Positions 1 to 64,000 of a stretch of DNA of 64,000 nt are shown here, one piece after another. Below the pieces are notes generated by a model. The model worked only from the letters and a program-made list of their open reading frames with translations. It did no database searches and was not told the DNA's origin. The translations under genes were made by a program, and so were the position numbers. Every line of letters starts with the position of its first letter. Within the stretch, counting starts at the first letter, position 1. The stretch comes from Kibdelosporangium persicum (GTDB lineage Bacteria; Actinomycetota; Actinomycetes; Mycobacteriales; Pseudonocardiaceae), in NCBI RefSeq assembly GCF_013280595.1, contig NZ_JAAATY010000007.1, forward strand, positions 124,001 through 188,000. The letters are read 5' to 3'.

Positions 1-63
1 ATGAGCTGATAGCGACCAGGGTACGGGTAGATCACCGGCTGTGGGGCAGACTCCAAATCGGTT

Positions 64-119
64 TTGTCGGACCCCCGGCCTAACATGGTCGCGGCAGCCT
101 CGATCGAACGCATATTCGA
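64..119 (+). promoter_or_regulatory. uvrA promoter: RecA-NDp-type element plus LexA-like SOS box
   Basis: TTGTCGGAC at 64-72, an 8-nt spacer and TAACAT at 81-86 match the mycobacterial RecA-NDp (PafBC-dependent) consensus TTGTCRGTG-N8-TANNNT in 7 of 9 positions of the first block and fully in the -10. Just downstream, 104-119 reads TCGAACGCATATTCGA, one base off the actinobacterial LexA palindrome TCGAAC-N4-GTTCGA. Both lie in the leader of uvrA, so the gene probably has dual DNA-damage control. Element identity is inferred from consensus matching. Confidence 0.65.
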
Positions 120-156
120 GAGCACTGGCCGAAGATCAATACCGAAGGGACCCCCT

Positions 157-3015
<2,859 letters not shown>

Positions 3016-3030
3016 GCCGAACGGGCGAAA

Positions 3031-3078
3031 CGGCACGTGGGTCGACGATGTCCGAGGACATCGTCGACCCACGTGCCG
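3031..3078 (+). terminator. Strong hairpin after uvrA
   Basis: A perfect inverted repeat with 23-bp arms (3031-3053 and 3056-3078) and a 2-nt centre begins 15 nt after the uvrA stop. There is no T-run, as is common for actinomycete terminator hairpins. It separates uvrA from the ECF-dependent lipoprotein promoter at 3205. Confidence 0.7.
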
Positions 3079-3204
3079 CTCAGCGACCCGAGAGGCATCC
3101 TGACGGTCGTGCGCGGATGGGCGGGCCCGGCCACGCCGGCGCCGGCCGGCAGCACCCGCCGAAAAGTAGGACCAATCCGCGCCGTGAACTGCTTCGAACT
3201 GGGT

Positions 3205-3231
3205 TGAACCACTTCTGACCCCTCCTCGTGT
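3205..3231 (+). promoter_or_regulatory. ECF-sigma-type promoter of Lipoprotein_15 gene 1
   Basis: TGAACC (3205-3210), 16 nt, CGTGT (3227-3231). The same two boxes with the same 16-nt spacing occur at 26077-26103 before the other Lipoprotein_15 gene. The boxes resemble the -35/-10 consensus reported for M. tuberculosis SigL (TGAACC / CGTgt). The adjacent ECF sigma factor is the obvious candidate to read it. Confidence 0.65.
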
Positions 3232-3284
3232 GTGTGGGTGAACGAGGTCGCCGCGAAGGGCGGGGCCACCACAGGAGGTTAGTC

Positions 3285-3872
3285 ATGAAGGGCGCTCGTG
3301 TCGGCGTGCTGACTGCCATCGCCGGTTTGGGGCTGCTGGGCCTGACCGCTTGCAGTGGCGACTATCCCGCCCCCAGGGTACAGATTCCCCCGCAGCAGCA
3401 ACAGGAGTTGCCCGTCGAGGACGGTCCCAGGCCCACCCTCGTCGCCGCGGAGGTCTCGTCACTGGGCAAGGTGGTGACCAGCCAGCAGGGCATGACGCTC
3501 TACCGGTTCGACAAGGACAGTCCGCAGGTGTCCACCTGTTACGACGCCTGCGCCAAGCAGTGGACGCCCTTGTTGGCCGAGGGCAAGGAGATCACGTTCA
3601 CCGGTGTCCCGCAGAACATGGTGCGCACCACCAAACGCAAGGACGGCACCCGGCAGATCACGATCAACAAATGGCCGGTGTACATGTACGCCAAGGATTC
3701 CGCGCCCGGTGACGCCGGCGGGCAGGGCATGGGCGGCACGTGGTTCGCGGTGACCCCGGAGGGCAAGAAGGCACAGGGCCTCGCGACCCAGGCGGATCAG
3801 CCGCAGCAGCAACAACAACAGCAACCGAAACCGCAGCGGGCACCGGCCGGCGACTCCGGTTCCGGCTACTGA
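3285..3872 (+). CDS. Secreted lipoprotein, single Lipoprotein_15 repeat
   Basis: Lipid-anchored extracytoplasmic protein of 195 residues; biochemical function unknown. The N-terminus is a type II signal peptide with lipobox LTAC, lipidated Cys23. A linker follows, then one secreted repeat of unknown function (Lipoprotein_15, PF03640 type) with LYRFDKD, a Cys pair in CYDACAKQW, and a terminal GTWFAVTPEG block. The C-terminus is a Gln-rich low-complexity tail. ATG at 3285 has AGGAGG 6 nt upstream. The gene lies directly before an ECF sigma/anti-sigma pair and behind an ECF-type promoter, suggesting it belongs to that envelope regulon. It has a double-repeat relative at 26171. Confidence 0.85.
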   Translation: MKGARVGVLTAIAGLGLLGLTACSGDYPAPRVQIPPQQQQELPVEDGPRPTLVAAEVSSLGKVVTSQQGMTLYRFDKDSPQVSTCYDACAKQWTPLLAEGKEITFTGVPQNMVRTTKRKDGTRQITINKWPVYMYAKDSAPGDAGGQGMGGTWFAVTPEGKKAQGLATQADQPQQQQQQQPKPQRAPAGDSGSGY

Positions 3873-3998
3873 CGCGCGAGCGGAGGGAATCACGTCGTGA
3901 GCGCCTCACTGGCCTTCGCAGGAGGCCCGCGATCACCGGTGGTCCGTCCAAGTCCAGTAACCTCCGCACCGACTCGATCCCCAGCGGAGAGGAACCTG

Positions 3999-4553
3999 GT
4001 GACGACCCCAGGCTGGTGGCCGCGGCGATCGCGGCGCGTTCGTGGTGAAGACCTTGTCCGGTCGTTGTACAACGAGCACGGCGCGAGCCTGCTCGCGTAC
4101 GCGACCCGGTTGACCAACGACCGGGCGGCGGCCGAAGACATCGTCCAGGAGACATTGCTGCGCGCGTGGAAGCACTCTGACGCGTTGACCGCCGAGAAGG
4201 GGTCGGTCAGGGGCTGGTTGCTCACTGTGGCACGCAACATCGTCACCGACCGGGCGAGGGCCCGCGCGGTGCGGCCGCCCGAGGTGGCCGAGGTGACGGA
4301 GTCGCCGTCGGTCGAACGGGACCACGCCGACCAGATCGTGGACTCGATGGCCATGCTCGGCGCGTTGGACAGCTTGTCCCCCGAGCACCGCGACGTACTC
4401 GTGGAGATCTATTACAAAGGCCGCACGGTCACCGAAGCCGCACAGGCGTTGGGCATCGCGGCGGGTACCGTGAAGTCAAGATCCTATTATGCATTGCGTG
4501 CCCTACGGGCCGTGATGTCCGGCGGCAAGACAGGGACGGAGGTGCCCCGGTGA
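3999..4553 (+). CDS. ECF RNA polymerase sigma factor (SigK/SigL-like)
   Basis: Extracytoplasmic-function sigma-70 factor. Region 2 (LYNEHGASLLAYATRLTND, EDIVQETLLRAW) is followed by region 4 (LSPEHRDVLVEIYYKGRTV, helix-turn-helix GIAAGTVKSR). I prefer GTG at 3999: it has GGAGAGG 6 nt upstream, gives 184 residues (SigL-like length), and the 34 in-frame codons before it are poor in G/C third positions. GTG at 3897 with GGAGGG upstream would give 218 residues and cannot be excluded. The stop overlaps the start of the anti-sigma gene, so the two are translationally coupled. It probably reads the TGAACC-N16-CGTGT promoters at 3205 and 26077. Confidence 0.88.
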   Translation: MTTPGWWPRRSRRVRGEDLVRSLYNEHGASLLAYATRLTNDRAAAEDIVQETLLRAWKHSDALTAEKGSVRGWLLTVARNIVTDRARARAVRPPEVAEVTESPSVERDHADQIVDSMAMLGALDSLSPEHRDVLVEIYYKGRTVTEAAQALGIAAGTVKSRSYYALRALRAVMSGGKTGTEVPR

Positions 4554-5251
4554 GCAATCCACACGTGAGCAACCAGCACGATCACTCCTCGCTCGGGGCG
4601 TATGCCCTCGGGGTGCTGACCCCGCGCGAAGCCACGGAGGTCGAAGCGCACCTGCGGTCCTGCCCGGACGGCAGGCGTGAGGTCGCCGACCTGGTCAACC
4701 TGCGCACGGCGCTGGACACGGTGCCGCCGGAGGCGTTCATCGACGGCCCGCCGCCAGGGGGCGATCTGCTGCTGCAGCGCACGCTGCGCCGCGTTCGCGC
4801 CGAGGAGGGCCAGCAGCCCGCCGCGCGGCCCTCGATGGGCCGTCGCCTCGCCGCGGTCGCGGCGGCCGTGGTGATCGCCGGCGGCGCGTTCGCGGGTGGC
4901 ATCGCTCTCGGCGGAGGGGACCCGAGCACGCCCGAGCCCCCCGGTGTGGCGTTCGCGGCCACGGACCAGGCGTCCGGCGCCACGATGGACGTGAAGGTCG
5001 AGCCGTTGGCCGGCTGGGTGAAGGTGCACGCCAAGGTCAGTGGCATCAAGCAGGGCGAGCAGTGCCAGCTGATCGTCACCGCGAAGGACAGGACGCAGCG
5101 CAGCGCGGGCAGCTGGCTGGTGACCGAGAAGGGCGAGGACGGGGGCACCACGCTGCAAGGCCCCGCGCTGGTCGCCCCGGAGGACGTCCAGTCGGTCGAC
5201 GTGATCACGTTCGACGGCCGCAAGCTCGTCTCCGTGCCGGTGAACCTCTAG
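4550..5251 (+). CDS. Membrane anti-sigma factor (RskA/RslA type) with incomplete zinc motif
   Basis: Single-pass anti-sigma factor, 233 residues, overlapping the sigma gene at GTGA. The N-terminal cytoplasmic domain (LGAYALGVLTPREATEVEAH) is typical of the family. One membrane helix lies at about 101-122 (AAVAAAVVIAGGAFAGG), followed by an extracytoplasmic RskA-like C-terminal domain. The family zinc motif HxxxCxxC reads HLRSCPDG here, so the second Cys is replaced by Gly and redox/zinc sensing may be lost or altered. It should sequester the upstream ECF factor until released by regulated proteolysis, the usual mechanism for this family. Confidence 0.85.
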   Translation: MSNPHVSNQHDHSSLGAYALGVLTPREATEVEAHLRSCPDGRREVADLVNLRTALDTVPPEAFIDGPPPGGDLLLQRTLRRVRAEEGQQPAARPSMGRRLAAVAAAVVIAGGAFAGGIALGGGDPSTPEPPGVAFAATDQASGATMDVKVEPLAGWVKVHAKVSGIKQGEQCQLIVTAKDRTQRSAGSWLVTEKGEDGGTTLQGPALVAPEDVQSVDVITFDGRKLVSVPVNL

Positions 5252-5743
5252 TTGACGCGGCAGGACTCGCAACCGCGGGGTGGCGTCCGGCTGACGCCGC
5301 TCCGCGGTGGCAACCGCTACCGGTTCCGTAGCCTGTGGACGCTGCCCGTGCCGGCGGGCGAGGTGTTCGACGTGGTCACCGATCCGGGCACGTATCCGTT
5401 GTGGTGGCCTGACATCCACGGCGTCGGCCGGATCGACGACGACACGGCTGAGGTCGTCTGCAGGTCCGTTCTGCCGTACGCGCTGACTTTCCGGCTGCAC
5501 CGGGCCGAGGAGGACTTCGACCGGGGCCGGATGCTGGTCGGCATGACCGGGGATCTCGAGGGCTTCTGCCGGTCCATTTTGGTGACCCACCGGCGCCGGG
5601 TGACGTTGGAGATCACCCAGGAAGTCGTGGTGAACAAACGGTTGCTCACACTGCTGGCACCGGTCGCCAGACCGGTGTTCCGCGCCAACCACGCCGCGAT
5701 GATGTGGCGTGGCCAGCGCGGGCTCCGCAGGTTCCTCTCGTGA
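5252..5743 (+). CDS. SRPBCC (polyketide cyclase/START-like) family protein
   Basis: A 163-residue cytoplasmic protein with a SRPBCC ligand-binding fold pattern (LPVPAGEVFDVVTDPGTYPLWWPDI near the start, HRRRVTLEITQE in the middle, a C-terminal helix MMWRGQRGLRRFL). The ligand is unknown. The only usable start is TTG, directly abutting the anti-sigma stop, with no clear Shine-Dalgarno, so translation is probably coupled. Its last codons and stop lie inside the first copy of the palindromic repeat. Its position suggests membership of the sigma/anti-sigma operon. Confidence 0.7.
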   Translation: MTRQDSQPRGGVRLTPLRGGNRYRFRSLWTLPVPAGEVFDVVTDPGTYPLWWPDIHGVGRIDDDTAEVVCRSVLPYALTFRLHRAEEDFDRGRMLVGMTGDLEGFCRSILVTHRRRVTLEITQEVVVNKRLLTLLAPVARPVFRANHAAMMWRGQRGLRRFLS

Positions 5744-5782
5744 GTGTTTATCAGGGTTAGAACCCGGATAAACACTCACGAG
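5737..5782. repeat. Palindromic intergenic repeat, copy 1
   Basis: Arms CTCGTGAGTGTTTATC (5737-5752) and the reverse complement (5767-5782), with an inner GGGTT/AACCC stem. It lies between convergent genes and contains the stop codon of the SRPBCC gene. Four further copies lie at 14542, 30014, 38388 and 47346. Probable bidirectional terminator. Confidence 0.9.
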
Positions 5783-5787
5783 GGGGT

Positions 5788-7143
5788 TCAGGCGTGGGCG
5801 GGTTCCTTCTTGGCGCCTTCGTCCTCGTCGTCCTCACGCACGGCGTGCTCGTCGACCATCGTGGCCTCGTCGAACGGGTCCTCACCGGACAGCACGCGCT
5901 TGGCCTGGTCCCGGTCGAACTCCTTGGTCCACGTGCCCAGCAGCACGGTGGCGACGGCGTTGCCGGTGAAGTTGGTCAGCGCACGGGCCTCGGACATGAA
6001 CCGGTCGATGCCGACGATGAAGCCGACGCCGCCGACCAGTTCCGGCCGGTGCGACGACAGACCGCCCGCCAGCGTGGCCAGGCCCGCGCCGGACACCCCG
6101 GCCGCGCCCTTCGAGGCGATCATCATGAACAGCAGCAACGCGATCTGCTCGCCGAAGCTCAGCGGGGCGTTCATCGCCTCGGCGATGAAGATCGTCGCCA
6201 TGGTCAGGTAGATCATCGTGCCGTCGAGGTTGAACGAGTACCCGGTCGGCACCGTGATGCCGACGACCGGGCGGCTCACGCCGACGTGCTCCATCTTCGC
6301 GATCAGCCGCGGCAGCGCACTCTCCGAAGAGGACGTCGAGAAGATCAGCAGGTACTCCCGGGCGAGGTACTTCATCAGGGAGAACAGGTTGATCCGCGAG
6401 ACGATCCACAACAGGCCGGCCAGCACCACCGCGATGAACAGCACACACGTGATGTAGAAGCCGAGCATGATCACCAGCAGGCTCTTGAGCGCCGCGGCGC
6501 CGGTCGCGCCGACCACGGCCGCGATGGCGCCGAACGCGCCGATCGGGGCGGCCCACATGACCATCGCCAGCACCTTGAAGACCAGCCGCTGGACGTGCGA
6601 GATGCCGCGCAGCACCGGCTTGCCCTTCTCGCCGAGGGCCTGCAGCGCGAAGCCGACCAGCAGCGAGATCAGCAGCGTTTCGAGCACGTCACCGCTGGTC
6701 AGGCCGGACAGCAGGGTGGTGGGGATGATGCCGAGGATGAACTGGGTGGTGTTCTCCTGGGCCTTGACCTGGGCCTGGCCGGACTTCGCCACCTGATCGG
6801 TGATGGTCAGCCCGTCACCGGGGTGCAGGACGTTGCCGACGATCAGGCCGATCGTCAGTGCGACGAACGACATCGCGATGAAGTACCCGATCGCCAGGCC
6901 GCCGACCTTGCCAACCCGCGCGGCCTGCCTGATCGAGCCGATGCCCAGCACCAGCGTGCAGAAGATGATCGGACTGATCATCATCTTGATCAGCGCGACG
7001 AAACCGTCACCGACCGGCTTCAGCGCGACACCGGTCTTCGGGAACACCAGCCCGACGATGATGCCGAGAATGACCGCGATGACAACCGCGATGTAGAGGT
7101 AGTGGGTGCGATCCCGGCGGGTACGCCCCTCGACTGTGGACAA
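5788..7143 (-). CDS. dctA: C4-dicarboxylate (cation:dicarboxylate) symporter, DctA-like
   Basis: Inner-membrane cation-coupled importer of succinate, fumarate or malate (DAACS family). It has 451 residues and many hydrophobic segments. Family landmarks are the serine-rich hairpin FSTSSSESALP, the TM7 motif SFNLDGT and the C-terminal FMSEARALTNFTGN. I chose TTG at 7143 because AGGAGG lies 6 nt upstream and the family N-terminus (RTHYLYIAVVIAV) follows; in-frame upstream ATG at 7242 has no ribosome site. It is divergent from a DcuS/DctS-type sensor kinase, which presumably controls it. The charged C-terminus (HAVREDDEDEG) is cytoplasmic. Confidence 0.92.
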   Translation of the reverse strand: MSTVEGRTRRDRTHYLYIAVVIAVILGIIVGLVFPKTGVALKPVGDGFVALIKMMISPIIFCTLVLGIGSIRQAARVGKVGGLAIGYFIAMSFVALTIGLIVGNVLHPGDGLTITDQVAKSGQAQVKAQENTTQFILGIIPTTLLSGLTSGDVLETLLISLLVGFALQALGEKGKPVLRGISHVQRLVFKVLAMVMWAAPIGAFGAIAAVVGATGAAALKSLLVIMLGFYITCVLFIAVVLAGLLWIVSRINLFSLMKYLAREYLLIFSTSSSESALPRLIAKMEHVGVSRPVVGITVPTGYSFNLDGTMIYLTMATIFIAEAMNAPLSFGEQIALLLFMMIASKGAAGVSGAGLATLAGGLSSHRPELVGGVGFIVGIDRFMSEARALTNFTGNAVATVLLGTWTKEFDRDQAKRVLSGEDPFDEATMVDEHAVREDDEDEGAKKEPAHA

Positions 7144-7272
7144 AACAGGCCTCCTGGGAAGGCATGACGGCGACTCTTGGTCTGGCGAATTGGTTGTGCA
7201 GACTATCCGTGGCGATATGACACGGGTCACGGTTGTGTTCATTTCGGTCGCGCGTCGCGGAGGTTAACGGTC

Positions 7273-8829
7273 ATGCGTGAGTGGAGTCTGGCCCGTCAGC
7301 TGATGGTGCTGCAGGTCGTGATCGTGGCCGTCATCGTCGCGGGTGGATCGATACTGGCCTACCTCGACGCGGCCAGGAACACGGAGGACACCGCGCGGCG
7401 TGAAGTCGTCGCCGTGGCCAAGTCGGTCGCGGACGCGCCCACCTTGTTGACCGCGCTGGCCACGCCAAGGCCGACGGACATCCTGCAGCCGTTCGCCGAA
7501 GACGTACGTCACGACACGGGTGTCGATTTCATCACGATCATGAATCCGGACGGGATCAGGTTCACCCATCCCAATCCGCAGGAGATCGGCCGCCATTTTC
7601 TGGGCAACACCAAGGACGCTCTGGAAGGGCGGGTGCTGACCGAGACATTTGTCGGAACGCTCGGGCCGTCGGTCCGCGCGGTCGTCCCGGTATTTTCAGC
7701 CGATCGTGTCGTGGTCGCATTGGTGGCCGTCGGGATCACGGTCGAGGCGATCGCCGACGAACTGTCCGAACGCATCGTCGCCGTTGTCGTGGTCGGCATC
7801 GCGGCGCTGGGCGCCGGCCTGGTCGGGACGTACTTCGTCAGCGCCCGCGTCCGCAGGCAGACCCGGGGGATGGGGCCCGCGCGGCTGGGCCGGATGATCG
7901 ACTACCACGAGTCCATCCTGCACGCGGTACACGAGGGACTGTTGCTGTTGGACCGCCACGGAACCGTGACCCTGTGCAATGACGCCGCCCGCGACCTGCT
8001 CGGCGTGTCCGAGGACGTCGAGGGCAAACGGTTGTCGTCGTTGGGGCTCCCCGCATCCCTTGTGGACGGCCTGTTGTCCGACGGTCCCGTCCGTGACGAG
8101 ATCCACCTGACCGACCGGCGGGTGCTCGTGGTGAACAAGTCGGAGTTGCCCACGCACGGCGCCGTGGTGACGTTGCGGGACCACACGGATCTGCAGGCGC
8201 TGACCGGGGAACTGGACTCGGTGAAGGGCTTCGCCGAGTCGCTGCGGTCACAGGCGCACGAAGCGGCCAACCGGCTGCACACCGTCGTCTCCCTGATCGA
8301 GCTCGACCGGACCGACGAGGCCGTCCGGTTCGCGACCGAGGAGCTGGAAATCGCCCAGCAGCTGACCGATCGTGTCGTCGGGGCGGTGGGGGAGCCCGTT
8401 CTGGCCGCCTTGTTGCTCGGCAAGACCGCTGAGGCGAGTGAACGCGGTGTGGAACTCGTGATCACCCCGGACACACACATCGACGAGACCACGCTGCCCG
8501 GACGCGATCTCGTGACGATCCTCGGCAACCTGATCGACAACGCCCTGGACGCGGCCGTCGAAGGGACGCAACCGCCGCGGGTCTTCGTCACCGTGCGGAA
8601 AACCGGCACCGACGTCGTGGTCAGGGTCGCCGACACCGGCCCCGGCCTCGACGACGAGACGTCCCAGGCGGCCTTCACCCGTGGCTGGTCTACAAAGGAT
8701 TCGAATCGCGGCTTGGGGCTCGCGTTGGTCGGGCAGACCGTGCGCCGCTACGGCGGGACGATCGAGCTCGGGCAGGACGTCGGCGCTGTGTTCACCGTGC
8801 GGCTGCCACTCCCGGCGACGACTACGTGA
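7273..8829 (+). CDS. Sensor histidine kinase, CitA/DcuS family
   Basis: Membrane sensor of 518 residues. TM1 is at about 9-31, an extracytoplasmic sensor domain at 38-165 (INPDG/FTHPNPQEIG pattern typical of carboxylate-binding PAS), and TM2 at about 169-190. A cytoplasmic PAS region (SILHAVHEGLLLLDRHG) follows. The SpoB-type phosphoacceptor helix has His329 in SQAHEAANRLH, and the ATPase has N-box NLIDNALDA and DTGPGL/GLGLALV. ATG at 7273 has GCGGAGG upstream. It faces the dicarboxylate symporter and is followed by its response regulator, so it likely senses extracellular C4-dicarboxylates or citrate-like acids. Confidence 0.9.
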   Translation: MREWSLARQLMVLQVVIVAVIVAGGSILAYLDAARNTEDTARREVVAVAKSVADAPTLLTALATPRPTDILQPFAEDVRHDTGVDFITIMNPDGIRFTHPNPQEIGRHFLGNTKDALEGRVLTETFVGTLGPSVRAVVPVFSADRVVVALVAVGITVEAIADELSERIVAVVVVGIAALGAGLVGTYFVSARVRRQTRGMGPARLGRMIDYHESILHAVHEGLLLLDRHGTVTLCNDAARDLLGVSEDVEGKRLSSLGLPASLVDGLLSDGPVRDEIHLTDRRVLVVNKSELPTHGAVVTLRDHTDLQALTGELDSVKGFAESLRSQAHEAANRLHTVVSLIELDRTDEAVRFATEELEIAQQLTDRVVGAVGEPVLAALLLGKTAEASERGVELVITPDTHIDETTLPGRDLVTILGNLIDNALDAAVEGTQPPRVFVTVRKTGTDVVVRVADTGPGLDDETSQAAFTRGWSTKDSNRGLGLALVGQTVRRYGGTIELGQDVGAVFTVRLPLPATTT

Positions 8830-8836
8830 CGTGATG

Positions 8837-8878
8837 GTGTGACGACTCAGTGAGCGGAAAACCGCTGGTCAGTCACAC
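8837..8878 (+). other. Hairpin between sensor kinase and response regulator genes
   Basis: Nested inverted repeat with outer arms GTGTGAC/GTCACAC and inner arms AGCGG/CCGCT. It could lower read-through into the regulator gene or stabilise the upstream mRNA. Confidence 0.4.
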
Positions 8879-8995
8879 GGCGGACGCGTCCCGTTCCGAT
8901 CGGTGGTCAAGCGCGCCCGAATACCGCCCGGATGGGCTCGTGGGAGACACTGTTCGGCGGTAGGCCGGACGAGCCGGCCCCGTGAGGCTGTCGAG

Positions 8996-9673
8996 ATGAT
9001 CAGGGTTTTGGTGGTCGAGGACGACCCCGTAGCCGCCGACGCGCACCGGCTCTACGTGGAGCGGGTGGCGGGCTTCTCGGTGTCCGGAGTCGCCCACACC
9101 GGGGCGGAGGCGAAGCGGTTCGTCGAGCAGCACCCGATCGACCTGCTCCTGCTGGACCTCTACCTGCCGGACGCGCACGGCCTGCAGATCAGCCGCGCGT
9201 TGCGGGCCGCCAACCCGAACATCGACGTCATCGCGGTGACGTCCGCGCGTGACCTGGCGATGGTCCGGGCCGCGGTGTCCGCGGGCGTGGTGCAGTACCT
9301 GCTGAAACCCTTCACGTTCGCGACCCTGCGCGACAAACTGGAGCGCTACGCCCAGTTCAGGAACACCGTCACCGCCGCGGGGGAGGCCGCGGGCCAGGCC
9401 GACGTCGACCGCGCGCTGGCCACGCTGCGCGGCACGGACGGCATCGGCCTGCCGAAGGGCATGAGCGCGGACACCCTGGACTCGGTGGTCGCCGCGCTGC
9501 GGGAGACCCCGGAAGGCCTCTCCGCGGTGGGCGCCGCGACTGCCGTCGGCATCTCGCGGGTCACGGCCAGGCGCTACCTCGAGCACCTGGCGGACACCGG
9601 CACGGTCGTCCGGCGCCCGCAGTACGGCCAGGTGGGCAGGCCGGAGCTGTTCTACCGGCTCGCGGCCGGCTGA
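8996..9673 (+). CDS. Response regulator, CitB/DcuR family
   Basis: Two-component transcription factor of 225 residues, partner of the upstream kinase. The receiver domain carries acidic ED/DD at 8-10, phosphoacceptor Asp54 in LLLLDLYLPD and Lys in YLLKPF. The C-terminal helix-turn-helix (AVGISRVTARRYLEHLADTG) is of the family that activates dicarboxylate transporter genes. ATG at 8996 is the first codon of the conserved MIRVLVVEDDP start; the ribosome site is weak. Its 3' end converges on the hexosaminidase gene across a repeat-rich spacer. Confidence 0.92.
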   Translation: MIRVLVVEDDPVAADAHRLYVERVAGFSVSGVAHTGAEAKRFVEQHPIDLLLLDLYLPDAHGLQISRALRAANPNIDVIAVTSARDLAMVRAAVSAGVVQYLLKPFTFATLRDKLERYAQFRNTVTAAGEAAGQADVDRALATLRGTDGIGLPKGMSADTLDSVVAALRETPEGLSAVGAATAVGISRVTARRYLEHLADTGTVVRRPQYGQVGRPELFYRLAAG

Positions 9674-9678
9674 CCGCC

Positions 9679-9822
9679 GTGTCCACCTTTCCAGCACCCC
9701 GTGTCGCACGTTCCGGCACCCCGAAATGCACGTTCCGGCACCATGAAAAGCCCGGTGCAGCGAGTCTTGGGGAATTTCAGGGTGCCGGAGTGGTGGACAC
9801 GGGGTGCCGGAGTGGTGGACAC
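9679..9822. repeat. Nested direct and inverted repeats between convergent genes
   Basis: A 20-nt direct repeat (GGTGCCGGAGTGGTGGACAC) occurs at 9781-9800 and 9803-9822. Its reverse complement, with three changes, occurs at 9679-9698. GCACGTTCCGGCACC occurs at 9706-9720 and again at 9728-9742. The whole block can fold into alternative long hairpins and lies exactly between two convergent stops, so termination is the simplest role. Confidence 0.75.
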
Positions 9823-9824
9823 GC

Positions 9825-11321
9825 CTAGGTGGGCAGGGTGCGGATTCGTCCGGGGACTCCGGGACGGGTCTGCCATGGGTGTGGGCCGGTGAGCGGCCGG
9901 TACTCCACACCCATGGCATCCAGCCTGGCCAGGTGGTGGTTGACCAGGCGGGCTTCGAATTCCCGGTAGGACCGGCCGTCCGGCGACGACCAGACGACCT
10001 CGGCGAACGCCGCGAGCCGGGGGAACGTGGCGTAGTCGACGCGCCGCGGGTTGTCCAGGTGCTCGGTCCAGACCTGCGCCTGCGCGCCGAGCACGTGCCG
10101 GTGGAACTCGGGCGCCAGCGCCGACGGGATCGGCTCGTAGCGGTAGACGTCCTCAAGCGTGTGCAGATAGCCGACGGGGATCGGCTCGTCGGGGTGCTCG
10201 GCCTGGCGGTGGTCGAGGTAGACGTGCTGCTCGGGGCACATCACCACGTCGTGGCCGGAGGACGCGGCCGTCACGCCCGCTTCCTCACCGCGCCACGAGG
10301 CGATGATCGCGTCTTCGGCGAGGTCCCCGGCGTCGAGGATCTCGTCCCAGCCGAGCGACCGACGGCCTCGCTCCGCCAGGTGCGCCGCGAGCCGGCTGAC
10401 GAACCAGCCGTGCAGCTGGACTTCGGACGTGAACCCGAGCTCGGCCATCCGCTGGGCCGCGGCCGCGCTGTCCTTCCACTGCCCGGTCGGGACCTCGTCG
10501 CCGCCCAGGCAGATCACCGGGCTGTCGAAGATCTCCACGACGTGGTCGAGCACGGTCTTGAAGAACTCGATGGCGAAGTCCGAGACGTTCAGGATGTTCG
10601 GGTTGATGCCCCAGTTGCGCAGCACCGACAGCTGCTCGTCGGTGTTGCCGAGCTTCGGGTACGCCGCGATCGCCGCCTGGCTGTGCCCGGGGACGTCCAC
10701 TTCCGGCACGATCGTGACGTGCCGTTGCTTGGCGTACGCCACAAGCTCGCGCATGTCGTCGGTCGTGTAGAAACCGCCGTGCGGACGGCCGTCGTGCTCC
10801 GTGGTGCCGTCAGGCTGACGGCCCACCCACGATCCCGTGCGCCACGAGCCGACTTCCGTCAGCCGCGGGTACGCGGGGACCTCGATGCGCCACCCCTGGT
10901 CGTCGGTCAGGTGCAGGTGCAGCACGTTCAGCTTGTGTGCGGCCATCTGGTCGATGAACCGGAACACCTCGTACTTCGGCATGAAGTGCCGTGCCACGTC
11001 CAACAGCACGCCACGCCAGCCGAACCGCGGCGCGTCCTCGACCGTGCCGCACGGCAACGTCCACGGTCCACTGTGGATCGATGCGGCCCTGAACCGGTCG
11101 GCTCCGTGGAGCTGGCGCAGGGTCTGCGAGGCGTAGAACGCCCCGGCCTCGTCGGCGGCTTCCACCTGGACGCCGTCCTGCGTGATCGTCAGCCGGTAAC
11201 CCTCGGCGGGCAGCGTGTCGGTGAACCCGACCGACGGCTCCACCGGGGCGCCGGTGATCAGGCTCTCCCCGGTGGGCCGCACCGAGGAAGGCCGGGGCAG
11301 GAGGCCTTCGAAACCCGTCAT
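9825..11321 (-). CDS. Beta-N-acetylhexosaminidase, GH20
   Basis: Releases terminal N-acetylglucosamine from chitobiose or glycan ends. The protein is 498 residues: an N-terminal GH20b-like domain (to about 95) followed by the catalytic barrel (WRGVLLDVARHFMP, LHLHLTDDQGWRIE). The catalytic Asp275-Glu276 pair is in CLGGDEVPTG. There is no signal peptide, so it acts in the cytoplasm on imported disaccharide. The ATG overlaps the stop of the upstream permease gene (ATGA), making it the last gene of the ABC operon. That supports a chitobiose/GlcNAc substrate for the transporter. It ends at the repeat block shared with the response regulator. Confidence 0.93.
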   Translation of the reverse strand: MTGFEGLLPRPSSVRPTGESLITGAPVEPSVGFTDTLPAEGYRLTITQDGVQVEAADEAGAFYASQTLRQLHGADRFRAASIHSGPWTLPCGTVEDAPRFGWRGVLLDVARHFMPKYEVFRFIDQMAAHKLNVLHLHLTDDQGWRIEVPAYPRLTEVGSWRTGSWVGRQPDGTTEHDGRPHGGFYTTDDMRELVAYAKQRHVTIVPEVDVPGHSQAAIAAYPKLGNTDEQLSVLRNWGINPNILNVSDFAIEFFKTVLDHVVEIFDSPVICLGGDEVPTGQWKDSAAAAQRMAELGFTSEVQLHGWFVSRLAAHLAERGRRSLGWDEILDAGDLAEDAIIASWRGEEAGVTAASSGHDVVMCPEQHVYLDHRQAEHPDEPIPVGYLHTLEDVYRYEPIPSALAPEFHRHVLGAQAQVWTEHLDNPRRVDYATFPRLAAFAEVVWSSPDGRSYREFEARLVNHHLARLDAMGVEYRPLTGPHPWQTRPGVPGRIRTLPT

Positions 11322-12184
11322 CCCTTGACCGCTCCTGAAAGTCCGGACGCCAGGTGCCGCTGCACGAAGATGAAGAAGATCAGCACCGGGATCGTCATGA
11401 GTGTCGCGCCGGCCATGATTCCGCCCCAGTCGAGCTCTTCGGGCTTGTAGAACACGCGCATCGCCTGGGGCAGCGTGCGGTTGTCCACATCGGAGAAGAT
11501 CAGCGTCTGCGCGAACAGGAAGTCGTTCCACGCGTGGATGAACGCCAGCACGCTGGTGGCGACCAGGCCCGGCGCGACCAACGGGAACAGCACCTGCCAG
11601 GTGAACCGCAGGCGGCTCGCCCCGTCCAGTGCCGCGGCTTCCTCCAGTTCGGCCGGGACAGCGGCGACGAACCCGCGCAGCATCCAGATCGCGAACGGCA
11701 GGCTGAACGCCAGGTTCACCAGCACCAACGGCGCCAGCTCGTTCAGGCCGAGCGCCGGAACCGCCGAACCCGCCTGCTGGACCATGAAGAACAACGGGAT
11801 GGTCAGCGCCTCGACCGGAACCATCTGGGCGACAAGCAACATCACCAGCAGCACGGTCCGGCCCTTGAACCGGAACCGCGTCAACGCCACCGCGGACAGG
11901 AACGACAGCAGCATCGACAACGCCACCACGCACAGGGCGACGATCGCGCTGTTGACGAAATACCGCCCGAAGCCCTGGGAGTCCAGCACCCGCTCGAAGC
12001 TGTCGAAGCTGGGCGCGAACGTCCACGGCGCCGGGGACTGGATCTCGCCGGCGGGCTTGAACGCCGACAACACCATCCAGTACAGCGGAACCGCCACCAG
12101 AGCCGCGATGACGCAGCAGGCGATCTCGGCGATCAGCCGGCCGGGACGGCGGCGCTTTCTGACTGGGCGACTCACGGTTGCCAT
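11318..12184 (-). CDS. Carbohydrate ABC transporter permease (MalG/DasC-like)
   Basis: Second membrane subunit of a CUT1-family sugar importer, 288 residues with six hydrophobic segments. The cytoplasmic EAA loop is EEAAALDGASRLR. The start overlaps the end of the first permease gene by 13 nt and the stop overlaps the GH20 start, so translation is coupled throughout. No ATPase gene is in the operon, as in Streptomyces das-type systems that use the shared ATPase MsiK; that parallel is inference. The most probable substrate is N,N'-diacetylchitobiose or GlcNAc because of the GH20 partner. Confidence 0.92.
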   Translation of the reverse strand: MATVSRPVRKRRRPGRLIAEIACCVIAALVAVPLYWMVLSAFKPAGEIQSPAPWTFAPSFDSFERVLDSQGFGRYFVNSAIVALCVVALSMLLSFLSAVALTRFRFKGRTVLLVMLLVAQMVPVEALTIPLFFMVQQAGSAVPALGLNELAPLVLVNLAFSLPFAIWMLRGFVAAVPAELEEAAALDGASRLRFTWQVLFPLVAPGLVATSVLAFIHAWNDFLFAQTLIFSDVDNRTLPQAMRVFYKPEELDWGGIMAGATLMTIPVLIFFIFVQRHLASGLSGAVKG

Positions 12185-13116
12185 CCGGACCTCCGTTGCG
12201 TCCGTAGGTACACGACCGTGATCAGCATCAGCAGGATCGTCATCACCACGCCGATCGCCGCGCCCAGGCCGTATTCCTCACCGGCGAACGCCTTCTGGTA
12301 GGTGTAGACGTTCAGCACGAGGTTCTGGCCCGCGATGCCGCCGCCGTTGGTCATCACGTAGATCTGCGTGAAGATCTTGAAGTCCCAGATGATCGACTGG
12401 ATCGTGGCGATCACCAGCAACGGCTTCAGGATCGGCAGGATCACCTGGGTGGCCGTGCGGGTCCACGTGGCGCCGTCCAGCTGGGCCGCCTCGATCACCT
12501 CGGCCGAGATGTTCCTGATGCCCGCGTACATCGTCATCATCACGAACGGGAACGAGCACCAGATGACCTCGGCCGCCACGAGCCCGAACGCCGAAAGCCG
12601 GTCGAAGGTCCAGGAATGCCCCTGCATCCCGAGGATCTCGTTGACCACGCCGAAGTCCGCGTCGAACAGGAACAGCCAGATGTACGAACCGGCCATCGCC
12701 GGAGTCGCCCAGGCACCCAGTGCCGCGAGGAAAAGCAGCATCCGGGGCACGGTCCGGACACGCGTGGCCAGGATCGCCAGACCCGTGCCGACCAGCAGGC
12801 TGCCGATCACGCACACCGCGGCGAAGAGCACTGTGGACACCAGCACGGACCAGAACTGGTCGTCGCCGAACAGTTCGATGTAGTTGTCCAGGCCGATGAA
12901 CACCAACGGTTCGGCGCCGCTGGCCTGTGGCTGGTTGTACTCGTACAACGAGATCTGCACGAGCTGGTAGAGCGGGTACGCCATCAGCGCCAGCAGCAGG
13001 ACCCCGGCGGGCAGCAGATAGAGCGCCGCCGCCCGCCCGTCGCGCTTCTTGCGGACAGGCCGCTGCGGCGCCGGAACCTCCAGTTCGGGCGCCGCAGGGG
13101 CGATCTGGGTCGTCAT
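12172..13116 (-). CDS. Carbohydrate ABC transporter permease (MalF/DasB-like)
   Basis: First membrane subunit of the CUT1 importer, 314 residues. A basic cytoplasmic N-terminus (PVRKKRDGRAAALYLLPAG) leads into TM1, and the EAA loop is EAAQLDGATWTRT. ATG at 13116 overlaps the TGA of the solute-binding protein gene (ATGA), so the frame used by longer in-frame extensions is not needed. It works with the MalG-like permease at 11318 and the binding protein at 13116. Confidence 0.92.
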   Translation of the reverse strand: MTTQIAPAAPELEVPAPQRPVRKKRDGRAAALYLLPAGVLLLALMAYPLYQLVQISLYEYNQPQASGAEPLVFIGLDNYIELFGDDQFWSVLVSTVLFAAVCVIGSLLVGTGLAILATRVRTVPRMLLFLAALGAWATPAMAGSYIWLFLFDADFGVVNEILGMQGHSWTFDRLSAFGLVAAEVIWCSFPFVMMTMYAGIRNISAEVIEAAQLDGATWTRTATQVILPILKPLLVIATIQSIIWDFKIFTQIYVMTNGGGIAGQNLVLNVYTYQKAFAGEEYGLGAAIGVVMTILLMLITVVYLRTQRRSGWQP

Positions 13117-14426
13117 CAGCTTCCGAAGGCCTTGTTCATCTCGGCCGCGGCCGCGTCGGTCGCCGCTTCGAGCGACTGGCCGCCGGTGGCGATCTGCTGG
13201 ATGGCGGTCGGGATGACCGACTGGGCGTCGATCTTGGTCCACGCCGGGGTGGCCGGGACGAACCTCGTGCCCGCCTGCGCGGTCTTCACGAACGGTTCCA
13301 GGGTCTTGTCGGCGCTGGCGACCTGTTCCTGGACGTCCTTGAACGTCGGCAGGTTGCCCATCGCGGTGTACATCTTCTGCTGGTACTTCTTGCCGCCCAG
13401 CAGCTTGATGAACTCCAGCGACAGCGTGTGCTTCTTGCTGGCGCCGAACACGCCGAGCAGGTTGCCGCCGGCGAACGCGGGCGCGATCGAGCCGGAGTCC
13501 TTGCCCGGCAACGGCACCACCGCGTACTTGCCCTTCACCGCACCGGCCTCCACGGCCTTGCGGTTGAAGTCACCACCGATCGTCATGCCCGCCTTGCCGC
13601 CGGCGAACTGCGCCACCGACTGGCTGCCGGTCAGCTGCGCGCACGCCGAAGGCGGGCAGATGTCGTCCTTGAGCAGTTCGGCGTACTGGCGAAGGCCGTC
13701 CCGCGCCTGCTGGCCGTTGATCGACGCCGTCCACTTGTCCCCGTCCTGTTTGGCCAGATCACCGCCGTTGGCCCAGATGTACGGGAAAGCCGCGTAGATG
13801 TACTTGCCGCCGGTGGCGATGCCGTACAGGTCCGGCTTGGCCTGGCGGATCTTGCGGGCGGTCTCGGTCAGCTCCGCCAGGGTCTTCGGCGGCTGCAGGC
13901 CGAGCTCGGAGAACACGTCGGTGCGGTAGTACAGCGCGCGAGTGCCGGTGTACCACGGGATTCCGTACGTCTTGCCCTTCACCTTCGCGGTGTCGAGCAC
14001 CGACGGGATCAGGTCCTTGCTGTCCGTCCAGGCTCCCAGGTCGGCCGTCAGGTCCGCGAAACCGTTGGACGCGGTGTAGCCCGCGAGGTCGGTGTTGCCG
14101 AACTCGGCCACGTCGGGCGAGGAGTTCTTGTCGTTGAAGGCGCCGTTGAACCGGGACGCCCTGCCGTCGACCGGCAGGTACTCCACGGTGACCTTGACCC
14201 CCTGGTGCGCCGCCTCGAACTCCTGCTTGGCCTCGTTGACCACGGCCTCCTTGGGGCCGTTGCTGGCCTCCTGGAACAGCCACACCTTCAGCTCACCGGT
14301 CATCTCGCCGACCGGCTGGCCGGCGTTGCCGGTCTGCTGCGGCTGGTTGTTCGCGGCCTGCGGTGGTCCACACGCGACGACCAGCGCTCCGACAGCGGCT
14401 GCAGCGAGCACACCTTTGATCTTCAT
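13116..14426 (-). CDS. Extracellular sugar-binding lipoprotein of the ABC importer
   Basis: Lipid-anchored substrate-binding protein of 436 residues (SBP_bac_1 family). The signal peptide ends in lipobox VVAC with Cys19, followed by a Gln/Asn-rich linker and the two-lobe binding fold (GELKVWLFQEAS, YGIPWYTGTRALYYRTDVF). It captures oligosaccharide outside the cell for the two permeases encoded downstream. ATG at 14426 has GGAGGAA just upstream. A 17-bp palindromic site at 14438-14454 lies 11 nt before the start and is almost identical to a site before the dehydratase operon. I see no DasR-type dre palindrome here. Confidence 0.93.
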   Translation of the reverse strand: MKIKGVLAAAAVGALVVACGPPQAANNQPQQTGNAGQPVGEMTGELKVWLFQEASNGPKEAVVNEAKQEFEAAHQGVKVTVEYLPVDGRASRFNGAFNDKNSSPDVAEFGNTDLAGYTASNGFADLTADLGAWTDSKDLIPSVLDTAKVKGKTYGIPWYTGTRALYYRTDVFSELGLQPPKTLAELTETARKIRQAKPDLYGIATGGKYIYAAFPYIWANGGDLAKQDGDKWTASINGQQARDGLRQYAELLKDDICPPSACAQLTGSQSVAQFAGGKAGMTIGGDFNRKAVEAGAVKGKYAVVPLPGKDSGSIAPAFAGGNLLGVFGASKKHTLSLEFIKLLGGKKYQQKMYTAMGNLPTFKDVQEQVASADKTLEPFVKTAQAGTRFVPATPAWTKIDAQSVIPTAIQQIATGGQSLEAATDAAAAEMNKAFGS

Positions 14427-14437
14427 TGTTCCTCCGG

Positions 14438-14454
14438 TTGCGTCTGATGCAACG
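14438..14454. promoter_or_regulatory. 17-bp operator-like site before the sugar ABC operon
   Basis: TTGCGTCTGATGCAACG, an inverted repeat TTGC-N7-GCAA. It matches 15 of 17 bases of TTGCGTATGTTGCAACG at 20729-20745, in the same orientation and at about the same distance (11 versus 14 nt) from a minus-strand start codon. The likely ligand is a repressor shared by both operons; the linked IclR protein at 21911 is the best candidate (inference). Confidence 0.65.
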
Positions 14455-14541
14455 CGCGTTTCACATACGGCAATGTCGCGATGCTAGAACGGACAATTGC
14501 CCGGCACAAGGGTCTAAACCAATGCCGTTACCGCAGGTAAA

Positions 14542-14589
14542 CCTCGTGAGTGTTTATCAGGGTTCTAACCCCGACAAACACTCACGAGG
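14542..14589. repeat. Palindromic intergenic repeat, copy 2
   Basis: Arms at 14542-14558 and 14573-14589 with one A:C mismatch and an inner GGGTT/AACCC stem with CT loop. It lies 13 nt beyond the stop of the lactonase gene, at the end of the five-gene dehydratase operon, and upstream of the binding-protein promoter. Confidence 0.9.
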
Positions 14590-14602
14590 GGTGAGCTGGG
14601 GG

Positions 14603-15718
14603 TTACCTGAAGGAGACGATGCCGACGTTGTCCACCGTCACCGAACCCGCTGACGTGCCCAGCTTTCCGGTGCCCGGGTCACGGGGCAGCCAGTTGATCG
14701 TGCCGGTGCGTTGGTTGGACACATACACCCAGTTGCCGTTCGGGTGCAGGGTGAAGTGCCGTGGCCACGTGCCACCGGTCGGTGTCGTGCCGGCGAACGA
14801 CAGGCTTTTGCCCTGCTCGCCGACCGTGAAGGTGGCCAGGCTGTCGTGGCCCCGGTTGGAGGCGTAGACGAACCGGCCGTCCGCCGACACCTCGATCTCG
14901 CCGGGGAAGTTCTCCGGCGGCGTGGCGTCGCCCAGCGTGCTGATCACCTGGCCGGGCGTGAACCTGCCCGCCGCCGCGTCCCACGCCGCCACGGTCACCT
15001 CCGACCGCAGCTCACCCAGGATGTAGGCGTACCTGCCGTTCGGGTGGAACGCCAGGTGCCGCGGGCCGAGGCCGACCGGCAGCCTGAGCTGCTGGTTCAG
15101 CTTCAACTTCCCGGCCGTGCCGAGGCTGTACACGTACACCGAGTCCGCGCCGAGGTCGACGGCGACGATCCACCGTCCACTCGGGTCGGTGACGACCTCG
15201 TGCGCGTGCGCGGCACGGTTGTCCCCGGTGTGCTTGACGACATCGGTCACGGCGCCGACCCGCCCGTCGGCCCGCAGCGACAGCACGGAAACGCTGCCGC
15301 TGCCGTAGTTGGCCGCCAGCAAGTGCCTGCCGTGGATGCTGATGTGCGTCGGGTGCGCGCCGTTCACGTCGGCCGAGTTGAGCACCTTCGGCCGCTGCGG
15401 ATCGGCGATCGTGTACGCCGTGACCTTGCCGGGATCGGACTCGATGGTCGAGTACAGAATCCGGCGGTCCCGCGAGTACGTGAACCACGACGGGTCCACG
15501 ATCCCGGGGATGCCGCCGGTCAGGGTCAGCTTCCCGGACACCGGGTCGACGGTGCCGACCGAGAAGCCCGGTCCGACCGGCGGTCCCCAGCTGGTGAAGC
15601 TTCCGATGTAGACAGTGGACACGTTTCTCCCGTACGCCGACGCCGGGACCCCCGTCGCCAGCATCAGCCCGCCTGCTCCGGCCGCGCCGAGGAAGGCGCG
15701 CCGGTTCAACCCGTTCAC
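14603..15718 (-). CDS. Tat-exported lactonase-family beta-propeller
   Basis: Seven-bladed propeller of the lactonase (6-phosphogluconolactonase/YbhE-like, PF10282) family, 371 residues. The N-terminus carries a twin-arginine signal (NRRAFLGAAGAGG) and an Ala-x-Ala site (PASAYG), so it acts outside the membrane. Family motifs include HPTHISIHGRHLLAANYGSGSV, GLGPRHLAFHPNGRYAY and GTWPRHFTLHPNGNWVYVSNQ. GTG at 15718 begins the Tat signal. It is the last gene of an operon with a gluconate-type permease. A role in opening extracellular aldonolactones such as N-acetylglucosaminolactone is inference from that context; a phosphorylated substrate is unlikely outside the cell. Confidence 0.85.
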   Translation of the reverse strand: MNGLNRRAFLGAAGAGGLMLATGVPASAYGRNVSTVYIGSFTSWGPPVGPGFSVGTVDPVSGKLTLTGGIPGIVDPSWFTYSRDRRILYSTIESDPGKVTAYTIADPQRPKVLNSADVNGAHPTHISIHGRHLLAANYGSGSVSVLSLRADGRVGAVTDVVKHTGDNRAAHAHEVVTDPSGRWIVAVDLGADSVYVYSLGTAGKLKLNQQLRLPVGLGPRHLAFHPNGRYAYILGELRSEVTVAAWDAAAGRFTPGQVISTLGDATPPENFPGEIEVSADGRFVYASNRGHDSLATFTVGEQGKSLSFAGTTPTGGTWPRHFTLHPNGNWVYVSNQRTGTINWLPRDPGTGKLGTSAGSVTVDNVGIVSFR

Positions 15719-15746
15719 CGTGTGGAGATCCTCTCTGTGCAGGGTG

Positions 15747-17159
15747 TCAGATGAAGATCATCAAGACCGCGGCCACCAGGAACCCGACCACGGACAAGAT
15801 GGTTTCCAGCACTGTCCAGGTCTTCAGCGTGTCCTTCACCGAGATGCCGAAGTACCGGGACACGATCCAGAACCCGCCGTCGTTGACGTGCGAGGCGATG
15901 ATCGAACCGGCGCAGATGGCGGCGACGATGAGCGCCAGTTGCGGTTGCGTGTAGCCCGCGTTCGCGACGGTCGGGCCGATGATGGCCGCCGAGGCGGCGA
16001 TCGCCGCGGTGGCCGAACCCTGCGCGATCCGCAGGCCACACGAGATGAGGTACGCCGCCACGAGCACCGGCAGGCCGACGTCCGCGAGGGATGTCTGCAC
16101 GGCCTTGCCGATACCGCTGACGGTCAGCACCCGGCCGTAGAACGCTCCGGCGCCGACGACGAGCAGGATCATGGCGACCGGCTTGAGCGAGGCGTTCGCG
16201 ATCGTGGACACCTGGTCGCGGGTCATTCCGCGGCGGTAACCCAGCAACCAGAACGCGAGCAGCACCGAGATGGTCAGCGCGATCGCCGGCGTGCCGAAGA
16301 ACGTGGCGACACCGGCCAGGAACGTGCCCTTGTCCAGGATGATGCTGCCGAACGTGCCGATCAGGATGAGGATCAACGGCGTCGCGATGATCCACACGAC
16401 CGTGCTGAGCCTCGGCTCGGTCTTCGCCGGGGCGGTGGCGGTGCCCGGCTTGTCGCCGGTGACCTTGGTGGCCTCGAGCATCTCCTCGGGCACGTCGATG
16501 TGGATGCGCTTGCCGATCCAGTTGGCGAACACCAGCCCGGCGCCCCACGCCGGGATCGCGCAGATCGCGCCGAACAGGATCACCCAGCCGAGCCCGACAC
16601 CGAGCAGACCGGCCGCGGCGACCGGGCCGGGGTGCGGCGGCAGGAACGCGTGCGTCACCGACAGACCGGCCAGCAACGGCAGGCAGAACAGCAGGATCGA
16701 GCGGCCCGACTGCTTGGCGACCACGTACACCAGCGGCGCGAGCACGAAGATGCCGATGTCGAAGAACACCGGGACACCGAAGATCAGCCCGGCCAGGCCC
16801 ATCGCCAGCGCGGCCCGTTTCTCGCCGAACGCCTGCAACAGCTTGCGGGTCAGCACATGCGCGCCACCGGACGCCTCCAGGATGGCGCCGAGGAACGTCC
16901 CCATCCCGATGATCACGGCGATGTGCCCGAGGATGTTGCCGAACCCGGTCTCGATCAACGATCCCGCGTTGCTCGACTGGATGGAGCCGACCAGCGTCTC
17001 CACCGGGATGCCCGCGGCCAGCGCGGTACCGACGCCGACGATCAGCAACGCGATGAAGGGCTCGACCTTCCACCACATGATCATCGTCAGCAGCAGTGCG
17101 ATACCGACCGCGGCGAGCAGCAACAGCCCACCCGTCGTGTGTTGCAACCAGTCCACCAT
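15747..17159 (-). CDS. GntP-family gluconate/sugar-acid:H+ symporter
   Basis: Inner-membrane proton symporter for aldonic or related hydroxy/amino acids, 470 residues with about 12-14 hydrophobic segments. Family motifs include FGVPVFFDIGIFVLAPLVY, LPPHPGPVAAAGLL, GSATAAIAASAA and SHVNDGGFWIVSRYF. ATG at 17159 has GAGGGAG 7 nt upstream, and the gene starts 13 nt after the aldolase stop. GntP proteins move gluconate, ketogluconates and sometimes D-serine. Here, flanked by deacylase, dehydratase, KDPG aldolase and lactonase genes, N-acetylglucosaminate or glucosaminate are reasonable substrates (inference). Confidence 0.9.
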   Translation of the reverse strand: MVDWLQHTTGGLLLLAAVGIALLLTMIMWWKVEPFIALLIVGVGTALAAGIPVETLVGSIQSSNAGSLIETGFGNILGHIAVIIGMGTFLGAILEASGGAHVLTRKLLQAFGEKRAALAMGLAGLIFGVPVFFDIGIFVLAPLVYVVAKQSGRSILLFCLPLLAGLSVTHAFLPPHPGPVAAAGLLGVGLGWVILFGAICAIPAWGAGLVFANWIGKRIHIDVPEEMLEATKVTGDKPGTATAPAKTEPRLSTVVWIIATPLILILIGTFGSIILDKGTFLAGVATFFGTPAIALTISVLLAFWLLGYRRGMTRDQVSTIANASLKPVAMILLVVGAGAFYGRVLTVSGIGKAVQTSLADVGLPVLVAAYLISCGLRIAQGSATAAIAASAAIIGPTVANAGYTQPQLALIVAAICAGSIIASHVNDGGFWIVSRYFGISVKDTLKTWTVLETILSVVGFLVAAVLMIFI

Positions 17160-17172
17160 AGGACTGCTCCCT

Positions 17173-17811
17173 CTATTGTTCAGTGACACGCGCGGTGGCT
17201 ACCGCGTCGACGAACTCGCCGGCCCGCTGCCGGATCTCGGCCAGCCGGGACTCGGCGGCCAGTGCGGGTGAGACCACGCCGCTGCCCGCGGTGACCGCGA
17301 GCGCGCCGGCTTCCAGGTACTGCGCGGCGTTGGCGGTGGTCAGGCCGCCGGTCGCCACCAGTGGCACGCCAGGGTAGGGCCCGTGCAGGTCCTTGAAGTA
17401 CTCAGGACCCAGCCGCGCCGCCGGGAACACCTTGACCGCGGTGGCGCCCATGTCCACGGCGTCGGCCACTTCGGTCGGGGTCATCGCCCCGAGCACGACC
17501 GGCACGCCCTGCCGGACCGCCTCCTCGGCCACCTTGGGCCGCAAGCCGGGCGTCAGCAGGAACTTCGCGCCCGCGTTGACGGCGTCCCGGGCGTCCTGTC
17601 CGGTCATCACCGTGCCCGCGCCGAGGATCAGACCGTCCACTTCGGCCGCCTGTTCCATCAGCCGTGGCGCGTCCGGCGTGGTGAACGAGAACTCCACGAT
17701 CGGCAGGCCGGCCTCGACCAGGGTGCTGCCCAGAGCGGCCGGGTCGGCGATCCGCGGAGCCCGGATGATGCACAACGAACGCCACGCCCTGAGCTCGGCG
17801 ATGAGGTCCAT
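17173..17811 (-). CDS. eda: 2-dehydro-3-deoxyphosphogluconate (KDPG)/4-hydroxy-2-oxoglutarate aldolase
   Basis: Class I aldolase that splits KDPG into pyruvate and glyceraldehyde-3-phosphate in the cytoplasm. The 212-residue protein has the Schiff-base Lys127 in TAVKVFPA, catalytic Glu40 in IVEFSFTTP, Arg17 in IIRAPR and the phosphate-binding ATGGLT loop. It starts 3 nt after the deacylase stop and ends 13 nt before gntP, so it is mid-operon. With the PfkB kinase encoded divergently at 20857 it gives a complete lower KDG pathway. Confidence 0.93.
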   Translation of the reverse strand: MDLIAELRAWRSLCIIRAPRIADPAALGSTLVEAGLPIVEFSFTTPDAPRLMEQAAEVDGLILGAGTVMTGQDARDAVNAGAKFLLTPGLRPKVAEEAVRQGVPVVLGAMTPTEVADAVDMGATAVKVFPAARLGPEYFKDLHGPYPGVPLVATGGLTTANAAQYLEAGALAVTAGSGVVSPALAAESRLAEIRQRAGEFVDAVATARVTEQ

Positions 17812-17814
17812 GGA

Positions 17815-19404
17815 TCAGACTCCCGGGTTACGCAGCGAATGACCGGGTGTGGCGCCCGTGTGGGTTCCGTCGTCGATCACCGGGACCCCGTTGACCAGCA
17901 CGTACGGAATGCCGGTCGCGACCTGCCTCGGCTCGTCGAAGGTCGCGGTGTCGGCGACGGTGTCCGGGTCGAACAGCACCAGGTCCGCGGCGTAGCCCTC
18001 GCGGATCAGACCCCGGTCGGCCAGGCGCAAACGGTTGGCGGCCCGGCCGGTCAGGTGCGCGACGCACTCCTCGAGCTCCAGAACGCCCAGCTCACGGACG
18101 TAACGGGCGAGGTAGCGGGGGAACGTGCCCCATGCGCGGGGATGTGGACGCTCACCGACGAGGAGTCCGTCGCTGCCGCCGGTGTGCGCCGGGTGCTTCA
18201 TGATCGCCTGGACGTTGTCCTCGTGACCGACGTGCATCAGGCACGAGGTACCCATTCGCTCGTCGATCAACACGTCGAAGTACAGGTCCGCGGGCGGCCG
18301 CCCGGCCTGCCGTGCCGACTCGGCGACGCTGTGCCCCACCAGGTGCGAGTTCGCGTCCTTGCGGACGCCGTTGATCTCGATGGAGTCCCAGTCGACGGGA
18401 ACGCCGTGGCAGCCGTCGGACCCGTTCTCCTCCAGGTCGGCACGGATCTTCTCGCGGGTGTCCGGATCGGACATCCGGGCGATCGCGGCGTCCGGGCCGC
18501 CTTCGGTCGACCAGCTCGGCAGGAGCGCGGACAGATAGGTCGCGCCAGGCAGGTACGGGTACGTGTCCAGGGTGATGTCGCAGCCGTCCGCGATCGCCTC
18601 GTCCAGCAGGGCGAGCAGTTCAACGCCGCGGCCCTTGTTCACCGGGAAGTTCATCGTCGCGTGCGCCAGGTGCAGCGGGCAGCCGGAGCGGCGGGACACG
18701 TCGACCATCTCGGCGTACGCCTCCAGCGCGCCCGCGCCGTAACTGCGGTGGTGCGGGCTGTAGTAGCCGCCGAGCTTGCCGGTGACCTCGCACAACGCCA
18801 CCAGCTCGTCGGTGTCGGCGTACATGCCCGGCGTATAGGTCAATCCGGACGAAAGGCCCATCGCGCCCTCGCGCATGCCCTGCGCGACAACCTCTTTCAT
18901 CCGGTCCATTTCGGACTCGGTCGGCGGCCTGGCCGCCCAGCCGACCACCATCATCCGGATCGTGCCCTGTGGCAGCAGGTACGCCGCGTTCACCGCGATG
19001 CCCTGGTCGAGCCGGTCGAGGTACTCGCCGACACTGCGCCAGTTCCAGTCGAACCCGGGCGGATCGTCGTTCCAGCCCGCCAACTGGGCGCGCAGCCCGG
19101 CCAGTGTCTCGTCGTTGACCGGCGCGTACGACAGGCCGTCCTGGCCGTAGACCTCACTGGTCACGCCCTGCGACACCTTGGCGAGGTGGTCGGGTTTGGC
19201 CAGCACCTGCAGGTCCGAGTGGGAGTGCATGTCGATGAACCCGGGCGCGAGCACCAGGCCACGCGCGTCGATCACGCGGGTGGCGTCCAGTCTCCGGCCG
19301 GTCGCGATCTCGGCGATCCGGCCGGACTGCACGCCGACGTCCGCCTGGTAACGCGGGGCGCCGGTGCCGTCGACGACCGTCGCGCCGCGGAACGCAATAT
19401 CCAT
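17815..19404 (-). CDS. N-acyl-D-amino-acid deacylase (amidohydrolase)
   Basis: Zinc amidohydrolase of 529 residues that removes N-acyl groups from D-amino acids. Signature segments are the metal-binding PGFIDMHSHSD, EVYGQDGLSYAP, GLSSGLTYTPGMYADTDEL, LAHATMN, and the C-terminal HTGGSDGLLVGERPHPRAWGTF with the catalytic Asp. The start follows the dehydratase stop by 14 nt. In this operon the substrate could be N-acetyl-D-glucosaminate, a 2-amino acid of D-configuration, giving glucosaminate for the next enzyme; the family assignment is firm and the substrate is inference. Confidence 0.9.
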   Translation of the reverse strand: MDIAFRGATVVDGTGAPRYQADVGVQSGRIAEIATGRRLDATRVIDARGLVLAPGFIDMHSHSDLQVLAKPDHLAKVSQGVTSEVYGQDGLSYAPVNDETLAGLRAQLAGWNDDPPGFDWNWRSVGEYLDRLDQGIAVNAAYLLPQGTIRMMVVGWAARPPTESEMDRMKEVVAQGMREGAMGLSSGLTYTPGMYADTDELVALCEVTGKLGGYYSPHHRSYGAGALEAYAEMVDVSRRSGCPLHLAHATMNFPVNKGRGVELLALLDEAIADGCDITLDTYPYLPGATYLSALLPSWSTEGGPDAAIARMSDPDTREKIRADLEENGSDGCHGVPVDWDSIEINGVRKDANSHLVGHSVAESARQAGRPPADLYFDVLIDERMGTSCLMHVGHEDNVQAIMKHPAHTGGSDGLLVGERPHPRAWGTFPRYLARYVRELGVLELEECVAHLTGRAANRLRLADRGLIREGYAADLVLFDPDTVADTATFDEPRQVATGIPYVLVNGVPVIDDGTHTGATPGHSLRNPGV

Positions 19405-19418
19405 TTCGGACTCCTTTG

Positions 19419-20714
19419 TCAGAAATAAGTCCGGATGAAGTCGACCACGGTCTCACCGTCCGCGCCGACCGCGGGAAGCAGTTGCCACTTGTCGAACACC
19501 GTGCACGGGTGCGAGAGGCCAAGACCGATCCAGTCGCCGACCTGGACGCCGGCCCCGTTCGGGACGAGGTAGGCGTGCTGGTCGTTGAGCGAGACGATCT
19601 CCGCGCCGGTCAACGGCCGGGTGGTGCCGTCCCGCCGGATCAGTTGCGGCTCCGGCAGCCCTTCGTCGAAGGACGCGTCCCGCTTGCCGATGGTCAGCAG
19701 GGCGAGGTTGTCCTCGGGCTTGGACGTGACCTGCGCCCACGCGCGCAGTGCGCTGCGCAAACTCGGCGTTCCTTCGATCCGGGAGTGCGCGCCGAGCGGG
19801 GAGTTCTCCCGGTAGAAGCCGTCGTCGTGGGTGACGTACGCGCCGCTTCGCAGCAACGGGAAGACATTCAGGCCCTCGGGCCACGGCTGGGTCAGCGCGT
19901 CGGCGACGTGGTCGAAGTACGCGCTGCCGCCGACCGTGACGATCACCCGGTCGCGGTCCTCGAACTTGCCGGCGAGCTGGACCGTGACGGCACGGATCTG
20001 GGTGAGGAAGTCGTCGATGGCCTTGAGGCCCTCCGCGGAGGCCTCGTGCGCCAGCGATCCCTCCCACCCGGCGGTGCCGACGAGCTTGAGCACCGGGCTG
20101 GCGACGATCGCGCCGGCGACCGCCTCGGCCGTCTCCGGCGTGCGCGCACCGGTGCGGCCGCCGGGCGCCCCGACCTCGACGAAGACGTTGACCTGGCGTT
20201 GCGCGCCCCGCAGACCTTCGGTCATCAACTCGACCGCGCGGACCGAGTCGGCCCAGCAGAAGAACTCGAAGTCCGGGTCGGCGGCCAGTTCGGCGGCCAG
20301 CCAGCGCAGGGCGTTCGGGTCGACCAGCTGGTTGGCCAGCAGGATCCGGCTCACGCCGAACGCGCGGTAGACCCGCAGCTGGCTGGCGTTCGCGGTCGTG
20401 ATCGCCCAGCAGCCTGCGTCGAGCTGGCGCTGGAACAGCTGCGGCGCCATCGTCGTCTTGCCGTGTGGTGACAGTGCGAGACCACGCGATTCGCACCAAC
20501 GGCGCATGGTCGCCAGGTTGTGGTCGATGGCATCGTTGTCGAGCACGACCAGCGGGCCGACGAAGCCGTCGGTGAACAACTTCGGGTTCGTGGCCAGTGC
20601 CTCGGCCACGGTCCTGCCGAACAGCGCGTCCGGCATTCCCTTGAAGCGCCAGTCGATCCGCTCCTGGCGGAGGCGGTCCACCGCGTCCCGGTCCATGCTC
20701 GCCGGCTCGGCCAT
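19419..20714 (-). CDS. Fold-type III PLP amino acid dehydratase (D-serine dehydratase/D-glucosaminate dehydratase-like)
   Basis: Cytoplasmic PLP enzyme with an alanine-racemase-like N-terminal barrel and a DSD1-type C-terminal domain, 431 residues. The PLP Lys86 is in SPHGKTTM; the metal-binding His-x-Cys is in GLSHPCTVF. The family eliminates ammonia from D-serine, D-threonine or D-glucosaminate. ATG at 20714 has GAGAGG upstream; in-frame ATGs further up fall inside the 17-bp operator at 20729. It is the first gene of the dehydratase-deacylase-aldolase-permease-lactonase operon. With KDG kinase and KDPG aldolase nearby, D-glucosaminate dehydratase (product KDG) fits better than D-serine deaminase. 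Confidence 0.82.
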   Translation of the reverse strand: MAEPASMDRDAVDRLRQERIDWRFKGMPDALFGRTVAEALATNPKLFTDGFVGPLVVLDNDAIDHNLATMRRWCESRGLALSPHGKTTMAPQLFQRQLDAGCWAITTANASQLRVYRAFGVSRILLANQLVDPNALRWLAAELAADPDFEFFCWADSVRAVELMTEGLRGAQRQVNVFVEVGAPGGRTGARTPETAEAVAGAIVASPVLKLVGTAGWEGSLAHEASAEGLKAIDDFLTQIRAVTVQLAGKFEDRDRVIVTVGGSAYFDHVADALTQPWPEGLNVFPLLRSGAYVTHDDGFYRENSPLGAHSRIEGTPSLRSALRAWAQVTSKPEDNLALLTIGKRDASFDEGLPEPQLIRRDGTTRPLTGAEIVSLNDQHAYLVPNGAGVQVGDWIGLGLSHPCTVFDKWQLLPAVGADGETVVDFIRTYF

Positions 20715-20728
20715 CTCCCTGCCTCTCA

Positions 20729-20745
20729 TTGCGTATGTTGCAACG
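20729..20745. promoter_or_regulatory. 17-bp operator-like site in the dehydratase/kinase divergent promoter
   Basis: TTGCGTATGTTGCAACG with TTGC/GCAA half sites, 14 nt before the dehydratase start and in the intergenic region shared with the PfkB kinase. It is the partner of the site at 14438-14454. It is placed to control both divergent operons. Confidence 0.65.
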
Positions 20746-20856
20746 GCTATTGCGCGATGTGCTGCGGTGGTGTGTAGCATCCTCATCGCCGCCAGGTCAA
20801 CGTCGCAACTTCGAGCCCCCGTGCCGGCAGTGTCCCTTCATCTGGCTGGGGAAAGG

Positions 20857-21837
20857 ATGGGAAACCCAGTGGAGACCGATGTGCTGTGCCTCGGCGAGTC
20901 CATGGCGCTGTTCGTGCCGGGCGAGCCGGGACCGGTGGACCAGGTCCGCACGTGGATCCGGACCGTCGGTGGCGCGGAGTCCAATGTGGCCTGCAATCTG
21001 GCGATGCTGGGCCTGCGGGCGAAGTGGGTGAGCGCCGTCGGCCAGGACGCCTTCGGCAAGGCCGTGGTCTCCGCGGTGGCGTCGCACGGGGTGGACGTGT
21101 CCGGAGTCGTGGTCGATCCCGCCCGGCCGACCGGGCTCTACATCAAGGAGAGCAGCGCGGGCGGCAGCCCGGTCCGGTACTACCGGCGCGGTTCGGCCGC
21201 GTCCGGAATGGGCCCCGCGTTGCTCGGTGACCTGGACCTGAACGTCCGGGTGGTGCATCTGACGGGCATCACGGCCGCGCTGTCCGACTCGTGCCTCGAC
21301 CTGATGCGTGCGCTGGTCGCGGCGCCCCGGAACACTTTCCGGCTCTCGTTCGACCTGAACTGGCGGCCCGGGCTGTGGACCGGCCGGGACACGTCCGTGC
21401 TGCGGGAACTGGCCGATTCGGCGGACATCGTGCTCGCTGGTGACGACGAGGCACTGGACGTGTGGGGGACGAGTGACCCTGCCGAGATCCGCCGTATCCT
21501 GCCCGGCCCCGCCACCGTGGTGGTGAAACACGGCGCCCGCGGCGCGACGCTGATCGAAGGCGGTGTTTCGGTGTTCCAGCCCGCTTTACGCGTCGACGTC
21601 GTCGAGCCGGTCGGCGCGGGCGACGCCTTCGCGGCCGGGTTCCTCGCCGCGACACTGGCGGGGGAGTCACCCGTCCGCCGGCTCCGATCCGGACACTTGC
21701 AGGCCGCCACGACATTGCGGACGCATGATGATGTCGGGACACCGCTGCCGCCCGGCCTGATGACGTCGTTGCTCGACGCGGACGCGGACGAGTGGGCCGC
21801 CGCACACCTGACCGAGCAGGGGGTTTTACAGCCGTGA
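20857..21837 (+). CDS. PfkB-family sugar kinase, probable 2-keto-3-deoxygluconate kinase
   Basis: Ribokinase-fold kinase, 326 residues, phosphorylating KDG to KDPG if the context is read correctly. Motifs are the N-terminal VGGAESNVACNLAMLG and the C-terminal PfkB signature GAGDAFAAG with the catalytic Asp. ATG at 20857 follows GGGGAAAGG closely; GTG at 20869 (in frame) is a possible alternative and would begin at the conserved ETDVLCLGESM. It is transcribed away from the dehydratase operon and precedes the IclR regulator and RidA genes. Confidence 0.85.
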   Translation: MGNPVETDVLCLGESMALFVPGEPGPVDQVRTWIRTVGGAESNVACNLAMLGLRAKWVSAVGQDAFGKAVVSAVASHGVDVSGVVVDPARPTGLYIKESSAGGSPVRYYRRGSAASGMGPALLGDLDLNVRVVHLTGITAALSDSCLDLMRALVAAPRNTFRLSFDLNWRPGLWTGRDTSVLRELADSADIVLAGDDEALDVWGTSDPAEIRRILPGPATVVVKHGARGATLIEGGVSVFQPALRVDVVEPVGAGDAFAAGFLAATLAGESPVRRLRSGHLQAATTLRTHDDVGTPLPPGLMTSLLDADADEWAAAHLTEQGVLQP

Positions 21838-21910
21838 GCGCGCTTGCGAACGAACCATCCGACACAGGGCCCGGCTCATGCGACGCGAGCGGGCACAGCG
21901 GGGAGCGGGC

Positions 21911-22654
21911 ATGAGCCAAAGTCTCGACAGGGCGTTGACCTTGCTCGACGCGCTGGCCGAAGGGCCTCGCACCCTGGACCAGCTCGCCGAGACCATCGGC
22001 GTGCACAAGTCGACCGTCCTGCGGTTGCTGCGGACGCTCGAAACGCATCGGTTCGTCCAGCGTGAGGGCGTGCGTTACTACCGGCTCGGCACAGCCCTGT
22101 TCGACCTCGCACACCGGTCCCTTGAGGACCGTGACGTCCGCCGGAGCGTCGAACCCGCGCTACGCGAGCTGAACGCGCAGACCGGCCACACCGTGCACCT
22201 GGCTTCGTACGAGGACGGCGAAGTCGTGTACATCGACAAGTTCGAGAGCCGCCACCAGGTCCGGATGTACTCCAGGATCGGCAAACGAGCCGCGCTGCAC
22301 TGCACGGCCGTCGCCAAGGTGCTGGTGTCGGCGTTCCCCGAGGATCGGCGCCGCGAGATCGCCAACGGCATCACGTACGAGAAGAAGACCGAGAACACAA
22401 TCCTGACGCCCGAGGCGTACCTCGCCGAACTGGCGACCGTCGCCTCGCGCGGGTACGCGGTCGACAACTCCGAGCACGAGGACTTCATCCACTGCATCGC
22501 CGCGCCCGTGCGAGGACCCCGAGGCGAGGTCCTCGCGGCCATGTCGCTGTCGGTGCCGAAGGTACTGTTGGACCTTGACGGGTTGCTGGGGCTAGTGCCC
22601 GACCTGCTGCGCGCGGCGGAGAAGGCGTCCGCCGAATGCGGATATCACCGATAG
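21911..22654 (+). CDS. IclR-family transcriptional regulator 1
   Basis: A 247-residue repressor/activator with an N-terminal winged helix (LDQLAETIGVHKSTVLRLLRTL) and a C-terminal effector domain (VVYIDKFESRHQVRMYSRIG, AVAKVLVSAFPE, FIHCIAAPVRGPRGEVLAAMSLSVP). ATG at 21911 has GGGGAG 5 nt upstream. It sits between the KDG-type kinase and ridA and is the best candidate to bind the paired sites at 14438 and 20729. IclR proteins commonly sense small carboxylates and sugar acids such as KDG. Confidence 0.9.
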   Translation: MSQSLDRALTLLDALAEGPRTLDQLAETIGVHKSTVLRLLRTLETHRFVQREGVRYYRLGTALFDLAHRSLEDRDVRRSVEPALRELNAQTGHTVHLASYEDGEVVYIDKFESRHQVRMYSRIGKRAALHCTAVAKVLVSAFPEDRRREIANGITYEKKTENTILTPEAYLAELATVASRGYAVDNSEHEDFIHCIAAPVRGPRGEVLAAMSLSVPKVLLDLDGLLGLVPDLLRAAEKASAECGYHR

Positions 22655-22666
22655 GAGAGGACAAAC

Positions 22667-23044
22667 ATGGCCAGGACCTTCATCCACCCCGAGGGCACCG
22701 TGAAACCGGCGGTGCCGCTGTCGCACGGGGTGCGGAAGGGCAACATCCTCCAGGTCGCCGGCCAGGTGGCGTTCGACGAGCAGGGTGAGGTGGTCGGCCG
22801 GACCGTGGCCGAGCAGACCCGCCAGGTGCTGGCGAACGTCAAGCGGGTGCTGGAAGCGGGCGGCGCGTCCCTCGACGACGTGGTGATGCTGCGCGCGTAC
22901 CTGACCGACGTGGCGCACTTCGCCGAGTTCAACGAGGCGTACGCCGAGTTCCTCGGCGGCGACTTCCCGGCCCGCACAACGGTTTACGTCGGCCTGCCGC
23001 CCGGCCTGCTGGTCGAGATCGACGCGCTCGCCGTGGTGGACTGA
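22667..23044 (+). CDS. RidA/YjgF-family enamine/imine deaminase
   Basis: Small cytoplasmic trimeric protein (125 residues) that hydrolyses reactive enamine/imine intermediates released by PLP dehydratases. The RidA signature is near the C-terminus (FPARTTVYVGLPPGLLVEIDALAV), including the conserved substrate-binding Arg and terminal Glu. AGGAGAGG precedes ATG at 22667. Its position downstream of the IclR gene, opposite a PLP dehydratase operon, fits a role in finishing or detoxifying dehydration of an amino sugar acid. Confidence 0.93.
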   Translation: MARTFIHPEGTVKPAVPLSHGVRKGNILQVAGQVAFDEQGEVVGRTVAEQTRQVLANVKRVLEAGGASLDDVVMLRAYLTDVAHFAEFNEAYAEFLGGDFPARTTVYVGLPPGLLVEIDALAVVD

Positions 23045-23057
23045 GTACTGCCCGGGA

Positions 23058-23087
23058 TGATCGGGCTCGCTTCGGCGGGCCCGATCA
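23058..23087 (+). terminator. Terminator hairpin after ridA
   Basis: Arms TGATCGGGCTCGC and GCGGGCCCGATCA flank a TTCG tetraloop (one G-U pair). It lies between the convergent ridA and second iclR genes. No strong T-run follows. Confidence 0.75.
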
Positions 23088-23110
23088 CCCGAACACGCAC
23101 CGCGAGGCGG

Positions 23111-23932
23111 TTACTCGCGGGGGATCTCGGCGGGCACCTTGGCCGAGCCGAACACCCGGGAGATCTCCATGCCGAAGCGCATGACAAGCGGGCCGACCTC
23201 GCGCACCCGGGCCGGTTTCATCCGGGAAGCCAGCGACGACACCGAAAGCGCGCCGATCACCTCGTCGCTGTGGTCGAAGATCGGCGCCGCCACGCACCGG
23301 ACTTCCTCTTCGTTCTCACGGTCGTCGATGGCGTAGCCGCGGCGGCGGATGCGTTGCAGGTCCGCACGTAACGACTCAGGGTCGGCCAGAGTACGGCCGG
23401 TCACCGGTGCCAGACCACGGTCGATGGCGGCCTGGACCGCTTCCTCGGGCAGCCACGCGAGAATCGCCTTCCCCACCGCTGTTCGATAAGCGGGCACCCG
23501 GTTGCCTATCCGGGAGGCCATCCGTACCTGGTGGTCGTTCTCGACCTTGTCGATGTAGACAACGTCCGGCGGCTCGTACACCACTAGATGACAGGTCTCA
23601 CCCAGCATGCGTTGCATGCGCCGCAACGGCTCCGCCGCGACGGTGCGCAGGTCCAACGACGCCAGGTAGGCCTGGCCGAGGCGCAAAGCGCCGTGGCCCA
23701 GGCGGAACCAGCCGGTCTGCCGGTCCCGGATGAGCAGGTTCGTGTCGAGCAGGGGAGTTGTCAGGCGCAGCACGCTGCTCTTGCTGATCTTCAGGTCCTC
23801 GGCGATACGTGACAGCGGGACACCGCGGGTCTCGTTCGCCCGGTCGGACACGTACTGGAGTACCGAAAGCGCGCGTCGTAGTGACGACGACTGGTTACGC
23901 GAACTGGGCTGACTGGACACAGTGTGAAGCAT
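23111..23932 (-). CDS. IclR-family transcriptional regulator 2
   Basis: A 273-residue regulator: N-terminal winged helix (LSRIAEDLKISKSSVLRLTTPLLD) and C-terminal ligand domain (VVYIDKVENDHQVRMASRIG, AYRTAVGKAILAWLPEE, VRCVAAPIFDHSDEVIGALSV). ATG at 23932 has no good ribosome site; in-frame ATG at 23983 and GTG at 23920 are alternatives. It is divergent from the FAD oxidase and convergent with ridA, so it may control the oxidase. It is only distantly like the IclR protein at 21911. Confidence 0.88.
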   Translation of the reverse strand: MLHTVSSQPSSRNQSSSLRRALSVLQYVSDRANETRGVPLSRIAEDLKISKSSVLRLTTPLLDTNLLIRDRQTGWFRLGHGALRLGQAYLASLDLRTVAAEPLRRMQRMLGETCHLVVYEPPDVVYIDKVENDHQVRMASRIGNRVPAYRTAVGKAILAWLPEEAVQAAIDRGLAPVTGRTLADPESLRADLQRIRRRGYAIDDRENEEEVRCVAAPIFDHSDEVIGALSVSSLASRMKPARVREVGPLVMRFGMEISRVFGSAKVPAEIPRE

Positions 23933-24073
23933 GACACGTGGTCTGGACCTGTTACGGCGACAACACGACTTTTTGCACTGCACAACAACCTGATCAACTC
24001 ATGGCACGGCTGACCTGGGCGGTGGTCGTCTGGAAGGCGCTGGGGGTTGCACGCTCGAAGGGGTGACTATCCA

Positions 24074-25738
24074 ATGAGTGAGGTCGGACGCCGGAGTTTT
24101 CTGGCGGGAGCGGGGGCCGCGGCTGTGGGGGTCGCGGCGACGGGCACGCTTGGCGGCACGGCGGTGGCGCGGGAATCGGAGGCTGGTGTCAGCCTTCCCG
24201 CCACCACAGTGCGGCCGGGCGACTCGAGATACGTCGACATGGTCCGGGGCACCAATCCACGCTGGATCGGGACGCCGGAAGCGGTCCACGTGGTCAGCTC
24301 GACCGCGCAGGTCGTTGCGGCGGTTCAGGAAGCGGTGACCGCGGGCAAGCAGATCGGGGTGCGTAGCGGCGGCCACTGCTACGAAGACTTTGTTTACAGC
24401 GGGAAACAAGTCGTCCTCGACTTGTCCGAGTTGGACGGCATCGGCTACGACCCGGCGGTGAACGCCATTTCGGTCGGCGCGGGTGCGAACCTTTTTCAGG
24501 TTTACGAGGCGCTGTACCGGGTTTGGGGCGTCATCATCCCGGGCGGTTCGTGCGGCACGGTCGGCGCGGGCGGCCACATCACCGGCGGCGGTTACGGTCT
24601 GAGTTCCCGCCAGTTCGGACTTACCGTGGACTACCTCTACGGCGTCGAGGTCGTGGTGGTCGACGCGTCCGGCCGGGCGCGGGCGGTCATCGCCACGAGG
24701 GAGGCCGACGATCCCAACCGGGATCTCTGGTGGGCGCACACCGGCGGTGGCGGCGGCAACTTCGGTGTGGTGACGCGGTTTCTGCTGAAGTCCCGAACCG
24801 CGACGGGCACCGACCCGGCCACGTTCCTGCCGAAGCCGCCGTCCGAGATCTTCATCAGCTCGGTGGCGCTGGACTGGAAGGACATCACCGAGGCGGACTT
24901 CACCAGGGTGGTGGACAACTTCGGCAAGTGGCACGAGCTCAACAGTGCGCCGGGTTCGCCGTACGCCGGGCTTTTCGGTCTGCTGAAGCTGAACAAGCGG
25001 ACCGTCGATCCCGTCACCAAGGCGGTCGGCGGCCAGGTCGCCCTGCTGACCCAGGCCGACGCGACCGCGCCGAACGCACGGAAACTGCTCGACGACTACC
25101 TCGCGGCGGTCTTCGACGGCGTCCAGGCGCGGCGCACCGCGATGACCGCACGGTCCGGCGATCACCCGGCGCTGCCGCAGTTCGCCGAGCCGCAGCGGTT
25201 GCCGTGGCTCAACGGCACGTATGCCCTGAGCGGTGGTGGTTGGGAGTTCCGCGCCGACTACAAGTCCGCGTACCTGCGCAAGGGGCACACCGCCGAACAG
25301 ATCGCCGCGACCTACCGGGCGTTGGCGACCACGGAGTACAACAACCCCAACGCGTTGGTGCAGATCGACTCGTACGGTTGCCAGATCAACGCTGTCGGTT
25401 CGGCGGACACCGCTGTGCCGCAACGTGATTCCGTGTTGAAGTTGCAATACCAGGTCTACTGGAAGGACCCGGCCGAGGAGGCCCAGCACCTCCACTGGTT
25501 CCGCACCTTCTACTCGTCGGTGTACGCGTCGACCGGTGGCGTGCCGGTGCCCAACGCGGTGACGGACGGCTGTTACGTGAACTACCCGGACATCGACCTG
25601 TCCGATCCGACCTTCAACAAGTCCGGCGTGCCGTGGTCGACCTTGTATTACAAGGGAAACTACGCGCGTCTGCGGCAGGTGAAGGCGAAGTACGACCCGC
25701 GTAACGTGTTCCGGCACCGCCAGTCGGTCGAGTCCTAA
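24074..25738 (+). CDS. Tat-exported berberine-bridge-type FAD oxidase
   Basis: Secreted flavoprotein oxidase of 554 residues (FAD_binding_4 plus C-terminal BBE domain). The twin-arginine signal is GRRSFLAGAGAAAVG. Both residues for bicovalent FAD are visible: His in GVRSGGHCYEDF and Cys in GGSCGTVGAGGHITGGGYG. The C-terminal YKGNYARLRQVKAKYDPRNVFRHRQS is the BBE motif. Relatives oxidise sugars, chito-oligosaccharides or sugar moieties of antibiotics outside the cell, releasing H2O2. Lying next to the amino-sugar-acid genes, oxidation of GlcNAc or chitobiose at C1 is a reasonable guess, but the true substrate is open. The stop overlaps the end of the truncated SnoaL-like gene. Confidence 0.85.
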   Translation: MSEVGRRSFLAGAGAAAVGVAATGTLGGTAVARESEAGVSLPATTVRPGDSRYVDMVRGTNPRWIGTPEAVHVVSSTAQVVAAVQEAVTAGKQIGVRSGGHCYEDFVYSGKQVVLDLSELDGIGYDPAVNAISVGAGANLFQVYEALYRVWGVIIPGGSCGTVGAGGHITGGGYGLSSRQFGLTVDYLYGVEVVVVDASGRARAVIATREADDPNRDLWWAHTGGGGGNFGVVTRFLLKSRTATGTDPATFLPKPPSEIFISSVALDWKDITEADFTRVVDNFGKWHELNSAPGSPYAGLFGLLKLNKRTVDPVTKAVGGQVALLTQADATAPNARKLLDDYLAAVFDGVQARRTAMTARSGDHPALPQFAEPQRLPWLNGTYALSGGGWEFRADYKSAYLRKGHTAEQIAATYRALATTEYNNPNALVQIDSYGCQINAVGSADTAVPQRDSVLKLQYQVYWKDPAEEAQHLHWFRTFYSSVYASTGGVPVPNAVTDGCYVNYPDIDLSDPTFNKSGVPWSTLYYKGNYARLRQVKAKYDPRNVFRHRQSVES

Positions 25739-25992
25739 CCCAACACGGCCGCCAAGGCTGCGGTGTCCTGATATTCCCGCCAGTGCACGGCTTTGCCGTC
25801 GCGCACGGTCAGGACGCCGATGAACCGGGCCGAGTGCCGCTCTCCGGTGGCGTTCACCGTACCGGCCAGTTCGTACTCCACGACGATCACATCGGGCTCG
25901 ATGGTGTCGTGGGTAGCGATGGTGGTGCATTCGGTGAGCGTCACCGGCAGTGCGGCCCGGCCCGCGCGGGCGACGCGCGACACGACCGGCAC
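25735..25992 (-). pseudogene. Truncated SnoaL-like (NTF2 fold) protein
   Basis: An 85-codon frame encodes only the C-terminal half of a SnoaL-like domain (VVEYELAGTVNATGERHSARFIGVL, VHWREYQDTAALAAVLG). Family members are usually about 120-140 residues; the N-terminal helix region is missing and no ribosome site precedes the GTG at 25992. It converges with the FAD oxidase (4-nt overlap). Most likely a decayed gene, although a short functional form cannot be excluded. Confidence 0.55.
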
Positions 25993-26076
25993 GCCTCGAT
26001 GGCCACGCCCGGCAGGCGCACGCTCGGCATCGTTTTCGCAGGACTCCGCCCGTCCGAAAAAATTCTCCGATCCCGC

Positions 26077-26103
26077 TGAACCGCCGTCGGGGGCCGCTCG
26101 TGT
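26077..26103 (+). promoter_or_regulatory. ECF-sigma-type promoter of Lipoprotein_15 gene 2
   Basis: TGAACC (26077-26082), 16 nt, CGTGT (26099-26103), identical in boxes and spacing to the promoter at 3205. The following bases are also similar (TGGGTGA in both). Confidence 0.65.
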
Positions 26104-26170
26104 TGTGGGTGAGCAACCACGGCCCCGCAGAGATGCACCGGGGCATCAAGCGGGAGAAGGGATCGACGTC

Positions 26171-27121
26171 ATGGCATCAGCTCGGGTGAGGCACATCCTT
26201 GCCACCGCGGCGGCTGTCGGCGCCGTGCTGGCCACCGCGGCGTGCGGGGCGAGCCCCACAGCGACGCCTGCGGCCAATCAGCGGCAGCTGCAACAGGAAG
26301 CGCAGCCGCCCGCCGTCGCAGCGCCGACCGGGACGGTGCCCGTCGACGACGCGCCGGCCGCGAACGGCGCGGGCGTCACCGGTCTCAAGGCGACCGAGTC
26401 GCCGACGCTGGGCACGATCCTGACCGACAGCGAAGGCAAAACCCTATACCGCTTCGACAAGGACACCCCGAAACCGCCGAAGTCCAACTGCGCCGACGCG
26501 TGCGCCAAGGCGTGGCCCCCGGTGCCGTTCTCGGACAGTCTGACGCTCGAAGGCGTCGACAAGGCGATGGTCGGCTCGATCGACCGCCCGGACGGCATCA
26601 AGCAGCTGACCGTCGGCGGCTGGGCGATGTACTACTTCGAGAAGGACACCGCGCCGGGCGAGACCAAGGGCGAGGCGGTCCAGGGCACCTGGTGGACCGC
26701 GGCCCCGAACGGCACCCGCGCCAAGGACAAGGTGAAGGCCGCCGCGCCGGGCACCACTGTGCTGCGGGCGATGGAGGTCAAGCCGTTCGGCAAGGTGCTG
26801 ACCAACGACAAGGGTTTCACCCTCTACGTCTTCGACAAGGACACCAAGCAGCCGTCCGCGTCGAACTGCAACGGTGACTGCGCCAGGAACTGGCCGCCGC
26901 TCAAGGCCGAGGACAACGTCGTCGCCGAGGGCATCGACAAGAGCCTGATCGGTTCGGTCACCCGGCAGGACGGCACCAAGCAGGTGACCATCGCCGGTTC
27001 GCCGGTCTACACCTTCGCCAAGGACACCGCTCCCTGCCAGGCCAACGGTGAGGGCGTCCAGGGCACCTGGTTCGTGGTCGCGCCGGACGGCAAGAAGGCC
27101 AAGGACAAGATCGCCAAGTAG
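26171..27121 (+). CDS. Secreted lipoprotein with two Lipoprotein_15 repeats
   Basis: Lipid-anchored protein of 316 residues; function unknown. The signal peptide ends in lipobox TAAC with Cys25. After a Gln/Pro-rich linker come two copies of the secreted repeat: the first has LYRFDKD, CADACAKAWPP and GTWWTAAPNG; the second has LYVFDKD, CNGDCARNWPP and GTWFVVAPDG. ATG at 26171 is preceded by GGGAGAAGGGA. It shares promoter architecture with the single-repeat protein at 3285, so both are probable targets of the ECF sigma factor at 3999. The paired cysteines in each repeat could bind metal or form disulfides. Confidence 0.85.
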   Translation: MASARVRHILATAAAVGAVLATAACGASPTATPAANQRQLQQEAQPPAVAAPTGTVPVDDAPAANGAGVTGLKATESPTLGTILTDSEGKTLYRFDKDTPKPPKSNCADACAKAWPPVPFSDSLTLEGVDKAMVGSIDRPDGIKQLTVGGWAMYYFEKDTAPGETKGEAVQGTWWTAAPNGTRAKDKVKAAAPGTTVLRAMEVKPFGKVLTNDKGFTLYVFDKDTKQPSASNCNGDCARNWPPLKAEDNVVAEGIDKSLIGSVTRQDGTKQVTIAGSPVYTFAKDTAPCQANGEGVQGTWFVVAPDGKKAKDKIAK

Positions 27122-27212
27122 TGCCACAGATCATGTGATCCGGCGCTGGCCTCCCCTCCTGCGCCTCACCGGCGCCGGGTCACAGTTGGGTCCGACCCCC
27201 AACACCCCTATG

Positions 27213-27241
27213 ACGGCCCCACGGGACTCCCGTGGGGCCGT
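27213..27241. terminator. Hairpin between convergent lipoprotein and DUF1844 genes
   Basis: Perfect 14-bp arms ACGGCCCCACGGGA and TCCCGTGGGGCCGT around a single central base. It lies between two convergent stops and probably terminates in both directions. Confidence 0.8.
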
Positions 27242-27296
27242 TGGTTCGTGCGGATTCGTGCGGAGGCGAAATGGGTCGGTGGACGGCCGGGACGGC

Positions 27297-27653
27297 TCAG
27301 TAGACCGGCCCGGTGTACTTCTCGCCCGGCCCGGCGCCCGGCTCGTCCGGGAACGCCGAGGCCTCCCGGAACGCCCGCTGCAACGACTGGAGGCCTTCGC
27401 GCAGCGGACCGGCGTGCGGCCCGAGATACTCGACGGAGGCGGTGACGAGGCCGGCCAGCGCGGTGATCAGCCGGCGGGCCTCGTCCAGGTCCCGGCGGGG
27501 CGACTCGTCGGGGTCCGGGTCGGCCAGGCCGAGGCGTTCGGCGGCGGCCGACATGAGCATCACGGCGGACCGGCTGATCACCTCGACGCTGGGAATCTCG
27601 GCGAGGTCACGAACGTTGTCACTGCTGGCAGGGTCTGCGACGGGGTCACTCAC
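27297..27653 (-). CDS. DUF1844 domain protein
   Basis: Small cytoplasmic protein of 118 residues with a DUF1844 pattern (EVISRSAVMLMSAAAERLGL, DLDEARRLITALAGLV). Function unknown; homologues are regularly encoded beside infC in actinobacteria. GTG at 27653 gives the usual SDPV start and has GAAAGGG upstream; GTG at 27671 is in frame and longer. It is divergent from infC. Confidence 0.8.
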   Translation of the reverse strand: MSDPVADPASSDNVRDLAEIPSVEVISRSAVMLMSAAAERLGLADPDPDESPRRDLDEARRLITALAGLVTASVEYLGPHAGPLREGLQSLQRAFREASAFPDEPGAGPGEKYTGPVY

Positions 27654-27823
27654 GGTCTGGTACCCTTTCACGTGCGACCAGCCCCTGTACCCACGGGGGC
27701 GGCAAGTGGAGCCCCGCTCCCACCTGTGTCACCGCGGAGGTGTCCGGGTCCGGTCTTTATCGCAGCGGCGTGAGCTTGCTGCGGCGCGACGTGCGTGCAC
27801 GTCGTGGATCGGTGTAGGCAGCG

Positions 27824-27852
27824 GGCCCCGCGTCAGCAATGACGGCGGGGCC
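27824..27852 (+). promoter_or_regulatory. Leader hairpin upstream of infC
   Basis: GGCCCCGC/GCGGGGCC outer stem with GTCA-GCAA-TGAC inner hairpin, about 80 nt before the infC start. It could be an attenuator or a protein-binding leader for the infC-rpmI-rplT operon; no known ribosomal leader was recognised with confidence. Confidence 0.4.
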
Positions 27853-27929
27853 TGACGCGTTACTGGGGTCACACCGCAGGCCGCAGCTGACAGCAAGAGA
27901 GACTTTGTACTCGGGAAAGAGGAGGCACC

Positions 27930-28490
27930 ATCAGCTCCGAGTCACGTATTAACGACCGCATCCGGGTGCCGGAGGTCCGCTTGGTCGGACCGAACGGCGA
28001 GCAGGTGGGGATCGTCCGCATCGAGGACGCGCTCCGCCTCGCCCAGGAGGCGGATCTCGACCTCGTCGAGGTCGCCCCGCAGGCTCGTCCGCCGGTCTGC
28101 AAGCTCATGGACTACGGCAAGTTCAAGTACGAGAGCGCGCAGAAGGCTCGCGAGTCCCGGCGCAACCAGGTACTCACGGTGATCAAGGAGCAGAAGCTCC
28201 GGCCGAAGATCGACCCGCACGACTACGAGACCAAGAAGCGCGCTGTCGTCCGCTTCCTCGAGCACGGCAACAAGGTCAAGATCACCATCATGTTCCGCGG
28301 CCGTGAGCAGTCCCGGCCGGAGCTCGGGTACCGGTTGTTGCAGCGGTTGGCCGACGACGTGGCCGAGTTGGGGGTCATCGAGTCCTCACCGAAGCAGGAC
28401 GGCCGAAACATGATCATGGTGTTGGCGCCGCACAAGAACGCCAAGCCGAAGGCGAAGGCGACGTCGCCGCAGCCTGACTCCGCGGAGTAG
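27930..28490 (+). CDS. infC: Translation initiation factor IF-3, non-canonical AUC start
   Basis: Binds the 30S subunit and proof-reads start codon selection. The family N-terminus [22 protein letters not shown] begins at ATC 27930, which sits 4 nt after GGAGG (27921-27925). No ATG, GTG or TTG is in frame there, and a start at 27966 would remove conserved residues. Rare start codons are the known basis of IF-3 autoregulation, so this choice is biologically sensible. The protein is 186 residues with the N-domain, a basic linker ([17 protein letters not shown]) and the C-domain ([12 protein letters not shown]). A Lys-rich tail follows. First gene of the infC-rpmI-rplT operon. Confidence 0.93.
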
Positions 28491-28569
28491 TACCGACCGG
28501 GGTCACCCGAAGTAGCGAGCTGCTTCCGCCCGTGCCGACACGGGCGGAAGCACCTAGATGAGGACGACC

Positions 28570-28764
28570 ATGCCTAAAAACAAGACGCACAAGGGCACTG
28601 CCAAGCGCTTTCGCGTGACCGGCAAGGGCAAGTTGAAGCGTGAGCAGGCCGGCAGGCGGCACATTCTGGAGAAGAAGCCCAGCAAGCTGACCCGCCGCCT
28701 TGAGGGCATCACCGACGTCGCCCCGAACGACGAGAAGCGCGTCAAGCGCCTGCTCGGCATCTGA
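28570..28764 (+). CDS. rpmI: 50S ribosomal protein L35
   Basis: A 64-residue basic ribosomal protein ([36 protein letters not shown]). ATG at 28570 is preceded by AGGA. It lies between infC and rplT as in most bacteria. Confidence 0.97.
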
Positions 28765-28837
28765 GCTCCGCTCAGCTCCACTCCCTTGACCACCCGGGGC
28801 GCCCCGAACGCCCCATCGAGATAAGCAGGATGGACCC

Positions 28838-29209
28838 GTGGCACGCGTCAAGCGGGCAGTCAACGCCCAGAAGAAGCGCCGCACGACCCTTGAACTGGCC
28901 AGTGGCTACCGCGGCCAGCGCTCGCGGCTGTACCGCAAGGCCAAGGAGCAGGTGCTCCACTCGCTGAACTACGCCTACCGCGACCGCCGCGCCCGCAAGG
29001 GTGACTTCCGGCAGCTGTGGATCACGCGGATCAACGCCGCGGCGCGTCAGAACGGCATGACCTACAACCGCTTCATCCAGGGCCTGAAGGTCGCGGGTGT
29101 CGAGGTCGACCGCAAGATCCTCGCCGAGCTCGCGGTGAGCGACCCGGCCGCGTTCACCGCGCTGGTCGAGGTGTCCCGCGCGAACGTTCCGGCGCAGGAG
29201 AAGGCCTGA
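28838..29209 (+). CDS. rplT: 50S ribosomal protein L20
   Basis: A 123-residue rRNA-binding protein needed for early 50S assembly ([40 protein letters not shown] near the middle). GTG start. Its stop overlaps the probable CTG start of the downstream methyltransferase gene. Confidence 0.97.
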
Positions 29210-30012
29210 GCGAGCAGTACTCCCGGCCCGGGGCGGTCCAGCTCTTCACCGAGCGGACGCCCCGGGTCGCCGCTGCCCGGCAGTTGACCAGACGCGCGGG
29301 CCGGGAGCGGGCGGGCCGGTTCCTCGCCGAGGGAGCGCAGGCGGTCCGTGAGGCGTTGCGGTACGGCGAGGTGTACGAGCTGTTCGTCACCGAGCAGGCC
29401 GCCGCCCGGAATGCCGAGCTCGTCACCGAGGCCCGCGACTCGGGTGTGCAGGTGTCCACTGTGACCGATCGAGCCGCCGATGGGCTCTCGGAAACCGTGA
29501 CACCGCAAGGCATTGTCGCCGTCTGTGAGCTCCTGGACGTCTCGCTCGACGAGGCCCTTGCCGAACCTGGGCTGGTCGCTGTGCTGGTCGGCGTGTCCGA
29601 TCCGGGTAACGCGGGCACGGTGACGCGGGTCGCGGACGCGGCGGGTGCGTCGGCCGTGATCTTCGCCGGTGACACCGTCGATCCGCACAACGGCAAGTGC
29701 GTTCGTGCGTCCACCGGCAGTGTCTTCCACCTGCCGCTGGCGCGTTCGCGTAACACCGCCGCGGTTTTCGAGGCGTGCCGTAAAGCCGGGTTGCGGCTGG
29801 TCGCGGCCGATGGGCACGCCACGACGGATCTCACCAAGGTCGACTTGAGCCGGCCCACCGCGTGGGTGTTCGGCAGCGAGGCGCACGGTCTTGATCCGGA
29901 CGTGCTGGAAGCCGTCGACGACGTGGTGCGCGTCCCGATCCTCGGCAAGGCCGAAAGCCTGAACCTGGCGACCGCCGCCGCGGTCTGCCTCTACGCCACC
30001 CACCTGCGCTAA
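29206..30012 (+). CDS. TrmH/SpoU-family rRNA 2'-O-methyltransferase, probable CTG start
   Basis: SAM-dependent RNA ribose methyltransferase of the SPOUT class. An N-terminal L30e-like substrate-binding region ([16 protein letters not shown]) is followed by the knot domain with motif 1 ([12 protein letters not shown]), motif 2 (VFGSEAHGL) and motif 3 ([18 protein letters not shown]). No ATG or GTG is available near the family N-terminus. CTG at 29206 overlaps the rplT stop (CTGA) and has AGGAG 5 nt upstream, which would give 268 residues. TTG at 29284 would cut off the conserved LFTERTPRV segment. It ends at palindromic repeat copy 3. Confidence 0.85.
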
Positions 30013-30013
30013 C

Positions 30014-30065
30014 CCCCTCGTGAGTGTTTATCCGTGTTCTAACCCTGATAAACACTCACGAGGGG
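30014..30065. repeat. Palindromic intergenic repeat, copy 3
   Basis: 19-bp perfect arms (30014-30032 and 30047-30065), followed on the plus strand by TTTT at 30066-30069. It begins 2 nt after the methyltransferase stop and ends 3 nt before the stop of the convergent TPR gene. This copy looks like a classical intrinsic terminator. Confidence 0.92.
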
Positions 30066-30068
30066 TTT

Positions 30069-32834
30069 TCAGGCGCGGAGGCGGGTGGTGAGGGCGCGGG
30101 CCGTGGGGTCCTGGGAGACGGGTTTGGACTGGGCTTCCAGGGCGCGGGTCAGGACGTCGAGCACGCGGGCTGTGATGCTCGGCGGTGTGTCGTCGGAGAG
30201 CAGTTCCGTGGCGTCCCTGGCCAGCTGTTCGGCCACGTCGGCGGCGTCCATCGCGACGTGGTTGCGGGCCGCGCGGACCATCAGGAAAATCTGCCAGTCC
30301 GGCTCGTCGAGGTCCGCCACGATCGCCGCGGCACGCATGTTGTCGTCCAACGCCTCAGCGTGCCGATCGAGCTGCGTGTACGTGTAACCCCGCAGTTCCA
30401 GCATTTCCGCGGTCAGCCGGGCGGCCAGGTCGCCTTCCTCGATGTGGGACTCGGCCCGTGCCAACGCCGTCAACGCTTCGAGCGGCGCGTCGTCCGCGAT
30501 CGCGGCCGCTGTCTTGATCCACGCGCGGCAGGCTTCGACCGGCAGTTCGGCCTCCTCCCACAGCTCCGCGGAACGGCGGTGGCAGCGTTCGGCCTCGGCA
30601 GGCTCGCCGAGCGCGTGGCTGGTGGCGCCCAGACCGGCCCACACCATGGCCTGGGAGGCCGACGGCGCGTCCGCGACCAGGCCGAGCATGGCCTGGAAGT
30701 GCCTGCGGCCTTCGGCGTGCTCGCCGAGCTCCGCGCACACCGAGCCCAGCCGGTAGCGGGTCCGCAGCGTCTCCTCCTCGGCTTGCGAAGGCAACAGGCG
30801 CAGAGCTTCCTCAAGCGCCTCAGCGGCTTCGACGAGACGGCCGTGCGCCAGATAGCCGGAGGACAACACGTAACACGCGTGCGCCGTCTCCAGCGGAGTT
30901 CCCTCCGACCGGCACACGGCGACGGTTTCCACGAGCTCACGCAGGTGATCACCCGCGCGGTCCATGTTGTCCACCATGGACGCCCGGTGCAGCAACACCT
31001 CCGGCCGCCACGGCCCCGGGTACGCGCGGACGAACTCGACCAGTTCCGAAGACGTCCGCAACGCCAGGTCGACGTCACCGCGGACCTCGGCGATCGCCAT
31101 CCTGGCCCGCAGGGCGTGGAACCGGTCGCCCGGCCGCAGCCCCGGCGTGGTCAGCACCTGGTCCAGGATCTCCTCGGCCGCGTCCAGGTTGCCCTGGCGT
31201 GCCAGGTGATCGGCTTGTTCCACCAGGACGGACGAAATCCGCTCGGACGCGGTCTCCTTGGCCAGCTCGAACGCCTCGTCGAGCAACGCGGTCGCGCGTA
31301 CGTGCTCGTGCCGATGGTCGAGAAGCTCGCACAGGATCAGCCGGACCAGGATGCGCCCGGTCGACGACGAGTGCGCCTCGGCGGACACCAGTGCTTGCTC
31401 GGCCGTCTCGATCCCGCCGTCCAGGTCGCCGGATTCGGCCTTCAGCATGCCCAGTCGCGCGTGGAACCGGGCCGCCTGGTCGAGATCGCCGGCCTCGATC
31501 AGGCGCTGCACGGCCGACGGCAGGTCCTTGAGCGCGGTCGGCCCGGGGAACACGACGGTCCGGCGGGCGGCGAGTTGCGCGGCGAGTTTGGCGGGCAGCA
31601 ACGGATCCAGGTCCGCCGGCAGCGACTTCAGCAGCCGGTGCCCGGTGAGGAAGTCGTTCTCCTCGTACGCCAGATGCGCCTGGTACGCCAGTTCGACCGG
31701 GTCCGCGGTGATCGGCTCGGGCTCGGCGGCCGGATTCGGCACGGCCAGCGGCACGTGCACCACGTCCGGAGCGTCCAGAATGGACTGGACGCGCTCGGAC
31801 TGCCGGGTGGTGCCGTTGCGCTTGTCGAACTGCGCGGCCAGTTCCATCGCGCGGCCCGACAGGTACTCACGCAGCCGTCCCGCGGTCGTGTGCTCGACGC
31901 CGCCGCCAGGCAACGGGACGGCCAGATCGACGCGGTCCGAGTCGAGGCGGCTGAGCAGCAACGCCGCGCTGGCGGCGAAGTTCATCGTGCCGATCGGGCT
32001 GGTCGCGTGATGCACCTGATCGAGGTGCCGGCGCAGCAGCTCCATGCCACGCGGCACGTTGCCGGTCACGGCACAGAACTCCAGATGCAGGCCGACGTAA
32101 CCCTGACTCGCCTGCTCACGGGACTGCCGGTACGCCAACAGGTGTGCGTTCTTGGCCCGTTCGATCTCACCCAACGCCGTCAACGCGGGCAGCAACGCGG
32201 TCAGCACCCCTTGCGGCTGCGTGCTGCACGTGAACCGGCCGGCCAACGCGGGTTCCGCGTGCCGCAACGCTTCCTCGTACCGGCCGCGCGTCACCAGGTG
32301 CTCGACCTGCTCCTCGACCACGCAGCCCGCGCAGTCGGACATGTCGTCGCGTTCGGTCGCGACGAACCGGGCGAAGTGCTCGTCCGCCAGGTCGAAGTCG
32401 CCGACATGGGAAGCGGTCAGCGCACGCTGGCCCCAGACGGGTTGCAACGAGAAGCCGAACCGCTTGAAGCGCGCCTCCAGCTCGTCGAGCACCGCCTCGA
32501 TCTGCGCGAGCGTGAACCGCGGGTCGCGCCGCAGCCCGACCGGCACCCACTTGTGCGCCCAGTTCAGGCTGCGCATGTCGCTGTCGCTGAAGACCGACGG
32601 GTCACGCTTCTCCGCCGCGTGGCACCACGCGATCGGCGCGAGGATCAGGTCGTACCGGTTGAGGTAGTAACAGGACTGGATCAGGGCCACGCGGCAGACG
32701 GCAGGCAGGTGCTTGTCGCCGCTGGCGTCCGCGGCCCGCGCGGCGCGCTCCAGCGCCTCGTGCTTGGCCATGCCGGTCGGCATGTCCGTGGCCTCGGAGA
32801 ACAGCCGCAGCGCGTACTCGACGGGATCGGTCAT
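30069..32834 (-). CDS. Large tetratricopeptide-repeat protein coupled to an HSP90 paralogue
   Basis: A 921-residue, predominantly helical protein with many degenerate TPR-like units (for example EALRHAEPALAG, TAEQALVSAEAH, AEEILDQVLTTPG, ALEEALRLLPSQAEEETLRTRYRLG, AERCHRRSAELWEEA). No enzymatic domain, signal peptide or membrane segment is visible. The ATG overlaps the HSP90 stop (ATGA), so both proteins are made together. TPR arrays bind partner proteins and in eukaryotes serve HSP90; a co-chaperone or client-adaptor role is inferred from the gene pairing. Confidence 0.75.
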   Translation of the reverse strand: MTDPVEYALRLFSEATDMPTGMAKHEALERAARAADASGDKHLPAVCRVALIQSCYYLNRYDLILAPIAWCHAAEKRDPSVFSDSDMRSLNWAHKWVPVGLRRDPRFTLAQIEAVLDELEARFKRFGFSLQPVWGQRALTASHVGDFDLADEHFARFVATERDDMSDCAGCVVEEQVEHLVTRGRYEEALRHAEPALAGRFTCSTQPQGVLTALLPALTALGEIERAKNAHLLAYRQSREQASQGYVGLHLEFCAVTGNVPRGMELLRRHLDQVHHATSPIGTMNFAASAALLLSRLDSDRVDLAVPLPGGGVEHTTAGRLREYLSGRAMELAAQFDKRNGTTRQSERVQSILDAPDVVHVPLAVPNPAAEPEPITADPVELAYQAHLAYEENDFLTGHRLLKSLPADLDPLLPAKLAAQLAARRTVVFPGPTALKDLPSAVQRLIEAGDLDQAARFHARLGMLKAESGDLDGGIETAEQALVSAEAHSSSTGRILVRLILCELLDHRHEHVRATALLDEAFELAKETASERISSVLVEQADHLARQGNLDAAEEILDQVLTTPGLRPGDRFHALRARMAIAEVRGDVDLALRTSSELVEFVRAYPGPWRPEVLLHRASMVDNMDRAGDHLRELVETVAVCRSEGTPLETAHACYVLSSGYLAHGRLVEAAEALEEALRLLPSQAEEETLRTRYRLGSVCAELGEHAEGRRHFQAMLGLVADAPSASQAMVWAGLGATSHALGEPAEAERCHRRSAELWEEAELPVEACRAWIKTAAAIADDAPLEALTALARAESHIEEGDLAARLTAEMLELRGYTYTQLDRHAEALDDNMRAAAIVADLDEPDWQIFLMVRAARNHVAMDAADVAEQLARDATELLSDDTPPSITARVLDVLTRALEAQSKPVSQDPTARALTTRLRA

Positions 32835-34603
32835 CGGCGCACCGCCCGGTCGAGCAGGTCGAGGAACGAACGGTTGAGCGCGGCGGTGTCCTTGGGCCGC
32901 ATCGGCCGACGGGACTGAAGCAGTGCGTGCACGTAGAGCGACTCTACGGTCAGCTCGGCCAGCGTTCGGTCGGTCAGCTCGGAAAGCCTTCGCACCAGAG
33001 GATTGCGTGTGTTCAGCACGAGTTGCTGGCTCGCGGTGGACGCGGGTTCGGCGAGCTGGCCGAGCAGTTCCGCCCACAGCGGGTCACTCTGTTCGCTGAT
33101 CTCGGCGTTGTCGCGCTGCCGTTCCCGGTCCGCGTCGGTGATCAGCAACGCGGGTAACGACACCGGGTCGAACTCGCGCGGCAACGCCTCGCAGTCGTGC
33201 CGGTCCAGCACGGTCTGCGCGAGCTTCAGGCTGGTCCGCAGCGCGCCCTCGATCCCGGCGTCGGGATGGTCCATCGTCGCCAGCAGTTCGCTGGGCACGA
33301 CCCGGCGTGTGGCCGACGGGCCGTCGACCTCGGTCAGCCGCCGCATCAGTTCCGCGTCGTAGGCGTAACCCGCGTTGAGCAGCCCGACGCCCTGTGCCTG
33401 CGCGATCGACGCGAGCTGGCGGAACTCGTCGACGTCCGGCGTGTACGCGATGCTGGGGTACCGACGCCGGAACTGGCGCAACGTCATGGTGCCGTCGGTG
33501 GTCTCGAACGGCAGCCAGTGCTCGACGAGCCGCAGCAGTTCGTCGTCCATCAGCGCCACGGACTTCATGCCGAGCTGGTGTTTGGCCAGCAACGCCGACG
33601 CCCGGTCGGGCTCGGTGGCGCCGAGCCGGACCAGCCAGTCCTTCAGCACCGCGCCGAGCTCGTCCCGGACGGCCAGCAGGGTTTCGTCCTGGTAGAGCGA
33701 CTCACGGCTGGCGGTCGGCCGCAACGCGGACGAATTCACCGCGCAGCGCACGAAATAGGCCCAGTCGGGGAGCAGTCCCTCGACAGAGTCGCCGACCAGC
33801 ATGCGCTTCAGGTAGATCCGGTGCGCCTGCCGGGAACCGGGGTGTGCCGCGTCCGGCATGACGAACGCCGCCCCGGTCAGCCCGGCCGCCGGGATGTCCA
33901 GCGGCAGCACCTCGAACGGGCGGAAGCCGAACGTGCGCTCGCAGTAGGCGGCCATCCGGTCGGTGTAGTCGTCCACGGGTTCGCCCGACGGCCGCAGCCA
34001 CGGCAGTTCGGGCAGGGTGAGCCGCTCCGAGCCGATCTCGACGTCGGCGGGCAGCAGTTCGCCGAATTCCCGGGCCAGCGCGGCGACCATGTCGTGCTGG
34101 AGCCAGTGTTCGGCGTCCTTGCGGGGAATCAGCGTGACGGTCGTGCCGATCTCGGCTCGGGCCGATTCGTCGGCCACCACTTCGTACGTGCCGGACGCGT
34201 CAGCGGTCCAGCGCACCGCCGGGCCGCCTTTCGCGGAGCGGCTGACCAGGTGGATCTCGTCGGCGACGAGGAAACACGACAGCAGTCCGACGCCGAACTG
34301 ACCGAGGAAGTCCTGCCGGGCGAACCCGAGATCGTCCCGCTTGGAGGTGCGGCCCAGCGTGGACAGCAACGTGTGCACCTCGTCCTCGGTCAGCCCGATA
34401 CCGGTGTCGGCGATCCGCAGCGTGCCGTCGCCGGTGCTCTCGGCCGGGTCGATCCTGATCGACGCGGGGCCGCCACCCCGTGCGGTGATCGCGTCCGTCG
34501 CGTTCTGCAGCAGCTCGCGGATGTAGACCCGTGGGCTCGAATAGAGGTGCTGGCTGAGCAGCTCGATGATGCCTCGGAGATCCACGCCGAACGATCTGGA
34601 CAT
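32831..34603 (-). CDS. HSP90-family (HtpG-like) ATPase
   Basis: GHKL-type chaperone ATPase, 590 residues. The N-terminal nucleotide pocket is intact: RELLQNATDAI (N-box), IADTGIGLTEDEV (Bergerat DxGxG) and GQFGVGLLSCF. The middle domain has the HSP90-like PTASRESLYQDETLLAVRDEL. The C-terminal third is divergent from E. coli HtpG, so this is a separate actinobacterial subgroup. ATG at 34603 begins the family motif SRSFGVDLRGIIELLSQHLYSSP; an upstream in-frame start at 34660 is less likely. I see no CIRCE element in the upstream region, which it shares divergently with pheS. Confidence 0.88.
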   Translation of the reverse strand: MSRSFGVDLRGIIELLSQHLYSSPRVYIRELLQNATDAITARGGGPASIRIDPAESTGDGTLRIADTGIGLTEDEVHTLLSTLGRTSKRDDLGFARQDFLGQFGVGLLSCFLVADEIHLVSRSAKGGPAVRWTADASGTYEVVADESARAEIGTTVTLIPRKDAEHWLQHDMVAALAREFGELLPADVEIGSERLTLPELPWLRPSGEPVDDYTDRMAAYCERTFGFRPFEVLPLDIPAAGLTGAAFVMPDAAHPGSRQAHRIYLKRMLVGDSVEGLLPDWAYFVRCAVNSSALRPTASRESLYQDETLLAVRDELGAVLKDWLVRLGATEPDRASALLAKHQLGMKSVALMDDELLRLVEHWLPFETTDGTMTLRQFRRRYPSIAYTPDVDEFRQLASIAQAQGVGLLNAGYAYDAELMRRLTEVDGPSATRRVVPSELLATMDHPDAGIEGALRTSLKLAQTVLDRHDCEALPREFDPVSLPALLITDADRERQRDNAEISEQSDPLWAELLGQLAEPASTASQQLVLNTRNPLVRRLSELTDRTLAELTVESLYVHALLQSRRPMRPKDTAALNRSFLDLLDRAVRR

Positions 34604-34738
34604 GAGTGGTAACTGACCTCGAAATGCGTGTGGGGTCGCGCGATTAGTCGCGCGCGTCACTCTATCGGGCGAGTTGCCGGTCCGTTACCCCACGGGATGG
34701 ATCGTCTCTTGTGTGACCTATTGAGTTGCGCGAAGTGA

Positions 34739-38382
<3,644 letters not shown>

Positions 38383-38387
38383 TCAAA

Positions 38388-38435
38388 CCTCGTGAGTGTT
38401 TATCCGTGTTCTAACCCTGATAAACACTCACGAGG
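38388..38435. repeat. Palindromic intergenic repeat, copy 4
   Basis: 17-bp arms (38388-38404 and 38419-38435), with flanking AAA/TTT that extends the pairing around a bulge. It lies just after the pheT stop and before a co-directional gene, so it probably ends the pheST transcript. Confidence 0.9.
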
Positions 38436-38468
38436 GGGTTTGGGTGGTGGGGCGTGGTTTCCAGGGGT

Positions 38469-39146
38469 ATGAGGTCGTTGGTCGACGCGGTTCGCGCTGA
38501 ACTCGCGCGGGCCGCGGATCCGGTCAAGGCGCCGGAGATGCAGCGGTACATGAAGTCGGACATGCCGTTTCGCGGCGTGCCGAAGCCGGAACGGGCCGTG
38601 CTGGCCAAGAAGCTGTTCGCCGAGCATGAGCTGTCCGATGTGGACGAGCTGCGAGCGGCTACTTTGGAGCTCTGGCGGAACGCCGAATACCGCGAGGAAC
38701 GGTACATCGCGATCGACCTGACCGGATATCGCCGGTACGCGCCGTGGCAGACCACGGATCTGATGCCGATGTACGACGAGATGATCGTGACCGGCGCGTG
38801 GTGGGACTACGTCGACGAGATCGCGATCCGCCGGGTCGGGCCGCTTCTGCTGGCGGAGCCGGAAGTCATGACGGCGATGATGCGCGAGTGGGCGGCCGAC
38901 GCCGACCTGTGGCGGCGCCGCACCTCGATCATCTGCCAGGTCGGTGCCAAAGCGGACGTGGACACCGATCTGCTGACCGACACCATCGAGGCGAACATCC
39001 ACGACAAGGACTTCTTCCTGCGCAAGGGAATCGGCTGGGCGCTGCGCCAGTACTCCAAAGTGGACCCGGGCTGGGTGCGTGCCTTCGCCGGCACGCACCC
39101 AGCCCTCTCACCCCTCTCCAGGAAAGAGGCTATGAAGTACGTTTAG
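38469..39146 (+). CDS. DNA alkylation repair protein (AlkD-like HEAT repeats)
   Basis: A 225-residue all-helical HEAT-like repeat protein of the AlkD glycosylase family. It would flip and excise alkylated bases such as 3- or 7-alkylpurines. Typical segments are MQRYMKSDMPFRGVPKPERA, REERYIAIDLTGYRRY, ITGAWWDYVDEIA-like TGAWWDYVDEIAIRRVG and DFFLRKGIGWALRQYSK. ATG at 38469 has a poor ribosome site; GTG at 38454 is an in-frame alternative. Its last 17 nt overlap the end of the convergent membrane protein gene. Confidence 0.88.
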   Translation: MRSLVDAVRAELARAADPVKAPEMQRYMKSDMPFRGVPKPERAVLAKKLFAEHELSDVDELRAATLELWRNAEYREERYIAIDLTGYRRYAPWQTTDLMPMYDEMIVTGAWWDYVDEIAIRRVGPLLLAEPEVMTAMMREWAADADLWRRRTSIICQVGAKADVDTDLLTDTIEANIHDKDFFLRKGIGWALRQYSKVDPGWVRAFAGTHPALSPLSRKEAMKYV

Positions 39147-39657
39147 GCCCGAAGGCCGCGTACGCCACCAAGCCGGCCACACCGAGCACGACGGCGGTGG
39201 CCAAGGCCGGACCGGAGTCCGGACCTTGCGTCAGCCACAGCAGGATCTCGTTGTCAGGCGGCCAGACCGCGCCGACGGCGGCCCAGAGGGCGGGTGGCGA
39301 CCACGCCAGCTGGCTGCCGAGTGTCACGGCACCCAGCCCGGCCAGGCCGGTCAGCCCGGCGGTGTTGCGCAGAACCACCTCGATGTCCCACAGGTTGACC
39401 GCGGCCGTCAGCCCGAACACGGCCAACGCCACGAGAACCAGGTGCGCACTTCGCCACAGCGGCCAAGGCAGCGCCCCCGTGCGGTCGAGGTGAACGTCCG
39501 CGCCACCAAGCCCAAGGGCCGCCACCGCGACGCCCAATCCCAAGGCCAGCAAGAGGATTCGCACATCGGGCACGTCGAGAGCCCACACACCGGCCGTCGC
39601 CGCCACCATCGTGGTCAACGCCGCGGGCACGCTCCGGCACCGTAAGTACAGCAGCAC
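39130..39657 (-). CDS. Small integral membrane protein of the sigma/ABC operon
   Basis: A 175-residue protein with about five or six hydrophobic helices and no recognised family. GTG at 39657 lies 1 nt after the upstream stop and has GGGAG 7 nt before it, so it is the last gene of the TetR-sigma-anti-sigma-ABC operon. It may be an accessory subunit of the transporter. Confidence 0.65.
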   Translation of the reverse strand: MLLYLRCRSVPAALTTMVAATAGVWALDVPDVRILLLALGLGVAVAALGLGGADVHLDRTGALPWPLWRSAHLVLVALAVFGLTAAVNLWDIEVVLRNTAGLTGLAGLGAVTLGSQLAWSPPALWAAVGAVWPPDNEILLWLTQGPDSGPALATAVVLGVAGLVAYAAFGPKRTS

Positions 39658-39658
39658 G

Positions 39659-40960
39659 TCAGCACTCCCGCGCCGTGGCGCGCAGCGAGGCGACATGAGC
39701 GGGCTGCTGGTCGGCAGGCAGAGCTTGTAGTGCCTGCCACATCGGCTCCGCCACGGCCATGACCTCCGGGTTCGGCGGGACACTCGGCCTCACGGGCTCG
39801 AACTTGCCGTCGAACCACGAAGCCACGACTGTTCGTTTGGCGCTCGACACCACGGACTTGTCCCAGGTGTCACAGCGCGCCAGCGCCGGTCCGGCGAGAA
39901 TGGTCCGCCTGCTGTCGCGCTTGAACTCCCAGTCGTCGAAGTGGAAGTACACGACATCGGCGGACTTCGGCAGCGAATCCATGTCCCAGCTGGGCATCCG
40001 CGCTTCCTCCACCCTGGTCGGCGCGCCCGGCAGCTTGGCCAGCTGGCTCAACGCCTGCTTGGCGGGGCCGAGGACCTCGGGAAGGTGGTCTTCGTGGATT
40101 CGCGACACGCACACCTGGTCCTCGCAGACGAGGGCCGCGGCCGACGTGTCCGTTTCGAACACGCCGCCCTGGGACGGCAGCGATGGCAGGGCGATCGCCA
40201 GCGCCGCGAGCGCCGGGACCAGTGCGAGCAGACGTGCCTTGTCGCCTGCCAGCGTGAGCAGGCCGAAGCCGGTCACCGCCAACCCGATGAACCACAGGCC
40301 CTGCACCAGGTTCACCTCGGCGGACACCGTCGTGAACACGTCCGGCGGGTCGAAGACGGGGGACAGCAGGGCGACCTGTTGCGACACGGTGTTCTCCAGG
40401 GCGCTGCCGGTGCCCGGTCCGCCGGTCAGTGTGATCACCATCGCGGCCAGCCCGAGAACCGCCAGGATCGGTGCGGTCAGCAGGAAGGGGAACACCCGCC
40501 CGATGCCCATCCCCGCCAGCGCCGCGGCGATCACCGACAGCACGCCGACGATCATGATCGGCAGCCAGGCCGCGGAGAAGTAACCGGCGTTCCCGGCCAC
40601 CTGAACCGCGCCGACGAGGAAGATCGCCAGGTAGGCACCGGCCACGCCGACGCACATCGCGGCGACCGGCGGCACCGCCCGCGTGAACGGCGACCTGGAC
40701 GTCGTGGCCAGCAGTTCGTCCATCTTGGACCGGCGATCCCGCCTGCCCTGCCAGGCACCCGCGCCCAAAGCCAACGGCCAGGTCATGTTCAGCAGCCAGC
40801 GCTGCCACATGGCCAGCGAGGTCCATTCCTCGGTCCACGCGTCCATGCCTTTGCTCCACGGACCCGGCAGCGCGTAGAACAGCCCGACGCTGATCACAAA
40901 GATGAGCAAACCGGTCCACAACCCGGCCGAGCGGCGCAGCTCGATCACCACGGGCCTCAT
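39659..40960 (-). CDS. ABC transporter membrane subunit with extracytoplasmic C-terminal domain
   Basis: A 433-residue membrane protein with about six to eight hydrophobic helices in the first 290 residues, ending near LALVPALAALAIALPSL. A polar C-terminal domain follows, with Cys in VCEDQVC and a charged VYFHFDDWEFKRDSRR stretch that is probably outside the membrane. Its ATG overlaps the ATPase gene stop (ATGA). The pairing indicates an ABC-2-like exporter or ABC-driven sensor; the substrate is unknown. Confidence 0.7.
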   Translation of the reverse strand: MRPVVIELRRSAGLWTGLLIFVISVGLFYALPGPWSKGMDAWTEEWTSLAMWQRWLLNMTWPLALGAGAWQGRRDRRSKMDELLATTSRSPFTRAVPPVAAMCVGVAGAYLAIFLVGAVQVAGNAGYFSAAWLPIMIVGVLSVIAAALAGMGIGRVFPFLLTAPILAVLGLAAMVITLTGGPGTGSALENTVSQQVALLSPVFDPPDVFTTVSAEVNLVQGLWFIGLAVTGFGLLTLAGDKARLLALVPALAALAIALPSLPSQGGVFETDTSAAALVCEDQVCVSRIHEDHLPEVLGPAKQALSQLAKLPGAPTRVEEARMPSWDMDSLPKSADVVYFHFDDWEFKRDSRRTILAGPALARCDTWDKSVVSSAKRTVVASWFDGKFEPVRPSVPPNPEVMAVAEPMWQALQALPADQQPAHVASLRATAREC

Positions 40961-41742
40961 CGCGCACGCCCCAGCAGAGCCGAGTAGCCGCGTTCGGCCG
41001 GGCTGTCGCCGACGTCGGAGTCGCCGCCCGCCGCCGCCAAGGACTCCGGAGTGCCTTGGAACACCAGCTTTCCCTCGTCCATCAGCACCACGTCGGTACA
41101 CGCGACGGCGACGTCCTCGACCAGATGCGTCGACACCACGACACACGTGTCCGTGGCCAGAGACCGCACCAGCTCCCGGAACTGCATGCGCTGCGCTGGA
41201 TCGAGGCCCACTGTCGGCTCGTCCAGCAGCAGGATGCGCGGGTTGTTGACGAGCGCCTGCGCGATGCCCGCGCGCCGGACCATGCCGCCGGACAACGTCT
41301 TGAGCTTGTCGTCGGCCCGGGACGTCAGGTCGGCACGGTCGATCGCGCGCTGCACCGCGCCCGGGATCTCGGCCTTCGGCATTTCCTTGAGCCAAGCCAT
41401 GTACTCGACGAACTCGCGCACGGTGAACCGTGGGTAGAACCCGAACTGCTGGGGCAGGTAGCCGATCTCGCGGCGCAGCGGCCGGAGGTCGCGGCCGCCC
41501 GGCTGCTTGCCCAGCAGTTCCAGCGAACCGCCCGCCGGGCTCAGAACCGTTGCCAGCGCCCGGATCAACGTCGTCTTCCCGGCCCCGTTCGGCCCGAGGA
41601 TGCCGTGCACGCCGACACCCAGCGACAGGTCGAGCCCGTTCACGGCCATCCGGCGCCCGGCCCGGACCCGCAGGTCCGAGGTGTGGATCTCCCATGCGTA
41701 CGTCGTCGGCGCGGTTTCCGCGGCCTTCACTACGCGTCCCAA
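40957..41742 (-). CDS. ABC transporter ATP-binding protein
   Basis: Cytoplasmic ATPase of 261 residues with Walker A GPNGAGKTT, Q-loop (YLPQQFGFYP), signature LSGGM, Walker B ILLLDEPTVGLDP and switch His in STHLVED. The family is the ABC-2 exporter type. The start codon is TTG at 41742 with AAGGGG upstream; GTG at 41730 is possible. Flanked by an anti-sigma gene upstream and the membrane subunit downstream, in the same operon. Confidence 0.9.
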   Translation of the reverse strand: MGRVVKAAETAPTTYAWEIHTSDLRVRAGRRMAVNGLDLSLGVGVHGILGPNGAGKTTLIRALATVLSPAGGSLELLGKQPGGRDLRPLRREIGYLPQQFGFYPRFTVREFVEYMAWLKEMPKAEIPGAVQRAIDRADLTSRADDKLKTLSGGMVRRAGIAQALVNNPRILLLDEPTVGLDPAQRMQFRELVRSLATDTCVVVSTHLVEDVAVACTDVVLMDEGKLVFQGTPESLAAAGGDSDVGDSPAERGYSALLGRAR

Positions 41743-41754
41743 AGTTGTTTCCCC

Positions 41755-42513
41755 TTAACGCAACAGTCGCGCGTAGGCATCGGCCCGCAGGGCCAGTGCC
41801 GCGACGCACCCGGCAATGGACAACGCCCAGAAGGGCAGGCTGGCCGGTTGCAGCACCACCGGCAGATCGTCCCGGATCAGGCCAGGACCCACGACGAGCA
41901 CGGCCCACACCGCGGCAAGCACGCTCGCGGCACGCGTAACCCCGATGAGCAAACCGAAAGCGAGCGCCCCCACCGTGAAGGCCAAGCTGGGCACCAGCCA
42001 CAGCGCGGGTGACGCCCCGCCCGGCAGTCCCGCGAGCACCAGTGCGGGAATCACCAGTACGAGGACCGAGACGGTCCGCCGGAGCACCAGTTCCAGCCCC
42101 GCTCGTGGCGTTCCCGCGACCAGTTCGTGCATCGGATCGACGTTCTTGTTCCACGAGGCCGCCACGCCGAGCATGGGCGCGATCGGAGCCAGCAGCAGCA
42201 CCAGTGAGGTGTCGAGTGGCGCCAGCAGGTCGAGCAGCGTCGCCACGGCGGCCACCATGATCGTCATCCCGATCCACGGCAGACCGAGGGGCGAGACCCG
42301 CAGCCGGCGGTGCTTCGCGGGTGCTTCGGCGGGCGTGAGCCCGGCCCACACCGTGTCCAGCAACGGCGTGATGCCCTCGGTGTGCGAGGCCAGCACCTGA
42401 CGGCATGTGGCGCACAGTTCCATGTGCGCCTCCAAGGCCCACACCTGGTCCGCAGGTATGCCGTCATCCCCGTGGGCATATCTGCGGACCAGGTCCCCCG
42501 GCACGTGGTTCAT
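41755..42513 (-). CDS. Polytopic membrane anti-sigma factor with HxxxCxxC zinc motif
   Basis: A 252-residue protein. The N-terminal zinc-binding anti-sigma motif is intact (HMELCATC), followed by about six membrane helices from residue 78 on. ATG at 42513 overlaps the sigma gene stop (ATGA). The intact zinc motif contrasts with the incomplete one in the anti-sigma factor at 4550. It probably holds the partner ECF factor at the membrane. Confidence 0.8.
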   Translation of the reverse strand: MNHVPGDLVRRYAHGDDGIPADQVWALEAHMELCATCRQVLASHTEGITPLLDTVWAGLTPAEAPAKHRRLRVSPLGLPWIGMTIMVAAVATLLDLLAPLDTSLVLLLAPIAPMLGVAASWNKNVDPMHELVAGTPRAGLELVLRRTVSVLVLVIPALVLAGLPGGASPALWLVPSLAFTVGALAFGLLIGVTRAASVLAAVWAVLVVGPGLIRDDLPVVLQPASLPFWALSIAGCVAALALRADAYARLLR

Positions 42514-43040
42514 GAGAGCGCCTTCCGTAGCAACAACCGTGCTCGGCGAGCGCGGGTCTTCACCGTTCCTTCGGGCACGCCCAGCAGGACTGACGTTTCG
42601 CGCACGGTCAGCCCGTCGAGCACCATCGCCTGGAGCACGTCACGCAACTCCGGCGCGAGGCCGTCCAGTGCGGCGCCCAGTTCGGCCCCGACCGTGCCCG
42701 CCAACGCCTCTTCCTCGGCGGCAGGCGCGTCGGCCGGGATTTCCGGCCGGAGCGCGGCGTGTTTCTGCTGCCTCCGGAAGACGTCGACAAGCCGGTGCGC
42801 GGCGATGGTCCACAGCCAGCCGACGGCGCTGCCGTCCACCGCCGCACCGGCGAAGCCGCCTGCCGCACGCCAGACCGCCAGGTATGTCTCCTGCATGACC
42901 TCGGCGACGACCTGGTCGTCCGGACATCGGCGGCGCAACCGCACAGCCAGCCACGGTGACGTGCGGCGGTACAGCTCCTCGAAGGCAGCCTGATCGCCCC
43001 GGGCGATCCGGCGCACCAACGCCGCTTCGTCATCCGTCAT
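42510..43040 (-). CDS. ECF RNA polymerase sigma factor of the TetR/ABC operon
   Basis: A 176-residue ECF sigma factor: region 2 (FEELYRRTSPWLAVRLRRRC, QVVAEVMQETYLAVWRAAGG) and region 4 (LAPELRDVLQAMVLDGLTV, LLGVPEGTVKTRARRARLLL). The start is 6 nt after the TetR stop, so both lie on one transcript. Its promoter targets are not evident in the window; autoregulation through the TetR promoter region is possible. Confidence 0.88.
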   Translation of the reverse strand: MTDDEAALVRRIARGDQAAFEELYRRTSPWLAVRLRRRCPDDQVVAEVMQETYLAVWRAAGGFAGAAVDGSAVGWLWTIAAHRLVDVFRRQQKHAALRPEIPADAPAAEEEALAGTVGAELGAALDGLAPELRDVLQAMVLDGLTVRETSVLLGVPEGTVKTRARRARLLLRKALS

Positions 43041-43046
43041 GCCCAG

Positions 43047-43616
43047 CTAGACGACGGACTGGCCGGATCGGTTTTCGTCCGCCGGAGTTTTCTCGAAGCC
43101 CAGCGCCGCCCAGGCCGCGTCCACCGAGACCTTCCGCAGCTCCTCCTGCGGAACGTCGGCGTACTCGATCGTGCAGTCCTGGAGGCCGCCCAGCGCGACG
43201 GTCGCCCTGACCGACTCGGCGAGCGTCGGTCGCGGGCCGATCAGCAGCACGGCGATCCGCCGTCGCCACGCCATCACGGTCTCGATCAGACCGAGCATGT
43301 GCAGCGTGTTCAGCTCCTGGACGAACAGGATGATGTCTTTGCGGTGGGCGTAGTGGAAGTCGAAGTAGTCCTCCAGCACGGCGCGGTGGTCGACCTCGGT
43401 TCGTGACTCCTGGCGGCGCAGGAACTCCTCGCCGCCGTCGATCACCGGCTGCACGATGCTGCGGAGCAGGTCCTCGCGGGAGGTGAAGTGGTAGTACAGC
43501 GCGGGCTTGCTGATGCCGAGCCGGTCGGCGATCTGGCGCAGGCTGGTCCGCTGGACGCCCTGCTCGATGAAGAGCTGGCGGGCGACGTCCAGGATGCGCT
43601 GTTTCGTGTCGGCCAC
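43047..43616 (-). CDS. TetR-family repressor controlling the sigma/ABC operon and the FAD monooxygenase
   Basis: A 189-residue repressor with the N-terminal helix-turn-helix LRQIADRLGISKPALYYHFTSREDLL and a variable ligand domain. It is the first gene of a six-gene operon running to 39130. Two tandem palindromes centred on TACCGG lie 17-50 nt upstream of its start, and two more flank the -10/-35 of the FAD monooxygenase gene at 45378. The matching sites support autoregulation plus control of the monooxygenase; the inducing ligand is unknown. Confidence 0.88.
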   Translation of the reverse strand: MADTKQRILDVARQLFIEQGVQRTSLRQIADRLGISKPALYYHFTSREDLLRSIVQPVIDGGEEFLRRQESRTEVDHRAVLEDYFDFHYAHRKDIILFVQELNTLHMLGLIETVMAWRRRIAVLLIGPRPTLAESVRATVALGGLQDCTIEYADVPQEELRKVSVDAAWAALGFEKTPADENRSGQSVV

Positions 43617-43632
43617 GTCCTGAAGAGTAGGT

Positions 43633-43666
43633 GACCTACCGGCAGGTCAGGGCCTGCCGGTAGGTC
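43633..43666. promoter_or_regulatory. Two tandem TetR operators upstream of tetR
   Basis: GACCTACCGGCAGGTC at 43633-43648 and CCTGCCGGTAGGTC at 43653-43666 form an inverted repeat with 14-bp arms. Each contains the same core as the sites at 45319 and 45352. As RNA the pair would also fold as a hairpin and could terminate the DUF397 transcript. Confidence 0.75.
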
Positions 43667-43671
43667 GTTGC

Positions 43672-43923
43672 TCAGATCAGGTGATCGAACTCGCCGTTCC
43701 TGGCGCCCGACAGCATGGCCGCGATCTCCGCCTCGGTGAACTGGAGGATCGGGCTCGCCGCTCCCAGCTTGGAGTCACGGACACCGATCACGTCGCCGAC
43801 CTTGGCGAACTGGACGCAATCATCGTTTGGTTGGCTGGCAGCCGCTTTCTGCCACAGCGCCCCCTCGAAGGCGCTGCCTGGCAGGTAGTCTCGCTCGCGC
43901 AACGGACTGTCCTTTCCGAACAC
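43672..43923 (-). CDS. DUF397 protein
   Basis: An 83-residue DUF397 protein (WQKAAASQPNDDCVQFAKVGDVIGVRDSK, ILQFTEAEIAAML). Such proteins are encoded directly after XRE/DUF5753 regulators in streptomycetes and relatives and may act as their antagonists or partners. GTG at 43923 is 3 nt after the XRE stop; TTG seven codons on (near 43902) has a better ribosome site, so the start is uncertain. Confidence 0.85.
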   Translation of the reverse strand: MFGKDSPLRERDYLPGSAFEGALWQKAAASQPNDDCVQFAKVGDVIGVRDSKLGAASPILQFTEAEIAAMLSGARNGEFDHLI

Positions 43924-43926
43924 GGT

Positions 43927-44781
43927 TCACTTGTACTCCTCCGCCACTTTCCCGATGAAAACGCGGGATTCCACCGGGCCCAGCGCGGCGGCCTGAAGAG
44001 TGCCCCACAGCCGCTCGTAGCCTTCGACCAGGTCAGGGGCGTCGATGTAGCGCGCGTCGTCGTACTGTTCGAGATGCACGAAATTCAGTGGTGCCGCGAT
44101 TCCCGGACTCGGGACGTGGATCAACGCGAAACTCAGCCAGCCGAAGCTGGTCTGGGTGCCGCTGGTGAACGGAAGCACCTGGATCTGAACATTGGGCCTC
44201 TCGCCGATCGTGATCAGGTGGTGCAGTTGCTCGTGCATCACCGTGTGATCGCCGTGCACGCGCCTGAGCACTGACTCGGAGAGGATGAAGGTTGCCATGA
44301 CGTCACGGTCGAGAACGGTCTGCCTCTCCTTGCGCGCCTTCACCGTCTCATCCTCGTTGAAGGTGTACCCGAATGGGGATGGCATGCGGCTGATGGCTCG
44401 GACGTAGTCCTCAGTCTGCAGGAGGCCGGGGAGGATCTCGGCTCGCATCTGGCGGATGCGGTCGCAGTGGGCCTCCAGATCGATCAGCATCCGGGCCGAC
44501 TCGCGGTAGACCGCCTTGTAGCCGGTCCAGTCACCCCTCTTGCCCAGCTTGCGGGCGAGGTCCGTCATGACCGCGATCAGGTCGGGCCCGGCGCCGTACA
44601 CCTCACCCATCATCCGGACGTCGCCGACGCTCGGTTTCGAGGTCATGTTGAGGATGCGGTTGATTTTCGTACCGGCACATCCCAGGTAGGCGCCCGCTTC
44701 GTCATCTTTGATTCCGGACTTTTGTTTCAACCTGTTCAACTCGTTGTTGAGCATTAGGAGCGGAACGGTCTTCGTGGTCAT
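43927..44781 (-). CDS. XRE-family regulator with DUF5753 domain
   Basis: A 284-residue regulator. The N-terminal helix-turn-helix (LKQKSGIKDDEAGAYLGCAGTKINRIL) is followed by a DUF5753 domain (RAEILPGLLQTEDYVRAI, RKERQTVLDR, LHHLITIGERPNVQIQVLPF, FVHLEQYDDARYIDAPDLV). ATG at 44781 begins TTKTVPLLMLNNEL; the ribosome site is modest (GAAGG). Together with the DUF397 gene it forms a bicistronic pair that usually controls development or secondary metabolism. The 282-bp upstream gap is relatively AT-rich and probably holds its promoter. Confidence 0.88.
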   Translation of the reverse strand: MTTKTVPLLMLNNELNRLKQKSGIKDDEAGAYLGCAGTKINRILNMTSKPSVGDVRMMGEVYGAGPDLIAVMTDLARKLGKRGDWTGYKAVYRESARMLIDLEAHCDRIRQMRAEILPGLLQTEDYVRAISRMPSPFGYTFNEDETVKARKERQTVLDRDVMATFILSESVLRRVHGDHTVMHEQLHHLITIGERPNVQIQVLPFTSGTQTSFGWLSFALIHVPSPGIAAPLNFVHLEQYDDARYIDAPDLVEGYERLWGTLQAAALGPVESRVFIGKVAEEYK

Positions 44782-45063
44782 CGTCAGGTGGCCTTCCCGG
44801 GGATTGTGAACTCCTGGCGAGAGTATCGTCACAGTCCGTCACTCGGTGAATCACCTGATCGGTTAATTCTGTTTCGGGGAAGCCTAGTTTAGCTTTGTTC
44901 CCGTTCCCGAACGAGGTGCGTGCATTCCTCGGCGGCGCCTGCTCTCGATAAGTCGGCCCGCTTGTGCGCACCACCGCCGGTCCGTGCGATCAAGGCGACT
45001 TTTCCACCAGCGCCGCCGAGATCGCGCGGACCGGCCGAATCCCACTACCACTAAGGAAGTCCC

Positions 45064-45312
45064 GTGTCCGAAGAGTTCGCCAAGCAAGTCGCGGAAATGG
45101 TCGCCGACCAGGCGCCGAAGGTGTTCGCGGTCGTCCTCGAATACGGCGCCCAGCTCGACGCCCAGGTGGCCGCCTGGGGCATCGCGCTCGACGAGGGCGC
45201 GTTCATGACCACGGTCGACGGCAGAAGCCAGTACGCCTTGGCCCAGCCGGAGAACGCGCTGCGGTACATCCGGCACCTCCCCGAGGTCACGCCACGCCTG
45301 GTCTGGCCCTGA
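45064..45312 (+). CDS. Small hypothetical protein
   Basis: An 82-residue acidic protein (SEEFAKQVAEMVADQAPKVF, RSQYALAQPENALRYI) with good G/C third-position bias. GTG at 45064 has AAGGAAG upstream. No family is recognised, no signal or membrane segment. It precedes the TetR-controlled monooxygenase gene and ends 7 nt before the first operator there. Confidence 0.65.
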   Translation: MSEEFAKQVAEMVADQAPKVFAVVLEYGAQLDAQVAAWGIALDEGAFMTTVDGRSQYALAQPENALRYIRHLPEVTPRLVWP

Positions 45313-45318
45313 TCCCTT

Positions 45319-45367
45319 TACTTACCGGTAGGTCAGATTCGGTGCTAGTCTGACTTACCGGTAAGTA
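45319..45367 (+). promoter_or_regulatory. Monooxygenase promoter with two TetR operators
   Basis: Candidate -35 TTACCG (45322-45327), 18-nt spacer, -10 TAGTCT (45346-45351). Palindrome TACTTACCGGTAGGTC (45319-45334) covers the -35, and GACTTACCGGTAAGTA (45352-45367) lies directly after the -10. Both match the sites upstream of tetR (43633-43666), consensus GACYTACCGGTARGTC. The layout is that of simple repression. Confidence 0.75.
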
Positions 45368-45377
45368 GGAGGGGATC

Positions 45378-46568
45378 ATGCGGGTACTTGTCTCTGGGGC
45401 GAGCATCGCGGGGCCGGTCCTGGCGTATTGGCTGGTCAGGTACGGGCACGAGGTCACGGTCGTCGAGCGTGCCCCCGCGTTGCGCAAAACCGGCGGGCAC
45501 GCGGTCGACCTGTTCAAGCCCGCCATGGACATCACCGAGAAGATGGGCGTGCTGCCGCACGTCGAGCGGCTCGCCACCGGCACCGAGCGGATGACGTTGC
45601 ACCGGCCGCGCGCCAAGCCGATCCGGGTGAACCTGGGCAAGGTGTACCAGGCGGCGTCCGACCGGCACGTCGAGATCATGCGCGACGATCTGAGCGAGAT
45701 CTACTACGACGCCACGACCGGCGACGTCGAATACCTCTTCGGCGATTCCATTACCGAGATTTCCGAAGACGGGAAGGTCACTTTCGAGAATTCCGCGCCC
45801 CGCCGGTTCGACATCGTCGTCGGCGCGGACGGGCTGCACTCCAACGTCCGCAGGCTGATGTTCGGCGAGGAATCGGAGTTCAGCGAATTCATCGGCGCCT
45901 ACCTGGCCGTGATCACCGTGCCCAAGGAATTCGGGCGGGACGGCGAGTTCACCAACCACCTGGACGTCGGCCGCATGGCCGGTGTTTACAGCGCCAAGCA
46001 CATGGACGACGCCCGTGCCGTGTTCCTGTTCCGCAGCAAACCACTCGATTACCACTACCGGGACGTGGCGCGGCAACGAGAATTGTTGCGTGACGCGTTC
46101 ACCAGGCTGCACCCGGACGTGAACCGCTGGGTGGCGGAAGCCGAGCACTCACCGGCGTTCTACTTCGACTCGATCACACAACTGCGCATGAACACGTGGT
46201 CCCGTGGCCGTGTCACGCTCGTCGGCGACGCCGGATATTGCCCTGGCCCTGCCGTTGGCGGCAGCACGAGCATGGCGGTCGTCGGGGCGTACGTCCTGGC
46301 CGGGGAACTGGCCGCGGCAGGCGACGACCACGAGCGAGGTTTCGCGGCCTACGAGCGGGAGATGACCGAGTACGTCCTGCGTGCGCGGAAATTCGCCATG
46401 CAGGCGGCCAGGACCATCATCCCTGGCGGCGCGTTCGGCGTGTGGGCGCTGGCCAACGTGTCCCGCCTCGTGTCCGTGCTGCCCGCGTCGTTCAGCCGGG
46501 CGCTCGCCAGGCTGAACGCGTCCGGCGCCCGCATGCACGACGAGTTCCCGCTCAAGGACTACGGCTGA
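45378..46568 (+). CDS. FAD-dependent monooxygenase (TetX/PHBH-like)
   Basis: Class A flavoprotein hydroxylase, 396 residues, using NAD(P)H and O2 to hydroxylate an aromatic or polyketide-like compound. The Rossmann start is VSGASIAGPVLAYWLVRYGHEVTVVER; the mid DG motif is VVGADGLHSNVRR; the FAD ribityl-binding motif is VTLVGDAGYCPGPAVGGS. AGGAGGGG precedes ATG at 45378. Regulation by the TetR protein at 43047 is indicated by shared operators. This fits a xenobiotic- or antibiotic-inactivating enzyme, but the substrate is not deducible. Confidence 0.9.
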   Translation: MRVLVSGASIAGPVLAYWLVRYGHEVTVVERAPALRKTGGHAVDLFKPAMDITEKMGVLPHVERLATGTERMTLHRPRAKPIRVNLGKVYQAASDRHVEIMRDDLSEIYYDATTGDVEYLFGDSITEISEDGKVTFENSAPRRFDIVVGADGLHSNVRRLMFGEESEFSEFIGAYLAVITVPKEFGRDGEFTNHLDVGRMAGVYSAKHMDDARAVFLFRSKPLDYHYRDVARQRELLRDAFTRLHPDVNRWVAEAEHSPAFYFDSITQLRMNTWSRGRVTLVGDAGYCPGPAVGGSTSMAVVGAYVLAGELAAAGDDHERGFAAYEREMTEYVLRARKFAMQAARTIIPGGAFGVWALANVSRLVSVLPASFSRALARLNASGARMHDEFPLKDYG

Positions 46569-46578
46569 TCAACGGCCG

Positions 46579-46959
46579 TCACTGAGTCCTGGCGCGTTCC
46601 GCCGCACTGCGTTCGACGCAGAACTCGTTGCCTTCGGGATCGTGCATCACGACCCAGCCCAGGCCGTCGGGCCTGCGGTGGTCCTCGAAGATCGTCGCGC
46701 CGAGCTCCAGCAGCCGGACCACCTCTTCGTCGCGAGTGGTGTCCGGCCGCAGGCAGATGTGCATCCGGTTCTTGATCGCCTTGGCTTCCGGCACCTGCTG
46801 GAAGAACATGTTCATGCCGCCACCGAGATCGATGGCGACCTCGGGGTCGCCGGGGTGGTCGTCGTCGCCGACCGGCTTGCCGTAGACCTTGCTCCAGAAC
46901 TGTGCCAGCCCGTACGCGTCCAGTGCGTCGAGTGAGACGTTGTGGATCGTGGATGCCAT
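46579..46959 (-). CDS. VOC (glyoxalase-like) family protein
   Basis: A 126-residue vicinal-oxygen-chelate fold protein: STIHNVSLDALDAYGLAQFW at the start and VVMHDPEGNEFCVERS at the end, both characteristic of the family's beta-alpha-beta modules. Metal ligands of a true glyoxalase are only partly evident, so a binding or detoxifying role is as likely as catalysis. ATG at 46959 and at 46971 are both possible and neither has a good ribosome site. It converges on the monooxygenase gene. Confidence 0.85.
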   Translation of the reverse strand: MASTIHNVSLDALDAYGLAQFWSKVYGKPVGDDDHPGDPEVAIDLGGGMNMFFQQVPEAKAIKNRMHICLRPDTTRDEEVVRLLELGATIFEDHRRPDGLGWVVMHDPEGNEFCVERSAAERARTQ

Positions 46960-47000
46960 GGGGTCATCCAAGTGCAGGCCAGGAAAACCGGCAAAACGAT

Positions 47001-47309
47001 TTACCAGCCGGGCAGGTCGTCCACGGGCTTGGCGTTGGCCTCGTGCCGCGCGATCGTGCCGTCCAGCGCCGCGGACAGGTCCACCCCGGTCTGGTCGGCC
47101 AGGTTGATCACCGTGAACGCCAAGTCGGCCAGCCGCTGCTCCCAGCCCTCGGTCGGGCGGAACGGGCGACGGCCGTTCGCGGTCGCCGCGAGGACTTCGT
47201 CGGACAGCTTGCCGATGTCCGACAGCAACGTCAGGGTCAGTGTCGGCGCGTTCGCGTGCAGACCGAGTTTGTCGGCGGCCTGCGCGACCTTCTGCTGGAC
47301 TTCTCGCAC
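47001..47309 (-). CDS. MazG-like protein
   Basis: A 102-residue helical protein resembling the MazG/NTP-PPase-like fold (LTLLSDIGKLSDEVLAAT, WEQRLADLAFTVINLADQTGVDLSAAL). Family members hydrolyse or bind nucleoside triphosphates; the EExxE-type metal ligands are not fully visible, so catalysis is uncertain. GTG start at 47309. It follows palindromic repeat copy 5. Confidence 0.75.
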   Translation of the reverse strand: MREVQQKVAQAADKLGLHANAPTLTLTLLSDIGKLSDEVLAATANGRRPFRPTEGWEQRLADLAFTVINLADQTGVDLSAALDGTIARHEANAKPVDDLPGW

Positions 47310-47345
47310 GGCACTACACAGTAGAGGACCCGCCCCGCCCCCTTT

Positions 47346-47399
47346 CCCCCTCGTGAGTGTTTATCCGTGTTCTAACCCTGATAAACGCTCACGAGGGGG
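47346..47399. repeat. Palindromic intergenic repeat, copy 5
   Basis: 20-bp arms (47346-47365 and 47380-47399) with one G-U pair (GATAAACGCTCACGAG). It sits 10 nt beyond the stop of the polyprenyl synthase gene and ends the encapsulin operon transcript. Confidence 0.9.
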
Positions 47400-47409
47400 A
47401 GTCGGCTGG

Positions 47410-48450
47410 TCAGCGGTCGCGATGGATGATCAGGCTGGCCAGCGCGGCCAGTTCGGCGGCGGCACCGGTCGGCGGATCGGCCGACCGCAGCCGGTGGATC
47501 GCCCTGGCCAGCCGGTCGTCCGCCTGCTCCTGGCACCATCTGCGGCCACCGGCCAGCTCCACCAGCTCGGCGGCGCGTTTGACCTCTCTGCCCGACAACG
47601 GCCGATCGGCGTGGTACAGCTCGTGCAACTGACGCCCGGCGACGGTCCGGGACGCCAACGCGACCACGACCGGAACGGACTTCTTGCGGTTGTACAGGTC
47701 GGAGTACACCGGCTTGCCGGTCACCGCCGGATCGCCCCAGATCCCGAGCAGGTCGTCGACCAGCTGGAACGCCAGGCCGAGCTCCTCGCCGAACGCACGC
47801 AGATGGTCGACCTGCTTCGCGCGCCCGCCGCCGAACAACGCCCCGATCGCACACGCCGCACTGATCAACGCGCCGGTCTTGCCGCGCGCCATCGCCAGGC
47901 ACTCGGCCAGCTCGATGTCCCGCCGTTCCTCGAAGGAGACGTCGCGGCTCTGCCCCTCCACCAGGGACTGCACGGCCGAGCTGAGAATCCGCATGCCGTC
48001 CCGGGAATCGGGATGCCCGCTCGCCGCGAGCACCTCGAACGCCAGGGCCAGCAACGAATCCCCGGCCAGGATGGCGGCGTGGCGGCCGAACACGGTCCAC
48101 GCCGTCGGGCGGTGCCGCCGGGTGACGTCACCGTCGATCACGTCGTCGTGCAGGAGCGAGAAGTTGTGCACCAGCTCGATGGCCACCGCCGCGGGCACGG
48201 CGGCCGACGCCACGCCGCCGACCGCTTCGGCCGCCAGCAGCGTCAACGTGGGCCGTAAGGCCTTGCCACCGCACGACGCCGTGGGTGTGCCGCGTTCGTC
48301 CCACCAGCCGTAGTGGTAGCCCGCGATCTGCCGCATCGAGTCCGGCAGCGTGTCCACAGCGGCCCGGCTGGCCGGCTCGACGAGCTCCCTGCTCCACGTC
48401 ATGACCTCGCCGGGACCGCGGCTTTCGGCTGTCACTCCACGGGCCGTCAT
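47410..48450 (-). CDS. Polyprenyl diphosphate synthase, probable encapsulin cargo
   Basis: Trans-isoprenyl diphosphate synthase of 346 residues that elongates DMAPP/GPP with IPP. The first Asp-rich motif is DDVID (102-106, LLHDDVIDGDVTRR) and the second is LVDDLLGIWGD; GGKALRP is the IPP-binding region. ATG at 48450 overlaps the stop of an encapsulin shell gene (ATGA). In known Family 2B encapsulin operons a polyprenyl transferase is a packaged cargo, so this is the probable cargo. The N-terminal extension before the catalytic fold is short (about 20 residues), shorter than the disordered targeting segments known for such cargo. No terpene cyclase gene is adjacent. Confidence 0.9.
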   Translation of the reverse strand: MTARGVTAESRGPGEVMTWSRELVEPASRAAVDTLPDSMRQIAGYHYGWWDERGTPTASCGGKALRPTLTLLAAEAVGGVASAAVPAAVAIELVHNFSLLHDDVIDGDVTRRHRPTAWTVFGRHAAILAGDSLLALAFEVLAASGHPDSRDGMRILSSAVQSLVEGQSRDVSFEERRDIELAECLAMARGKTGALISAACAIGALFGGGRAKQVDHLRAFGEELGLAFQLVDDLLGIWGDPAVTGKPVYSDLYNRKKSVPVVVALASRTVAGRQLHELYHADRPLSGREVKRAAELVELAGGRRWCQEQADDRLARAIHRLRSADPPTGAAAELAALASLIIHRDR

Positions 48451-49838
48451 GGTTCACGCCCGAGCTCGACGCCCTCGAGGATGCCGAGCGCGTCGGGCAC
48501 CAGCACCGCGACCGAGTAGTACGTGCTGACCACGTACGACATGATCGCCCGGTCGTCGACGCCCATGAACCGCACGTTGAGCCCCGGCTGCTGCTCGTCG
48601 GGCAGTCCGGTGCGGTGCAGGGCGATCACGCCCTGGTTCTTCTCACCGGTCCGCATCGCGATGACGGACGTCCGGCCGGTCTCGCTGACCGGGATCTTGT
48701 CGCAGGGCAGCAACGGGATGTTGCGCCACGTGCGCACGGTCCTGCCGTGGAGTTCGGTGGTGTTGGGGTAGATCCCGCGGCGGTTGCACTCCCGGCCGAA
48801 CGCCGCGATCGCCTTGGGGTGCGCCAGGATGAACTGGGTCTTGCGGCGCCGGGAGATCAGCTCGTCCATGTCGTCCGGGGTCGGCGGACCGGACCGGGTG
48901 TGGATGCGCTGTTTGAGGTCGGCGTTGTACAGCAGCCCGATCTGCCTGTTGTTCATCATCTCGTGCTCCTGCCGCTCACGCAGCGCCTCGATGGTCAGCC
49001 GGAGCTGTTGCTCGACCTGATCCATCGGATGGTTGTAGAGGTCAGCGACGCGGGTGTGGATTCGCAGAACCGTCTGTGACACGCTCATCTCGTACTCGCG
49101 GGGCGTGAGCTCGTAGTCCACGAAGGTCCCGGGCAGCTGGTACTCGCCCTCGTGCCCGGAGGCCAGCTCGATCTCCGCCTCACCCTTGGCGTTGCTCGGC
49201 TTCCCGCGCATCGCGACGTAGTTCGCCACATGCGCCAGCAGCGTCTCGGACTGCTCGCACAGCCGGTCGAAGTCCTGACGGGACAACGACATCGTGATGC
49301 ACCGGGTCTTGGCCTTCACCGAGAAGTCCCACTCGTGGGGCTGACCGGTCAGTGCCTGATCACCGAAGTACTCGCCTTCGCCGAGCGTGTCGACGATCTT
49401 GTCCTCACCGTACTCGCCCCGCCCGATCTTGCTCGCCTTGCCGTGCGCCATCAGCACCAGCCGGTCGGCGGACTGTCCTCTTTGGATGATCAGGTCGCCT
49501 GCCTCGAACTCCTGCTGCTCGAACCTGTCCGCCAGCGCGGCCAGCGTGTCGTCGTCCGCCAGGCCGCGCAGCAGAGCCAGTTCACGCAGTTCCGGCGGGA
49601 CGACCTGGACCCGTCCGGCGGTGCTGATGAAGCTGACCAGTCCGTCGCCGAGGGCGTACGTCAGCCGCCGGTTGACCCGGTAGGTGCCGGCGTCGGCCTG
49701 CACCCACGGCAGGACGCGCAGCAGCCAGCGCGGCGTGATCCCCTGCATCTGCGGTACGGACTTGGTCGTCGTCGCCAGATTTCTCGCCGCCGACGTGCTG
49801 AGGCTCAGCTGCGGCTGGGGATTCTCGACCTGTGTCAC
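48447..49838 (-). CDS. Family 2B encapsulin shell protein 1 (with cyclic-nucleotide-binding insertion)
   Basis: HK97-fold nanocompartment shell protein with an inserted cNMP-binding-like domain, 463 residues. The N-terminal arm ([29 protein letters not shown]) is typical. The cNBD-like part spans about 90-210 (LADRFEQQEFEAGDLIIQRGQSADRLVLMAHGKASKIG, GEYFGDQAL). The HK97 part has [44 protein letters not shown] chose GTG at 49838 by alignment with shell 2; the longer in-frame extension to 49961 is probably not translated. It is coupled to the polyprenyl synthase gene. Shell proteins self-assemble around cargo in the cytoplasm. Confidence 0.9.
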   Translation of the reverse strand: MTQVENPQPQLSLSTSAARNLATTTKSVPQMQGITPRWLLRVLPWVQADAGTYRVNRRLTYALGDGLVSFISTAGRVQVVPPELRELALLRGLADDDTLAALADRFEQQEFEAGDLIIQRGQSADRLVLMAHGKASKIGRGEYGEDKIVDTLGEGEYFGDQALTGQPHEWDFSVKAKTRCITMSLSRQDFDRLCEQSETLLAHVANYVAMRGKPSNAKGEAEIELASGHEGEYQLPGTFVDYELTPREYEMSVSQTVLRIHTRVADLYNHPMDQVEQQLRLTIEALRERQEHEMMNNRQIGLLYNADLKQRIHTRSGPPTPDDMDELISRRRKTQFILAHPKAIAAFGRECNRRGIYPNTTELHGRTVRTWRNIPLLPCDKIPVSETGRTSVIAMRTGEKNQGVIALHRTGLPDEQQPGLNVRFMGVDDRAIMSYVVSTYYSVAVLVPDALGILEGVELGREP

Positions 49839-50113
49839 CTGTGCGGCCTGCCTGTTCGTCGTTGATCGTGGGGAAGGTGGTTGGACGCCCGGCCGATGCC
49901 GACCGGAGTCGAAGGCCCGCGGATGGCGGGCCGCACATCGGCCGGCGCCCCGCCCGGTCACCGTGACTCTGCCCCTGACCGGTGGGGCACCACGCCTTTC
50001 ACCCGGCTGATGGGAGCGCCGATGGCCGGCCGGGACGTGCGGCGTGGCAACGGCCAGGGCCTGGCGGCCGAGGTCAGCAGGCCCGCGGCCGAACCGGGCC
50101 GGTCCGCCCGGCG
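49839..50113 (-). other. Spacer between encapsulin shell genes
   Basis: No convincing gene. A weak inverted repeat CCGGTCA...TGACCGG lies near 49960-49980. The region could hold a promoter or a processing site for shell 1; nothing firmer is visible. Confidence 0.4.
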
Positions 50114-51532
50114 TCAGTCACCCGCGCGGCCGAGTTCGACGTTCTCCAGCACACCGAGCGCGTCCGGCACCAGGATCGCCGCCGAGTAGTAGGCGCTGAC
50201 CAGGTAGGAGATGATCGCCTTCTCGTTGATGTTCATGAACCGCACCGACAGGCCGGGCTGGTACTCGTCCGGCAGGCCGGTCTGGTGCAGGCCGATCACG
50301 CCCTGGTTCTGCTCACCCACCCGCATCGCGATGATCTGCGTGGTCCGGGTGGCGGTCACCGGGATCTTGTTGCACGGCAGCACCGGGATTCCTCGCCACG
50401 ACGGCACCTGGTGCCCGTTGAGGTCGATGCTCTGCGGGTACAGGCCGCGCTTGTTGCACTCCTGGCCGAACGCGGCGATCGCCCGCGGGTGGGCCAGGAT
50501 GAACATCGGGTCCTTCCACACCGTGGCCAGCAGTTCGTCCATGTCGTCCGGGGTGGGCGGGCCGGACCGGGTCGGGACGCGCTGTTTGAGGTCGGCGTTG
50601 CAGAGCAGGCCGAAGCCGCGGTTGTTGATCAGCTCGTGTTCCTGGCGTTCCCGCAATGCCTCGATGGTCAGCCGGAGTTGTTGCTCCGTCTGGTTCATCG
50701 GCTGGTTGTACAGGTCGGCGACCCTGGTGTGCACACGCAGCACGGTTTGCGCGACGCTCAGCTCGTATTCCCGCGGGGTGAGTTCGTAGTCGACGAACGT
50801 GCTCGGCAGTTCCGGTTCCCCTTCGTGGCCGGACGCCAGTTCGATCTCGGCCTCGCCGTACGTGTTCGCCGGCTTTTTCGGGCTGTTCACATAGGCGGTG
50901 ACGTGTGCGCGCAGTGACTCGGACTGCTCCTGCAATTCCTGGAATGCCCGCTTCGGCAGCGCCAGAATGGTCGTCGGCGTCACGGCCTTGGCGGTGAACT
51001 CCCAGATGCCCTGATCCTGGATGAGCCCCTGGTCGCCGAAATAGTCGCCGTCGACCATCGTGCCGAGCACGGTCTGGTCGCCGTACTCGCCGGTGCCGAT
51101 CTTGTTCACCTTGCCGTGCGCGACCACGTACAGATGGTTGGCCTCGTGGCCGAACTCGGCGATCACGTCACCGGGCTGGTACTCCCGCTGTTCGAACCGG
51201 TCGGCCAGCGCGTTGAGCGCGTCTTCGTCCTCGTAGGTGCGCAGCAGCGCCAGTTCGACCAGGTCCGGGCCGACGACGTGGACCTGCGCGCCGAGGTTGG
51301 AGACCGCGATCCGGCCGTCGCCGATGGTGTAGCTCAGCCGCCTGTTCACCCGGTACACGCCGCCCTGGGCCTGGACCCACGGCAGCACCCGCAGCAGCCA
51401 CCGCGAGGTGATGCTCTGCATCTGCGGGACGGATTTGGTGGTGGTCGCCAGATTCCGCGCGGCCGCGGTCGCCAGGCTCTGCTGTTGCTGGCCGTTCTCT
51501 ACGCCAAGGTTCGACTCCACCGTGTCGGTCAC
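50114..51532 (-). CDS. Family 2B encapsulin shell protein 2 (paralogue)
   Basis: Second shell paralogue, 472 residues, clearly homologous to the protein at 48447 along its length ([73 protein letters not shown]). The cNBD-like insertion ([37 protein letters not shown]) is present but differs from shell 1 in its ligand loop. It is upstream of shell 1 on the same strand with a 275-bp GC-rich spacer, so the two may be co-transcribed or separately controlled. Mixed two-component shells are plausible. Confidence 0.9.
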
Positions 51533-51861
51533 AACTTGCCGCCGTTCTTCCTAGTCGGGTCCGATGAACACAGAAAAGACAGGGTGTAGCTGGTGATTGG
51601 CTCGAGACAATGCGGGAACGCCCTTTCGTGTCCCGGGAATGCACGAAAGTTCGGGCGGTGCCAAGACGGAGGCTAGCACCAGGTTTCGAACGTGCGCAGT
51701 CACCCAAAAGGCTTGCCGGTTGGTGGAAAACAATCATGGGACGACTCGTGGCCGGCCAGGAGAAAAACGACTGAAAGTGCAACTCGGGAAATGCCGTTCA
51801 CTCGGCAGTGCAGGCGACTGCGACGAACGTGTGTAGCGGTGGGGCCCTGCGTGATCTGGTG
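51533..51861. other. Intergenic region upstream of encapsulin shell 2
   Basis: No convincing coding sequence between the shell 2 start and the cysNC stop. It should contain the encapsulin operon promoter. The clearest element is CTTTCGTG-N11-CACGAAAG at 51623-51649, a candidate operator about 90-120 nt upstream of the shell 2 start. Confidence 0.5.
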
Positions 51862-53694
51862 CTAATCCATCCGGGGCAGTGGCATCCGGTCCAGCGCGGC
51901 GATCACGAGCGCGGCCATCCTGGCCGGGTCGCCCTGCTCCGGACGCAACACCAGTTCCGGCGCCACGGGCGGCTCGTACGGGTCGTCCACCCCGGTGAAC
52001 CCGGTGATCTCACCGGCCCTGGCCCTGGCGTACATCCCCTTGGGATCGCGGGCCTCACACGTCTCGATCGGAGTGTCCACAAAGACCTCGAAGAACCCGA
52101 GACCCGCTTGCTCGTGCGCGGCGCGCACCCGGTCCCGATCGGCCTGGTACGGGCTGATCAGCGACACCACCGCGACCAGGCCCGCGTCCGCGAAGAGCCG
52201 CGCGACCTCGCCGACCCTGCGGACGTTCTCCGCGCGGTCGGCCGCGCTGAACCCCAGGTCGGCGTTCAGGCCGTGGCGCAGATTGTCCCCGTCCAGCAGA
52301 TAGGCCGGACGGCCCGCGGCCACCAGCCGGCGCTCCAGTTCCACCGCGATGGTCGACTTGCCGGACGCGGACAGCCCGGTCAGCCACACCGTGCACCCGG
52401 TCGAGCCGCGTTCGGCGCGCCCCACGGCGGTCGAGTGCCAGACCACGGACTGGCTCGGCCCGGTGATCATGCCGGCGGCGACGGTGTTGTTGGTGGTCTC
52501 GTCCACCAGGATGAAGCTGCCACAAGCCCGGTTGCGGCGGTACGCGTCGAACAGCAGCGGCTGCTGCGTACGCAGCTTCACGCGACCGATCTCGTTGAGC
52601 GCCAGGGACTCCGCGGTCTCGTCGCGGTGCAGCGTGGTGATGTCCATGCGGTAGTCCAGCGACGTGACAACGGCCTTGGTCGTCCGGGTGGTGTTGACCA
52701 CCGTGTATTTCGCGTCCGGGCTGAGGTTCCCGCGTTCGGTGAGCCAGCAGACCATCGCGTCGACGTCCTGGCCGACGTGCGGGCGGTTGTTCGGACGGCA
52801 GATCAGATCACCCCGGCCGACGTCCAGATCGTCGGCGAGCCGCAGCGTGACGGCCTGCGGCGGGAAGGCCTCGGTCACCGGCCGCCCGCCCGGGCCCCAG
52901 ATCGCGCTGACCGTCGTGGTGAACCCGGACGGCAGCACGAGCACCTCGTCGCCCGGTTTGAACACACCGCCCGCCACGGTCCCGGCGTACCCGCGGAAGT
53001 CCTTGTGCCGGATGACGTACTGCACCGGGAACCGGGCGTCGATCAGGTTGCGGTCCGAGCTGATGTGCACCTCTTCGAGGTGGTGCAGCAGGGAAGTCCC
53101 TTCGTACCACGGCATCGAGGCGCTGCGGTGGACGATGTTGTCGCCGTGCAAGGCGGAAACCGGCACGAACGTCAGGTCCGGTACGGCGAGCTTCATCGAG
53201 AACCGCCGGAACTCCTCGCGGATCTCCTCGAACCGGTCCCGTGACCAGCCGACCAGGTCCATCTTGTTGACGCACACCACGAGGTGCGGGATGCCCAGCA
53301 GCGTGGCCAGGAACGCGTGCCTGCGCGACTGGTCGGCGATTGCGTTGCGCGCGTCGAGGAGGATCAGCGCCAGGTCCGCTGTGGACGCTCCGGTGACCAT
53401 GTTGCGCGTGTACTGGATGTGCCCTGGCGTGTCGGCGATGATGAACTTCCGCCTGGGCGTGGCGAAGTAGCGGTACGCCACGTCGATCGTGATGCCCTGC
53501 TCCCGTTCCGCCCGCAGCCCGTCGGTCAGCAGGGCGAGGTTCGGGTAGTCCTCGCCGCGGTCGCGGCTGGCGCGTTCGATCGCCGCGAGCTGGTCGGCGA
53601 AGATCGTCTTCGAGTCGAACAGCAGCCTGCCGATCAGGGTCGACTTGCCGTCGTCGACGCTGCCCGCGGTGGCCAGGCGGAGCAGGTTCGGCAT
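51862..53694 (-). CDS. cysNC: Bifunctional sulfate adenylyltransferase subunit 1/adenylylsulfate kinase (CysNC)
   Basis: Fusion protein of 610 residues. The N-terminal CysN GTPase (GSVDDGKST at 11-19, [13 protein letters not shown]) drives ATP sulfurylase with CysD to form APS. The C-terminal CysC domain from about 433 (Walker [10 protein letters not shown] near 440, [30 protein letters not shown]) phosphorylates APS to PAPS. ATG at 53694 overlaps the cysD stop (ATGA). Because it makes PAPS rather than only APS, it suits the sulfotransferase encoded in the divergent set at 57110. Confidence 0.95.
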
Positions 53695-54605
53695 CAGAAG
53701 TAGCCTTCCTTCTTGCGATCCTCCATCCCGGCCTCGGAGATCCGGTCGTCCGCCCGGGTCGCGCCACGCTCGGTCACCCGGGTCGCGGCCACCTCGGCGA
53801 CGACCTCTTCCGGGGTCCTCGCGGTGGATTCGACGCACCCGGTGCAGGTCGCGTCGCCGACGGTGCGGAACCGCACGGTCGCGTCGAACGGTTCCTCGTC
53901 CGGCAGGAGCGTCACGAACCTGGTGTGCGCCAACAACATTCCGTCCCGCTGGAACACCTTGCGCCGGTGCGCGTAGTAGATCGGCGGCAGTTGGATGCCT
54001 TCGTCCCGGATGTAGTGCCAGATGTCCAGTTCGGTCCAGTTGGACAGCGGGAACACCCGGATGTGCTCGCCGCGCCGGTGCCGCCCGTTGTAGAGGTTCC
54101 AGAGTTCCGGCCGCTGGTTGCGGGGATCCCACTGGCCGAACTCGTCCCGGAAGCTGAACACGCGCTCCTTGGCGCGTGCCTTCTCCTCGTCCCGGCGGGC
54201 GCCACCGAACACCGCGTCGAACCGGTTCTCGTTGATGGCACGCAACAAAGCCGTGGTCTGCAGGCGGTTACGGCTGGCGCGTGGCCCGGTCTCGTCGACG
54301 ACCCGGCCCGCGTCGATGTCGTCCTGGACACTGCTCACGATCAGCCGCACGCCCGTGGTCTCGACGGTGTGGTCCCGGAACTGGATGACCTCGTCGAAGT
54401 TGTGGCCGGTGTCCACGTGCATCACCGGGAACGGCGGCGGCGCGGGCCAGAACGCCTTGGCGGCCAGGTGCAGCATCACCACGGAGTCCTTGCCGCCGGA
54501 GAACAACAGCACCGGCCGTTCGAACGTCGCCGCGACCTCGCGCATCACGTGTACGGACTCGGCTTCGAGCGCGCGCAGATCGGACAGCTCGTACGTGGTC
54601 GCCAC
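53694..54605 (-). CDS. cysD: Sulfate adenylyltransferase subunit 2 (CysD)
   Basis: Catalytic subunit of ATP sulfurylase, about 303 residues; PP-loop ATPase motif [15 protein letters not shown], with [38 protein letters not shown] and [13 protein letters not shown] chose GTG at 54605 because a good promoter (TTGACC-N18-TAGTTT) places the transcription start on or next to this codon and there is no ribosome site, so the mRNA is probably leaderless. TTG at 54611 is in frame and would lie just upstream. First gene of the cysD-cysNC operon. Confidence 0.93.
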
Positions 54606-54611
54606 GATCAA

Positions 54612-54641
54612 AAACTAGAACAGGTTATTGCGCCCGGTCAA
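54612..54641 (-). promoter_or_regulatory. cysD leaderless promoter with KstR-like site
   Basis: On the minus strand: -35 TTGACC (54641-54636), 18-nt spacer, -10 TAGTTT (54617-54612), 6 nt, then GTG. The palindrome TAGAACAGGTTATT (54616-54629) overlaps the -10 and spacer; it fits 7 of 8 fixed positions of the mycobacterial KstR motif TNNAACNNGTTNNA. The layout is the same as at 55124-55162. Confidence 0.7.
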
Positions 54642-54662
54642 TGGCCGGGGTTCGATGATGGC

Positions 54663-55127
54663 ATGAACTTGCACACGATCGAGGAGATCCGCAGGCTGAA
54701 GTACCGATATCTGCGCGGCGTGGACCAGAAACGCTGGGATCTGCTGGAGAACGCGCTGACCGAGGACGCGGTCGCGGACTACGGCACCAAGGCCATGGGG
54801 GAGCCGCTCGTGCTCACCGGCCGCGCCGCGATCCTGGACTTCCTGCGGCGGAACCTGGGTGGCGACAAGATCGTCACGTTCCACTTCGCCGGGCAGCCGG
54901 AGATCGACGTCGAGGGCGACACCGCGAGCGGGACCTGGGCGTTCGAGGACACCGTGATCGTCAAGGAACACCGCCTGGTGATCAAGGGTGCCGCCTACTA
55001 CGAGGAGCGGTACGTCCGTTCGGCCGAACACGGCTGGCGGATCAAGCACATCGCCTATAACAGGTTGTACGAGGTGATGGTGTCGATGGACGACCTGCCG
55101 AGCCTGAAGTTCCTCGCCGGTGTTTGA
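54663..55127 (+). CDS. SnoaL-like (NTF2-fold) protein
   Basis: A 154-residue protein of the SnoaL_4/ketosteroid-isomerase-like superfamily (EEIRRLKYRYLRGVDQKRWDLLENALTEDAVADYG at the N-terminus, a cone-shaped sheet with GTWAFEDTVIV and YYEERYVRSAEHGWRIKHI). Relatives isomerise or hydrate steroid-like and aromatic-ring compounds or simply bind them. ATG at 54663 lacks a strong ribosome site. It is divergent from cysD and upstream of the DUF1214-SDR-sulfotransferase operon, whose promoter lies in the end of this gene. Confidence 0.83.
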   Translation: MNLHTIEEIRRLKYRYLRGVDQKRWDLLENALTEDAVADYGTKAMGEPLVLTGRAAILDFLRRNLGGDKIVTFHFAGQPEIDVEGDTASGTWAFEDTVIVKEHRLVIKGAAYYEERYVRSAEHGWRIKHIAYNRLYEVMVSMDDLPSLKFLAGV

Positions 55128-55153
55128 CCAGCTGTTAGAACACGTTCTAGCCT
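55124..55153 (+). promoter_or_regulatory. Leaderless promoter of the DUF1214 operon with perfect KstR-like site
   Basis: -35 TTGACC (55124-55129), 18-nt spacer, -10 TAGCCT (55148-55153), 6 nt, then GTG at 55160. The 14-bp palindrome TAGAACACGTTCTA (55136-55149) fits TNNAACNNGTTNNA in full and overlaps the -10. The -35 lies across the stop of the SnoaL-like gene. Confidence 0.75.
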
Positions 55154-55159
55154 AGGTCG

Positions 55160-56323
55160 GTGCTCACCGAGTCATTCGCCGCCGCGATCGCCGAGGCCGA
55201 GAAGATCATCGCCGAGGCGCCGCACGTCCAGACTGAGCAGGACCTGACCGAGGGCTACGACTACCTCGCCGGCAGCATCCGGGCGTCGCTGCAGATGGCG
55301 TGGGCGTACGACCGTGACTTCCCCTTCTTCGTCCAGTCCACCGGGCCGTACACCAAAATGGGGCTGGACAACCCGGACACGCTGTACTTCCACGCGTACA
55401 TCCGTGAGGACGCGGAGTACGTGGTGACCGGCCGCCGTGGCAGCACCGCGGATCTGAGCTTCCAGGTGCTCAACGGCGACTACTCGCCGGTGGACGTGCC
55501 GGACAGCCTCACCGCGTTCGACGACCGCGCGTTCGACATCGCCGCGGACGGCTCGTTCGAGATCCGGTTCGGGCCGGGCGAATCCGGGCCGAACTACTTC
55601 CACCTCGGCACGGGCTCGGCGATGCTGATCGTGCGGGAGGTCTACAGCGACTGGACGGCCGAACAGCGCGGCATGATCAGAATCCGGCGCGCCGACACCA
55701 CCGGCAGCGCGCCGCCGATGCCCGCCAAGGAGCTGATGGCCAAGCGGTACGGCGTGGCGGGCAAGATGCTGATCGGCAGGCTCAGGACGTTCCTGGCGTT
55801 CCCGAAGTGGTTCTACCTCAAGCTTCCGGTGAACACGATGACCGAGCCGCGCTCGACACCGGGCGGGCTGACCACCCAGTTCTCCTCGGCCGGCCACTAC
55901 GACCTGGCCGACGAGCAGGCGATGATCATCACGGTGCCCGCGTCCGAGGCGCCGTACCAGGGCTTCCAGCTGGGCAGCATGTGGTACGTCTCGCTGGACT
56001 ACATCAACCACCAGACCAGCCTGACCGCCGACCAGGCCAGGATCGACCCGGACGGCAGAATCCGTTACGTGGTCAGTGAACGCGATCCCGGGCTGGCGAA
56101 CTGGATCGAACGCACCGGCCATTCCCGCGGATATCTGCAGATCCGGTGGCAGCGGCTCTCGCGTGAGCTCAAACCCGAGGACGGCCCGCAGGTCGAAGTC
56201 GTCGACGTCGGAGACCTGCCGCGCCGGCTGCCGTTCCACGCCGAGGCGCGGGTGACTCCTTCGCAGTACGCAGAACGGATTGCCGCGCGCCAGGCGGCCG
56301 TGGCGACCAGGATGGTGGGCTGA
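55160..56323 (+). CDS. DUF1214-like protein
   Basis: A 387-residue protein of unknown function with DUF1214-type segments (FEIRFGPGESGPNYFHLGTGSAMLIVREVYSDW, GFQLGSMWYVSLDYINHQTSLTADQA). GTG at 55160 is 6 nt after a -10 box and has no ribosome site, so it is probably leaderless. Its stop overlaps the SDR start (TGATG). The order unknown-SDR-sulfotransferase resembles my recollection of Rv3531c-Rv3530c-Rv3529c near the M. tuberculosis cholesterol region, which would support a steroid or sterol-like substrate; that homology should be tested. Confidence 0.72.
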   Translation: MLTESFAAAIAEAEKIIAEAPHVQTEQDLTEGYDYLAGSIRASLQMAWAYDRDFPFFVQSTGPYTKMGLDNPDTLYFHAYIREDAEYVVTGRRGSTADLSFQVLNGDYSPVDVPDSLTAFDDRAFDIAADGSFEIRFGPGESGPNYFHLGTGSAMLIVREVYSDWTAEQRGMIRIRRADTTGSAPPMPAKELMAKRYGVAGKMLIGRLRTFLAFPKWFYLKLPVNTMTEPRSTPGGLTTQFSSAGHYDLADEQAMIITVPASEAPYQGFQLGSMWYVSLDYINHQTSLTADQARIDPDGRIRYVVSERDPGLANWIERTGHSRGYLQIRWQRLSRELKPEDGPQVEVVDVGDLPRRLPFHAEARVTPSQYAERIAARQAAVATRMVG

Positions 56324-57099
56324 TGTTGTTGCAGGACAAGGTGGTCGTGGTCGCCGGGATCGGCCCGGGGCTCGGCCGGTCGATCGCGTTGCGATGTGCG
56401 CGGCAGGGTGCGGACATCGTGCTGGCGGCACGGACCGAGTCCCGGCTCACCGAAGTCGCCAAAGAGGTCACCGATCTCGGGCGGCGTGCGGTGACCGTGC
56501 CGACGGACATCTCCGACGAGACCGCGGCGGCTCGCTTGGCGGAGACCAGTCTGGAGTCGTTCGGGCGGGTGGACACCTTGGTGAACAACGCTTTCGCGAT
56601 GCCGCCGATGCAGACCTTTGACCGGGCCCCGTTCGACGGAATCCGGCAGGGCTTCGAGACCAACGTTCTCGGCGCGCTGCGGCTGGTGAACCTGTTTCGT
56701 CCGGCGCTGGAAGCCAGTCACGGCTCGGTGGTGATGGTCAGCTCGATGGTGATCCGGCACTCGCAGCTGACCATGGGGCCGTACAAGATGACCAAGTCCG
56801 CGTTGCTGGCGATGGCGCAGAGCCTGTCGACGGAGCTGGGCCCCCAAGGCGTGCGGATCAACACGATCGCGCCCGGCTACATCTGGGCTGACAACGTGAA
56901 GTTCTACTTCGACTACCTCGCCAGGCAACGGGGCATCACGCCACAGGAGGTCTACCAGGAGGTGGCCGCCAACATCGACCTGCGCAAGCTGCCGGAGCCC
57001 GATGAGGTGGCGGACACGATCGTGTTCCTCGCCTCCGAACTGGCTCGTGCGGTCACCGGGCAGTGCCTTGACGTGAACGGCGGGGAGTACCACCACTAG
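56323..57099 (+). CDS. SDR-family oxidoreductase
   Basis: NAD(P)-dependent classical short-chain dehydrogenase of 258 residues. The cofactor loop is GIGPGLGRSIA, NNAF follows, and the catalytic Ser...Tyr-x3-Lys is in VSSMVIRHSQLTMGPYKMTK. The C-terminal GQCLDVNGGEYHH closes the fold. It overlaps the DUF1214 gene by 1 nt and precedes the sulfotransferase gene by 10 nt, so it is in the same operon. A hydroxyl/keto conversion on the compound later sulfated is a reasonable reading. Confidence 0.92.
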   Translation: MLLQDKVVVVAGIGPGLGRSIALRCARQGADIVLAARTESRLTEVAKEVTDLGRRAVTVPTDISDETAAARLAETSLESFGRVDTLVNNAFAMPPMQTFDRAPFDGIRQGFETNVLGALRLVNLFRPALEASHGSVVMVSSMVIRHSQLTMGPYKMTKSALLAMAQSLSTELGPQGVRINTIAPGYIWADNVKFYFDYLARQRGITPQEVYQEVAANIDLRKLPEPDEVADTIVFLASELARAVTGQCLDVNGGEYHH

Positions 57100-57109
57100 G
57101 GGTTGCACT

Positions 57110-58225
57110 GTGGATGTCGAGTCGTTGCACGCGTCGGCCACCAAGATCACCGGCCTGACCGACTTCGGGGATTCCGCTTATCTCGAAGGCCTTTCGGTGC
57201 TGCTGGCCTCGTACGAACGGGAAGCCGGGCTCACCGAGCTGGGCTACCGGGTCAAACGCGCCGGCCTGCGCACGGCGTTGGTGGCGCGGCTGTTGAGCGA
57301 GGCGGCGTGGCAGCGCCATCCCGGGTACGCGTCCGTGCCGATCGAGCGGCCGATCTTCGTCACCGGCCTGCCCCGCACCGGAACGACGGCGTTGCACCGG
57401 CTGTTGACCGAGGACCCCGCGCACCAAGGCCTGGAACTGTGGCTCACCGACGTGCCCCAGCCCCGTCCGCCGCGTGAGACGTGGGACGAAAACCCGATGT
57501 ACCAACGGATCCAGGCCGGATACGAGCAACACCACGTCGAGCACCCCGAGTTCATGGGCCTGCACTACATCACCGCGGACATGGCCGAGGAGTGCTGGCG
57601 GCTGCTGCGCCAGTCCATGTTGTCCGTGTCGTTCGAATGCCTCGCCTACATCCCGGGGTACTCGGCATGGCTGGCCGAACAGGACTGGAGCGACGCGTAC
57701 CACCGGCACCGCCGCAACCTCCAGCTGATCGGGATGCCGGACGCGCAACGCCGTTGGGTGCTCAAGAACCCCAGCCACCTGTTCGCGCTCGACGCGCTGA
57801 TGGACGCCTATCCCGATGCGCTGGTGATCCAGACGCACCGGCCGCCGCGCACCATCATCGCGTCGATGTGCAGCCTCGCCGAACAAGCCGCCGGGGAGTG
57901 GTCCACGGTCTTCCGTGGCCCGGTCATCGGCGAGACCCAGTTGGAGCTGTGGGCTCGTGGACTGGAGAAGTTCACCGCCGACCGCGCGAAACACAATCCC
58001 GCCCAGTTCTTCGACGTGCGGTACGACGATTTCGTGGCCGATCCCCTTGGCGTCGTCACGGACATCTACCGCCATTTCGGCATGGAGAACTCCGACGAGA
58101 CGCTGACCGCGATGAAAGCCGTGCACTCGTCCGGCGATCGCCGCCGGTCGCACCGGTACGACCTGGCCGACTTCGGTCTGACGGTGGAACAGGTGGAGGC
58201 GAGGTTCAGTTCCGTAGCGCAGTGA
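57110..58225 (+). CDS. PAPS-dependent sulfotransferase
   Basis: A 371-residue sulfotransferase (Sulfotransfer_3 type). The 5'-phosphosulfate loop is GLPRTGTTALHRLL at 86-99, and the 3'-phosphate-binding region is in VIQTHRPPRTIIASMCSLAE. It transfers sulfate from PAPS to a hydroxyl acceptor in the cytoplasm. GTG start at 57110. It is the third gene of the DUF1214 operon, and the PAPS-making cysD-cysNC operon lies about 2.5 kb away behind a promoter of the same design. The gene overlaps the convergent methyltransferase by 20 nt. Confidence 0.9.
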   Translation: MDVESLHASATKITGLTDFGDSAYLEGLSVLLASYEREAGLTELGYRVKRAGLRTALVARLLSEAAWQRHPGYASVPIERPIFVTGLPRTGTTALHRLLTEDPAHQGLELWLTDVPQPRPPRETWDENPMYQRIQAGYEQHHVEHPEFMGLHYITADMAEECWRLLRQSMLSVSFECLAYIPGYSAWLAEQDWSDAYHRHRRNLQLIGMPDAQRRWVLKNPSHLFALDALMDAYPDALVIQTHRPPRTIIASMCSLAEQAAGEWSTVFRGPVIGETQLELWARGLEKFTADRAKHNPAQFFDVRYDDFVADPLGVVTDIYRHFGMENSDETLTAMKAVHSSGDRRRSHRYDLADFGLTVEQVEARFSSVAQ

Positions 58226-58988
58226 CCGCGACGGTGTTGAAGCGCATCGTGAAACGTCCGCCCATGGCGTCGATGGCCTCGCCCATGGCCACCAGCACTT
58301 CGGCGACGGTGTCCGCCGGGAAGCTGCTCATGCCGCCGTGGGTCGGGACGCGGTCGAGCCACTCGTCCCTGGTGTACTCGCGTTCCCAGCTGAACTGCCA
58401 CTCGTCCGGCGCTTGGAACGCGCCTGTTTCGCGAATGCCGTCGGCGGCGCGACCGGTCATCACCGCGTATGGGTTGTCGTTGTTCGTGATCTGCGCGGGG
58501 AACGAGTCAGGCAGAAGCCTGCGGTAGATCTCGGCGAACGCCGTGGCCAGCTCGGCAGGCGGTTGGTCGGCGTTCCAGAACACGGCGAGCAGCCCGCCGG
58601 GTCGAAGGACTTGCGCCGCCTTGGCCGCTCCGTTCACCGGATCGACCCAGTGCCAGCACTGCCCGGCGGTGATCGCGTCGAACGTCCGGCCGGCGGACTG
58701 CCATTCCTCGATCTTCGCGACCTCGACCTCAAGGCCGCGTTCCCGGGCGTGCTCGGCCATCCGGGCGTCGGGCTCGACACCGAGCACCTCACATCCGGCC
58801 GCTTGCAGTTGGCGGGCCACGATGCCCGTACCGCAGCCGACGTCCAGCACGTGTGCTCCGGGGCTGGTGGCGACGATTCGGTCGATCAACGCGTCCGGGT
58901 AGCGGGGACGCGTTCGGTCATAGCGTTCCGCGTCGACGCCGAAGGACTCCGCGACGTGCCGGTACTGGTGAGGCTCTAGAGTGGGCAT
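58206..58988 (-). CDS. Class I SAM-dependent methyltransferase
   Basis: A 260-residue methyltransferase (Methyltransf_11 type): motif I VLDVGCGTGIVARQL, acidic loop GVEPDARM, motif in DAITAGQCWHWVD and LRPGGLLAVFW. The substrate is unknown. ATG at 58988 lies 6 nt after a TATGGT -10 box and inside a palindromic operator, so the mRNA is probably leaderless. It is divergent from a TetR gene that shares the operators. Confidence 0.88.
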   Translation of the reverse strand: MPTLEPHQYRHVAESFGVDAERYDRTRPRYPDALIDRIVATSPGAHVLDVGCGTGIVARQLQAAGCEVLGVEPDARMAEHARERGLEVEVAKIEEWQSAGRTFDAITAGQCWHWVDPVNGAAKAAQVLRPGGLLAVFWNADQPPAELATAFAEIYRRLLPDSFPAQITNNDNPYAVMTGRAADGIRETGAFQAPDEWQFSWEREYTRDEWLDRVPTHGGMSSFPADTVAEVLVAMGEAIDAMGGRFTMRFNTVAVTALRN

Positions 58989-59023
58989 GTGCCCACCATA
59001 GTGGGCAAGCGCCCACTCGACAA
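58981..59023. promoter_or_regulatory. Divergent promoter with two TetR-type palindromes
   Basis: GTGGGCATGTGCCCAC (58981-58996) and GTGGGCAAGCGCCCAC (59001-59016), 20 bp apart. On the minus strand TTGTCG (59023-59018), 17-nt spacer and TATGGT (59000-58995) make a promoter; the second palindrome fills the spacer and the first covers the start codon of the methyltransferase. Confidence 0.75.
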
Positions 59024-59036
59024 GGGAGGAACCCCG

Positions 59037-59618
59037 GTGCCGACCGGCGTGAGCATCCGTGACGTGCGCGCCCAGCTCTTCGCAGCCGCCGACCGGATCC
59101 TGCTGCGGGACGGCCCGAGCGCGCTCACCAGCCGCGCCGTCACGGCCGAGGCAGGTGTGGCGAAAGGCGTCCTGCACAAGCATTTCGACGACTTCGACGC
59201 GTTCCTCGCCGAGTTCGTGCTCGACCGCGTCGAACGAATGGACGCCGATGCGGCAGCCCTGCGCGACGCCGCCGGAACCGGCTCGGTCGTCGACAACCTG
59301 ACCACCGCGCTGATCGCCGTGTTCGAGTCTGTCGCTGTCGCGGTCGTCGCCCTCATCACGTATCGCGACGAACTCCGTGCCCGGTTGCGTGAGGTCTGGC
59401 CCGCGGGCGTCCCCGTACTGACGGAGGCCGCGATCATGATCGGCGACTACCTGGGCGCGGAACGGGACCGCGGCCGCATCTCGCCGGACTCGGACGTCAA
59501 CACCCTTGCCGCGATGCTCATCGGCTCCGCGCACCTGCTGTTCGCCGACCGGTCCAACCGGCCGGACACCGAGGCCGTCCGCCGGATCGTGACGACGCTA
59601 CTTGGTCCAGAAGCGTGA
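59037..59618 (+). CDS. TetR-family regulator of the methyltransferase divergon
   Basis: A 193-residue regulator with helix-turn-helix LTSRAVTAEAGVAKGVLHKHF followed by an all-helical ligand domain. GTG at 59037 has AGGGAGGA 7 nt upstream; longer in-frame starts run through the operators. It probably represses itself and the divergent methyltransferase through the twin palindromes at 58981-59016. It overlaps the end of the LysR gene by about 20 nt. Confidence 0.88.
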   Translation: MPTGVSIRDVRAQLFAAADRILLRDGPSALTSRAVTAEAGVAKGVLHKHFDDFDAFLAEFVLDRVERMDADAAALRDAAGTGSVVDNLTTALIAVFESVAVAVVALITYRDELRARLREVWPAGVPVLTEAAIMIGDYLGAERDRGRISPDSDVNTLAAMLIGSAHLLFADRSNRPDTEAVRRIVTTLLGPEA

Positions 59619-60503
59619 CCAGGTCGCGGGCGGCCGCGACTCCGTGAGCACGTACTCGCGGAACGCCTCGACCACCGCCGGGGCGTAGTGATCAGGGCAC
59701 CAGCCGACACCGATCGTCCTGGCACAGCGCGGTTGTGAGATCGGCAGTTCCACGACGCCGGGCAGCGGCCCGGGAGCCGGCGCGAGCAGCGCCACCCCGC
59801 AGCCCGCGCCGACCAGGCCGCGCAGCATCGTCGGATCCTCGCCCTCGAACGCGATCCGTGGCTCGAAACCGGCCTCGCGGCACAGCCGTTCGGTGATCGG
59901 CCTGAGCCCGAAGCCGTGCGCGAACGTCACGAACGGCTCGTCCTTGACCTCCGCGAGCCGGACCTTGCGGCGTCGCGCCAGGCGGTGCCCGACCGGGACG
60001 ACCAGCGCGAGCGGCTCGTCCAGCACCGGTCGCCAGGTGATTCCCGGCTGGTCGGACGGTTGTGCCGCCAGCACCATGTCGACCTCGCCGTCCAGCAGGG
60101 CCTGTTCGTTGCGGCTGGTTCCGCCCTGCCGGAACGCGAACTCGACCTTGGGGTACCGGGCGCGGAAACCGCTCAGCAGGGCGGGAACCAGTTCGGTGCC
60201 GAGCGTGTTGAGGAACGCGAACCGAACCGTGCCGTGCGTGGGATCCGCGGCGGTTCCGATTGTCCTGACGGCACCGTCGATCGCGTTGAGCGCTCGTCTG
60301 GCGGCGTCGAGCAGTGTGCGGCCGTTGCTGTTGAGCCGCAGCACGCGGCCGACACGGTCGAACAGGGGAGCGCCGACCTCGCTCTCCAGCCGCGCGAGAC
60401 CGCGCGACAGGGCGGGCTGTGACACATGCAACTGGGCCGCCGCGGCCGTCACCGTCCGGCCCTCGGCGACCATCACGAACCATCTGAGCTGGTCAATCTC
60501 CAC
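59598..60503 (-). CDS. LysR-family transcriptional regulator
   Basis: A 301-residue LysR regulator: N-terminal helix-turn-helix (IDQLRWFVMVAEGRTVTAAAAQLHVSQPALSRGLARLE) and a periplasmic-binding-protein-like effector domain. GTG at 60503 is the start of the family pattern. It is divergent from the TauE-like exporter gene, with a LysR-type dyad between them, so it likely controls that gene. Confidence 0.92.
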   Translation of the reverse strand: MEIDQLRWFVMVAEGRTVTAAAAQLHVSQPALSRGLARLESEVGAPLFDRVGRVLRLNSNGRTLLDAARRALNAIDGAVRTIGTAADPTHGTVRFAFLNTLGTELVPALLSGFRARYPKVEFAFRQGGTSRNEQALLDGEVDMVLAAQPSDQPGITWRPVLDEPLALVVPVGHRLARRRKVRLAEVKDEPFVTFAHGFGLRPITERLCREAGFEPRIAFEGEDPTMLRGLVGAGCGVALLAPAPGPLPGVVELPISQPRCARTIGVGWCPDHYAPAVVEAFREYVLTESRPPATWSRFWTK

Positions 60504-60507
60504 ACCA

Positions 60508-60522
60508 ATGCATGGTACGCAT
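60508..60522. promoter_or_regulatory. LysR-type T-N11-A dyad
   Basis: ATGCATGGTACGCAT, inverted ATGC/GCAT half sites, between the divergent LysR and TauE genes. It lies 5 nt from the lysR start and 30 nt from the tauE-like start. Confidence 0.5.
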
Positions 60523-60551
60523 CGATGTGATCGCTGACGTTCATTGGACGC

Positions 60552-61313
60552 ATGACTGTGGCGTGCCGGAGAGTGAAGGACGTGGACTTGCTGGTCGTGG
60601 CCGCCGTGGGGCTGGTCGCCGGTGTGGTGAACGCGATCGCCGGCGCCGGTGCGCTGCTGACGTTCCCGGTGTTCCTCGCGATGGGCATGACGCCATTGCA
60701 GGCCAACGTCGCCAACTGCATTGGTGTCGTGCCAGGCAATGTCGCGTCCACCGTCAGCTTCCGCCGTGAGCTCGCGACGCAGAAACCCCTGCTGCGCCGC
60801 CTGATCCTGCCTGCCGCTGTCGGCTCGCTGATCGGCGGCCTCATCCTTTTCGCCCTGCCGGAACGGGTTTTCACGTACCTGGTGCCCATCCTGCTCGGCC
60901 TCGGCGCCGTGCTGGTGCTGAGCCAACCGCTCGTGGCCAAGAAGCTGCGCTCCACGGCCGCCCATCGAGGCCCGCTGAGGTCGCTGGTGTTCGGCACGTC
61001 GGTGTACGGCGGCTACTTCGGCACCGGGATCGGCGTCATCTTCTTCGCCGTGCTCGGCCTCTTCGCCAAGGGAACCGCGCACCAGTTGAACGCCGTGAAG
61101 GTTGTCCTGCAAGGCATCGCCAACGGCGTCGCCGGTGTCCTGTTCTGCTTCATCGCGCCCGTGCCGTGGCCACAGACCGTGGTCTTCGGACTCGCCACGA
61201 TGATCTCGGGCCCGGTGGGTGCGTACCTGTCCCGCAAGATCCCACCGGCCCCGCTGCGGTACATCATCGGGACACTGGGCCTTGTCGCCGCCGTCCGGCT
61301 CGCGGTGGCCTGA
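60552..61313 (+). CDS. TauE/SafE-family membrane exporter
   Basis: A 253-residue polytopic protein with about eight hydrophobic segments and duplicated TauE/SafE motifs (VAGVVNAIAGAGALLTFPVFLAMGM near the N-terminus; GGYFGTGIGVIFFAVLGLF in the middle). The family exports sulfite, sulfoacetate or related organic anions. ATG at 60552 has no clear ribosome site; GTG at 60573 is in frame. Regulation by the divergent LysR protein is likely. Confidence 0.85.
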   Translation: MTVACRRVKDVDLLVVAAVGLVAGVVNAIAGAGALLTFPVFLAMGMTPLQANVANCIGVVPGNVASTVSFRRELATQKPLLRRLILPAAVGSLIGGLILFALPERVFTYLVPILLGLGAVLVLSQPLVAKKLRSTAAHRGPLRSLVFGTSVYGGYFGTGIGVIFFAVLGLFAKGTAHQLNAVKVVLQGIANGVAGVLFCFIAPVPWPQTVVFGLATMISGPVGAYLSRKIPPAPLRYIIGTLGLVAAVRLAVA

Positions 61314-61314
61314 C

Positions 61315-62421
61315 TCACAGGTAGTCGAAGTGCACGCCGTCGATCGAGAAGATGCGCGTCGCGTCCCCGTCGAAAGTCTTCAGCAGCGCGGGGAAGTAGT
61401 CCCGCAAGGCTTGTTCGTAGCTCACCGTTCCGTCCCGCAGCTCACCTGCCGCGGTGACGATCCGGTCGAGATCGTCGACGATCCGCGCCCGGCTCATGCT
61501 CGGCGTGCGCGGCCCGTCCTGGTCCGCCATCATCGGCAACTCGCCGAAGACGGCGTAACTGGGGTAGCGGTCCACGTCGGGGATGATCGACCGGAACGGC
61601 ACCCCGTTGAAGAAGAACTCGAACCAGCGGCCACCCGACAGCGTCAGCCACGGCGTGCCGACGGCCAGCGCGGCCATGCCGAACCCGGTGTGCGGCGACA
61701 GGAAGACGTCGCTCGCCTCGACCGCGGCCAACTGCTCGGCCAGGCTCTTGTCGAAGCAGTTCACCGGTCCGGACCGGTGACCCAGCAGCCGGTGGAGATC
61801 CTGCTCGGTGAGGGCGGTGGACGTGCGGTCGTTCTTGACCAGCTTGCCGACCAGCACGAGTTTCGCGTCCGGGTACGCCTCGGTCAGCGCGTCCATGATC
61901 AGCAGCCACGAGTCGGGCGACGGGTACAGCGCGGGTTCGCTCGATCCGCCGGGCATGATCGTGATGGTCCGGTGCCGCGGTTCTTGTCGCGGTGCGGGTA
62001 GTTCGAGCCGGAGCTGTTGGCGTGGCACGTAACCGGCTTTCGGGCTGGAGACGACGGTCCGTCCCTGCCGGGCGATCAGGTGCTGGTCCGTCGCGGTGTA
62101 GTAGTCCCGCAGGCCAGGGAACATCTCGAGCTGGTAGTCCTGGTATCGCCGGGATTCGTCGATCACCCAGTCCCATTCGCGCGGCAGGTGGGCGATGCGC
62201 CGAGCCGAATCCGCGCAGTGGCCGAACAACGGATGGTCGACGGTGTACTTGGCCGTGATGAACGGGCAGAAATCGGTGAGCTCGACCGCCGTGGCCGCGT
62301 TCAGCACGACCGCGAACTCACTGTCCGGGTTCGCCGCGTGGTGGCCGTTCGCGTAGTACAGCGCCTCGATCGCGTGGCCGACCGGTTGGCAGTAGAAGAA
62401 ATTGACCAGCACGCGTCCCAT
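61315..62421 (-). CDS. Glycosyltransferase-like protein (GT9/heptosyltransferase fold)
   Basis: A 368-residue cytoplasmic protein that resembles GT-B enzymes of the GT9 type in its C-terminal half: TITIMPGGSSEPALYPSPDSW, AKLVLVGKLVKNDRT and VFLSPHTGFGMAALAVGTPWLTLSGGRWFEFF. The N-terminal half is less conserved. Acceptor and donor are unknown. ATG at 62421. It converges with the TauE gene with 1 nt between the stops. Confidence 0.65.
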   Translation of the reverse strand: MGRVLVNFFYCQPVGHAIEALYYANGHHAANPDSEFAVVLNAATAVELTDFCPFITAKYTVDHPLFGHCADSARRIAHLPREWDWVIDESRRYQDYQLEMFPGLRDYYTATDQHLIARQGRTVVSSPKAGYVPRQQLRLELPAPRQEPRHRTITIMPGGSSEPALYPSPDSWLLIMDALTEAYPDAKLVLVGKLVKNDRTSTALTEQDLHRLLGHRSGPVNCFDKSLAEQLAAVEASDVFLSPHTGFGMAALAVGTPWLTLSGGRWFEFFFNGVPFRSIIPDVDRYPSYAVFGELPMMADQDGPRTPSMSRARIVDDLDRIVTAAGELRDGTVSYEQALRDYFPALLKTFDGDATRIFSIDGVHFDYL

Positions 62422-62587
62422 GACGGGTGTTTCTACCGGGCGGTGCGCGGCTGGCGAAACTTGTTTTGGAGTCCCGCCGGCGGGTCCGCGACTCTGGTGC
62501 CGTCCTTGCTCCACGCGGTCGGCCGGGTGTCCACAGTGGTCGTCACCGGTCGTTTCGTTACCGGGCAGAGTGATCCGCGTCTCAAGC

Positions 62588-62628
62588 CGAAAGGCCCGGT
62601 TCCCTGGAGTGGGGAACCGGGCCTTTCG
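62588..62628 (-). terminator. Terminator downstream of tRNA-Val(CAC)
   Basis: Perfect 17-bp stem (62588-62604 / 62612-62628) with a 7-nt loop, beginning 8 nt past the tRNA 3' end on the minus strand; the arms end in CCTTTCG. Confidence 0.85.
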
Positions 62629-62636
62629 AACGCCTG

Positions 62637-62708
62637 TGGGCAATACTGGGATCGAACCAGTGACCTCTCCGGTGTGAACGGAGCGCTCTCCCGCTGAGCT
62701 AATCACCC
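62637..62708 (-). tRNA. tRNA-Val(CAC)
   Basis: Cloverleaf with acceptor GGGTGAT/ATTGCCC, anticodon loop TTCACAC (anticodon CAC, reads GUG), D-arm TAGCTCAGCGGGAGAGC and T-loop GGTTCGATCC. CCA is not encoded. 72 nt. Confidence 0.96.
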
Positions 62709-63053
62709 TCTGGCCTGACAGAGACCAAGCTTACAGCAGGCTTCCAGTCGTTTGTAAGCACCCCCCTTTGTTCGGTCTGACCTGGGGAAGCTCGCTGACT
62801 GTCAGATCGGGGTGAAGCCTCCGTCGCAAGATTCACGCGTTGGCGACTACCAAGTTCAGGTCGAACCCAGCACTATGTACCCGTAGGTCCAACGAAGTGA
62901 TTACAGGGCGGAGTCAATCGGTCGCATAGTGTCGACGTATGGGGCCCGAACGGGTGAAGATCGACCACAATGCTATCGACGGCCAGTGCTGTTGCGTCAC
63001 AGGACTAAGGCTCAGTCGTTCAAGGCTGGGAAGGGAGCAGAAGGGTAGCGACG
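62709..63053. other. Intergenic region between tRNA-Val and the SsgA-family gene
   Basis: No convincing coding sequence in 345 nt. On the minus strand it holds the tRNA-Val promoter: -35 TTACAA (62757-62752), 18-nt spacer, -10 TAAGCT (62733-62728). The remainder, relatively AT-rich, should carry the SsgA-family gene promoter; no clear box was assigned. Confidence 0.6.
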
Positions 63054-63479
63054 ATGCGCAACGATCACGTGACGCTCCGCTCGACCGCGGTCTTCGACCT
63101 GCTCGCGCCGCGGACGCCGGCCGTGCCGGTGAAGGTCGAGCTGCGCTATGACACCCGCGACCCGTATGCGGTCGTCGCGGCGTTCCGCACCGGCCGGGCG
63201 GGCTGGGTGGAGTGGGTCTTCGCGCGCGACCTCCTCGCCGACGGGCTGATCGCCGAGGCGGGTGACGGCGACGTCCGGATCAGGCCGGCCGTCGACGACC
63301 CCGAGGTCGTGGTGATCGAGTTGAGCTCGCCGTCCGGCCACGCGGTCTTCGAGGCCTCGGCGCAGGAACTGGCGGACTTCCTCGACCGGACCTACGACGT
63401 CGTCGTGCCCGGCAACGAGCACACCTGGGTCAACGTCGACGAGGCGCTGACGCACCTGATCTCCAACGACCTGACCTGA
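63054..63479 (+). CDS. SsgA-family sporulation/cell-division regulator (SsgB-like)
   Basis: A 141-residue SsgA-like protein (SALP family): PVKVELRYDTRDPYAVVAAFRTGRAGWVEWVFARDLLADGL, and VIELSSPSGHAVFEASAQELADFL. Its length and conserved core match SsgB, which recruits FtsZ to sporulation septa in Streptomyces; other members act on peptidoglycan remodelling. ATG at 63054 is preceded by AAGGG. It implies a mycelial, septating actinomycete. A hairpin (CCGACCC/GGGTCGG, 63493-63527) follows the stop. Confidence 0.9.
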   Translation: MRNDHVTLRSTAVFDLLAPRTPAVPVKVELRYDTRDPYAVVAAFRTGRAGWVEWVFARDLLADGLIAEAGDGDVRIRPAVDDPEVVVIELSSPSGHAVFEASAQELADFLDRTYDVVVPGNEHTWVNVDEALTHLISNDLT

Positions 63480-63504
63480 GGAAACGCGGAAACCGACCCC
63501 CGGT

Positions 63505-63534
63505 TTGAAACCCGTTTGGAGGGTCGGATAAAGT
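63505..63534 (+). promoter_or_regulatory. Promoter of the Gly-Cys-Val tRNA cluster
   Basis: -35 TTGAAA (63505-63510), 18-nt spacer, -10 TAAAGT (63529-63534), about 50 nt before tRNA-Gly. It overlaps the hairpin (63493-63527) after the SsgA-family gene. Confidence 0.65.
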
Positions 63535-63583
63535 TCTGCACGTACCACCGAGGCGGGCCGAGAAGCCCGCCAAGCTGGGGCAG

Positions 63584-63656
63584 GCGGACGTAGCGCAGCT
63601 GGTAGCGCATCACCTTGCCAAGGTGAGGGTCGCGGGTTCGAGTCCCGTCGTCCGCT
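63584..63656 (+). tRNA. tRNA-Gly(GCC)
   Basis: Acceptor GCGGACG/CGTCCGC, anticodon loop TTGCCAA (anticodon GCC), T-loop GGTTCGAGTCC. CCA not encoded. 73 nt. Confidence 0.97.
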
Positions 63657-63703
63657 CGGCGTCGGCCCCTCGGGTCGGACTCCTGGGCAGTTGACAGGAA
63701 ACT

Positions 63704-63775
63704 GGCGCAGTGGCCGAGTGGCTTAGGCAAGGGCCTGCAAAGCCCTGTACGCGGGTTCGATTCCCGCCTGCGCCT
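63704..63775 (+). tRNA. tRNA-Cys(GCA)
   Basis: Acceptor GGCGCAG/CTGCGCC, anticodon loop CTGCAAA (anticodon GCA), T-loop GGTTCGATTCC. CCA not encoded. 72 nt. Confidence 0.97.
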
Positions 63776-63776
63776 C

Positions 63777-63851
63777 GGGCGATTAGCTCAGTGGGAGAGC
63801 GCTACCTTGACACGGTAGAGGTCACTGGTTCAATCCCAGTATCGCCCACCA
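63777..63851 (+). tRNA. tRNA-Val(GAC), CCA encoded
   Basis: Acceptor GGGCGAT/ATCGCCC, anticodon loop TTGACAC (anticodon GAC), T-loop GGTTCAATCC, discriminator A and encoded CCA at 63849-63851. Last of the Gly-Cys-Val cluster. Confidence 0.97.
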
Positions 63852-63865
63852 GTTATATACGCTGG

Positions 63866-64000
63866 TCAGACGGCCTGTTGACGATCTTCGTCAGCGGGCC
63901 GTTTCTCGTCTGTGGGAGCACTATGGGAGCAGGCGATCTTGACCACAGTTGTTTCTGGGTAGTGGTCAGTCCAGATCGTGCTCCCAAACTGCTCCCACCG
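63866..64000 (-). other. Possible 3' end of an integrase-like gene running off the window
   Basis: On the minus strand an open frame enters from beyond 64000 and stops at 63866 (C-terminal EKRPADEDRQQAV). It points at the tRNA-Val 3' end, the position usually taken by the integrase of a tRNA-integrated element. The base composition is less G/C-biased than its neighbours. There is too little sequence to name the protein, and it may be non-coding. Confidence 0.25.
63870..63902 (+). terminator. Terminator after the tRNA cluster
   Basis: 15-bp stem (63870-63884 / 63888-63902, two G-U pairs) with TCT loop, followed by TTCTCGTCTG. It lies 18 nt after the tRNA-Val CCA end. Confidence 0.8.

Follow-up and report, generated by a model that had tools for sequence, protein, structure and literature searches.

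A predicted operon for LPMO-oxidised chitin in Kibdelosporangium persicum, probably assembled separately from the gammaproteobacterial ong pathway

What is degraded by an operon that combines a fold-III PLP dehydratase and a D-aminoacylase-superfamily deacylase with a KDPG aldolase, a GntP-family permease and an exported lactonase? This question was raised by a locus of K. persicum within the 64,000-nucleotide stretch of DNA analysed here (the window). As summarized in Table 1, all nine genes named in the first-pass annotation were recovered in place by profile matches and reading frames. The operon drawn there from 20714 down to 14603 was sound as to its genes and not as to its end at the lactonase, since same-strand frames run on to 9825 and encode a GH20 hexosaminidase as well as an ABC transporter for sugars (9825–14426), the start of the GH20 gene (11321) overlapping the end of the permease gene by 4 nt. 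A second IclR gene between RidA and the oxidase had been missed as well. A scan for sigma-70 promoters and terminators yielded nothing above chance.

Table 1. Predicted features of the locus (positions in the window).
Feature	Coordinates	Strand	Evidence or remark
GH20 beta-N-acetylhexosaminidase	9825..11321	-	PF00728 1.4e-110
Sugar ABC permease 2	11318..12184	-	PF00528
Sugar ABC permease 1	12172..13116	-	PF00528; start set at 13116 within longer ORF
Sugar ABC solute-binding lipoprotein	13116..14426	-	PF13416/PF01547
Operator-like TTGCGTCTGATGCAACG	14438..14454	+	11 bases upstream of ABC binding-protein start
Tat-exported 7-bladed lactonase	14603..15718	-	PF10282 1e-97; TIGR01409
GntP-family permease	15747..17189	-	PF02447 1.9e-120; TIGR00791 362.9 bits, cut-off 292.75
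KDPG aldolase	17173..17811	-	PF01081; TIGR01182 eda 158.8 bits, cut-off 156.05
Predicted N-acetylglucosaminate deacetylase, D-aminoacylase superfamily	17815..19404	-	PF07969 (Amidohydro_3); residue tables, tree
Predicted glucosaminate dehydratase, fold-III PLP	19419..20714	-	PF14031, PF01168; 3gwq
Operator-like TTGCGTATGTTGCAACG	20729..20745	+	between dehydratase and kinase genes
PfkB kinase, predicted KDG kinase	20857..21837	+	PF00294 2.9e-47
IclR-family regulator	21878..22654	+	PF01614, PF09339
RidA, OngD counterpart	22667..23044	+	PF01042
Second IclR regulator, divergent from oxidase, peripheral	23111..23983	-	PF01614
Tat-type exported FAD carbohydrate oxidase, peripheral or accessory	24047..25738	+	PF01565, PF08031

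The conservation of this gene set was assessed in 80 loci retrieved through the dehydratase, a gene being called present when its best match exceeded 38% identity over more than 40% of the query. The deacylase was found in 78 of these loci, the IclR regulator in 79, RidA in 78, GntP in 70 and the PfkB kinase in 66, and the clustering of the core genes is beyond chance; the KDPG aldolase lay within the operon in nine. GH20 was present in 33 loci, every one of which also carried the lactonase and ABC permease 2, while the lactonase was present in 38, five of them without GH20 (Fisher 1.6e-17 for the association over the 80 loci, whose lineages are not independent). The lactonase was absent from 42 and GH20 from 47 of the 80 loci, some of which are incomplete, and thus the core would work without either. 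Another context for the dehydratase was seen in two plasmid records (L090, L092), where it stands beside amino-acid ABC genes.

The route from N-acetylglucosaminate (GlcNAc1A) via glucosaminate and KDG to KDPG is already known. It is the ong oxidative chitin pathway of Pseudoalteromonas prydzensis, published in 2022 in Nature Communications (PMC9537276; also PMC12017989), the hosts named in the accessible text of the 2022 paper being Gammaproteobacteria and one Betaproteobacterium. Like the ong system, the locus possesses a GH20, a D-aminoacylase-superfamily deacetylase, a fold-III PLP deaminase, RidA and a predicted KDG kinase, together with AA10 LPMO genes in its own genome and a KDPG aldolase, as reported for the Vibrio, Klebsiella and Serratia versions. 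Unlike ong, it belongs to an actinomycete, its deacetylase derives from another branch and has other pocket residues, its dehydratase falls outside the OngC clade, its regulator is of the IclR rather than the RpiR family, and GntP and an ABC transporter take the place of SSS and TonB. Its GH20 lacks an apparent signal peptide, and it has an exported lactonase, a step not named in the accessible portions of the ong papers (PMC9537276, PMC12017989). With the characterised ong enzyme classes present, the phosphorylation-late route via glucosaminate and KDG put forward in the first-pass annotation is the best reading of the locus.

Two further routes share parts of this design. The NagA/NagB pathway of GlcNAc with DasABC uptake of chitobiose, which phosphorylates first and acts on the sugar and not the sugar acid, has the same layout of an ABC transporter plus intracellular GH20. 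The DgaE route, in which phosphorylation precedes deamination and the PLP fold differs from that of the locus dehydratase, likewise ends at KDPG.

The dehydratase matched the D-serine deaminase 3gwq at 6.5e-79, was approximately 34% identical to the OngC of L124, and was placed outside the OngC clade in a tree of 25 sequences picked from 118, with L065 then left out. OngC is itself also active on D-Ser and D-Thr, according to the accessible text (PMC9537276, PMC12017989). For the PfkB kinase, the best NCBIfam match was a KDG/KDGal kinase model (153.5 of 400 bits, below the cut-off), so that it is predicted to be a KDG kinase at the family level only, and the first IclR regulator best matched KdgR (179.4 of 275 bits, below the cut-off). 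That the operon instead degrades N-acyl-D-amino acids (D-Ser, D-Thr and others), its kinase and aldolase serving another purpose, would agree with the D-amino-acid names of the deacylase and dehydratase families, with the higher score of the deacylase against the D-aminoacylase 1m7j (1.2e-79) than against PpOngB 9kb1 (3.8e-61), and with the dehydratases of related Actinobacteria that have neither deacylase nor kinase nearby (L159–L161). This reading is nevertheless very improbable in view of the divergent PfkB of KDG-kinase type in 66 and the aldolase in nine of the 80 loci, the GH20, sugar ABC transporter and deacylase–GH20 fusion, and a deacylase pocket unlike those of the characterised D-aminoacylases at positions 226, 254 and 256.

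In OngB, as described in the accessible text, Gln298 and Ser292 are the specificity residues, Cys97, His222 and His252 constitute the metal site, and Lys254 binds the substrate carboxylate, as it does in D-aminoacylases (PMC9537276, PMC12017989). In a residue table of 42 rows (L069 was dropped as too short), the window deacylase showed Leu and Thr at positions 298 and 292, the former lying beside a long insertion that makes the alignment there less sure; Asp97, His and His at the metal site; and Thr at 254. Lys254 was absent from all 34 window-type deacylases aligned, and Thr or His occupied the position in L163, L164 and L190–L192. Because of these replacements at 254 and 298/292, binding of GlcNAc1A is not implied by homology. 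In the deacylase tree, comprising 22 sequences picked from 107 (L165–L167 and L193–L197 lie outside it) and rooted at the midpoint only, OngB and AfDam/BbDam were split at 100/100 from the window clade, which grouped with proteins of haloarchaea and Cetobacterium; the branches of BbDam and L130 were long. Orthology of the window deacylase to OngB was ruled out by the pocket residues together with this tree; judged from its sequence, the enzyme is another branch of the D-aminoacylase superfamily and not of OngB type, and it would have been recruited separately from the gammaproteobacterial OngB.

The loss of Lys254 in every window-type enzyme aligned would also suit a different substrate, either another 2-acetamido sugar acid (derived from GalNAc or ManNAc) or, for the deacylase, the lactone or a disaccharide acid, as would the bifunctionality of the best kinase models (KDG and KDGal) and the direct fusion of the deacylase to GH20. 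The co-occurrence with LPMOs and the match to the ong clusters point to chitin, and such a substrate seems quite unlikely. This alternative departs from the GlcNAc1A route in one substrate only.

Of 79 genomes from a single actinobacterial genus, 16 carried the fusion, one ORF uniting deacylase and GH20 at near whole length, and 14 of these 16 had no internal stop; it was not seen in the Microbacterium plasmid L214. In L201 the fused gene has as neighbours the dehydratase and RidA genes, two genes of the ROK family and a gene for NagB, an enzyme that would use the second product of GH20. Among the 25 deacylases of at least 55% identity, 24 adjoined a dehydratase, and the sole exception (L203) was flanked by a DgaE-like lyase, scoring below the cut-off of its model, a KDG-kinase-like protein and a KDPG aldolase.

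The GH20, whose best solved relative was the beta-N-acetylhexosaminidase 3rcn, was predicted to be cytoplasmic, no signal peptide being apparent by eye. The PDB relatives of the ABC binding protein were oligosaccharide-binding proteins, with the acarbose/maltose-binding GacH best and a weaker match (9.4e-16) to 7ehp, which binds chitin oligosaccharides, and its scores against NCBIfam models were all far below cut-off. The Tat signal of the lactonase scored 21.6 bits with TIGR01409 (cut-off 16.7), and its PDB relatives included the periplasmic gluconolactonase PpgL (6igb). In the four gammaproteobacterial ong loci read, GH20 was present in three, and a lactonase-family gene followed it in two, these being of two different Pfam families. 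The ABC transporter and GH20, which accompany the lactonase, suggest chito-oligosaccharide acids made by LPMOs as the input.

Soil actinomycetes commonly carry LPMO genes. The K. persicum genome gave six matches to PF03067 (AA10 LPMO) over the cut-off, whose products may cut either chitin or cellulose. In a sample of 396 genomes of the phylum, this one included, PF03067 was matched in 22 of the 25 that have a deacylase with 55% identity or more, as compared with 29 of 396 overall, 19 of those 22 belonging to one genus; the three remaining deacylase genomes, in which it was not matched, include the fusion-bearing G230. Counted by genus, the figures were 4/6 with the deacylase versus 8/246 (p 7e-6).

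A front end formed by the FAD oxidase, the lactonase and GntP had been proposed in the first-pass annotation: the oxidase would make the lactone of GlcNAc (or chitobiose) outside the cell, the lactonase would open it and GntP would import the acid, LPMOs being uninvolved. Its premise of possible oxidase activity on chito-sugars gained some support. The protein displays, by eye, an RRSFLAG start, the motifs GGHCYE and GGSCG, and the His and Cys of a bicovalent flavin attachment, and its Q381, D383, Q410, Q412 and Y414 (QID and QYQVY aligned to 7zzk) coincide with the active-site letters of the Ralstonia N-acetyl-D-hexosamine oxidase NagOx as given in the accessible text (PMC9850908), a set lacking in TamL, CrmK, Dbv29, GilR and AknOx. 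In contrast to NagOx, the window oxidase begins with a Tat-type sequence, and over its whole length it resembles TamL and Dbv29 more closely. The oxidase was 76–89% identical among the loci possessing it, but these were only 5 of the 80, counted at the locus, where L025, L029 and L062 lack most of the flank on the oxidase side. In L002 the second IclR gene and the rest of the operon were kept with no oxidase beside that IclR gene. No operator-like site lay near the oxidase, the nearest having three mismatches and falling inside the second IclR gene, and an oxidase-first route leaves the ABC transporter and GH20 unexplained. We therefore regard this front end as unlikely. The expected companionship of lactonase and oxidase with the operon was split, at 38 and 5 of the 80 loci, respectively. 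Given the latter count, made at the locus, we reject the oxidase as a core member; its NagOx-like active-site letters are the reason for keeping it as a possible accessory.

The operator-like 17-mer occurred exactly at two places in the 10.35-Mb genome, one ahead of the core and the other ahead of the ABC-GH20 genes, an exact match that is partly by construction, as the 17-mer was derived from these sites; a reversed-pattern control gave no match. When up to two mismatches were allowed, 40 of the 80 loci had a site close to the start of the dehydratase gene, compared with 10 sites in the remaining 1.62 Mb. Before the ABC gene, it was exact in five of L001–L006, had one mismatch in the sixth and two in L033, and was missing from the other 23 of the 30 loci that encode a closely related binding protein (7/30 having one). 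For longer patterns at two mismatches, the reversed controls had more genomic matches than the patterns themselves (19 versus 6 for a three-part pattern and 29 versus 11 for another). The IclR regulator may be paired with the 17-mer. A wider regulon including the LPMO genes was rejected: apart from the pair of exact sites in this locus, the genome held just two sites with one mismatch, the first falling within a long reading frame that looks glycosidase-like by eye and the second adjoining a recombinase-like gene, and no site with up to one mismatch lay near any of its LPMO genes.

Gene content, gene order, co-conservation, the shared operator-like sequence and the deacylase–GH20 fusion favour the GlcNAc1A route, for which we infer the substrate, each reaction and the localisation as follows. 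AA10 LPMOs outside the cell would leave chito-oligosaccharides ending in GlcNAc1A or its 1,5-lactone, which the Tat-exported lactonase would open. Short oligosaccharide acids would be imported by the ABC transporter and split inside the cell by GH20 into GlcNAc and GlcNAc1A, while free GlcNAc1A would enter through GntP. The deacetylase would then remove acetate, the PLP dehydratase, assisted by RidA, would convert glucosaminate to KDG and ammonia, and the PfkB kinase and the aldolase would carry KDG via KDPG to pyruvate and G3P. The IclR regulator would bind the operator before the core genes and, in close relatives, also that before the ABC-GH20 genes.

The locus is thus probably a separately assembled actinobacterial operon for LPMO-oxidised chitin, the lactonase step included. 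We also lean towards the broader view that Actinobacteria assembled the pathway independently, with a second, convergent family of GlcNAc1A deacetylases within the D-aminoacylase superfamily (its signature being Thr193, Tyr226, Thr254, Asn256) that became fused to a hexosaminidase in one lineage, and with the lactonase as an unrecognised step opening LPMO products in several bacterial lineages. If so, oxidised chitin ends would feed their carbon and nitrogen into metabolism without passing through NagA/NagB, by a route of which this deacylase is the marker in 25 of the 396 sampled genomes. Among the matches listed from the open-licence literature, no paper dealt with the fate of LPMO-oxidised chitin products in soil actinomycetes, and the accessible text of a chitin paper on Streptomyces venezuelae contained no occurrence of aminoacylase, gluconate or oxidized. 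Three elements of this reading can be tested directly: the second family of deacetylases, the lactonase step and the regulator.

Elsewhere in the K. persicum genome, a separate ABC-GH20 operon was found beside a gene that appeared GntR-like by eye, and this is likely an ordinary chitobiose system.

All genes named in the first-pass annotation were present at the positions assigned there, and the operon was longer than described: past the lactonase, and 176 bases away from it, four further genes continued on the same strand, mutually overlapping or touching: one for a solute-binding lipoprotein, two for permeases and one for a GH20 hexosaminidase. The GH20 protein begins with MTGFEGLLPRP, and no signal peptide was seen in it by eye.

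The back half of the route proposed in that annotation, from N-acetylglucosaminate (GlcNAc1A) via glucosaminate to KDG, holds but was already known. PMC9537276 describes these steps, continued as far as KDPG, as the ong pathway of Pseudoalteromonas prydzensis, with Gammaproteobacteria and one Betaproteobacterium as the hosts and an AA10 LPMO furnishing the substrate; the structure of the OngB deacetylase has been solved (PMC12017989). The front half, in which an exported FAD oxidase fed the lactonase and GntP, is most likely to be replaced by the combination of LPMO, lactonase, ABC transporter and GH20.

Neighborhoods were compared in the best 80 of 248 loci retrieved with the dehydratase, a sample from which the window's own genome is possibly absent and in which eight loci span less than 20.5 kb. 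Around the dehydratase, IclR was found in 79/80 loci, deacylase and RidA in 78/80 each, GntP in 70/80 and PfkB in 66/80; the KDPG aldolase was in place in nine. The lactonase occurred in 38/80 loci, GH20 and ABC permease 2 in 33/80 each, and all 33 GH20-bearing loci carried both lactonase and permease 2; the oxidase occurred in five. By their titles, 78 of the 80 loci come from genera of the Pseudonocardiales, and the core was also found in Tsukamurella, Arthrobacter and a further genus of large genomes. Three loci titled Rhodococcus rhodnii (L004), Nocardia sp. NRRL S-836 (L030) and Actinosynnema sp. (L001) resemble Kibdelosporangium or Lentzea ones, and the labels may be wrong.

Six PF03067 (LPMO) genes were present in the own genome. 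In a set of 396 genomes from the phylum that includes the own one, 25 encode a deacylase with at least 55% identity, 29 have PF03067 and 22 have both; 19 of these 22 belong to one genus. Counted by genus, PF03067 was present in 4/6 with such a deacylase versus 8/246 overall. Deacylase and LPMO may also stand together in large soil genomes for unrelated reasons.

Selected features and their coordinates
Feature	Locus	Position	Remark
Lipoprotein, repeat-bearing	window	3228-3872	resembles the lipoprotein at 26200-27121 (by eye)
Dicarboxylate symporter, sensor kinase and response regulator	window	5788-9673	symporter adjoins the other two (named by eye)
TTGCGTNTGNTGCAACG, exact	window	14438	11 bases upstream of ABC gene start
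TTGCGTNTGNTGCAACG, exact	window	20729
Divergent IclR gene and oxidase	window	23111-25738	look like a separate two-gene module
Lipoprotein, repeat-bearing	window	26200-27121	follows oxidase (by eye)
Second ABC and GH20 operon, own genome	L198	4994-10205	das-like; adjoins GntR-like gene (GntR by eye)
Deacylase-GH20 fusion, genome G230	L201	6542-9853	single ORF, 1103 aa, both Pfam domains
Further fusion loci	L204-L213

In genome G230, the deacylase and GH20 are fused in one ORF, and the deacylase substrate is thus tied to the GH20 product. The fusion is neighbored by genes for dehydratase, RidA, two ROK-family proteins and NagB (above its cut-off). It was matched over at least 92% of its length in 16 of 79 genomes of the same actinobacterial genus, 14 of the matches being free of internal stops.

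At PpOngB positions 97, 193, 226, 254, 256 and 292, all 34 aligned window-type deacylases carry Asp, Thr, Tyr, Thr, Asn and Thr, versus Cys, Ala, Glu, Lys, Ala and Ser in three OngB proteins. The window-type signature was present in the L191 and L192 deacylases; that of L190 (genome G266) has His254, relatives from L165-L167 and L193 have Ala254, and those from L128-L130 and L194-L197 retain Glu226 and Lys254. In the midpoint-rooted tree, where BbDam and L130 were flagged as long branches, one 100/100 split separated OngB, AfDam and BbDam from a group that joins the window clade to proteins of haloarchaea and Cetobacterium. As judged from sequence, the window deacylase was likely recruited separately from OngB, and its homology to OngB does not allow GlcNAc1A activity to be read for it. 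For the dehydratases, the tree placed the four OngC proteins in a clade of their own, and cluster-borne dehydratases were intermixed with stand-alone ones.

Two loci, L163 and L164, cluster dehydratase, kinase, aldolase, IclR and RidA with a remoter deacylase (37-38% identical) whose pocket differs (Asp193, Gly226, His254, Asp or Glu256); they perhaps serve a sister substrate. Locus L203 carries a close deacylase beside two galactonate-dehydratase superfamily genes and a second D-aminoacylase-like gene; further genes there encode a KDPG aldolase, a KDG-kinase-like protein and a PLP lyase that resembles DgaE but scores below cut-off.

A Tat-like start was detected in 26 of 38 lactonases by a narrow scan and in 35 by a wider one that can catch chance upstream RR pairs; no signal was seen by eye in four from Actinokineospora (L018, L048, L054, L055). 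Four gammaproteobacterial ong loci were compared, the annotated L124 and L126 plus L125 and L127. The Vibrio locus has a PF10282 lactonase 77 bases after GH20, and in P. piscicida GH20 is followed after 7 bases by an SGL-family protein whose start resembles a signal peptide; the annotations of L124 and L126 contained no lactonase, a word with zero occurrences in the main texts of PMC9537276 and PMC12017989.

Across L001-L006, the dehydratase-kinase intergenic region contains a stretch of strong conservation, and these loci carry the operator-like site at both window positions with 0-1 mismatch. The pattern TTGCRTNTNNTGCAACG, itself derived from the two window sites, matched genome-wide these two and two others with one mismatch, versus zero for the reversed control pattern. 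With at most two mismatches, the site lay near the dehydratase start in 40/80 loci, versus 10 sites in the remaining 1.62 Mb, and before the ABC genes in seven (L001-L006 and L033) of the 30 loci that have a close binding protein. From position, we infer that IclR1, encoded divergently in the core, recognizes it.

The nearest solved relatives of the oxidase were antibiotic-tailoring oxidases, NagOx ranking sixth. In the aligned stretches, the NagOx residues Q381, D383, Q410, Q412 and Y414 were present in the oxidase, a set absent from TamL, CrmK, Dbv29, GilR and AknOx. The FAD protein is likely a carbohydrate oxidase; it is only a candidate member of the pathway. It occurs together with its divergent IclR gene in 5/80 loci, all close relatives.
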